From a virus, in the IMG/VR virus record IMGVR_UViG_3300017750_000091, positions 1-26,353 of that record: a stretch of DNA of 26,353 nt. The stretch is one strand, 5' to 3'. Within the stretch, counting starts at the first letter, position 1; each line of letters opens with the position of its first letter. Of the stretch, positions 1 to 26,353 are shown in pieces. The notes beneath the pieces are model-generated. The model made no database searches. It was not told the DNA's origin and saw nothing but the letters and a program-made list of their open reading frames with translations. The position numbers were made by a program, and so were the translations under genes.

Positions 1-104
1 ACAGACCTTATCGAATAACTTATGAGGAAGTTAGTAATGATACAAGACCTATACAAACGAAAAAGGTCCTTGGAGTTGAAGTGGGAACAGGAGCATCTAT
101 CTAA
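1..104 (+). CDS. 3' end of an upstream gene (partial, frame 3), unknown structural protein
   Basis: Frame 3 is open from the window edge to a TAA at 102-104 and reads as 33 residues containing RPYRITYEEV and VLGVEVGTGASI. The codons (AGA, GGA, ACA, GAA) look like those of the other phage genes, and the peptide alternates hydrophobic and polar residues as a real C-terminal beta region would. If coding, it overlaps the next gene by about 68 bases in a different frame. From its position before a decoration protein it could end a portal, capsid or head protein, but the fragment is too short to name. A shorter frame-2 reading ending with TGA at 23-25 is the alternative. Confidence 0.45.
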   Translation, partial: RPYRITYEEVSNDTRPIQTKKVLGVEVGTGASI

Positions 105-246
105 CGGTAGATATACTCTTGAGATGGTCAGAATTGATGACAAAGTTAAGCAAATCATCACTGATATTAAGCTTGAAGAAGCTGAAATTGCCCACAGGCA
201 AAACACTGCAGAAGGTGTTGCTCCACAAGTTTCTGTAGCTACTTAA
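37..246 (+). CDS. Small charged coiled-coil protein, unknown function
   Basis: The product is about 69 residues from the ATG at 37. I prefer this to the ATG at 22 because GAGGAAG at 25-31 is a good ribosome binding site for 37, while the first ATG has none. A third in-frame ATG at 123 would give only 41 residues. The protein is highly charged and predicted helical (LYKRKRSLELKWEQEHL, then IDDKVKQIITDIKLEEAEIA), with a short Ala/Val/Thr tail, so it looks like a small coiled-coil. Its first third overlaps the end of the preceding frame-3 gene, and codon choice there is atypical (AGG, CGA, CTA, TTG). No family is recognised. Its place before the decoration gene suggests a minor head or scaffold-like role (inference only). 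Confidence 0.6.
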   Translation: MIQDLYKRKRSLELKWEQEHLSNGRYTLEMVRIDDKVKQIITDIKLEEAEIAHRQNTAEGVAPQVSVAT

Positions 247-294
247 TAAAAAAGCTACATCGTTGGATAAATCCACTCCACACTACAGGCTCTC

Positions 295-323
295 TTGCGC
301 TCTACTCAAAACTGTTGTATAAA
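295..323 (+). promoter_or_regulatory. Possible sigma70-like promoter upstream of the decoration gene
   Basis: TTGCGC (295-300) and TATAAA (318-323) are separated by 17 bases. The -10 element matches five of six consensus positions but the -35 only three. It lies in the only gap of more than 100 bases in the window, ahead of what is probably a highly expressed virion gene. The assignment is weak and made by eye. Confidence 0.3.
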
Positions 324-354
324 AAGCACACTAAGATTATTAAGACATAAATTG

Positions 355-380
355 GTTATTCTTTTCTTAGGAAGAATAAC
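355..380 (+). promoter_or_regulatory. Hairpin in the leader of the decoration gene
   Basis: GTTATTCTT (355-363) pairs perfectly with AAGAATAAC (372-380) around an 8-base loop. It ends 7 bases before a full AGGAGG ribosome binding site (388-393), which is 10 bases from the ATG at 404. No T-run follows, so it is not an intrinsic terminator. A role in mRNA processing or stability, or in presenting the ribosome binding site, is inferred. Confidence 0.45.
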
Positions 381-403
381 TGGCGCTAGGAGGCGCTGAT
401 TAT

Positions 404-1222
404 ATGACAACACACTTTAAAAATGGAGTCACTAACGTAGTAGGAAAAGACGGAGGTTCTTCTATATTTAGCGGAATTAAACAACCTATTATTACAGGTG
501 GATACGAACAAGAACAAGCGTACCAAAACGACTGGCAACTTTTCAACGATGAAGATTGGACAGAAACATCAACAGGTGGATCTGACTTTCAATTAGTTGA
601 ATATGCTGGTGGATGGTTAAGACAAGGAGATAATGCTCCTGCCGCTGGTGAAGTTCAAGGTATTGCAGGACCAGGAGTTTGGCAATACAATCAAAACCAA
701 AAATGGTGGTTTGAAACTAGCATTGCAATAACTGACGTAACTGAGCTAAACGCTTGGGTTGGATTTGCAAATAGCGGTTATGCAGACTCAGATACTTTAC
801 CAACTGATGGTATTGGATTCTCACACCTACAAGATACAACTTCAATTCAATTCATTTCTAGAAAAAATGGAGCAGGTGTATCTTTTGATATGTTAGACTC
901 AGCAGGCGGATCTACTTTTGCTATGTTGGATTCTACTTTACCTACACAAACAGCTACAACACAACTAAAACCAACTAACTCAGTTAGATTAGGTTTTGTT
1001 TATCAACCAGCTGGAAGTGAAGTCGGTGTTACTGCAAATCAATTCAAATTGTACTTAAACGGAAATCCTGTTGGAGTGCAAGCAGCTACAACTGTACCAG
1101 ATGATGTTCAGCTAGGTCTTAACATTATGGGTGCACACAAAGGAACAGTTGCTAATCATTTAGTATGTGATTACTTCAATACGTTCCAATCTAGAGTTGC
1201 TGGAACTGGTGTAAGCGCGTAA
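404..1222 (+). CDS. Capsid decoration-type virion protein with LamG/ConA-like beta-sandwich
   Basis: The 272-residue protein begins with MTTHFKNGVTNV, a start typical of an abundant marine-phage structural family. It continues with an acidic/aromatic stretch (QLFNDEDWTET) and then a jelly-roll-like pattern: WWFETSIAITDV near residue 105, GIGFSHLQDTTSIQFISR near 137, RLGFVYQP near 195, KLYLNGNPVG near 215 and a final VCDYFNTFQSR strand. Spacing and strand order resemble LamG/concanavalin-like capsid surface proteins. A full AGGAGG site precedes the ATG, a hairpin lies in the leader, and a strong terminator follows. All this fits a high-copy virion protein encoded next to the capsid gene, which would lie upstream outside the window. 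It could also be a head fibre. Function is inferred from family pattern, not homology search. Confidence 0.65.
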   Translation: MTTHFKNGVTNVVGKDGGSSIFSGIKQPIITGGYEQEQAYQNDWQLFNDEDWTETSTGGSDFQLVEYAGGWLRQGDNAPAAGEVQGIAGPGVWQYNQNQKWWFETSIAITDVTELNAWVGFANSGYADSDTLPTDGIGFSHLQDTTSIQFISRKNGAGVSFDMLDSAGGSTFAMLDSTLPTQTATTQLKPTNSVRLGFVYQPAGSEVGVTANQFKLYLNGNPVGVQAATTVPDDVQLGLNIMGAHKGTVANHLVCDYFNTFQSRVAGTGVSA

Positions 1223-1233
1223 TACAAATAATT

Positions 1234-1258
1234 AAAGTGCTCCTTCGGGAGCACTTTT
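1234..1258 (+). terminator. Intrinsic terminator with UUCG tetraloop
   Basis: AAAGTGCTCC (1234-1243) and GGAGCACTTT (1248-1257) form a perfect 10-bp stem closed by TTCG, with a short T-tract (1255-1258). It lies 11 bases after the stop of the decoration gene and just before the next ribosome binding site. The T-run is short, so partial termination or 3'-end stabilisation is likely. This would make the upstream gene more abundant than the downstream operon. Confidence 0.8.
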
Positions 1259-1274
1259 AATAAGGAGAAACATT

Positions 1275-1604
1275 ATGGCAATAGGCGGCGGTGGATCATT
1301 TTCAAGTGATCAAACAACGTTACAAAAAGATACTGGTGCTATATCACTGTTAAGAGTAGGTAGAGCTAGAATTACTTCTATTCAAGGTAGAGGCGAAGCA
1401 GGTTCTGTTTTACTTTTACACGATAGTGCTACAACAGGTGGTGCAGGTGCAGGTAACTTAGTAGCAACTTTTAAATACGATACTGAAGGTTTAGCAGTTT
1501 ATGTTCCAGGTTCTGGAATTCTTTGTAAAGATGGAATTTGTGCAACCTTAACACAAACAGGTGGAGCTGACGGAAGCGTTACGTTAACTATTACAGGAGC
1601 GTAG
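1275..1604 (+). CDS. Small beta-rich structural protein, unknown function
   Basis: This 109-residue protein starts with MAIGGGGSFSSDQ and is otherwise a run of predicted short beta strands: ISLLRVGRARITSIQGR, GSVLLLHDSATT, LVATFKYD, GLAVYVPGSGILC and GSVTLTITGA. It resembles small beta-barrel or sandwich proteins that decorate phage heads or tails, and in style it parallels the 117-residue protein at 18098. AAGGAG at 1262-1267 lies 7 bases before the ATG. It is the first gene after the terminator, so it depends on read-through or an unseen promoter. No catalytic motif is visible. A decoration or stabilisation role is inferred. Confidence 0.55.
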   Translation: MAIGGGGSFSSDQTTLQKDTGAISLLRVGRARITSIQGRGEAGSVLLLHDSATTGGAGAGNLVATFKYDTEGLAVYVPGSGILCKDGICATLTQTGGADGSVTLTITGA

Positions 1605-1605
1605 T

Positions 1606-2550
1606 ATGTCTAACACTACCTCTGGTTCTTATGTTTTTGATAAGAACCTCGGAATCGATGAAATTATTGAAGATGCGTACGAACGTATCGGTATGCAAGG
1701 AGTCTCTGGCTATCAGTTAAAGACAGCCAAGAGATCCTTGAATATTTTATTTTCTGAATGGGGCAATAGAGGCTTGCAATTTTGGGAAGTTAAAAATCAA
1801 AACGTAGCTTTGATTGATGGACAAGCTGTATATACTTTTTACCGTTCACCAACAGATGGTTTATCTAGTGGAATTACTACAACGTTATCGGCAGGAATAA
1901 ATGCTAGTGTAGCAACTATTGGAGTTGCATCTGTTAGTGGAATGCCTACGACAGGCGGAATTATAAAAATTAATAGTGAAGAAATTTCTTACTCAGGAAT
2001 ATCAAGTTTAAATTTAACTGGTTGTGTAAGAGGCCTTAATGGTACTACAGCAGCTATTCATAACTCTGCAGACACCGTAACTCAGTTTCCAAATGGAATG
2101 ACAGATATTCAAGAAGCTAACTACAGAGTTGCTTCTACAAATGTTGATACACCTATGACAAAAATTAGTAGATCACAGTATCAAGGATTTTCAAATAAAA
2201 CAGATAAAGGTTTACCAACTCAATATTGGGTTCAAAGATTTATAGATAAAGTTACAATGACTTTATATTTAACTCCTGGTAGTTCTCAGGCAGGTAATTT
2301 TATAAATTTTTATTACACAAAAAGAATTGATGATGTAGGTGCTTATACAAATGCAAGTGATGTACCATATAGATTTGTTCCTTGTATGATTGCAGGTTTA
2401 TCATATTATCTAGCGGTAAAATATGCACCGCAAAGAGTACAGGAATTAAAATTATTATATGAAGATGAATTGTTAAGAGCAGAAGATGAAGACGGTTCTT
2501 CTAACTCTACATACATTTCACCTAAAATATATTATCCGGGTATTGGTTAA
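1606..2550 (+). CDS. P22 gp4-like tail adaptor / head-completion protein with inserted module
   Basis: The 314-residue protein has an N-terminal helical region (residues 17-62: IDEIIEDAYERIGM, then TAKRSLNILFSEWGNRG and LQFWEV) characteristic of P22 gp4-like tail accessory factors, which attach the tail to the portal ring. Residues about 89-160 are an inserted beta module (TTTLSAGIN ... EEISYSG ... LTGCVRGLNGTTAAIH) that recurs in two other proteins of this window. The gp4-like core then resumes (YWVQRFIDKVTMTLYLTP, FYYTKRIDD, and helices around AGLSYYLAVKYAPQRVQELK). It starts one base after the previous stop, with an AGGAG site. It ends in TAATG, shared with the next gene. Confidence 0.65.
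   Translation: MSNTTSGSYVFDKNLGIDEIIEDAYERIGMQGVSGYQLKTAKRSLNILFSEWGNRGLQFWEVKNQNVALIDGQAVYTFYRSPTDGLSSGITTTLSAGINASVATIGVASVSGMPTTGGIIKINSEEISYSGISSLNLTGCVRGLNGTTAAIHNSADTVTQFPNGMTDIQEANYRVASTNVDTPMTKISRSQYQGFSNKTDKGLPTQYWVQRFIDKVTMTLYLTPGSSQAGNFINFYYTKRIDDVGAYTNASDVPYRFVPCMIAGLSYYLAVKYAPQRVQELKLLYEDELLRAEDEDGSSNSTYISPKIYYPGIG
1870..2085 (+). repeat. Recurring tail module, copy 1 (protein level)
   Basis: It encodes residues about 89-160 of the gp4-like protein. The pattern is T-T-L, then an A-T-I strand, G-G-I-I-K-I, E-E-I-S-Y, L-T-G-C-V-R-G-x-N-G-T and a final A-x-H. The same order of motifs occurs at 2916-3176 and 15293-15517. Nucleotide identity is not obvious by eye, so the copies are old. 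Confidence 0.6.
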
Positions 2551-3347
2551 TGACAACTTTTGCGCAAGGTAAATATGCATTAGCAATATCTGATAGATCA
2601 GGCATGGCTTTTCCATATAATGAAATGGTTAGAGAATGGAATGGTGCTTTAGTTCACATATCAGAATACGAACCCAAACAACCACAATTAGATCCTAAAC
2701 CAACAAGTGCAGATCCACAAGCTTTACAAAGAGCAAGACCTGCAAGAACTGAATTTCCTACAGAAGATTTCTTACCAGAAAATCCTTTTGTAACAGCTTC
2801 AAACACAACTTTAAAAATTAATTTTCCAAATGGTGGTCTTTTATTAGATGACCAGGTTAGGTTTCGTAACGTTAAATCATCAGTAGGTGGTGTAGCAGTT
2901 GCAACATTGCAATTGTCAACAACTTTAAACGGAGCTATTACAGATACAGCTACTACAATTGATCTAACAGATGGCTCAGAGTTTCCAACATCTGGTTTTA
3001 TAGTTATTGAAAAAGTAAATAGTGAAACTGGAATTTTCGAAAACGAAGTTATTGAGTACACGGGTAGAACTTCAAATCAACTAACGGGTTGTGTAAGAGG
3101 GACAAGTGCACCATACAGAGGCGTGTCTCCTGAGTCGACAACAGCAAGATCTCATTCTAATTTAGCAAAAGTTTTTGGGTCTTATAAAGTGGCATCTTTA
3201 AATACTACTTCAGTTGAAGGAACAGGCCAGCCACAATTTTCAACTCAATTTGATGGAATAAATGTTACATTAGTTAGTGCTGCTAGCAGCACAGAAACAG
3301 GAGGCGGTTTTCAGTGTACAATTGGACCCGTTAATGATAGAGGTTAA
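2550..3347 (+). CDS. Marine-phage tail-region protein carrying the recurring module
   Basis: The 265-residue protein has a conserved-looking N-terminus (ALAISDRSGMAFPYNEMVREW, residues 10-30, continuing to a YEPKQPQL segment). I associate this with marine phage proteins encoded between the tail adaptors. A Pro/Ala-rich linker follows (50-80), then a beta region with NFPNGGLLLDDQVRFRNV. Residues about 123-209 are the recurring module (LSTTLNGAI, TTIDLTDGSEFPTSG, EVIEYTG, LTGCVRGT). The C-terminus ends in a beta segment GFQCTIGPVND. Start and stop are coupled to both neighbours, the upstream junction being TAATG. A role in head-tail joining is inferred from position. No enzymatic signature is seen. 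Confidence 0.55.
   Translation: MTTFAQGKYALAISDRSGMAFPYNEMVREWNGALVHISEYEPKQPQLDPKPTSADPQALQRARPARTEFPTEDFLPENPFVTASNTTLKINFPNGGLLLDDQVRFRNVKSSVGGVAVATLQLSTTLNGAITDTATTIDLTDGSEFPTSGFIVIEKVNSETGIFENEVIEYTGRTSNQLTGCVRGTSAPYRGVSPESTTARSHSNLAKVFGSYKVASLNTTSVEGTGQPQFSTQFDGINVTLVSAASSTETGGGFQCTIGPVNDRG
2916..3176 (+). repeat. Recurring tail module, copy 2 (protein level)
   Basis: It encodes residues about 123-209 of the preceding CDS. It has the same motif order as copies 1 and 3: TTL, TTIDLTDGSEFPTSG, EVIEYTG, LTGCVRGT, then a histidine near ARSH. It carries about 10-15 extra residues before the E-V-I-E-Y strand and around APYRGVSPES. Confidence 0.6.
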
Positions 3348-3349
3348 TT

Positions 3350-4081
3350 ATGTCTGGAATAAGTTATAACGATTTAGTTACAAATATTAGAAACTACACA
3401 GAAGTAGATGACACTGTACTAACAACTGCTGTCCTAGAAAATATAATTTTAAATGCACAACAAAAAATTTTTTTAGATGTCCCTATGGACTCTGATAGAT
3501 TTGCATCACAAGGTACGTTTGTTGCAGATGATAATACTATCAATGTTCCTGCAGGAGCATTTTTTGTAAGAGGTATAGAAGTATTTGAGTCTACAGCTAA
3601 TACAAATGGAGTTGGTCAATGGTTAGAGAAAAAAGATCAAACATATATCTCAGAGTATATAGGAAAATTAACTGGATCAGAAGGAGATAGAACAGCACAA
3701 GACGTGACTGGTTTACCAAGATATTACTCAATGTTTGGTGGAGCAACTGGATTAGGTACAACCACATCTGGAGGTATTTATGTAGCTCCTACACCTGACG
3801 CCAATTACTTATTCAATATATATTATAACAAAATGCCGGCTACTTTAGAGTCCAGCAATCAGACTAATTATGTCAGTCAGTATTTCCCACAAGGGCTTTT
3901 ATATGCTTGTCTTGTAGAAGCATATGGATTTTTAAAAGGTCCAATGGATATGTTGACATTATATGAAAATAAATATAAACAAGAGGTACAGAAGTTTGCA
4001 GGAGTGCAACTCGGTAGACGAAGAAGAGATGATTATACTGACGGTACTGTTAGAATTAAAGTCCCTTCCCCGTCGCCTTAA
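3350..4081 (+). CDS. SU10-type tail adaptor protein
   Basis: This 243-residue protein has the hallmarks of the podovirus adaptor family described for phage SU10, which forms a ring between portal and nozzle. An N-terminal helical pair (YNDLVTNIRNYTEV, VLENIILNAQQKIFLDVP) is followed by FVADDNTINVPAGAFFVRGIEV, LEKKDQTYISEY, LPRYYSMFG, and YYNKMPATL with C-terminal helices (LLYACLVEAYGFLKG, LYENKYKQEVQKFA). The tail is basic (LGRRRRDDY), as would suit contact with DNA or an acidic ring. It starts two bases after the previous stop with AGAGG as ribosome site. It differs from the gp4-like gene at 1606, so the phage encodes two adaptor-type proteins. Confidence 0.7.
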   Translation: MSGISYNDLVTNIRNYTEVDDTVLTTAVLENIILNAQQKIFLDVPMDSDRFASQGTFVADDNTINVPAGAFFVRGIEVFESTANTNGVGQWLEKKDQTYISEYIGKLTGSEGDRTAQDVTGLPRYYSMFGGATGLGTTTSGGIYVAPTPDANYLFNIYYNKMPATLESSNQTNYVSQYFPQGLLYACLVEAYGFLKGPMDMLTLYENKYKQEVQKFAGVQLGRRRRDDYTDGTVRIKVPSPSP

Positions 4082-4095
4082 TAAGGAGATTAATT

Positions 4096-4545
4096 ATGGC
4101 AATAACATCAGCAATATGTTCAAGCTTTAAGCAAGAACTATTACAAGGTAAACACAGTTTAGATACTTCTGGAAACGGAGGTGATAGTTTCAAACTTGCA
4201 ATGTACACTAGTTCTGCATCTTTGGGAGCTGCTACAACTGCTTATTCAACATCACAAGAAATTTCAGGAAGTGGATACAGTGCTGGTGGAGCAGCGTTGA
4301 CTAACACTGGAGTAGGCTTAACTAGTACAACTGCATTTACAGATTTTTCTGATATCAGTTTTACAAGTGCTTCATTCACAGCTAACGGTTGTTTAATTTA
4401 CAACACAACTACGGCTGGCGGATCTGGTACTACAAATGCGGTTTGTGTAATAGCGTTTGGCGGAGATAAAACAGTTTCTTCAGGAACTTTTACTATTCAG
4501 TTTCCAACTAACGATTCTAGCTCAGCGATAATTAGATTAACATAA
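4096..4545 (+). CDS. Small tail/virion beta protein, Ser/Thr/Gly-rich
   Basis: The 149-residue product has the pattern SSFKQELLQGKH, FKLAMYTSSASLG, TTAYS, EISGSGYSAGG and then repeated short strands ending FGGDKTVSSGTFTIQFP. This is a widespread marine-phage family of virion proteins, usually encoded beside tail fibres. No transmembrane segment or catalytic motif is seen. AAGGAG precedes the ATG. The next gene follows after 13 bases, with its ribosome site inside a small inverted repeat. A tail-fibre or collar component is likely. The exact location in the virion cannot be told. Confidence 0.55.
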   Translation: MAITSAICSSFKQELLQGKHSLDTSGNGGDSFKLAMYTSSASLGAATTAYSTSQEISGSGYSAGGAALTNTGVGLTSTTAFTDFSDISFTSASFTANGCLIYNTTTAGGSGTTNAVCVIAFGGDKTVSSGTFTIQFPTNDSSSAIIRLT

Positions 4546-4558
4546 GGAGGAAGTCCTT
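4544..4558 (+). promoter_or_regulatory. Inverted repeat covering the ribosome binding site
   Basis: AAGGA (4544-4548) can pair with TCCTT (4554-4558) across GGAAG, hiding the AAGGAGG site directly in front of the ATG at 4559. The stem is only 5 bp, so any translational control is speculative. Confidence 0.3.
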
Positions 4559-5887
4559 ATGGCTGACCAAACTTATACGGTAACGGTCGCATCCGGTACA
4601 TTATATATTTCCGGAGGAACAGGAAATGTTTTTTATCTTGATGGCGTTCGTAACATGGATGTTAAGTGGGTCAAAGGCGGCACACTTCGTTTCGATCAAA
4701 GCGATGCTTCAAACAATATGCACCCTTTGCTGTTTACAAACAGCACAAGTGATCCTGGTAATAATATTATTACATCTGGGGTTACATATTATTTAGATGG
4801 GGCCAGCAATCAATCTGATTACACCAACTTATCTAATTTTAATTCTGCTACTGTTAGGTATATAGAAATTGCTCCTGCTACAGAAATAGATTTTCATTAT
4901 TATTGTTATATTCATGGCATCGGAATGGGTGGTGCAATGGATATCACACAGAACACGTATGGTGCAGGCAGTTGGAGCACTAACAATTGGGGTGCACAAA
5001 ATAGTACAACAGAAGTTTTAAGTGGTATAAGCATGTCATCTACACTAGGTGACTTAGCTGCTTATCCTGAAAACGGTTGGGGTCACAGTTTCTGGGGCTC
5101 TGAGCCTTGGGGAGAAAGTTATAGCCCTGTCGTTCCGTTAACAGGTTTGTCTATGTCAACTGCATTAGGTACACTTCCTTATGCACAATCTATTGAAGGT
5201 TGGGGTAGAGATGAATACGGTATTGGTGGTTGGGGTACAAACGAAACTGTTGTTGAACTAACTACTTCTTTAAGTATGGATATGTCTCAAGGTCCAGAAG
5301 CTTGGGGCGAGTCGGCATGGGGATCTGATGTATTGTGGGGTGGAGAATTAGTTATTATACCTGAAAGTATAATAGGGATAACTGGTTTAGAAGTAACCTC
5401 ATCTATTGGAACAACAACTCAAGACTTTGACATGAATTTTGATGTCACTGGAGTTTCAAGCGGTGTTGCATTAGGTACATTAGATATTAACGATGGTACT
5501 GATCACCAAGTAGGTTTAGGTAGTGTGACTATAGGATCTGCAATTGGTTCTGTTGTAAACGAACAAGCTTATGAATTAAGTAGTCAAAGCATGTCGTTTT
5601 CTACACCAGCTAATGTAAATGTTGATGACACTCAAATAATTCCAGTAAGTGGTGTTCAAATGGCATCGCAAGTAGGAAGCATAGATGTTGATAACCTCAG
5701 TGTAGGACTAACTGGTATAGCCGCATCATTTGCTGTTGGATCTACAACAGTTGCTGATATTACTGTGGGCTTGACAGGAATTGAATTTAATAGTAATTTA
5801 GGAGAAACAGGGTTTGGTGCTTTGGCGTACAAAGATATTGACATAACAGCGACGACATCGTATACAGACATAACGCATGCAGCGTAA
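4559..5887 (+). CDS. Tail fibre protein: cupredoxin-like N-domain, WG motifs and 22-residue repeats
   Basis: This 442-residue protein has three parts. Residues 1-130 look like a cupredoxin fold: TLYISGGTG, GGTLRFDQSD, then His55 in NNMHPLLFT and a C-terminal YYCYIHGIGMGG loop, giving His55, Cys116, His119 and Met123 in the order of a type 1 copper site. Residues about 135-262 contain repeated Trp-Gly motifs (GWGHSFWGSEPWGE; GWGRDEYGIGGWG; AWGESAWGS). Residues 275-416 contain seven units of about 22 residues built on TG(L/I/V)xxxxxxGT. Three related units also lie among the WG motifs. The arrangement fits a fibrous virion protein. Copper binding is inferred from residue order only. Confidence 0.6.
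   Translation: MADQTYTVTVASGTLYISGGTGNVFYLDGVRNMDVKWVKGGTLRFDQSDASNNMHPLLFTNSTSDPGNNIITSGVTYYLDGASNQSDYTNLSNFNSATVRYIEIAPATEIDFHYYCYIHGIGMGGAMDITQNTYGAGSWSTNNWGAQNSTTEVLSGISMSSTLGDLAAYPENGWGHSFWGSEPWGESYSPVVPLTGLSMSTALGTLPYAQSIEGWGRDEYGIGGWGTNETVVELTTSLSMDMSQGPEAWGESAWGSDVLWGGELVIIPESIIGITGLEVTSSIGTTTQDFDMNFDVTGVSSGVALGTLDINDGTDHQVGLGSVTIGSAIGSVVNEQAYELSSQSMSFSTPANVNVDDTQIIPVSGVQMASQVGSIDVDNLSVGLTGIAASFAVGSTTVADITVGLTGIEFNSNLGETGFGALAYKDIDITATTSYTDITHAA
5381..5806 (+). repeat. 22-residue tandem protein repeats in the tail fibre
   Basis: Units begin near residues 275, 297, 320, 341, 364, 385 and 406: TGLEVTSSIGT, TGVSSGVALGT, LGSVTIGSAIGS, SSQSMSFSTPA, SGVQMASQVGS, TGIAASFAVGS, TGIEFNSNLGE. 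Spacing is 21-23 residues. Related units at 156, 195 and 236 are spread about 40 apart by WG-rich insertions. Confidence 0.65.
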
Positions 5888-5901
5888 ATAGGAGTTTTTT
5901 T

Positions 5902-7119
5902 ATGGCATCAACATACACACCTCTCGGCGTAGAGCTAATGGCAACCGGTGAAAATGCCGGTACTTGGGGAACAAAAACAAATACAAATTTAAATATCATC
6001 GAGCAACTTGCCGGTGGAACTTCTGTAAAAACAGTTAATGGAACTGGTGCAACAACTTTAGCACCATCTGATGGCGCAACTGGAGCATCAATTGCTCACA
6101 GAGTTATTGAATTAACTGGATCTATTACAGGTAATATTACAGTTACTGTTCCATTAGATGCTCAACAATTATATGTTATTAAAAATGGAACTTCAGGAGC
6201 ATACACTGTAGAATTTACATATGTCTCTGGTTCAGGTAGTAGTGTTACTTGGCCTGCTACTGATAAAGGAACAAGATTAATTTATGCAAAAGCAGATGAT
6301 GGAACTAACCCTAACATTGTAGATGTTGGTTTTTCTCAAATCACTGGAACTGAAACTTTAACAAACAAAACTTTATCATCACCAAAAATCGATACTGGTT
6401 TATTTGATACAAACGGAAACGAGTCTATCAAATTTACTGCTACAGGTTCAGCAGTTAATGAATTTACTGTAACTAATGCTGCAACAGGTAATGATCCTTC
6501 ATTATCTGCAACAGGTGGTGACGCAAATATAGATGTAAATTTAATTGCAAAAGGAACTGGAGTAGTTCAATCAAACGGAAGCGCTGTAAAAGTAGCCGGT
6601 AAAGAAACTATCTGGATTCCTTCTTCTGCAATGTATCCAACAACTACAAATGGATGCGCAAATCTAGAACAAACAGAATTAACAGCTGGTCAACCAGAAC
6701 TTAAATCATTGGACTTCGATCCTTCTTCTGACGAGAATGCACAATTTGCTGTTGCATTTCCAAAGTCTTGGGATCCATCACAACTTCTAATGTATCAAGT
6801 TTTTTGGACAGCTAACTCAACAAACACAGGTAACTGTATTTGGAATTTAAAAGGTGTGGCAGCGGCAAATGACGACGCGATTGATGCAGCATTCGGTACT
6901 GGAATTGATATTACTGATGCTCACAGTGGAACAGCTAACGATCTAAATGTTACAGCTCAAAGTGCTTCAGTAACTGTTGCTGGTTCTCCAGCAGCTGATG
7001 AAGAAGTATTCTTTAACATCTCTAGAGACGCTAATGCTGGTGGCGATACATTCACAGGTGACGCTAAACTACTAGGGATCAAATTATTCTTTGCTACTAA
7101 TCTGCCTAACGACGCATAA
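5902..7119 (+). CDS. Tail fibre protein with TLTNKTL motif and distinct C-terminal domain
   Basis: The 405-residue protein starts with TYTPLGVELMATGENAGTWG, an N-terminal attachment motif common in marine phage and cyanophage tail fibres (GENxGTWG). Residues 152-163 contain TLTNKTLSSPKI, the classic phage tail-fibre repeat element. Before it lies a beta domain (IELTGSITGNITVTVP, YTVEFTYVSG). After it come a short Ser/Thr/Asn-rich stalk with FTATGSAVNEFTVT and LIAKGTGVVQ, then a C-terminal domain from about 234 (ETIWIPSSAMYPTT) to the end, probably exposed at the tip. SD AGGAG lies in front of the ATG. It is a candidate receptor-contact or fibre shaft protein. Confidence 0.75.
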   Translation: MASTYTPLGVELMATGENAGTWGTKTNTNLNIIEQLAGGTSVKTVNGTGATTLAPSDGATGASIAHRVIELTGSITGNITVTVPLDAQQLYVIKNGTSGAYTVEFTYVSGSGSSVTWPATDKGTRLIYAKADDGTNPNIVDVGFSQITGTETLTNKTLSSPKIDTGLFDTNGNESIKFTATGSAVNEFTVTNAATGNDPSLSATGGDANIDVNLIAKGTGVVQSNGSAVKVAGKETIWIPSSAMYPTTTNGCANLEQTELTAGQPELKSLDFDPSSDENAQFAVAFPKSWDPSQLLMYQVFWTANSTNTGNCIWNLKGVAAANDDAIDAAFGTGIDITDAHSGTANDLNVTAQSASVTVAGSPAADEEVFFNISRDANAGGDTFTGDAKLLGIKLFFATNLPNDA

Positions 7120-7130
7120 TAGGAGGAATT

Positions 7131-8051
7131 GTGGCTGACTTTGGATACAAAATCTTAGGATTTGGAGGGGGTTCAAGAGTAATTACTCCTTTCGTTTCAG
7201 CTACGGGTGGTACAGAAACCACTTGTGGTAATTATAAAATACATGCATTTACTGGTAGCGGTACACTTCAAGTTTTAAACGAAGGTACACCTGCAGGATC
7301 TACTTCATTTGAATATTTTGTTGTAGGTGGTGGTGGATTACCAGGAAGTTTTTACACCGGCGGCGGTGGAGGAGGCGGAGGCTTCAGAAATAATATTGGA
7401 TCTCCTGCCTTTGGAGGTTTAACTGCCGTGTTTGGTGCACAGCCTGTAACAGTCGGTGCAGGAGGTGTAGCTCCAGGAACTGGAAATGGAGGGTCAGCGG
7501 GAACTGATTCTTCTTTTAGTTCTATTTCATCTACTCGTGGAGGTACTGCAAATCAATCAGGAGGATCGGGAGGCGGAGGAAACTCTAGACAACCCGGCGG
7601 AGCTGGTAATGCAGGAGGGTTCTCTCCACCAGAAGGAAGCACAGGAGGAGCCGGAGGACCGTCAGGATGCTCGCCAGGAGGCGGCGGAGGCGGCGGAAAA
7701 GGCGGCGTAGGAAGTGTGGGACAACCAGGATTTAACGGTCCAGGAGGCCCAGGCGGAAACGGAGAAGGTATAGCTACATCTTTTTGGGGACCAACAGCAC
7801 CATCTTATGGAACACCAGGACCATCAGGTTCTAACAGATATTTTTCCGGAGGCGGCGGAGGCGGAGCTTATAGTCCGGGCACAAACAGATCCGGATCTGG
7901 AGGATACGGCGGAGGAGGAACAACTAATTCACCTTCACCAGCAAACTCTGGAGGCGGAGGAGGAGCAGGAACTTTCCATGCTTACCCACCAAACTATCAC
8001 CCATCAAGCGGAGGAAGCGGACTAGTTGTAATTAAATACAAGTTCCAATAA
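7131..8051 (+). CDS. Glycine-rich tail adhesin (Gly_rich_2-like), GTG start
   Basis: The 306-residue protein starts at a GTG 11 bases after the previous stop, with AGGAGG at 7122-7127. Residues 36-66 form a beta segment (YKIHAFTGSGTLQVL, then FEYFVVGGGG). The centre (about 66-283) is mostly Gly with Ser, Asn, Pro and Thr. It has poly-Gly blocks at 77-84, 183-189, 240-245 and 274-278 and a short G-x-y stretch at 197-211 (GQPGFNGPGGPGGNG). The C-terminus is a final strand LVVIKYKF. This is the layout of glycine-rich phage adhesins, in which Gly blocks may stack as polyglycine II helices as in gp38 of some T-even phages. It probably binds the receptor. Overlapping + ORFs here are by-products of low complexity. 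Confidence 0.7.
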   Translation: MADFGYKILGFGGGSRVITPFVSATGGTETTCGNYKIHAFTGSGTLQVLNEGTPAGSTSFEYFVVGGGGLPGSFYTGGGGGGGGFRNNIGSPAFGGLTAVFGAQPVTVGAGGVAPGTGNGGSAGTDSSFSSISSTRGGTANQSGGSGGGGNSRQPGGAGNAGGFSPPEGSTGGAGGPSGCSPGGGGGGGKGGVGSVGQPGFNGPGGPGGNGEGIATSFWGPTAPSYGTPGPSGSNRYFSGGGGGGAYSPGTNRSGSGGYGGGGTTNSPSPANSGGGGGAGTFHAYPPNYHPSSGGSGLVVIKYKFQ

Positions 8052-8055
8052 CACT

Positions 8056-8565
8056 ATGGCACACTTTGCAAAATTAGATGAAAACAATAATGTAATAGCA
8101 ACAGTAGTTGTAGACAACGATAAGCTAATAAAGAACGGTGTTGAAAACGAAGAGGTTGGTATTAACTATTTAAGAAACTGTTTTGGTTGGGAGAATTGGA
8201 AACAATACTCTTACAATACAGGCTCTGGAAAATATTGGGTTTACAATAGACAGGGCTTTGATGACAATGGTGTAGAAACCATGGCAGAAAAAATTGAAGG
8301 ACCAGATCAATCTAAAGCATTTAGAAAAAATGCAGCAGGTATAGGTTCTACATACGACCCTGTAAGAGATGCTTTTATTCCACCTAGACCTACTAATGAA
8401 GATGGGTCTGTTGTGTTTAGTTCTTGGGTTTTAAACGAAGAGACTTGCAATTGGGATCCACCAGTTGATTATCCAAATACTACAACAGATGGTATTTTAG
8501 ATTCTTATGATTGGAATGAATCTACACAATCTTGGGATGGACCTACTGTCCACAAGCCTGAATAG
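8056..8565 (+). CDS. Short tail-associated protein of a cyanophage/marine phage family
   Basis: The 169-residue product starts MAHFAKLDENNNVIATVVVDND and contains a segment around INYLRNCFGWENWKQYSYN, then KNAAGIGSTYDPVRDAFIPPRP and two tryptophan motifs near the end (SWVLNEETCNWDPP and YDWNESTQSWDGP). I recognise this layout from a family common in marine myo- and podoviruses. Its biochemical function is, to my knowledge, undetermined, but it is regularly encoded near tail fibres. It starts four bases after the adhesin stop and has only a weak ribosome site, suggesting coupled translation. It is the last structural gene before the enzyme cassette. Confidence 0.6.
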   Translation: MAHFAKLDENNNVIATVVVDNDKLIKNGVENEEVGINYLRNCFGWENWKQYSYNTGSGKYWVYNRQGFDDNGVETMAEKIEGPDQSKAFRKNAAGIGSTYDPVRDAFIPPRPTNEDGSVVFSSWVLNEETCNWDPPVDYPNTTTDGILDSYDWNESTQSWDGPTVHKPE

Positions 8566-8568
8566 ATA

Positions 8569-8596
8569 TTGACTTTAAAAGGATTTCTGTTATTTT
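8569..8596 (+). promoter_or_regulatory. Sigma70-like promoter at the head of the enzyme cassette
   Basis: TTGACT (8569-8574; five of six -35 matches) is followed after 16 bases by TATTTT (8591-8596; four of six -10 matches). The expected transcription start, near 8602, is only a few bases before the ATG at 8606, and no ribosome binding site lies between. The mRNA from this promoter would be leaderless or nearly so. Found by eye. Confidence 0.45.
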
Positions 8597-8605
8597 TTAC
8601 TTTTT

Positions 8606-9139
8606 ATGAAAGAAGTAAAGCTAACAAAAACATCAATATTCCATCAAGATTTATCTTCATTATCTAAATTAGATAATAAGAAATTAAAAATTGATTGTAT
8701 TGTTTTTCACGAAACTTACGAAGGTGAGTTCGGTTATGATAAAGATATTGAAATTCCTAACGATCAACAAGTAGATTGGTTATCTGATCACATGAGACAT
8801 CATTTTGATTTTCATTATAATCGAGCTTTACAACAATGTTTACCCCATACTCTTTTAATAAATGACCCTAACGAAGGAACGGTATTAAGAAGCCACAACC
8901 TTTATCTACAAGACATATCTAAAACTCCAGAGATTATAGGTATTTATTTTGTAGAAGCAGATGAAAAAGATGAAATTATATTTCATTATGATGATCATAT
9001 CCAAAAAGATTTAATGTGGAGAATGCCTATTAAATCTAAAAAATTTGTTTTGTTTCACAGTAGTTTAAAATATTACCTGCCACCTAACCCTTCTAAAAAG
9101 AAAAGAATAGCTTTGCTATTTCATTATCAAGTAAGATGA
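8606..9139 (+). CDS. Degenerate 2OG-Fe(II) oxygenase-like protein, probably inactive
   Basis: The 177-residue first member of the cassette has a C-terminal half that follows the double-stranded beta-helix pattern of its neighbours: LRSHNLYLQDI (His97), IIGIYFVEADEKDEIIFHY, KFVLFHSSLKYYLPPN, KKRIALLFHY with Arg167. Where active members have HxD or HxH and a distal His, this one has HNL and Tyr-Tyr (156-157), so two of three iron ligands appear lost. It may be a scaffold, a regulator or a diverged enzyme using other residues. The N-terminus (to about 90) is unrecognised. There is no ribosome site before the ATG. The stop overlaps the next start (ATGA). Confidence 0.5.
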   Translation: MKEVKLTKTSIFHQDLSSLSKLDNKKLKIDCIVFHETYEGEFGYDKDIEIPNDQQVDWLSDHMRHHFDFHYNRALQQCLPHTLLINDPNEGTVLRSHNLYLQDISKTPEIIGIYFVEADEKDEIIFHYDDHIQKDLMWRMPIKSKKFVLFHSSLKYYLPPNPSKKKRIALLFHYQVR

Positions 9140-9750
9140 TTTTAGAAGATTATTACTGGTACTTTAAGTCTGCAATTCCTGAGAATGTCTGTGACCAAAT
9201 TATTGCTCATGCTAAAGATAAACCTGTGCATGATGCCTTGGTGGGAAACGAAGGACAGAAAGCAGAATTAGTTCACAGTGCTAAAAAAAGACAGTCTAAC
9301 ATTTCATGGTTAAATGATCCTTGGATTAAGTTTCAAGTAGATCCTTATGTACAAGCTGCTAACGAAGCTTCAGGTTGGAATTTTAAATACGATGCTACTG
9401 AACTAATTCAATTTACTAAGTATGGCCCTAAACAATATTATGATTGGCATTGTGATAGTTGGCCTGCTCCATACAATAAACCAAACGAACCATTGCTTAA
9501 TAAAAAAATTAGAAAGCTTTCTGTTAGTGTTTTGTTGTCTGATCCAAAAGATTTTAAAGGCGGTGAGTTTGAATTTGATTTTAGAAATCATGACCCCAAA
9601 GATAAAGAAAATAAACAAGTAGCAAAAGAACTTAACAAAAAAGGTTCTATGATAGTTTTCCCTTCTTTTATTTGGCATAGAGTTAAACCTGTAACGAAAG
9701 GAGTGCGATACTCATTGGTGCTTTGGTACCTTGGGCATCCTTGGAAATAA
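9136..9750 (+). CDS. 2OG-Fe(II) oxygenase, prolyl-4-hydroxylase-like
   Basis: The 204-residue protein carries a full catalytic set: His105 and Asp107 (YYDWHCDSW), the GGEFEF strand at 142-147, distal His181 (FPSFIWHRV) and Arg191 (GVRYSLVLWYLG) for 2-oxoglutarate. Spacing and strands match the P4H/PiuC-like oxygenases common in marine T4-like phages. The reaction would couple 2OG decarboxylation with hydroxylation or another oxidation. The substrate is unknown. It starts inside the previous stop (ATGA) and ends in TAATG with the next gene, so translation is coupled. This is the most canonical oxygenase of the cassette. Confidence 0.85.
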   Translation: MILEDYYWYFKSAIPENVCDQIIAHAKDKPVHDALVGNEGQKAELVHSAKKRQSNISWLNDPWIKFQVDPYVQAANEASGWNFKYDATELIQFTKYGPKQYYDWHCDSWPAPYNKPNEPLLNKKIRKLSVSVLLSDPKDFKGGEFEFDFRNHDPKDKENKQVAKELNKKGSMIVFPSFIWHRVKPVTKGVRYSLVLWYLGHPWK

Positions 9751-10430
9751 TGGAACAACCTTGGTATAAAACAATGGACGGAGGTCCTAGCAACCCAAAC
9801 TTTAAAGAAGAACTTTATTTTAGTTCACCTGTTTGGTTTGAACAGTGCTTAGATTATTTAGAACTTGTAGATAAAATAAGTGACAGACATATAAAAGCTG
9901 AAAAGAAAAGAAGAGCTAAAGAAGTAAAAGAAAATAAAGATCGTAATTTAACTTATCAATCAGGGGGACTAGAAAGAGTTGAAGAGTTAAAAGGTTTTGT
10001 AGAATATATAGGTCAACGTGCTTGGGATTTTTTAGATTACCAAGGGTATGATTTAAGCAAGCAGAGCTTAATCTTTACAGATCTTTGGGCTCAAGAGTTT
10101 GCTAAAAATGGTGGTGGTTATCAGGACACACATACTCATGGTAACTGTCATGTCACAGGTTTTTATTTTGTTAGTTCTTCTAATCAAACATCTAAAGCTA
10201 TTCTTCATGATCCTAGATCTGGAGCAATGATGACAAAGCTACCATTAAAAAAACCCGAAGATATAACAAATGGTAACTCAACTATTATATTTAATACTGT
10301 TCCAGGTACGTTAATGTTGTTTAATAGCTATTTGCCACATTCATTTTCACTTGATCTTGGAAAAGAAAAATTTAAATTTATACACTTTAATTTACGAGCT
10401 GTGCCTCAAGGAGTAATGGGACATGTTTAA
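9750..10430 (+). CDS. 2OG-Fe(II) oxygenase of the TIGR02466/2OG-FeII_Oxy_5 type
   Basis: The 226-residue protein starts at the ATG of TAATG. A TTG-started extension to 9723 is possible but would overlap its neighbour without need. Residues 41-75 are a charged helical stretch (HIKAEKKRRAKEVKENKD). The oxygenase core shows DTHTHGNCHVTGFYFV (His128-x-His130), AILHDPRS, GTLMLFNSYLPHSF with distal His197, and IHFNLRA. The 2OG-binding Arg seen in relatives is Lys in KFKFIHFN. The HxH pair and 'tGfYfv ... DPR' pattern fit the 2OG-FeII_Oxy_5 family rather than P4H. It overlaps the next gene by 8 bases. Substrate unknown. Confidence 0.75.
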   Translation: MEQPWYKTMDGGPSNPNFKEELYFSSPVWFEQCLDYLELVDKISDRHIKAEKKRRAKEVKENKDRNLTYQSGGLERVEELKGFVEYIGQRAWDFLDYQGYDLSKQSLIFTDLWAQEFAKNGGGYQDTHTHGNCHVTGFYFVSSSNQTSKAILHDPRSGAMMTKLPLKKPEDITNGNSTIIFNTVPGTLMLFNSYLPHSFSLDLGKEKFKFIHFNLRAVPQGVMGHV

Positions 10431-11103
10431 AAAGAAAAAATATCTAATAATTAAACAGGCTATTTCAAAAGACTTAGCTGAGTTTGTGTACACATATTTT
10501 ACTATGAAAAGAGAAGTGTGCAGAACTTTATTTAGAGATAAATTTATACCACCTTTTGAAAAGATACATGGTGCGTGGACAGATCCTCAAATGCCAGACA
10601 CATATTGTTTGTATGGGGACTGTGCTTTTGAATCAATACTTTTAAAAGTAAAACCATTATTAGAAAAACACATGAAAGTTAAACTAATACCAAACTATGC
10701 GTTTGGTCGTCTCTATAAAACAGGGGACATTCTTCCTAGACACAAAGACAGATTTAGTTGTCAGTTTTCTACAACGTTAAATTTAGGTGGAGACATGTGG
10801 CCTATATATTTAAATCCAAATGAAAAAGAAGGTCATTTAGTTTTTGATGAAGATGGTAATGGGGTGGATTATGTTATGAGCAAAAGTAAAGGAGTAGCTA
10901 TAAACCTTGGACCTGGAGATATGTTATTGTACAGAGGTGATTTACTAGAACACTGGAGAGAACCTTTTACAGGTAAAGAATGTGCACAAGTATTTTTTCA
11001 TTATACAGACCAGGCTGCAAAAGGAGCTCACGACAATATTTTTGATACTAGACCACATCTTGGTTTGCCACCATACTATAGGAAAGGCCATAGAATAATC
11101 TAA
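10423..11103 (+). CDS. 2OG-Fe(II) oxygenase-like protein (HxD type)
   Basis: The 226-residue protein has FGRLYKTGDILPRHKDRFS with His107 and Asp109, a strand TTLNLGGDMWPIYLN, a loop rich in Glu/Asp, then GPGDMLLYRGDLLEHWREPF with distal His177 and Arg179, and a last strand AQVFFHYTD. The metal triad is complete. The usual 2OG Arg near the last strand is Gln189, though Arg179 or Arg110 could serve. I recognise this layout from cyanophage and pelagiphage genomes. A good AAGGAG site (10408-10413) lies inside the preceding gene, so it may be translated independently. It joins the methyltransferase gene in a TAATG overlap. Confidence 0.75.
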   Translation: MFKKKKYLIIKQAISKDLAEFVYTYFTMKREVCRTLFRDKFIPPFEKIHGAWTDPQMPDTYCLYGDCAFESILLKVKPLLEKHMKVKLIPNYAFGRLYKTGDILPRHKDRFSCQFSTTLNLGGDMWPIYLNPNEKEGHLVFDEDGNGVDYVMSKSKGVAINLGPGDMLLYRGDLLEHWREPFTGKECAQVFFHYTDQAAKGAHDNIFDTRPHLGLPPYYRKGHRII

Positions 11104-11759
11104 TGATATATTATGAGGGTCCTTTAAAAGGATCAGCAAGCAAAGAAAGAGTTTTTGATATACTAAACAAAGAAGCTGTTATTGATTCTGCTAATTATAT
11201 AAAACCTTTTATAAAAGATTGTGTAATTATGGAAGAGAAGTGGTGGGGTATTACTTTAAACCACATAACAAAGAAAGGATTACACCTAGAGTTTGGAGTA
11301 CACAGAGGAGAAAGTATTAATTATTTTGCACAAAATAAACCAGATATTACATGGTATGGTTTCGATAGCTTTGAAGGTTTGCAAGAAGACTGGAAGGGTG
11401 GTATGTTAGCAAAAGGACACTTTACTTTAAATGGCAAAGAACCAAAAGTATTGCCTAATGTCTCTTTAATAAAAGGTTGGTTTAAAGATACACTTCCATT
11501 GTTCTTAAGTAAAAATAAAAACAAAATGAGTTTTATACATATTGATTGCGATACGTACGAGTCCACTAAAGATGTCTTTGATTGTATCGACAAGAGCCTC
11601 TTACAAAAAGGTACTATTATATTGTTTGATGAGTACATGGGTTATACCGGGTGGAGAGAGAACGAATTTAAAGCATGGCAAGAGTACGTTAATAAAAACA
11701 AAATTAAATATAAATATATTGCTTTTGGTGAAGAACAAGCATTAATAAAAATACTGTAA
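11103..11759 (+). CDS. SAM-dependent methyltransferase, TylF/MycF-like O-methyltransferase
   Basis: The 218-residue class I methyltransferase shows motif I at 62-69 (LEFGVHRG), an acidic post-I residue Asp88 in WYGFDSFEGL, then FIHIDCDTYEST (Asp148, Asp150) and IILFDEYMGYTGW (Asp176, Glu177). This acidic pattern is typical of metal-dependent sugar or macrolide O-methyltransferases such as TylF and MycF, and of related phage and glycan-cluster enzymes. Length is near normal for the family. It lies mid-cassette, with one-base overlaps on both sides. It could methylate a hydroxyl, possibly one made by a neighbouring oxygenase (inference). The acceptor is unknown. Confidence 0.8.
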   Translation: MIYYEGPLKGSASKERVFDILNKEAVIDSANYIKPFIKDCVIMEEKWWGITLNHITKKGLHLEFGVHRGESINYFAQNKPDITWYGFDSFEGLQEDWKGGMLAKGHFTLNGKEPKVLPNVSLIKGWFKDTLPLFLSKNKNKMSFIHIDCDTYESTKDVFDCIDKSLLQKGTIILFDEYMGYTGWRENEFKAWQEYVNKNKIKYKYIAFGEEQALIKIL

Positions 11760-12211
11760 TGAAAGAGGTAGAAGTGTTTAAGAATTATCTACCTAAAGAT
11801 GAGTGCGAAGAGTATGCTTCATTGATCAGGGACCTGGGACCAGGGAACTTTGATTGGTCAGAAAGAACGGTAGAAATTACTAATGACTCTATTGTAGAAA
11901 GAGTCTCTGATTTTTTTAAAGAAAAATTAAATTTAGATCTAACAATATCAATGGCTCAATTACAGAATTGGCATGTAGGTTCTGAAGGTGCTTTACATTT
12001 ACATAAAGGAAGAGGGACCGAAGAGAGCAAATATAATAGTTTAATATATTTAAACGATGACTTTGAGGGTGGTGAGTTTTACACAAAGAATCAAATAATA
12101 AAACCTCAACAAGGTATGTTGACTATTTTTGATGGTAGTGTAACATATCATGGAGTTAAAGAGGTTAAGAAGAAAGATAGGAAGACAATTATTTTATGGT
12201 GGAAAAAGTAA
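11759..12211 (+). CDS. Compact 2OG-Fe(II) oxygenase with HxH pair
   Basis: The 150-residue protein is close to the minimal size for the fold. It has QLQNWHVGSEGALHLHKG with His80 and His82, then SLIYLNDDFEGGEFYT, the I-K-P-Q-Q-G turn, LTIFDGSVTYHGVKEV with distal His131, and RKTIILWW with Arg141. The order and spacing are exactly those of P4H-type enzymes, except that the Asp of HxD is His82. Whether it still binds iron through HxH is open. It starts at the ATG of TAATG and runs 16 bases into the next gene. No clear ribosome site is seen, so reinitiation is likely. Confidence 0.75.
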   Translation: MKEVEVFKNYLPKDECEEYASLIRDLGPGNFDWSERTVEITNDSIVERVSDFFKEKLNLDLTISMAQLQNWHVGSEGALHLHKGRGTEESKYNSLIYLNDDFEGGEFYTKNQIIKPQQGMLTIFDGSVTYHGVKEVKKKDRKTIILWWKK

Positions 12212-13377
12212 AGCATAGTCTACAATCATTTTATATTGTAGATGAATTTAAAGAACACAAGAAATTAAAAACAGAATTATTTGAAGCTGTTAATAATGCA
12301 CGTTCTGATTTCTTAGAACAGAAAGACACATACTATACAGACAACATTGAAAGACTAGATTGGTTAGATGCAAAAAAATTTGATAGAGAATGGGTTAAAA
12401 TTATATACCCACATCTAAGTAAGTTTTTAAAAAAGAAATTAAAAGATGCTGGTTATGATGGATGTGTAATAAAAAATATTTGGTTTCAACAATACGGTAA
12501 TGAAGGAACACACGGTTGGCATGTGCACGGACACACATTTACAGGAGCTTATTATTTAGACTTACCTAAAGATGGACCACCTACTGAAATTATAGATCCG
12601 TTTGATCACGGTAGAATAACACCACTTAAAGTCAAAGAAGGTGATGTAAGTATCTTTCCAGCTTATGCTGTTCACAGATCACCTACTAATAACTCACAAA
12701 GTAAAAAAACTATTATATCATTTAACCTAGAAGTTAATAAACCAACTAAAAAATTATTGAATAAAATAAATTCTAGTTATGTAATACACGCTAATCATCC
12801 AGACTATTTGTACTCAATACAATTAGACTCAATAGATAATAAAGAGTTAGTTAAATTTAGTTTAGAAGTCGAGAAGATGTTGCGTAAAAATTTACCACAC
12901 AATAGTGACCCTGAGTGGTATGGTACTTTTACTACAGCTAATCATCACGCATATAATTTTTTAACTTTTCCTAGCTCAGCAGTGTTAAAACTTTACCATG
13001 AAATTTTAAAAAATGTTTCTCCGTTATTAGAAGACAGACCATACATGATAAAATCATGGGTTAATGTTTACCGAAAAGGAGAAAAGGTAGATTGGCATAA
13101 TCACTGGCCAGCAGACAAAAAAGTATGGCACGGTTTTTATTGTGTCCAAGTTGGTGATAGTCACACTGATTATAGAATTCCAAACGTGCCACATATAACA
13201 CGAGTAGTAAGTAAAGAAGGTTTGTTAGTTGTGGGTAAAAGCGAAGATGATCAACACAGAAGCTCACCTTGGAATGAAAGCAAAAGACCTAGAATAACTA
13301 TAGCTTTTGATATAGTACCTATTGATTCTATAGATAATAAATTAAATCCTAACCACTTTATACCATTTACATTATGA
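12196..13377 (+). CDS. Tandem two-domain 2OG-Fe(II) oxygenase-like protein
   Basis: The 393-residue protein carries two oxygenase-like cores. Domain 1 has GTHGWHVHGHTFTGAYYLDL (His109-x-His111), GDVSIFPAYAVHRSPT with distal His160, and KKTIISFNLEV, where Lys replaces the usual Arg. Domain 2 has VNVYRKGEKVDWHNHWP (His301-x-His303), WHGFYCVQVG, GLLVVGKSEDDQHRSS with distal His354, and RPRITIAFDI with Arg364/Arg366. Both have HxH instead of HxD. Domain 2 has the more complete 2OG-binding end. The first 16 bases overlap the preceding gene, and AGGAAG about 11 bases upstream may help initiation. It joins the next gene by ATGA. It could be a fusion or a duplicated enzyme. Confidence 0.7.
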   Translation: MVEKVKHSLQSFYIVDEFKEHKKLKTELFEAVNNARSDFLEQKDTYYTDNIERLDWLDAKKFDREWVKIIYPHLSKFLKKKLKDAGYDGCVIKNIWFQQYGNEGTHGWHVHGHTFTGAYYLDLPKDGPPTEIIDPFDHGRITPLKVKEGDVSIFPAYAVHRSPTNNSQSKKTIISFNLEVNKPTKKLLNKINSSYVIHANHPDYLYSIQLDSIDNKELVKFSLEVEKMLRKNLPHNSDPEWYGTFTTANHHAYNFLTFPSSAVLKLYHEILKNVSPLLEDRPYMIKSWVNVYRKGEKVDWHNHWPADKKVWHGFYCVQVGDSHTDYRIPNVPHITRVVSKEGLLVVGKSEDDQHRSSPWNESKRPRITIAFDIVPIDSIDNKLNPNHFIPFTL

Positions 13378-13883
13378 TAAAAGCATGTCCATTTGTACCC
13401 TATGATGATCCTTTAATAATAGATTATTTAAAAGCATACACAGATAAAAACTCTTGTTGTTCTCAATACCCTAAATGTACTCATCCAAAACTACAATCAG
13501 ACGCGTATGTTTTTAAAGACAATAATAAAACAGTTCAATACTTAAAAGAAAAGTATTTTAAATTTTTAGAAGATTTGTTTGGTCCACAAAAAGTAGAACT
13601 ATCTAAAGCGTGGGTGTTGCATGTAAGAGCGGGGGAGACAACTCCAGCTATTTGGCATAGACATTCTGAGGATCAGTATAAAAATAAAATTCAAGTCTCA
13701 GGTATTTGTTATCTTACACCTACCATTTTAGGAACTGAGTTTGACTCAACGTATTGCACGTTACAGATAAAACCCATGGCTTATACCTGGTATCTGTGGG
13801 ACTCTAACAATTTACATAGACCTATAGAAGGGGTGCAGAAAACAGATCGTTTAATATTAGCAACTCAAACTGTTTTAGGTTAA
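13374..13883 (+). CDS. 2OG-Fe(II) oxygenase-like protein, HxH type
   Basis: The 169-residue protein begins with a Cys-containing segment (MIKACPFVPYDDP; CCSQYPKCTH at 28-37) whose four cysteines could bind metal or be incidental. The oxygenase core follows: KAWVLHVRAGETTPAIWHRHS with His95 and His97, VSGICYLTPTILGTEF, the I-K-P turn, YLWDSNNLHRPIEGV with distal His148, and DRLILATQTVL with Arg159. It is coupled by ATGA to the two-domain protein upstream and by TAATG to the sulfotransferase downstream. The VSGICYL strand after the HxH resembles the 2OG-FeII_Oxy_5-type gene at 9750. Substrate unknown. Confidence 0.7.
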   Translation: MIKACPFVPYDDPLIIDYLKAYTDKNSCCSQYPKCTHPKLQSDAYVFKDNNKTVQYLKEKYFKFLEDLFGPQKVELSKAWVLHVRAGETTPAIWHRHSEDQYKNKIQVSGICYLTPTILGTEFDSTYCTLQIKPMAYTWYLWDSNNLHRPIEGVQKTDRLILATQTVLG

Positions 13884-14626
13884 TGAAAAAATTTTATTTT
13901 CTATGTAGTCTTCCTAGAGCCGGTAATACTTTGTTTGCTTCTTTAATGAATCAGAACAAAAATGTACTAGTCTCTCCATATAGTGTAGTACCTAATTTAA
14001 TTAAACCTATACTAGATATAAAAAACCATAGAAATTTTTTATCTTTTCCAGACCATAGTTTAGTAGACAATGTTCTAAATAACTTGTTAGATAATTGTTA
14101 TACAAGTTGGAATGCTAACCGCATCATAGATCGGGGACCATGGGGACACCCAGACTGTCTTCCATACTTAAAGAATATAGTACCAGACGCAAAATTTATT
14201 ATTCTTTACAGACCTATTTTAGAAGTTCTAGCTTCTGTTGTTGCATTAGATAAACCAGAAGATCCTGTATCTTATTGTGATCATTTAATGACCGGTAGTT
14301 TTGTATCCGATGGGTATCAATCTATTAGAAATTTAGTACAACAAAAAGAAAAATACATAGTTGTACAGTATAACGACCTAATTAAAGATCCTGTAAATAC
14401 AGTTAAAACTGTGTGTAATTTTCTTGATATAGATTATGAGACACTTAAGCTCAAATCTTTAGACCAGTATAGCGTTAATGGAATATCTTATGATGATACC
14501 TTTTTTAAAGGCCCTTATCATGATATAAGGACTGACAGTATTAAAAAAAATAAAAGGGATATTGACGAATGGTTGCCCTCAGAGGTAGTGAAACGCTACT
14601 CTGCCTGGGATTTATCTTTTGATTGA
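13883..14626 (+). CDS. PAPS-dependent sulfotransferase-like protein
   Basis: The 247-residue protein has the two cofactor motifs of sulfotransferases: SLPRAGNTLFASLM at 9-22 (5'-phosphosulfate loop) and FIILYRPILEVLASVV at 105-120 (3'-phosphate binding, Arg110 and Ser118). The later VVQYNDLIKDPVNTVKTVC then FLDI segment is the usual sulfotransferase 'YEDL ... dP ... FLgi' block. The enzyme would move sulfate from PAPS to a hydroxyl or amine of a glycan, lipid, tyrosine or small molecule. No signal peptide is seen, so it acts in the cytoplasm. It is the last gene of the cassette, starting at TAATG. A P-loop kinase is the less likely alternative. Confidence 0.75.
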   Translation: MKKFYFLCSLPRAGNTLFASLMNQNKNVLVSPYSVVPNLIKPILDIKNHRNFLSFPDHSLVDNVLNNLLDNCYTSWNANRIIDRGPWGHPDCLPYLKNIVPDAKFIILYRPILEVLASVVALDKPEDPVSYCDHLMTGSFVSDGYQSIRNLVQQKEKYIVVQYNDLIKDPVNTVKTVCNFLDIDYETLKLKSLDQYSVNGISYDDTFFKGPYHDIRTDSIKKNKRDIDEWLPSEVVKRYSAWDLSFD

Positions 14627-14656
14627 TAAACCTGATTCTTAATAGTATAAGGATTT

Positions 14657-16840
14657 ATGCTACAGAAACTAGGATTTTTACCAGGATTTAATAAACAAGT
14701 CACCGAAACTGGGGCCGAAGGGCAATGGTTTGATGGTGATAATGTACGTTTTAGATATGGCACACCTGAAAAAATAGGTGGTTGGTCTCAATTAGGAGAT
14801 GATAAATTAACCGGTGCAGCTAGAGCATTGCATCATTTTGACAATAACTCCGGTATTAAATATGCTGCTATAGGAACAAATAGAATTTTATATGTTTATT
14901 CTGGGGGTCGGTTTTATGACATACACCCTATTAGAACGACAATCAGTGCGGTTAATTTTACAAGTCAAACTGGTTCACCAACAGTAACCGTAACTTTTTC
15001 AACACCTCATCTTTTGCAAGATGATGACATAGTTTTATTTAATAATGTAACCGGTATTACGGGATCGGGATCTGCATTTGCAAACGGTAACTTTGAAGAT
15101 ATTAAATACATGGTAACTGCTGCACCATCAGCTAATACAATTGAAATAACTATGGGCGGTAATGAAGGTGCTAGTCCTATGACAAATACAGGAAGCGCCG
15201 ACGCTTTATTATATTACCATGTTGGACCAGCTAAACAGGTAGGAGGTTTTGGTTGGGGTACAGGACAATGGGCAGGAACAGTCTCAGGTCCAGCTACAAC
15301 TACCTTGGCTACAACGATAAACTCTTCTACGACAACTATAGTTTTAACCGACTCTACACAATTTCCTGGATCAGGAGAAATAAGAATCGGTACCGAAGAT
15401 ATATCTTACACAAACAACGATACTGCTACAGGAACATTGAGCGGCGGAGGTAGGGGTGTCAATGGTACAGGACCAGGTGTAGGACACACTGCGGGCGACG
15501 CTATAACAAACATTTCTAGTTTTGTTGCATGGGGTGAATCTTCTTCAGACGACGTAACACTAGATCCTGGTTTATGGGTTTTAGATAACTTTGGAACAAA
15601 ATTAATTGCTTTAATTTATAATGGAGAATGTTTTGAATGGGACTCTTCACCTACTAACGCAACAGACATTAGAGCAACAATAATACCAAATGCGCCTACC
15701 GCATCACGTCATGTTTTGGTATCAACACCGGACAGACACTTAGTATTTTTTGGAACAGAAACTCAGGTTGGAGCGGAAACTACTCAAGACGATATGTTTA
15801 TTAGATTTTCTGATCAAGAAAATATTTCTGGTTCAACAGCATACACAGTAACTGCAACCAATACGGCAGGTACTCAAAGACTTGCAGATGGCTCTATGAT
15901 TATGGGGGCTATTAGAGGTAGGGACGCAATCTATGTTTGGACTGATACAGCTTTGTTTCTCATGAGATTCGTAGGTCAACCATTTACTTTTGCATTTGAA
16001 CAAGTAGGTACCAACTGTGGCTTACTTGGTAAGAATGCATGTGTAGAAGTTGATGGCACAGCTTATTGGATGTCAGAAAACGGATTCTTTTCTTACGATG
16101 GTCAATTAAAATCTTTACCTTGTCTCGTAGAAGATTTTGTTTACGACGATATTAATACTACAGCTAGAGATGTAACTAATGCAGGATTAAATAATTTGTT
16201 TGGTGAGGTAACATGGTTCTATTGTAGTGATGGATCTGATGTAGCTGATCGATCAGTAACTTATAACTATTTAGATTCAACAAATAAAAGACCTATCTGG
16301 ACAACAGGATCTTTAGCTAGAGCTGCATGGTCAGACTCTGCTGTTTTTGGTAGACCACATGCAACATTCTATGATCCAACAAGTAACGCGTCTTATGACG
16401 TAGCAGGAAATGTTGACGGATGTAGTACATACTTTGAACACGAAACAGGGACCGATCAAGTATTAGCTGGAGGAGCTACAACAGCTATTATAGGAACTAT
16501 AACATCAGGAGATTTTGACATTACACAAAGACGAAGCAACACAGGGCAGGCAATAGGTACTCCCGATTTAAGAGGTGATGGTGAATACATAATGAAAATA
16601 CGTAGATTTTTACCAGATTTTATTTCACAAGTAGGGACTACAACAATAGATTTTACAACAAGAGACTTTCCAAATAGTTCTTCTAAAACACAGACCTTTA
16701 CAACTACGTCAGCAACAACTAAAGTAGATACTAGAGTCCGTGCAAGATCTATAGCGATGACTGTAAAGAACACAGCTACATCTCAAGATTGGAAATTGGG
16801 TACGTTTAGATTAGATATACAACCGGACGGGAGAAGATAA
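14657..16840 (+). CDS. Large tail hub/nozzle-like protein with module insertions
   Basis: The 727-residue protein opens with QKLGFLPGFNKQVTETGAEG and WFDGDNVRFRYGTPEKIGGW, a start I associate with P22 gp10-like or tail-hub (nozzle) proteins of podoviruses. The body is all beta (ILYVYSGGRFYDIHP, GLWVLDNFGTKLIAL, HLVFFGTETQ, YVWTDTALFLMRF, AYWMSENGFFSYDG), consistent with a propeller. Residues about 98-190 are one inserted beta domain. Residues about 213-287 are the recurring module shared with two adaptors. Near the end are TFTTTSATTKVDTRVRARS and a DWKLGTFRLDIQPDGRR finish. It probably completes the tail tube below the adaptors. AAGGA precedes the ATG. Separation from the other tail genes by the enzyme cassette is notable. 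Confidence 0.6.
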   Translation: MLQKLGFLPGFNKQVTETGAEGQWFDGDNVRFRYGTPEKIGGWSQLGDDKLTGAARALHHFDNNSGIKYAAIGTNRILYVYSGGRFYDIHPIRTTISAVNFTSQTGSPTVTVTFSTPHLLQDDDIVLFNNVTGITGSGSAFANGNFEDIKYMVTAAPSANTIEITMGGNEGASPMTNTGSADALLYYHVGPAKQVGGFGWGTGQWAGTVSGPATTTLATTINSSTTTIVLTDSTQFPGSGEIRIGTEDISYTNNDTATGTLSGGGRGVNGTGPGVGHTAGDAITNISSFVAWGESSSDDVTLDPGLWVLDNFGTKLIALIYNGECFEWDSSPTNATDIRATIIPNAPTASRHVLVSTPDRHLVFFGTETQVGAETTQDDMFIRFSDQENISGSTAYTVTATNTAGTQRLADGSMIMGAIRGRDAIYVWTDTALFLMRFVGQPFTFAFEQVGTNCGLLGKNACVEVDGTAYWMSENGFFSYDGQLKSLPCLVEDFVYDDINTTARDVTNAGLNNLFGEVTWFYCSDGSDVADRSVTYNYLDSTNKRPIWTTGSLARAAWSDSAVFGRPHATFYDPTSNASYDVAGNVDGCSTYFEHETGTDQVLAGGATTAIIGTITSGDFDITQRRSNTGQAIGTPDLRGDGEYIMKIRRFLPDFISQVGTTTIDFTTRDFPNSSSKTQTFTTTSATTKVDTRVRARSIAMTVKNTATSQDWKLGTFRLDIQPDGRR
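15293..15517 (+). repeat. Recurring tail module, copy 3 (protein level)
   Basis: It encodes residues about 213-287 of the hub protein: TTTLATTINSSTTTIVLTDS, TQFPGSGEIRIGTEDISYT, LSGGGRGVNGTGPGVGHTAGD. It has the same element order as copies 1 and 2 and is closest to copy 1 in length. The LTGC of the others is LSGG here, so the Cys is lost. Confidence 0.6.
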
Positions 16841-17931
16841 TGGCTACTGACCAAGAGATACGAGAAGCAGGGTATAAATATATTCCATTACAAAAATATT
16901 TATTAAATCCTTTTGAAATTCCTACAGTTGAGGAAACTGATGTTGTTAATGAAGGCATAGTAAATACGGATGCTTTTAATAATGATAAAAACTTTAGCGT
17001 TTACAATGCAGATCCAAATAAAATAGTAAACATGAATCCTAACACCTACGCTTTACAAGACGCAAGAAAGAAAAATGAATTATCTTATGTTGGAAAAACT
17101 TTACCTGGCGATACAAGCCCTCTTTACAGCACTAAAACTGCAGCAATGAAACACATGGGAATGTATCCAGAATATTATGGATTAGATAAACCACCTCCAT
17201 CAAAAATAGAAGAACTCCTTGCAAAAGGAATTGGTTTTATACCCGGCATAGGCACACTAACAAGATTTGCAAATTTTGCATCTGGTATGTTGCCTGTAAA
17301 CAGAAGATCAATAATGGAAAATCAATTAGGTATGGGGGGTGTTATGGTTAATGATATTGGTCAAATTGTAGTTGGACCAGGTGGTAGTTATAATACACCT
17401 GAAGGAATTATGGCTGGATATAATCCATATCATATGACTGATGAAACTTTTACTAATAGACAAGCAAAAATAGGAGAAACATTACAAGAAAAATATGGTT
17501 TAACTCAACAACAAGTAGATGGTTTAATTAGTGGAGAGTTAACTGAAGAAGATTTTACAGGTAAACAATATAATTTAAAAGGAACAAATAAACAAACTAA
17601 TTTAATTACAAATTTAATAAACATAGAAAAAGCTAGAAAAAACTTTGAAGATGTTAATAAAAAAACAGATACAATTTTTGATATTAAGACAGATACTAAA
17701 GATAATAACCAAGGTGGTGGTGGTAGCACATACATTGGCGGAGGAGCATCTCTTCAAGATGCTGGTGGTACATACGATGGTGGCTATCATGGTGCTGAAG
17801 GTGGGTTTGAAAATACTGGTAGTAATCAAAATGTAGGCGGTGGAGCTAGTTATGATAATGCTGCTGAAACTGGAGCTAAAGATGGTTTTGGTTATGGTTT
17901 AAAATACGGAGGACTAGTAAGTATTTTATAA
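16840..17931 (+). CDS. Probable internal virion / tail-associated protein, unknown function
   Basis: The 363-residue protein starts at a TAATG junction. The N-terminus (REAGYKYIPLQKYLLNPFEIP) and an Asn-rich stretch lead to a hydrophobic helix at about 126-150 (IEELLAKGIGFIPGIGTLTRFA). Next is a helical EKYGLTQQQVDGLISGELTEED segment and a Lys/Asn-rich linker. The C-terminal quarter is Gly-rich (GGGGSTYIGGGASLQD; GTYDGGYHGAEGGFE) and ends GLKYGGLVSIL. That terminal YGG(L)VS motif is shared in style with proteins at 18674 and 20820. No enzyme signature is seen. A role in the ejection machinery or the tail tip is an inference from neighbours. Confidence 0.5.
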   Translation: MATDQEIREAGYKYIPLQKYLLNPFEIPTVEETDVVNEGIVNTDAFNNDKNFSVYNADPNKIVNMNPNTYALQDARKKNELSYVGKTLPGDTSPLYSTKTAAMKHMGMYPEYYGLDKPPPSKIEELLAKGIGFIPGIGTLTRFANFASGMLPVNRRSIMENQLGMGGVMVNDIGQIVVGPGGSYNTPEGIMAGYNPYHMTDETFTNRQAKIGETLQEKYGLTQQQVDGLISGELTEEDFTGKQYNLKGTNKQTNLITNLINIEKARKNFEDVNKKTDTIFDIKTDTKDNNQGGGGSTYIGGGASLQDAGGTYDGGYHGAEGGFENTGSNQNVGGGASYDNAAETGAKDGFGYGLKYGGLVSIL

Positions 17932-18098
17932 TGGCAAAAATTGTACAATCATTAACTAGAGCAAGTAGAGAATACGAAGAAAAAACATTTCAATCTTTAG
18001 TTAGAGATTTAGATGGTGTAATAACAAAATTAAACTCATCATTTCAAGATGAGTTAAAACAAGAAATAGAAGCAAGAAGTTTCTTTTTGGATTCATAA
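17931..18098 (+). CDS. 55-residue helical phage protein, unknown function
   Basis: This short gene starts at the ATG of TAATG (17931) and ends in another TAATG (18096-18100), so it fits exactly between its neighbours. The product begins MAKIVQSLTRASREYEEK, has a helical middle (QSLVRDLDGVITKLNSSF, then QDELKQEIEARS) and ends FFLDS. It is a charged, wholly helical protein of a kind seen beside internal virion genes in marine phages, and I recognise the MAK(I/L)VQSLTRASREYE start. No transmembrane segment is seen. Its function is unknown. Perfect coupling on both sides and normal codon usage support it. Confidence 0.75.
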   Translation: MAKIVQSLTRASREYEEKTFQSLVRDLDGVITKLNSSFQDELKQEIEARSFFLDS

Positions 18099-18451
18099 TG
18101 GCTATAGTAAATCAATTTAAATTTTATGGTGTAAATCTAGCTACGGTTACAGAAACAGCTATGTTTGGAACTGATTCAGCTGGTGATCAATTACCTACGA
18201 TCAATCAAACATACATAATTAAATCTTTAAGAGTAACTAATAATACGGGTAATACTCCCACTATTACTATTAAGAATAATACTTTTAATATTGTAAATAC
18301 CCAGACTCTAGCTGCAAATAGTAGTACAGAGATACTGACACTACCTCTTATAATAGAAGGTAGCAAAGCTTTAAAAATAACAATGAGTTCTACAGACTCT
18401 GTAACAATAGGTATTAGTTATATGAACATTAATAAGGAGAAAATAGACTAA
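18098..18451 (+). CDS. Small beta-sandwich virion protein, unknown function
   Basis: The 117-residue protein is predicted to be almost entirely beta: FKFYGVNLATVTETAMFG, TYIIKSLRVTNNTGN, PTITIKNNTFNIV, EILTLPLIIEGSKALKITM, DSVTIGISYMNI. The 'SLRVTNNTGN..TITI' pattern with a 'GSKALKI' strand suggests an Ig-like or small decoration/neck fold. It is linked to both neighbours by TAATG overlaps. It may form part of the neck or tail surface. This is inferred from fold style and position only. Confidence 0.55.
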   Translation: MAIVNQFKFYGVNLATVTETAMFGTDSAGDQLPTINQTYIIKSLRVTNNTGNTPTITIKNNTFNIVNTQTLAANSSTEILTLPLIIEGSKALKITMSSTDSVTIGISYMNINKEKID

Positions 18452-18651
18452 TGAAAACTACAATTATAAACGGTCAGGAGGTTCCAGTGATAGAGCCTGC
18501 TGAAGTTACTACAAAAATTACAAATATAAAAACAGGTGAAGTTTATGCCTCTGAAGATGACTGGAAATCTAAAAATATCCCTGAAAGTGACATAAGAAGA
18601 GACGTCAACGTAGTCATGCCGAGGCTTGATTTGTTTGGAAAAACAAAGTAA
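18451..18651 (+). CDS. Small conserved marine-phage protein, unknown function
   Basis: The 66-residue protein has the sequence blocks ITNIKTGEVYASEDDWKSK and NIPESDIRRDVNVVMP, ending LDLFGKTK. I recognise this combination from many uncultured marine phages, where it lies beside internal virion genes. It is compact, charged and without a membrane segment. It starts at TAATG. An alpha/beta assembly factor or minor virion component is possible. The sequence gives no function. Confidence 0.65.
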   Translation: MKTTIINGQEVPVIEPAEVTTKITNIKTGEVYASEDDWKSKNIPESDIRRDVNVVMPRLDLFGKTK

Positions 18652-18673
18652 AACGATAAATTAAGGTAAAATT

Positions 18674-19951
18674 ATGGCAATATCTAGAATGCAAGAACCT
18701 CAACAAATACAATCAGGAATAGGATCCTTGAAAGATCCTAGACAGAATTATTTCTTAGGTAAACTTGTCAAGAAAGCCACTAGAGGTATTAAAAAAGTTG
18801 TTAAAAGTCCTCTAGGTAAGATCGCTTTATTAGGTGCCGGAGCATATGGTTTAGGTGCCCTAGGTGCTGCAGGCAAAGGTAAATTTTTATCACAGTTAGC
18901 AGGTGGTGGAATGAAAAACTTTGGCTTAAGCAATATCATGAGTGGTGCAGGTAAATTATTTATGGGTTCTCAAGGAGGAGTCTTTGGCGGAGGCGGTGGT
19001 CTTTTTGGAAAGTCTGGTGCCTTTGATCCTAAAAGAGCATTTCTTACTGGAGGTGCATTTGCAACAGCTTTACCATTTATGATGGGTGGAGGCGAAGATG
19101 AAGAAGAAGAAGTTATTGACGTTATGGACCCAAGATATCAAGTTCAAAGAGCAAAAAATTATTACAGCGGTGCAGGTGATGCAGGTGCTGGTTTAGATTT
19201 TATGCCACAAAAAAGATTTGTAATGAAAAATTTTTATGCTGCTGACGGTGGTCGTGCAGGTTATGCAAACGGTATGAAAGTTGAAGAGGATGACGAAGAA
19301 GAATTTATAAGAAGTAGTGCAGGTCAATCTTTTAGACAACGTAAAGCATTTTTAAATATGGGTGGTGGCGCAGGTCAAGCTCAAGCAGAACAAATGCTTA
19401 TGATGGAATATGTAAAATATAAAAACAAAGGTGGTGATATGTCCTTTGAACAATTTGTAAAAGCAGTAATGCAAGCATCACAACAACCAGAAGGTGCAGG
19501 CATGGAACAACCTCAAGCAGTTGCTATGGCAGCAGAAGGTGGATTAATGACTCAAGTACCAGGATACGGAAAAGAACCTGGAACAAATAAATTTGATTAT
19601 CCTAGTGGCGGAGAAGAAGTCAGAGTAGGTGCTCAAGAAGGTGGAATTATGCCTTTACTTGACATGGATGGCCAAGAAAAAGATTACAGAAATACAGGTG
19701 GTTTTGTAGAACTAGGTAGAAGAGAAAGAGCAGACGACGTGCCGGCAAGACTATCTAAAAATGAGTTTGTATTTACTGCAGATGCTGTTAGAAACGCTGG
19801 AGGTGGAGACATCGATAAGGGCGCAGAAGTTATGGAAAATTTAATGAATAATTTAGAACAAGGTGGTCAGATCTCTGAAGAATCACAAGGTTTAGAAGGA
19901 GCACAAGCCATGTATGAACAACAACAAATGTTACAATCGAGGATGATATAA
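18674..19951 (+). CDS. Probable internal virion protein with conserved RLSKNEFVFTADAVR block
   Basis: The 425-residue protein has a basic N-terminus (KLVKKATRGIKKVVKS), hydrophobic Gly/Ala-rich stretches (GKIALLGAGAYGLGALGAAG; AFLTGGAFATALPFMMGGG), then an acidic block (EDEEEE) and an acidic/Met/Gln-rich middle. Three short Gly-Gly motifs occur: AADGGRAGYANG (189-200), AAEGGLMT (286-293) and AQEGGIMPL (320-328). Residues 337-387 hold a highly conserved marine-phage block: YRNTGGFVELGRRERADD, VPARLSKNEFVFTADAVR and GGGDIDKGAEVM. Such proteins are typical of podovirus internal/ejection regions. Membrane insertion during DNA ejection is possible from the hydrophobic segments. It ends in TAATG with the next gene. 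Confidence 0.55.
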   Translation: MAISRMQEPQQIQSGIGSLKDPRQNYFLGKLVKKATRGIKKVVKSPLGKIALLGAGAYGLGALGAAGKGKFLSQLAGGGMKNFGLSNIMSGAGKLFMGSQGGVFGGGGGLFGKSGAFDPKRAFLTGGAFATALPFMMGGGEDEEEEVIDVMDPRYQVQRAKNYYSGAGDAGAGLDFMPQKRFVMKNFYAADGGRAGYANGMKVEEDDEEEFIRSSAGQSFRQRKAFLNMGGGAGQAQAEQMLMMEYVKYKNKGGDMSFEQFVKAVMQASQQPEGAGMEQPQAVAMAAEGGLMTQVPGYGKEPGTNKFDYPSGGEEVRVGAQEGGIMPLLDMDGQEKDYRNTGGFVELGRRERADDVPARLSKNEFVFTADAVRNAGGGDIDKGAEVMENLMNNLEQGGQISEESQGLEGAQAMYEQQQMLQSRMI

Positions 19952-20811
19952 TGTCAGTACAAGATTATTTAGAACCGGCAGTAAAAGATTTTGCAGATCA
20001 GGCGAAAGCCACATATTCGGCTCAGCTAGACCCACAAACTTTTATGGGCAAGCAATATATTGCTGGCGAAGACCCGTTACAATCACAAGCAATCAACATG
20101 GCACAACAAGGTGTTGGTTCTTATCAACCATTTTTAAATGCAGCTCTGACTGCACAACAACAAGCTGCTGGTACTATTGGAGGACTTAGTTCCTTAACTG
20201 GTCCACAAGCTTACCAACAATTTATGTCACCTTATCAAACACAGGTGATCGATGAAACATTAAGACAGTACGATCAATCAAGAGTCGGGGACCGAAAATC
20301 TATTCAAGACGCTGCAGTTGCATCTGGTAACTTTGGTGGTGGTAGAGAAGGTGCGATGTTAGGACAATACGATGCTGAGTCTCTTGCAGGCAGAGCAGGT
20401 ATTGCAGCTAATTTATTACAATCAGGTTTTCAAAACGCACAACAAGCAGCAGCTAATGCATTCACACAAGGTGGTCAACTAGCTGGATTACAACAAGGCT
20501 TAGGTGCTAACATGCTTGGCTTATCTGATTTTCAAAGAGCAGGTATGGGTCAAGATATTTCTGCACTAGGATCTCTTGGTGCAATGAGACAAGGATTATC
20601 TCAAGCTCAATTAACAGCACAACAACAAGCTGATCAAGCAAGCGCTTATGAGCCTTACGGAAGAATGACACAATACGGTAATACATTAACAGGTTTATTA
20701 GGTGGTGTAGCAGGACAACAGTATCAAGATCCACAAGCAGGAAGCCCATTCCAAACAGCACTTAGTACGGCTTTAGGTATTGGTGGATTGTACGGAAAAA
20801 TATTTAAGTAG
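19951..20811 (+). CDS. Ala/Gln-rich helical internal virion (ejection-type) protein
   Basis: The 286-residue protein is dominated by Ala, Gln, Gly and Leu in long predicted helices. Residues 92-171 carry the block MSPYQTQVIDETLRQYDQS, DRKSIQDAAVASGNFGGGRE and LQSGFQNAQQAAANAF. I associate this with podovirus internal proteins encoded before the largest core protein. It ends in a hydrophobic LLGGVAGQQYQ and TALGIGGLYGKIF stretch that could insert into membranes. Function would parallel T7 gp14/gp15 or P22 gp7/gp20, which leave the capsid with the DNA. This is an analogy; there is no visible identity to them. Confidence 0.6.
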   Translation: MSVQDYLEPAVKDFADQAKATYSAQLDPQTFMGKQYIAGEDPLQSQAINMAQQGVGSYQPFLNAALTAQQQAAGTIGGLSSLTGPQAYQQFMSPYQTQVIDETLRQYDQSRVGDRKSIQDAAVASGNFGGGREGAMLGQYDAESLAGRAGIAANLLQSGFQNAQQAAANAFTQGGQLAGLQQGLGANMLGLSDFQRAGMGQDISALGSLGAMRQGLSQAQLTAQQQADQASAYEPYGRMTQYGNTLTGLLGGVAGQQYQDPQAGSPFQTALSTALGIGGLYGKIFK

Positions 20812-20819
20812 GAATAACT

Positions 20820-22151
20820 ATGAGACCATTAAATAGACCAATGTTTAGATACGGCGGCCCTATTAAAGAGGGTATCATGGATGGTATTCGAGAACCTAAA
20901 AGAGATGGTAACATAGTTGGAGGACGTCAGTCACCTAAACTAGCTGGTGCCCATCCTTTAAAAGATGCAAGCGGTAGAGAACATCACCTATTTCCTGCTG
21001 GTGTTGCAATAGGTGCAGGTTTAAACGCTTTAAGAATAGGTGCTATGAGAATGGCTCCAAGAGCAATTACAGGAATTAAAAATTTCTTTAGAACACAAAC
21101 AGGTTCGGTAGGACCAGGATCTGTAAAAATACCAGCAGCTCCTGGTACAAAAGGAAGATTTTTACCACAAAATGTAAAAACTGTACAAAAATCTGGGCCA
21201 GAGATGCCTATATATTCACCTAACTTTTTAGGTAGAGATCCATCAGTTAAATTAGTTGGCGGTGTCTACAAAGCAGTTACAGATCCAAGAGTAACTGGTG
21301 TAGCTGGTAAAGCAGCTAGATTAGTATTCTCTCCTACAGGAGCAATAACTGGTTTACTTTATGCAAACGGAAGATATTTTAATAAAGACACTGGAGAAGA
21401 GGTTCCACCACCACCAAATGCAGGTGATTTAAAAATTGGTGACAGAGTCACTGGCACGTCTGGAGCACCAGGAGGCGGGGACCCGGGAATGTATTTAGAA
21501 CCTCAAGCTAAAGGCAATGAGGGTGCAACATTATCAGCTGATGAATTACGTAAGAAAAGAGTTGAAAGATACAGAGACATTATGGATATCAAAGGTATGA
21601 ACAAAGATGCTGCATACAATTCTTTAATTGAAGCAAGTAGAATAATTAATGAGTCTGGTGATTTCAAAGGTGATCTTAAATCAGGTAATTTAATTAACCA
21701 AGTTATTCAGGCAACAAGTAAAGCATTTGACAAACCTAAAGCAACTAAAGATGCAATTGATACACTTATACTTAAAGGTGAAATTGAAAAAGATATTAAA
21801 GCTTCTGATCCACAAACTCAGGCAAAAGCTGATCTACTACAAAAACAAATAAAAATTGCTGATAAAACATTAGCAGGCGACACCTTTACAGATATTATTA
21901 CTGAAAGATATTCAAAAGGTAAAGTACCAAGAGGTAAAGAATTAGCTGGCATACTTCGTGCAACAGAAAAAGTTGACGTATCAGTAATTGACTCAACTGA
22001 CATACCACAAGGTGTAGATGCACAAACATTCTTTGAAGCACAAGTTAATGAAAAAATTTCTAAGGGAGAACAAGTCGTTCCAGGTTACTATGTTATCGAT
22101 GATAGAGTACTTGTTATAGATCAACAAGGTAAAGTAAGCCCTATTTTATAG
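20820..22151 (+). CDS. Probable internal virion protein with MFRYGGPIKEGIMDGI start
   Basis: The 443-residue protein opens with MRPLNRPMFRYGGPIKEGI, continuing MDGIREPKR, a start that recurs in marine phage contigs. Next is a hydrophobic helix near residues 59-75 (FPAGVAIGAGLNALRIGAM), a Gly/Pro/Lys-rich region and another hydrophobic stretch (LVFSPTGAITGLLYANGRYF). A long charged helical C-terminal half follows (LRKKRVERYRDIMDIKGMN; IDTLILKGEIEKDIKA). It ends in a small beta domain (VPGYYVIDDRVLVID). Its position between two putative internal proteins supports a role in DNA ejection or core assembly. AGGAA precedes the ATG. No enzyme motif is seen. Confidence 0.5.
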   Translation: MRPLNRPMFRYGGPIKEGIMDGIREPKRDGNIVGGRQSPKLAGAHPLKDASGREHHLFPAGVAIGAGLNALRIGAMRMAPRAITGIKNFFRTQTGSVGPGSVKIPAAPGTKGRFLPQNVKTVQKSGPEMPIYSPNFLGRDPSVKLVGGVYKAVTDPRVTGVAGKAARLVFSPTGAITGLLYANGRYFNKDTGEEVPPPPNAGDLKIGDRVTGTSGAPGGGDPGMYLEPQAKGNEGATLSADELRKKRVERYRDIMDIKGMNKDAAYNSLIEASRIINESGDFKGDLKSGNLINQVIQATSKAFDKPKATKDAIDTLILKGEIEKDIKASDPQTQAKADLLQKQIKIADKTLAGDTFTDIITERYSKGKVPRGKELAGILRATEKVDVSVIDSTDIPQGVDAQTFFEAQVNEKISKGEQVVPGYYVIDDRVLVIDQQGKVSPIL

Positions 22152-22159
22152 GAGGGTAG

Positions 22160-25100
22160 ATGGCTAACATTTTTGATACCAGTTCATACGCACCAAAAAA
22201 TAAAGTAGGTACATTTGAATCTATGCTGTCAGGTGTAGCGTCAGGTCTAATTGCTATACCAAAAGGTTTCTTTTCTTTAGGCGCAAGTCTTATGGATCTT
22301 GGAGTTAACAGCGGTAAAGCTGCTGCGGTTGAAGCTTGGTTTGATGACCTTACAGAATTTGATGAGAAAGCAGAAGCAACAGCTGCGGGTAAAATTACAG
22401 AAGCATTAGTCAACATAGGTGTACCCGGCGGTATTGCATTTAAATCTGCTAGCGGCATGGCAAAGACTGCAATGCTTGCAGGTAAAAATAATAAGTATGT
22501 AAGACTAGGAAATAAAAATTTAGTTGGTGCAGCAGACGAAGCACTAGAACTTACAGCTGCAGGTAAAGGCAGACAGTTTGTTGCCGGTGCATTAGGCGGT
22601 GGTGTAGCAGAGGGTGTGTTTGTTGGTGACGCAGAAGCTATTGGTACGTTTGGAGATCTTATTGGTGGCCCAACTAAAATAGATAGAAGTGACACGGACC
22701 CAGATGCAACAAGAGAAATATTAAATAGAATTAAATTTGGTACAGAGGGTGCATTATTTACAGGTATCCTTGGTGGTACAGGTGCAGTTATTAAAAAAAT
22801 AACAAACAGGAACAAGGGATTAGATACAGCTAACTCACAATTAGATAGATGGATTGATAAAGTTGCAGAAAAATTTAGAGCACGTAGTGGTAAGACACAA
22901 GAATTTTTTGACATAGAGAGACAGTCTATTGGTGCGCAGGCAGCTGATGCAAATGTTGCAAGAAATTTATCAAGAGAACTTGATGTAGATGTCGATAAAC
23001 TATTCCCACCAATGCGTACTGTATTCAACAAACAAAATGCAAAAGAAAGAACAAAATTTTTAGGTGACGTAAACGATGCATTGTTATCTGGTGAAGCAAG
23101 ACTTGGCGATGATGGTGTTGCAGCATTTGGAGAAATAGATGCGGTTGCTAAACAAAGAGTTATAGATGGCATTAAAAAGTTTGCACCTAATGCACAAGTC
23201 GCAGAAGAATTAGAAAAATCTATTCTTGGTGGTCTGTCTGTTATGAGAAGTAAATGGTCTGAATTATTTTCTAAACTTGGTGGTTCATTAGACGCTGCAG
23301 ATATACAAGCTTTTAAAAAATTATTTGGTGGTAAGTTTAAAAACTATCTTGGTTCTACGTACGATATCTTTCAAGACAAAAGTATTTTACCGTGGATGAG
23401 ATACAAACCTTCAGCAGAAGCAATAACTAATGCTAAAGATTTATTTAAGGCAAGTGCAAAAGAAGCAGGTAAAGATCTTACAGATTTAGAAGCAGAGCAA
23501 ATTGTAAACAACGTATTAAAAACTTCTGGATTACCTAAAGGTTTAAGAATGGACAAACCTTCTGATGCATTATTTAATATACCAGACTTCTTTGTAAATA
23601 GAACTGCATTAGATGATGCAGTTAAAAGAGGTGGAGTACCTAGAATTTCAATTAGAGATGTAGCATCAGAAGCAGATCAAAAAGTATTTAATGATTTATT
23701 TGGTAAACAAAAAAATCCTATGCAAACAATGATAGGTGGTATGGCTAAACTATCTTTAATTACAAGACGTAATTTATTTTATGATGATTTAATTAAAAAG
23801 AATGATGAAGTTGTTGCTAACTTTAGAAATGCTACAGATAAAACTACTGTTCCGCAACCTATGTTTGCTAGATCAGAAGCAGAAGCTAGAGCTTTCTTCG
23901 GTGATGACTTTACTAGAGTAGAAGTTATTGACCCTGCTCAAACTTTAAACGTAAACATTGCATCAGGTGCAAGTAATCCTTTTGGTGATATTGCACAACC
24001 TTTCTTTGCAAGACCAGGTGTTGCTGAAGCAATGAAGAACACATCTTTAAATACACAAAGCGCAGGTATATTAGGTAGACTGTATGAAAGTTTAGTATTG
24101 TATCCTAAAGCTACATCACAGATTGCTAAAACAATTTTATCACCAGTAACACATTTAAGAAACTTTGTTAGTGCTGGAGCTTTTGCTGCAGCAAACGGTA
24201 TTGTACCTGCAGCCGACACAGCAGCAATTAAACAAGCTTATCAAGCATTACAAACACCACTTAAAGGCACTAGACAACAGAATGATCTATGCCAAGAACT
24301 ATTAGAACTAGGTGTTGTAAACTCAAACGTAAGACTTGGAGATCTATCTAGACTGTTACAAGATGTAAACTTTGGTGAAACCATGACATCTGACAAAGGT
24401 ATGAGATTATTGTTAAAGCCGTTATCAAAATTAAAATCTGTATCACAAGATTTATACACAGCAGAAGATGATTTTTGGAAAATATATTCTTGGGCTGTAG
24501 AAAAATCTAGATTAGAAAAAGCATACGAAAAGATTGGTGTAACAAGAGGACAGTTTTTTAAACGTAATGGTGTTGACGTAAGACTTGATGAAAAATTTTT
24601 AAAAGAAGAAGCAGCCAATATTGTAAGAAACAATATACCTAACTATGACTATGTATCTGACTTTGTAAAAGGTTTAAGAAAACTACCTATCGGTAACTTC
24701 GTATCTTTCCCAGCAGAGATAGCTAGAACAGGTACAAATATTGTAAGACGAGCATTAAGAGAGATAAACGAAACTATAACTTTACCTGATGGTAGAACTG
24801 TAAAACCTATGGAAGGTATTGGATATACTAGATTATTAGGTTTTACGACTACAGTTGCAGCGGTACCAGTAGCTACAACAGCAGCATTTCAGGCCCTATA
24901 CGACGTCACAGACGAGGAAAGAGAAGCTATCCGTAGGTTTGCAGCCCAATGGTCTAAAAACTCTACTTTACTACCTATAAAACAAGAAGATGGTAGTTTT
25001 AAATACATAGACTTTAGTCATGCTAATGCATACGATACATTAATTAGACCGCTACAATCAGTAGTCAATGCTGTTCAAGACGGTAGAACAGATCAAGACG

Positions 25101-26059
25101 GTATCATGGATGACTTTGCAAAAGGGGTGTTCACAGCTATGTCAGAATTTGGTCAACCATTTATTTCAGAATCTATTTGGACAGAAGCAGTATTAGATAT
25201 TATTGCAAGAGGTGGTAGAACAAGAGAAGGTTTTCAAATCTACAGTGATCAAGACACAGATGGTGATAAGATGAGTAAGATAATGTCTCACTTAGTAAAA
25301 GCACAAATGCCTTTCTCTGTTGATCAATTAAAAAGATTAGATCAATCAATTGAATCTGTTGATGTAATTACTAAAGGTAAGTTTGACGAGTATGGTCAAG
25401 AGTATGAATTTGGTGATGAGTTTCAAGGACTGTTTGGTTTTAGAGCTGTCAATGTAAATCCTGGTAGAGCAATGAATTTTAAAGTTGCAGATTTTCAAAA
25501 AGGTATAAGAGATTCAAGAAGTTTATTTACTAGAGTTGTATTGAAAGGTGGACCCATTGAACCTGTAGATGTTGTTGATGCATATATAAATGCTAATCGT
25601 GCAATGTTTGATGTAAAGAAAACTTTAAAAGGTGATTTAGATGCTGCAAGACTTTTAAATATTTCTGAAACAGATTTAATAAATGCATTAGATAGAGTTT
25701 CTGACACTGAAATAAATAATATTGATCAAAACATATTTACACCCTACTCTTTATCAGCAGAAGTTGTTTCTGCAATTGGAGACAACGCTGCAAAAATTGG
25801 AGCAAGAAATCCTTTAGATGCTGCAGCTGAGGTCATAGCTAATTTAGAAGGAAGATTTAGTAATGTAAGTTTAACACTACCTGAGTTTCCTGCATTTGAT
25901 AATCCATTACAACCTATTATGCAAGACACACCATTAGGTCCTACAACACTTAACTTACCTACTATTGATGCTGAATCTGTTACAGCGCAAGTACAAGGAA
26001 GCAACTATAATAACTTGACAACACAACAAAAATTAGATTTACTATTTGGTCGAGGATAA
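22160..26059 (+). CDS. Giant internal virion protein (1299 residues), ejection/core type
   Basis: This is the largest gene of the window, preceded by an AGGAGG site. Its N-terminus has a hydrophobic helix (VASGLIAIPKGFFSLGASLM). The middle is long, charged and helical. Near residue 655-680 is SPVTHLRNFVSAGAFAAANG, a block I know from marine podovirus core proteins. Near residue 890 a hydrophobic LLGFTTTVAAVPVATTAAF segment is followed by DVTDEEREAIRRFAAQWSKN and YIDFSHANAYDTLIRPLQ, another conserved block. The C-terminal 350 residues are helical, ending in a Pro/Thr-rich tail. Size and location match the largest ejected core protein of podoviruses (the T7 gp16 position). I see no clear lysozyme or transglycosylase motif. 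Confidence 0.6.
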   Translation: MANIFDTSSYAPKNKVGTFESMLSGVASGLIAIPKGFFSLGASLMDLGVNSGKAAAVEAWFDDLTEFDEKAEATAAGKITEALVNIGVPGGIAFKSASGMAKTAMLAGKNNKYVRLGNKNLVGAADEALELTAAGKGRQFVAGALGGGVAEGVFVGDAEAIGTFGDLIGGPTKIDRSDTDPDATREILNRIKFGTEGALFTGILGGTGAVIKKITNRNKGLDTANSQLDRWIDKVAEKFRARSGKTQEFFDIERQSIGAQAADANVARNLSRELDVDVDKLFPPMRTVFNKQNAKERTKFLGDVNDALLSGEARLGDDGVAAFGEIDAVAKQRVIDGIKKFAPNAQVAEELEKSILGGLSVMRSKWSELFSKLGGSLDAADIQAFKKLFGGKFKNYLGSTYDIFQDKSILPWMRYKPSAEAITNAKDLFKASAKEAGKDLTDLEAEQIVNNVLKTSGLPKGLRMDKPSDALFNIPDFFVNRTALDDAVKRGGVPRISIRDVASEADQKVFNDLFGKQKNPMQTMIGGMAKLSLITRRNLFYDDLIKKNDEVVANFRNATDKTTVPQPMFARSEAEARAFFGDDFTRVEVIDPAQTLNVNIASGASNPFGDIAQPFFARPGVAEAMKNTSLNTQSAGILGRLYESLVLYPKATSQIAKTILSPVTHLRNFVSAGAFAAANGIVPAADTAAIKQAYQALQTPLKGTRQQNDLCQELLELGVVNSNVRLGDLSRLLQDVNFGETMTSDKGMRLLLKPLSKLKSVSQDLYTAEDDFWKIYSWAVEKSRLEKAYEKIGVTRGQFFKRNGVDVRLDEKFLKEEAANIVRNNIPNYDYVSDFVKGLRKLPIGNFVSFPAEIARTGTNIVRRALREINETITLPDGRTVKPMEGIGYTRLLGFTTTVAAVPVATTAAFQALYDVTDEEREAIRRFAAQWSKNSTLLPIKQEDGSFKYIDFSHANAYDTLIRPLQSVVNAVQDGRTDQDGIMDDFAKGVFTAMSEFGQPFISESIWTEAVLDIIARGGRTREGFQIYSDQDTDGDKMSKIMSHLVKAQMPFSVDQLKRLDQSIESVDVITKGKFDEYGQEYEFGDEFQGLFGFRAVNVNPGRAMNFKVADFQKGIRDSRSLFTRVVLKGGPIEPVDVVDAYINANRAMFDVKKTLKGDLDAARLLNISETDLINALDRVSDTEINNIDQNIFTPYSLSAEVVSAIGDNAAKIGARNPLDAAAEVIANLEGRFSNVSLTLPEFPAFDNPLQPIMQDTPLGPTTLNLPTIDAESVTAQVQGSNYNNLTTQQKLDLLFGRG

Positions 26060-26060
26060 T

Positions 26061-26249
26061 ATGGCTAGAAACGCATTACAAAAAATAGAGGACCACGAAA
26101 AGCTTTGTAGAATCATGCAAAAGCAAACGCATGACAAGATACATAAGCTTGAACGTCAAATTAACCGCGTAGAAAGCATCTTATTAGTGTCTACTGGAGC
26201 GTTGATCTCGGGTATGGCATATGTTATATTTGCTTTAATTATTAGATAA
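26061..26249 (+). CDS. Small XhlA-like membrane protein, probable holin or lysis accessory
   Basis: I place the start at the ATG at 26061, which has GAGGA at 26052-26056, rather than a TTG at 26046 inside the previous gene. The 62-residue product has an N-terminal charged coiled-coil (about 8-38: KIEDHEKLCRIMQKQTHDK, then IHKLERQINRVE) and one C-terminal membrane helix (41-61: LLVSTGALISGMAYVIFALI). This is the plan of XhlA-type proteins, which assist holins in lysis. The next gene appears to be a peptidoglycan peptidase, which supports a lysis role. A spanin-like or holin role is the alternative. Confidence 0.65.
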   Translation: MARNALQKIEDHEKLCRIMQKQTHDKIHKLERQINRVESILLVSTGALISGMAYVIFALIIR

Positions 26250-26260
26250 AAAAAATTTTC

Positions 26261-26353
26261 ATGCAGCTATCGAAACACTTTACTTTAAGAGAAATGACCA
26301 ATTCTATGACCGCGCAACGGAAAGGAATTGATAATACACCAGGAGCAGGTGAA
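26261..26353 (+). CDS. Start of M15-type peptidase (probable endolysin), cut by the window edge
   Basis: The reading frame from the ATG at 26261 stays open to the window end (31 codons): MQLSKHFTLREMTNSMTAQR, then KGIDNTPGAGE. The 'LSKHFTLREMT.S.TA.r.GIdN.P' start is that of phage M15A zinc peptidases (D-Ala-D-Ala carboxypeptidase-like), which serve as endolysins. The zinc-binding residues lie beyond the window. There is no clear ribosome site (an A-run precedes). It follows the XhlA-like gene by 11 bases. Confidence 0.75.
   Translation, partial: MQLSKHFTLREMTNSMTAQRKGIDNTPGAGE

What the first reader, a model, noticed from the sequence alone, without database searches (positions are those of the whole stretch)
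4559..4948. Cupredoxin-like domain with a possible type 1 copper site on a tail fibre
Residues His55, Cys116, His119 and Met123 follow the order of blue-copper ligands. The C-x2-H-x3-M loop (CYIHGIGM) closely resembles plastocyanin-type C-x2-H-x4-M. A metal-binding fold on a virion fibre could be purely structural or could sense or scavenge copper. I do not know of experimental data on it.
Basis: partly seen in the sequence, partly recalled or inferred. Interest (0 to 1): 0.6.

Follow-up and report, generated by a model that had tools for sequence, protein, structure and literature searches.

The report
Copper-site domain on marine phage tails
A tail-region protein of this marine phage begins with a domain related to the blue-copper electron carriers of photosynthesis, with its copper-holding residues kept, and the same kind of domain sits in tail and baseplate proteins of hundreds of ocean phages, which suggests, but does not yet prove, that many marine phages carry copper on their tails.

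Summary
The 442-aa ORF at 4559-5887 has His55, Cys116, His119 and Met123 as described (C-x2-H-x3-M). Residues 1-131 model with high confidence, and all 50 best PDB entries are cupredoxins or multicopper proteins built from them. Profile comparison links the phage family to cellular cupredoxins, two of which were tested and pass Pfam Copper-bind (98.5-99.1%); all four ligands align. H/C/H is kept in 255 of 273 relatives. When the Cys is lost, the C-terminal His goes with it, and often His55 too. Cys116 is the protein's only Cys, so no intrachain disulphide is possible.

The domain is far wider than the window. Relatives occur in marine cyanophages (332-348 records), pelagiphages and methylophages, many annotated as baseplate wedge, gp9 fibre connector or tail fibre. 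No paper found here describes it.

"On a tail fibre" is not shown for this protein: it lies in a conserved tail module, and its other 310 residues have no confident model. Copper binding and its role are inferred. Best reading: a genuine type-1-like copper-site domain, loaded after assembly, serving as a metal-stabilised module of the adsorption apparatus. New variant of a known kind; interest 0.64.

The parts
4559..4951 (+). Cupredoxin domain, residues 1-131 of the 442-aa protein
   Evidence: AlphaFold2 pLDDT 92.3 for residues 1-137; all top PDB matches are cupredoxins or multicopper proteins; hhalign 98.5% to cellular cupredoxins
4721..4723 (+). His55 codon, N-terminal ligand of the predicted copper site (in MHPLLF)
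   Evidence: Direct reading; conserved in 69 of 77 relatives below 70% identity
4904..4906 (+). Cys116 codon, predicted thiolate ligand and only Cys of the protein
   Evidence: Direct reading; conserved in 63 of 72; single Cys
4913..4915 (+). His119 codon, predicted C-terminal His ligand
   Evidence: Direct reading; conserved in 64 of 71
4925..4927 (+). Met123 codon, predicted axial ligand
   Evidence: Direct reading; Met in 61 of 68, Gln in 4
4952..5887 (+). Rest of the ORF: Trp/Gly-rich and beta-type repeats, variable among homologues, no confident model
4545..4550 (+). AGGAGG, probable ribosome binding site
   Evidence: Read directly in the sequence
4096..4545 (+). Conserved upstream neighbour, phrog_644 (unknown function)
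   Evidence: PHROG E 1.7e-24; next upstream of the domain gene in 136 of 140 homologous contigs
5902..7119 (+). Conserved downstream neighbour, phrog_31104 (unknown function)
   Evidence: PHROG E 6.2e-45; next downstream in 119 of 140 contigs
3350..4081 (+). SU10-type adaptor protein, marks the tail module
   Evidence: Pfam PF24175 E 7.9e-18

Best explanation
Residues 1-131 are a genuine cupredoxin domain, related to the plastocyanin/azurin-type (Pfam Copper-bind) family, with an intact His/Cys/His/Met type 1 copper site. It is an exchangeable module of the adsorption apparatus (baseplate wedge, fibre connector, fibre-like proteins) of marine tailed phages. Most likely mechanism: the protein folds without copper in the host cytoplasm, where free copper is scarce, and takes up one copper ion at lysis or in seawater; the filled site locks the beta-sandwich and its ligand loop, giving a stable anchoring or contact domain next to the variable C-terminal part. 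Shown here: the ligand residues, the predicted fold, the homology, and the conservation and joint loss of the ligands. Inferred: virion location of this particular protein (about 0.85), copper as the metal in vivo (about 0.6), post-assembly loading, and a structural or contact-module role (about 0.5).
For: Ligands at the stated positions. Confident model with cupredoxin fold: pLDDT 92.3; all 50 best Foldseek and all 50 best VIA-align rows are cupredoxins or multicopper proteins. hhalign to cellular cupredoxins 98.5%, E 4e-15, and 99.1%, E 7e-19, with all four ligand columns in register; two of those cellular proteins, L321 and L323, were scanned and pass the PF00127 cut-off. H-C-H kept in 255 of 273 relatives and 81 of 93 from searches whose seeds held no ligand. 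Ligands are lost jointly: Cys with His119 p 6e-9, Cys with His55 p 4e-6, not corrected for ancestry. In 256 of 273 domains there is exactly one Cys. Relatives in baseplate, gp9 connector and fibre-like proteins of marine phages; conserved tail-module neighbourhood.
Against: No metal has been measured. The window domain itself is below Pfam detection. Some copies in related phages lack the site, so the fold does not need metal. The examined 80 kb of S-CREM2, a marine T4-like phage with a published virion proteome, has no such domain. No virion proteomics names this protein.
Confidence: 0.6

Rival explanations
1. Metal-free structural module: the domain is only an Ig-like beta-sandwich, and the conserved His, Cys, His and Met persist as packing or interface residues of a former copper protein.
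For: Copies without ligands exist in virion proteins of PSS2, S-RIM4, P-HM2 and locus L161. Virions assemble in the cytoplasm, where copper is scarce (general knowledge).
Against: A relic site should drift one residue at a time; instead the residues are kept together or lost together, although far apart in sequence. The loss of the site is a minority state even among highly diverged copies.
Confidence: 0.2
2. Host contact through the metal: the copper-loaded domain docks to a copper-handling or cupredoxin-binding protein at the host surface, a copper counterpart of the Ferrojan (Trojan) horse idea for iron.
For: Position in fibre connectors, baseplate and fibre-like proteins. Restricted to marine phages as far as record names show. 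Iron sites on tail fibres have been proposed to act this way (PMC11705849).
Against: In the window protein the domain is the conserved N-terminal part and the C-terminal part varies, the reverse of what a receptor-binding tip usually shows. Hosts are diverse (Synechococcus, Prochlorococcus, Pelagibacter, Methylophilales).
Confidence: 0.13
3. Redox or electron-transfer function: the site cycles between Cu(I) and Cu(II) and switches or senses something during infection.
For: The ligand set is the complete type 1 set, which in known proteins serves electron transfer (general knowledge). In T4-like relatives it lies in baseplate parts that rearrange (rearrangement from general knowledge).
Against: No redox partner or second metal centre was recognised in the window genes examined. 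The domain also occurs in podoviruses (Autographiviridae), which lack a contractile tail.
Confidence: 0.05
4. Another metal such as zinc occupies the His/Cys/His site and acts structurally.
For: Cys and His also bind zinc (general knowledge); nothing here distinguishes metals directly.
Against: The axial Met (Gln in a few copies) and the cupredoxin fold match copper proteins; Met is in 61 of 68 diverged copies.
Confidence: 0.07

Closest known systems
Plastocyanin/azurin family, Pfam PF00127 Copper-bind, in particular the marine cellular cupredoxins L321, L323, L356 and L361
   Same: Cupredoxin-type sequence and all four ligands in register; C-x2-H-x2-M or longer loop; PF00127 passed by L321 and L323.
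   Different: Cellular ones are secreted or lipoprotein-like; the phage domain has no evident signal peptide, is fused into tail or baseplate proteins and, for the window, is below the Pfam cut-off.
Amicyanin and other C-x2-H-x2-M blue copper proteins (general knowledge)
   Same: The loop spacing of many relatives of the window domain is C-x2-H-x2-M (124 of 220 copies counted).
   Different: The window's own loop has one more residue, C-x2-H-x3-M (96 of 220). No sequence-level match to amicyanin was found with the window domain.
Rusticyanin (1rcy) and the Nitrosopumilus purple cupredoxin (5fc9)
   Same: Best single-domain structural matches: rusticyanin Z 7.4-7.9, rmsd 3.1, 103-104 residues; 5fc9 Z 7.5, rmsd 2.6, 90 residues, 20% identity.
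   Different: Free-standing electron-transfer proteins; not virion proteins. Z values this size show a shared fold only.
Cyanophage-encoded plastocyanin (petE)
   Same: Also a cupredoxin encoded by marine cyanophages; petE is listed among cyanophage genes (PMC3037559).
   Different: petE is a photosynthesis-related metabolic gene, not a domain of a virion protein; in a small tree host-type plastocyanins fall outside the phage virion domains.
Iron-binding HxH tail fibres (phage T4 gp37, Alteromonas phage R22Y) and the Ferrojan horse idea
   Same: Metal sites proposed on tail proteins of a marine phage (PMC11705849).
   Different: Other metal, ligands and fold; no homology is claimed.

Membership tests
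Cupredoxin superfamily | Greek-key beta-sandwich fold | tested here: met
   AlphaFold2 model pLDDT 92.3; top PDB matches by two programs are all cupredoxins or multicopper proteins
Cupredoxin superfamily | Sequence homology to accepted members | tested here: met
   hhalign 98.5% (E 4e-15) and 99.1% (E 7e-19) to a six-sequence cellular set, two members of which were scanned and pass PF00127
Type 1 (blue) copper proteins | His, Cys, His and axial Met in order, in the loop positions of the fold | tested here: met
   Residues present and aligned column by column to cellular cupredoxins; conserved
Type 1 (blue) copper proteins | Ligands converge on one metal-binding point | not testable with these tools
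   Model coordinates are not exposed; inferred from homology only
Type 1 (blue) copper proteins | Binds copper, with characteristic absorbance and EPR | not testable with these tools
   Needs purified protein or virions
Pfam PF00127 Copper-bind | Score above the gathering cut-off | tested here: not met
   No PF00127 hit for the window domain. The best phage relative, ACG-2014j, scores 20.2 against a cut-off of 21.2
Phage tail or baseplate protein | Gene in a virion (tail) module | tested here: met
   Next to an SU10-type adaptor; neighbours conserved in 136 and 119 of 140 contigs
Phage tail fibre protein | Fibre architecture of the rest of the protein, and presence in the virion | tested here: inconclusive
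   PHROG tail-fibre hit covers only the domain; residues 131-442 have no confident model; no proteomics for this phage

The most novel reading that the evidence does not exclude
A large share of marine tailed phages carry copper-loaded cupredoxin domains on baseplates, fibre connectors and fibres, and the copper works in adsorption: it lets the tail recognise copper-handling proteins at the host surface or gates a step of infection, a copper counterpart of the Ferrojan horse idea.
Probability: 0.13. Interest if true: 0.88.

Novelty: new variant of a known kind. Interest (0 to 1): 0.64.

Why it matters
If copper is bound, abundant marine phages carry a metalloprotein domain on their adsorption apparatus that records list as hypothetical, baseplate or fibre protein. 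That would tie phage stability or infection to trace-metal chemistry in the ocean and make virions a possible copper ligand pool, beside the better discussed iron. It is directly testable in cultured cyanophages that carry the domain (S-SM1, Syn9, P-SSM2). It also gives a handle on many virion proteins that Pfam does not recognise.

Tried and rejected
Direct PDB sequence searches with the window domain and with two profiles found nothing significant. Pfam and NCBIfam gave no accepted hit for the window family (plastocyanin TIGR02656 only at 0.085 for one relative). An intrachain disulphide role for Cys116 was rejected because it is the protein's only Cys. Chance resemblance was rejected on homology and conservation. 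Full-length structure prediction was uninformative beyond the domain. Capture of a host plastocyanin gene was not supported: in a small tree plastocyanins fall outside, and the phage domains group with another type of cellular cupredoxin (about 100 aa, deep nodes weak). Proteome proof was sought in S-CREM2, but its 42-122 kb stretch has no such domain, with working positive controls. S-SM1 virion proteomics exists (PMC3037559), but the table naming the proteins is a supplement I could not read. No match in plasmids. Paper searches for cupredoxin or plastocyanin-like with cyanophage, tail fibre, virion or capsid gave nothing relevant; the library holds open-licence papers only. Caution: columns F45, Q47 and N52 rank as conserved partly because they were search seeds; seeds included two ligand motifs, hence the separate count.

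Full report
Observation. The ORF at 4559-5887 encodes 442 aa. His55, Cys116, His119 and Met123 are present as stated, with the loop CYIHGIGM. Cys116 is the only cysteine of the protein. Shuffling the domain gives a comparable H...C-x2-H-x2-4-M arrangement in about 0.07% of cases, so the motif alone is suggestive; the comparative evidence below decides.

Setting. The window is a whole 26,353-base virus record. Upstream lie an SU10-type adaptor (PF24175) and a phrog_644 gene; downstream a phrog_31104 protein. Among the window genes searched for, these two are the nearest neighbours of the domain gene in 136 and 119 of 140 homologous contigs. The protein therefore belongs to a conserved tail module. 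Its N-terminal domain is conserved while the Trp/Gly-rich C-terminal repeats diverge. PHROG hits to tail proteins (phrog_708 baseplate wedge, phrog_30742 tail fibre) run through the domain only, so 'tail fibre' is a plausible but unproven label.

Fold. AlphaFold2 with 79 rows gives residues 1-137 at mean pLDDT 92.3. Foldseek against the PDB lists only cupredoxins and multicopper proteins among the 50 best rows (best E 7e-5; rusticyanin 3.7e-4). VIA-align gives Z 8.2 to 7.2 for its 50 rows, again all of that kind, with compact matches to rusticyanin and to the Nitrosopumilus purple cupredoxin. Z values of this size show a shared fold, not a function. BFVD matches include virion structural and tail-fibre-like proteins of cyanophages. 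The full-length model is poor outside the domain.

Homology. The domain itself has no Pfam hit and no significant PDB sequence hit. Searching genomes for Copper-bind proteins brought out marine cellular cupredoxins of a particular type: L321, a 148-aa ORF with a signal-like N-terminus from a Prochlorococcus genome; L323 and L361 from a Bacteroidetes genome; and L356, a lipoprotein-like protein with repeats from a genome of the same phylum. L321 and L323 pass the PF00127 cut-off. Profile comparison of phage and cellular sets gives 98.5% (E 4e-15) for the window family and 99.1% (E 7e-19) for its wider relatives, with the His, Cys, His and Met columns in register. The cellular set aligns to plastocyanin-type sequences at 97.2%. 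The direct comparisons of phage profiles with the plastocyanin-type set are weaker, 83.5% and 90.6%. A tree of about 100 residues places the phage groups with these cellular proteins and apart from plastocyanins, with weak deep nodes.

Ligand conservation. In 273 relatives the pattern is HCHM in 248, HCHQ in 5 and HCH with a gap in 2. In 93 diverged domains from loci other than those of the first search (whose seeds included ligand motifs), 81 keep H-C-H. Among 77 domains below 70% identity the ligands rank within the top eight columns. Of the 71 with all three positions filled, 63 keep all three, 4 lose all three, 3 keep only His55, and 1 keeps only the second His, which looks like an alignment ambiguity. 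Cys and the C-terminal His are lost together (Fisher 6e-9), as are Cys and His55 (4e-6), without correction for ancestry. Copies without a site occur in PSS2, S-RIM4, P-HM2 and locus L161/L311, so the fold can persist as a plain module. The loop is C-x2-H-x2-M in 124 copies and C-x2-H-x3-M in 96.

Breadth. tblastn with the window domain finds 90 phage records. A wider-type member finds 176, including Pelagibacter and Methylophilales phages. The cellular L356 domain finds 348, with 55% identity to a P-SSM2 tail-fibre-like protein. The C-terminal domain of S-SM1 gp9 finds 332. Nearly all are marine cyanophages by name; none of the listed names is a phage of a non-aquatic host. The domain ends the gp9 fibre connector of S-SM1, Syn9, S-RIM2 and P-TIM68, and a second form lies in the large baseplate wedge protein of S-SM1 and Syn9. 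It begins fibre-like proteins of the podoviruses P-SCSP2 and P-GSP1. In 69 environmental gp9-type copies that could be parsed, the Cys, His and Met of the loop are all kept (one of the six seed peptides of that search, held Cys and His). Phages selected for carrying the domain have up to five matches. It is not universal: the examined 80 kb of S-CREM2 has none.

Interpretation. The fold, the family and the ligand set are, in my judgement, secure (0.9 or more). Copper as the metal in vivo is likely but unmeasured (about 0.6). The most economical role is a metal-stabilised module of the adsorption apparatus, filled after lysis because virions form in the cytoplasm (general knowledge; inference). 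A role in host contact (0.13) or redox switching (0.05) is possible. A metal-free packing role is the main sceptical alternative (0.2); the joint loss of residues far apart in sequence speaks against it.

Known versus new. The domain type is known (cupredoxin). Cyanophages that encode plastocyanin, petE, as a metabolic gene are known (PMC3037559). Iron sites on tail fibres have been proposed (PMC11705849). I found no paper describing cupredoxin domains in phage tail or baseplate proteins, with the limit that only open-licence papers are searched. I file it as a new variant of a known kind.

Noticed in passing
9136-14626: Cassette of at least four 2OG-Fe(II) oxygenase-like genes (9136, 9723, 11759, 12196), a TylF-type methyltransferase (11103) and a sulfotransferase (13883) inserted between tail-module genes. 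Possibly surface or fibre modification; unusual in number.
   Followed up: no
L018, L023, L024, L048, L069, L127: The cupredoxin domain is duplicated in tandem in homologues of the window protein, with the ligands kept in both copies of most.
   Followed up: partly
L161:2542-3915 (same region as L311): Three successive domain copies with the Cys replaced (Ser or Gly); two have His directly after the Gly, as in YYFGHNGLNQGN, and keep the first His: lost or altered metal sites.
   Followed up: partly
L386:1237-1611, L387:1361-1735, L384:1438-1809, L382:1462-1839: The gp9 baseplate wedge-tail fibre connector (phrog_677) of marine T4-like cyanophages ends in a cupredoxin domain with all four ligands; over 300 phage records match.
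   Followed up: yes
L386:1237-1611 and L379:2429-2806: These phage domains also match Pfam PF25489, an At5g54830-like plant domain, below cut-off (E 1.9e-4 and 4.5e-4); that plant domain may be related to cupredoxins.
   Followed up: no
L356:1486-1809: Cellular protein from the phylum of the L178 Bacteroidetes genome, lipoprotein-like, with three SHPxHIH-containing repeats followed by a cupredoxin domain that is close to a P-SSM2 tail-fibre-like protein (57% in alignment, 55% in tblastn).
   Followed up: partly
L172-L204: Marine bacterial and archaeal assemblies (SAR116, Actinomarina, Marine Group II, Prochlorococcus single cells) contain the phage-type domain; many may be viral contigs or infected cells.
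   Followed up: no
5090-5360: The region after the domain is rich in GWGxxxWG-like repeats alternating with LTGLSMSTALG-like repeats, variable in number among homologues.
   Followed up: no

Follow-up and report, generated by a model that had tools for sequence, protein, structure and literature searches.

The nine-gene cassette described here belongs to a tail-region island that has evolved apart from the phage backbone but in step with the neighboring adhesin module. We found it in a 26,353-nucleotide stretch of viral DNA (IMG/VR record IMGVR_UViG_3300017750_000091, here called the window). We put at about an even chance the reading that the cassette exemplifies a hypervariable island of oxidative tailoring genes, which moves together with the tail-adhesin module in HTVC023P-type and related phages.

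An ORF reading of the window showed that positions 8606 to 14626 are filled by nine ORFs (Table 1). Seven of their products carry eight double-stranded beta-helix (DSBH) domains between them; the other two are a TylF-type O-methyltransferase and a sulfotransferase. From O1 through ST, every ORF overlaps the next by 1 to 16 nt at ATGA or TAATG junctions, with gaps of 40 nt before O1 and 30 nt before the hub gene. Judging from the sequence, the most likely O3 start is ATG 9750, which overlaps the O2 stop (TAATG), and not TTG 9723. The nine-gene set of the original prediction proved real, on the basis of Pfam matches for O2, O3, O5, the O6 N-domain, MT, and ST and predicted structures for O4 and O1. 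Near-identical cassettes, whole or in part, were found at 99 to 100% identity on independent contigs from several metagenomes (L002, L003, L004, L083, L084, and L087), ruling out a chimeric assembly. Tandem duplication of a single gene was also ruled out, since the proteins belong to several PHROG/Pfam families. The dN/dS ratio was below 0.45 for nearly all cassette genes compared. A DNA-level search of phage records returned a sole match of 299 bp, near the left end.

Table 1. Genes of the cassette and its immediate neighbors (positions in the window)
Feature	Position	Strand	Assignment
Gly-rich adhesin-type protein	7131..8051	+	306 aa, GTG start; PF21722 Gly_rich_2 6e-7
g8056, small tail-region protein	8056..8565	+	169 aa; phrog_7759 3e-33
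O1	8606..9139	+	DSBH fold without conserved metal ligands
O2	9136..9750	+	2OG-Fe(II) oxygenase, canonical H105-x-D107...H181...R191; core gene
O3	9750..10430	+	PF13759 DSBH protein, H128-x-H130...H197; core gene
O4	10423..11103	+	2OG oxygenase (by predicted structure), H107-x-D109...H177; core gene
MT	11103..11759	+	TylF-type O-methyltransferase; optional gene
O5	11759..12211	+	Short DSBH protein, H80-x-H82...H131...R141
O6	12196..13377	+	Two-domain DSBH protein, H109-x-H111...H160 and H301-x-H303...H354
O7	13374..13883	+	Putative DSBH protein, H95-x-H97...H148; weakest assignment
ST	13883..14626	+	Sulfotransferase; optional gene
Tail hub/stabilization-type protein	14657..16840	+	phrog_3287 3e-95; right border of the island

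Eight oxygenase-type domains had been predicted; the DSBH fold stood, and metal-site motifs were present in seven of the eight, O1 lacking conserved ligands. The Pfam gathering score was passed by O2 (PF13640, 2OG-FeII_Oxy_3, 2e-15, with a match to the PKHD hydroxylase PiuC), O3 (PF13759, 2OG-FeII_Oxy_5, 4e-12), O5 (PF13640, 1e-9), and the N-domain of O6 (PF13759, 7e-11). The motif was kept in 84 to 86 of 87 O2 homologues and in 52 of 53 O3 homologues, and at the second ligand site of O5, 10 of 17 homologues had H and the other 7 had D. The C-domain of O6, a stand-alone gene in relatives (cluster c25), and O7 were assigned from motif and homologues alone. O7 had no weighty Pfam match; W94, H95, and H148 were invariant, and H97 was replaced by N in one of five homologues. 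A 2-His-1-carboxylate HxD/E...H site is present in O2 and O4 and absent from O1, with HxH in place of HxD in the five other domains (O3, O5, O6N, O6C, and O7). The HxH...H arrangement of these five matches solved PF13759 proteins. O5 is labeled a "DNA endonuclease" (PHROG 2297/274), and we rejected membership of the Endonuclease V family, as PF13640 was matched and no nuclease family was. The syn9 genes carrying the same label gave a 2OG-FeII_Oxy_3 match below the cut-off and no nuclease match.

Sequence-profile searches of the PDB with O4 and O1 gave nothing useful, so structure prediction was needed. The O4 model (AF2 pLDDT 94.7) had as its top Foldseek match the prolyl-4-hydroxylase 4j25 (5e-8), and the metal ligands were invariant across 47 sequences. 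O4 is labeled "ferrochelatase" in PHROG, in GenBank, and in print, where the O4-type gene is described as always lying beside one 2OG gene in HTVC023P-type pelagiphages (PMC9599517). It had no Pfam match of any kind, ferrochelatase (PF00762) included, and its best 50 structural matches were 2OG oxygenases or DSBH proteins, with no ferrochelatase among them. By its predicted structure, then, O4 is a 2OG oxygenase. The Pseudomonas putida enzyme 4j25, whose substrate is EF-Tu, and PKHD hydroxylases (PiuC, for instance) have a fold and metal motif like those of O2 and O4, but identity in structural alignment is only about 13 to 18%, and the phage enzymes are many and clustered at the tail locus. 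An O4 homologue in cellular Lysobacter is flanked by peroxidase and mutS genes, which give no hint of a substrate. The O1 model (AF2 pLDDT 89.1) matched 3bvc, 2rg4, and PHD2 in a Foldseek search of the PDB. Because its family alignment has no invariant His or Asp and no conserved HxD/H...H set, O1 is probably not a catalyst but a non-catalytic oxygenase-like subunit; its dN/dS was 0.17.

MT matched PF05711 (1e-10, 41.7 bits; cut-off 23) and PF13578 (Methyltransf_24, 41.8 bits; cut-off 26.3). Its nearest solved relatives are the TylF-type sugar O-methyltransferases CalS11, NovP, and MycF, to which similarity is weak (best E value, 5e-6) and which, unlike the phage-borne MT, are antibiotic-pathway enzymes. 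ST matched PF13469 (Sulfotransfer_3) at 2e-13 and 51.8 bits over residues 6 to 186 (cut-off 27), carries a PAPS-binding-type loop, SLPRAGNTLF, near its N terminus, and weakly resembled CurM-type and tyrosylprotein sulfotransferases.

The cassette was predicted to lie between a tail-fiber-type gene and the tail hub. The hub on the right was borne out; the immediate left neighbors are instead the Gly-rich protein (gene GC, 0.50) and g8056, both of which are candidate substrates. Relatives of the hub carry the annotation "stabilization protein," and the hub itself is 44 to 46% identical to those of HTVC023P, HTVC027P, and 023Pt_psg01. Related phage DNA with the island was found in SAR11 single-cell assemblies, and the window comes from a marine phage whose probable host is the ocean bacterium SAR11.

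We looked across related phages for the same set. As predicted, co-occurrence and order were conserved: the island sat in the tail region at all 59 loci for which both borders were recovered, O2 preceded O4 in 34/34 cases, and O1 came first in 9/9. The contrary pattern, with most members lacking the DSBH fold or genes occurring singly without order, was looked for and not seen. The 44 non-redundant islands held 1 to 10 DSBH genes each (median, 6). DSBH ORFs made up 241 (plus 16 O1) of the 323 ORFs in islands and 11 of 619 elsewhere on the same contigs; eight of these 11 were the island itself displaced by one adhesin pair. A single fold class accounts for about 80% of the ORFs inside islands. 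Methyltransferase, sulfotransferase, halogenase, carbamoyltransferase, and JmjC genes are optional, being gained or lost at stop-start junctions, and the set is therefore better described as a modular tailoring island than as a fixed hydroxylate-methylate-sulfate pathway. The original prediction of one substrate hydroxylated and then methylated or sulfated found no support as a fixed pathway: of the 44 islands, 8 had MT, 5 had ST, and just 2 (the window and L121) had both, and MT was cleanly missing from L085.

Distances between loci separated the island from the backbone. Given the hub and the tail gene, g8056 and O4 were correlated (Mantel r = 0.40, with 0 of 2,000 permutations as high) in a small sample of 19 partly related loci; for the hub, which evolves with the backbone, and O4, r was -0.10. 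The hub lies as near the island on the right as g8056 does on the left, and only the g8056 side was coupled. In the Mantel analysis, g5902 showed no significant coupling to the cassette, which places the usual left breakpoint to the right of g5902. Against L085, dS was 0.45 to 0.61 from the Gly-rich gene through O6 and 1.1 to 1.25 for O7, ST, and the hub. Against L086, dS was 0.89 for the hub and 0.42 for g5902 and rose to 0.9 to 2.5 from the Gly-rich gene through O6. The Gly-rich gene forms the left end of the exchanged tract, with a dS step on its left side in both comparisons. The Gly-rich adhesin, g8056, and O1 to O6 were thus swapped as a single tract in two phage pairs.

Clustered 2OG genes in these phages have already been published. 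HTVC023P-type pelagiphages carry several non-orthologous 2OG genes close together in "partner-AMG" clusters (Wittmers et al. 2022, PMC9599517). These come from what is probably the same phage type and were read as metabolic genes partnered by a ferrochelatase, often non-adjacent, whereas the window cassette is contiguous and linked to an adhesin module, has O4 as an oxygenase, and includes MT and ST. Similar sets lie beside tail fibers in the cyanomyoviruses S-SM1, S-RSM4, syn9, and Sf-CH11 and also in HTVC008M. The T4-like cyanophages syn9, S-SM1, and S-RSM4 (Sullivan et al. 2010, PMC3037559) have, like the window, a DSBH run including O4-like genes. Their runs adjoin tail fibers and g8056-like proteins, and some include a halogenase and a carbamoyltransferase, but these phages are myoviruses of cyanobacteria, and protein identity to the window cassette is 23 to 42%. 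The halogenase of the L019 island shares 35% identity, along its length, with VirX1, the flavin halogenase of cyanophage Syn10 (PMC8407142); the window has no halogenase. Our literature search found no phage 2OG enzyme linked to tail-fiber modification, nor, in the literature searched, the adhesin linkage, the correction of the "ferrochelatase" label, or the degenerate O1.

We consider it evenly balanced whether the cassette tailors tail adhesins, in which case specificity and chemistry swap together. Island genes would be co-expressed with structural genes, and O2, O3, and O4, which are prolyl/PKHD-hydroxylase-like, would add hydroxyls to side chains or glycans on the neighboring adhesin proteins, perhaps assisted by the non-catalytic O1. 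Where present, MT, ST, a halogenase, or a carbamoyltransferase would cap or further alter the hydroxylated sites. Such modification could alter how receptors are bound or shield the adhesin, and adhesin and chemistry would be exchanged as one unit. Consistent with this idea are the tail location in all 59 loci, the conserved order, the g8056 coupling, the dS tracts, the low dN/dS, the cyanomyovirus sets, and the resemblance of the core enzyme O4 to protein prolyl hydroxylases. The same is true of cyanophage S-TIM4, in which the genes that mutated on sub-optimal hosts, virion genes for the most part, include a 2OG gene beside a tail-fiber gene (PMC6224464). Three candidate substrates had been proposed, and genomic linkage favors the phage's own adhesin over a host glycan or a small molecule, with the chemistry itself a proposal. 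Against adhesin tailoring, g8056-like genes occur without oxygenases in some phages (HTVC025P, Bellamy, and Melnitz), MT is nearest to sugar and not protein methyltransferases, and hitchhiking at a recombination hot spot could also yield linkage and co-transfer.

Alternatively, the island's target might be the surface of the infected host (its lipopolysaccharide, capsule, or receptor), altered, for instance, to keep rival phages out; proximity to the adhesin would then reflect a shared receptor. A sugar-type O-methyltransferase, a sulfotransferase, and, in relatives, a carbamoyltransferase are typical glycan-decorating enzymes, and coupling to the adhesin is expected if both follow the receptor. 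We nevertheless regard this as unlikely, since the window island includes neither a membrane-anchored nor a glycan-transfer gene, the core hydroxylases are of prolyl/PKHD-like type, and the genes sit within a structural block. A recombination hot spot gathering unrelated cargo, with a separate substrate for each enzyme and no common function, would explain the highly variable content and the optional genes that come and go at stop-start junctions. The dominance of one fold class, the conserved order, the core in 59/59 loci, and the recurrence of the set in myoviruses make this rather improbable.

Auxiliary metabolism has published proposals behind it. These include draw-down of 2-oxoglutarate, 2OG/NtcA nitrogen signaling (PMC3037559) or DNA repair for the T4-like cyanophage runs, iron or heme metabolism with a ferrochelatase partner (PMC9599517), and AlkB-like repair of alkylated DNA (PMC2984593). 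A study of HTVC027P, which sorts phage genes into temporal expression classes, reports that host iron-transport genes are raised by infection (PMC12753301). We think a metabolic role improbable: the supposed "ferrochelatase" has the predicted structure of a 2OG oxygenase, and multiplicity, tail location, and co-transfer with an adhesin are unexpected of metabolic genes. Tailoring of a small molecule produced during infection is very improbable, for although many 2OG enzymes together with a halogenase, methyltransferase, sulfotransferase, and carbamoyltransferase make a typical tailoring set and the Foldseek matches of O4 include EvdO1, SnoK, and FtmOx1, only tailoring enzymes and no scaffold-building gene (PKS, NRPS, RiPP precursor, or terpene) were recognized in the window island or the scanned island representatives.

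If the enzymes do modify adhesins, this would account for their number, their variability, and their closeness to tail genes. Adhesin tailoring would then supplant the metabolic interpretations, along with a "ferrochelatase" based on a mistaken label, and it would point to a substrate for VirX1 and other viral halogenases. More broadly, and more tentatively, marine phages of at least two families may share an exchangeable module that packages a tail adhesin with its own oxidative and group-transfer enzymes, and virion tropism would then be diversified not only by sequence but also by post-translational chemistry.

The cassette is filled by nine ORFs, encoding seven double-stranded beta-helix (DSBH)-type proteins (O1 to O7), a methyltransferase (MT), and a sulfotransferase (ST). 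From O1 to ST, successive ORFs overlap by 1 to 16 nt (ATGA or TAATG), suggesting that they may be translationally coupled. GC content is 0.28 to 0.35 in the cassette, compared with 0.30 to 0.42 in its neighbors and 0.50 in the Gly-rich adhesin-type gene.

Features discussed, with coordinates and strand (window unless a locus is named)
Feature	Coordinates	Strand
Gly-rich adhesin-type gene	7131-8051	+
g8056, small tail-region protein	8056-8565	+
Cassette (island)	8606-14626	+
Tail hub	14657-16840	+
Virion proteins sharing a repeat-like segment	1606-2550, 2550-3347, 14657-16840	
343-aa antisense open frame	22141-23172	-
Cluster c20 example	L020:9664-9978	
syn9 locus	L173:15213-20676	

Searches seeded with window proteins yielded 118 loci with the hub, fragments partly kin to one another, and both island borders were recovered in 59. 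The original prediction had looked to conserved co-occurrence and order in related viral contigs, and both were found: DSBH genes were present in the island slot of all 59 loci, and O2 preceded O4 in 34/34 cases. O1 came first in 9/9, O2 preceded O3 in 21/22, and O3 preceded O4 in 19/21. The island lay directly before the hub in 55 of the 59; in the other four, at least one other gene intervened (an adhesin pair, or g8056 in L035). Counting each gene string once left 44 islands with 323 ORFs, of which 241 were DSBH genes and another 16 were O1, with small clusters assigned from one scanned representative or from motif. Outside the islands, DSBH genes made up 11 of 619 ORFs on the same contigs, 8 of them in L145 and L163, whose islands are displaced. 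These counts are valid for contigs picked by hub or cassette similarity.

Optional genes among the 44 islands included MT (8), ST (5), a tryptophan halogenase (5), a carbamoyltransferase (2), and another methyltransferase (1), as well as JmjC/cupin proteins and an Asp/Asn hydroxylase. MT and ST occurred together in only two islands, so the proposed hydroxylate-methylate-sulfate series is not the rule as a fixed pathway. L085 cleanly lacks MT, with a TAATG junction at that point. Cluster c20, a conserved protein about 105 aa long for which a family search gave no convincing match, is frequently the last gene before the hub and closes 9/44 islands. In another viral contig group (P0007-related, L102 to L107), genes resembling O6 and O4 are encoded on opposite strands close to a fibre-like gene, suggesting other arrangements of the same enzymes.

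Pairwise identities fell into two mutually correlated groups, the hub, tail3350, g4096, and g18098 in one and O2, O3, O4, and g8056 in the other, with r mostly near zero between them. Mantel tests gave r = 0.77 for O2-O4, −0.10 for hub-O4, and 0.40 for g8056-O4 after controlling for the hub and tail gene (none of 2000 permutations reached this value). Because the hub adjoins the island as closely on the right as g8056 does on the left, the g8056-O4 coupling is not due to distance alone. Between the window and L085, dS was 0.45 to 0.61 from the Gly-rich gene to O6 and 1.1 to 1.25 for O7, ST, and the hub; against L086, it was 0.89 for the hub and 0.42 for g5902, left of the exchanged tract, and 0.9 to 2.5 from the Gly-rich gene to O6. 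These steps indicate that the adhesin, g8056, and O1 to O6 moved as one block.

O2, O3, O5, and the O6 N-domain scored above the Pfam gathering score, and MT and ST matched TylF and Sulfotransfer_3, respectively; O7 and the O6 C-domain were placed as DSBH by motif and homologues only. HxH replaces the classical HxD/E in O3, O5, O7, and both O6 domains, a pattern that is shared with solved PF13759 proteins and may form a three-histidine site; among 17 O5-family sequences, 10 have H and 7 have D at this position. The predicted O1 fold resembles PF13759 proteins and PHD2. We found no conserved metal ligands across O1 homologues, yet O1 is under purifying selection (dN/dS 0.17), making it a probable non-catalytic subunit.

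In profile comparisons, O4 matched only PHROGs named "ferrochelatase." Its predicted structure (pLDDT 94.7) matched P. putida prolyl-4-hydroxylase (5e-8), the best 50 PDB matches were 2-oxoglutarate (2OG) oxygenases or DSBH proteins, and H107, D109, and H177 were invariant in 47 family sequences. This predicted fold and its ligands point to a 2OG oxygenase, so the label is mistaken for this family, and the published ferrochelatase-oxygenase partnership (PMC9599517) is better taken as two oxygenases. The labels "ferrochelatase," "DNA endonuclease (V)," and "minor coat protein" sit on marine-phage genes of PHROG families 2954, 3531, 2297, 274, and 1644 and on the syn9 locus; genes with the first two appear to be 2OG/DSBH proteins, and those with the third probably are. 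Wrong PHROG/RefSeq labels have been carried into published interpretations.

The window, a 26,353-base virus fragment in IMG/VR, has a hub 44 to 46% identical to those of HTVC023P, HTVC027P, and 023Pt_psg01, making it a relative of HTVC023P-type pelagiphages, and we infer a SAR11 host. Two SAR11 single-cell assemblies (AG-404-L13 and AG-422-I02; L185 and L187) hold a phage hub and the same type of island, so these cells were probably infected at sorting. The hub alignments to isolates pass over a repeat-like inserted segment (TT..L...FP..G.I.I..E.I.Y..........G..RG..GT) common to three different virion proteins. The segment is possibly a mobile domain of virion proteins. The antisense frame, inside the gene for a 1299-aa virion protein, is probably a mirror of codon usage.

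In T4-like cyanophages, enzymes of the island type likewise adjoin tail fibres. S-SM1 combines 2OG genes and a pair of O4-like "ferrochelatases" with a g8056-like protein and a Gly-rich protein match; in syn9, tail-fibre genes and two halogenases precede a long run that includes an O4-like gene and many DSBH genes, some of which go by the names DNA endonuclease V or minor coat protein. Arrangements are similar in S-RSM4, P-RSM4, S-SSM5, Sf-CH11, and pelagiphage HTVC008M, and g8056-like genes were found also without annotated oxygenases nearby. The 2OG gene ORF23 of S-TIM4 adjoins a tail-fibre gene and is among the 20 genes, the majority of them virion genes, mutated on sub-optimal hosts; the authors of that study tied it to nutrient response (PMC6224464).

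2OG gene clusters in such phages are already known (PMC9599517, PMC3037559), with metabolic or repair readings. In the literature searched, mostly without subscription papers, we found no description of the adhesin linkage, the oxygenase nature of "ferrochelatase," O1 as a degenerate member, or an oxidation-methylation-sulfation set.

The analysis establishes the gene set, two folds, the motifs, the gene order, the recombination block, and purifying selection, all drawn from sequences and predicted folds only. From the block that moves together, we infer that the island modifies the adhesins it moves with. As rival readings, it might instead alter the host surface or act on a small molecule; its enzymes might be metabolic, as in the published readings, or it might be unrelated cargo. 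A virion glycan might also be the substrate, since MT is a sugar-type methyltransferase. Hydroxylation of side chains or glycans would fall to the core enzymes, which resemble prolyl/PKHD hydroxylases, and optional members would attach methyl, sulfate, carbamoyl, or halogen groups.
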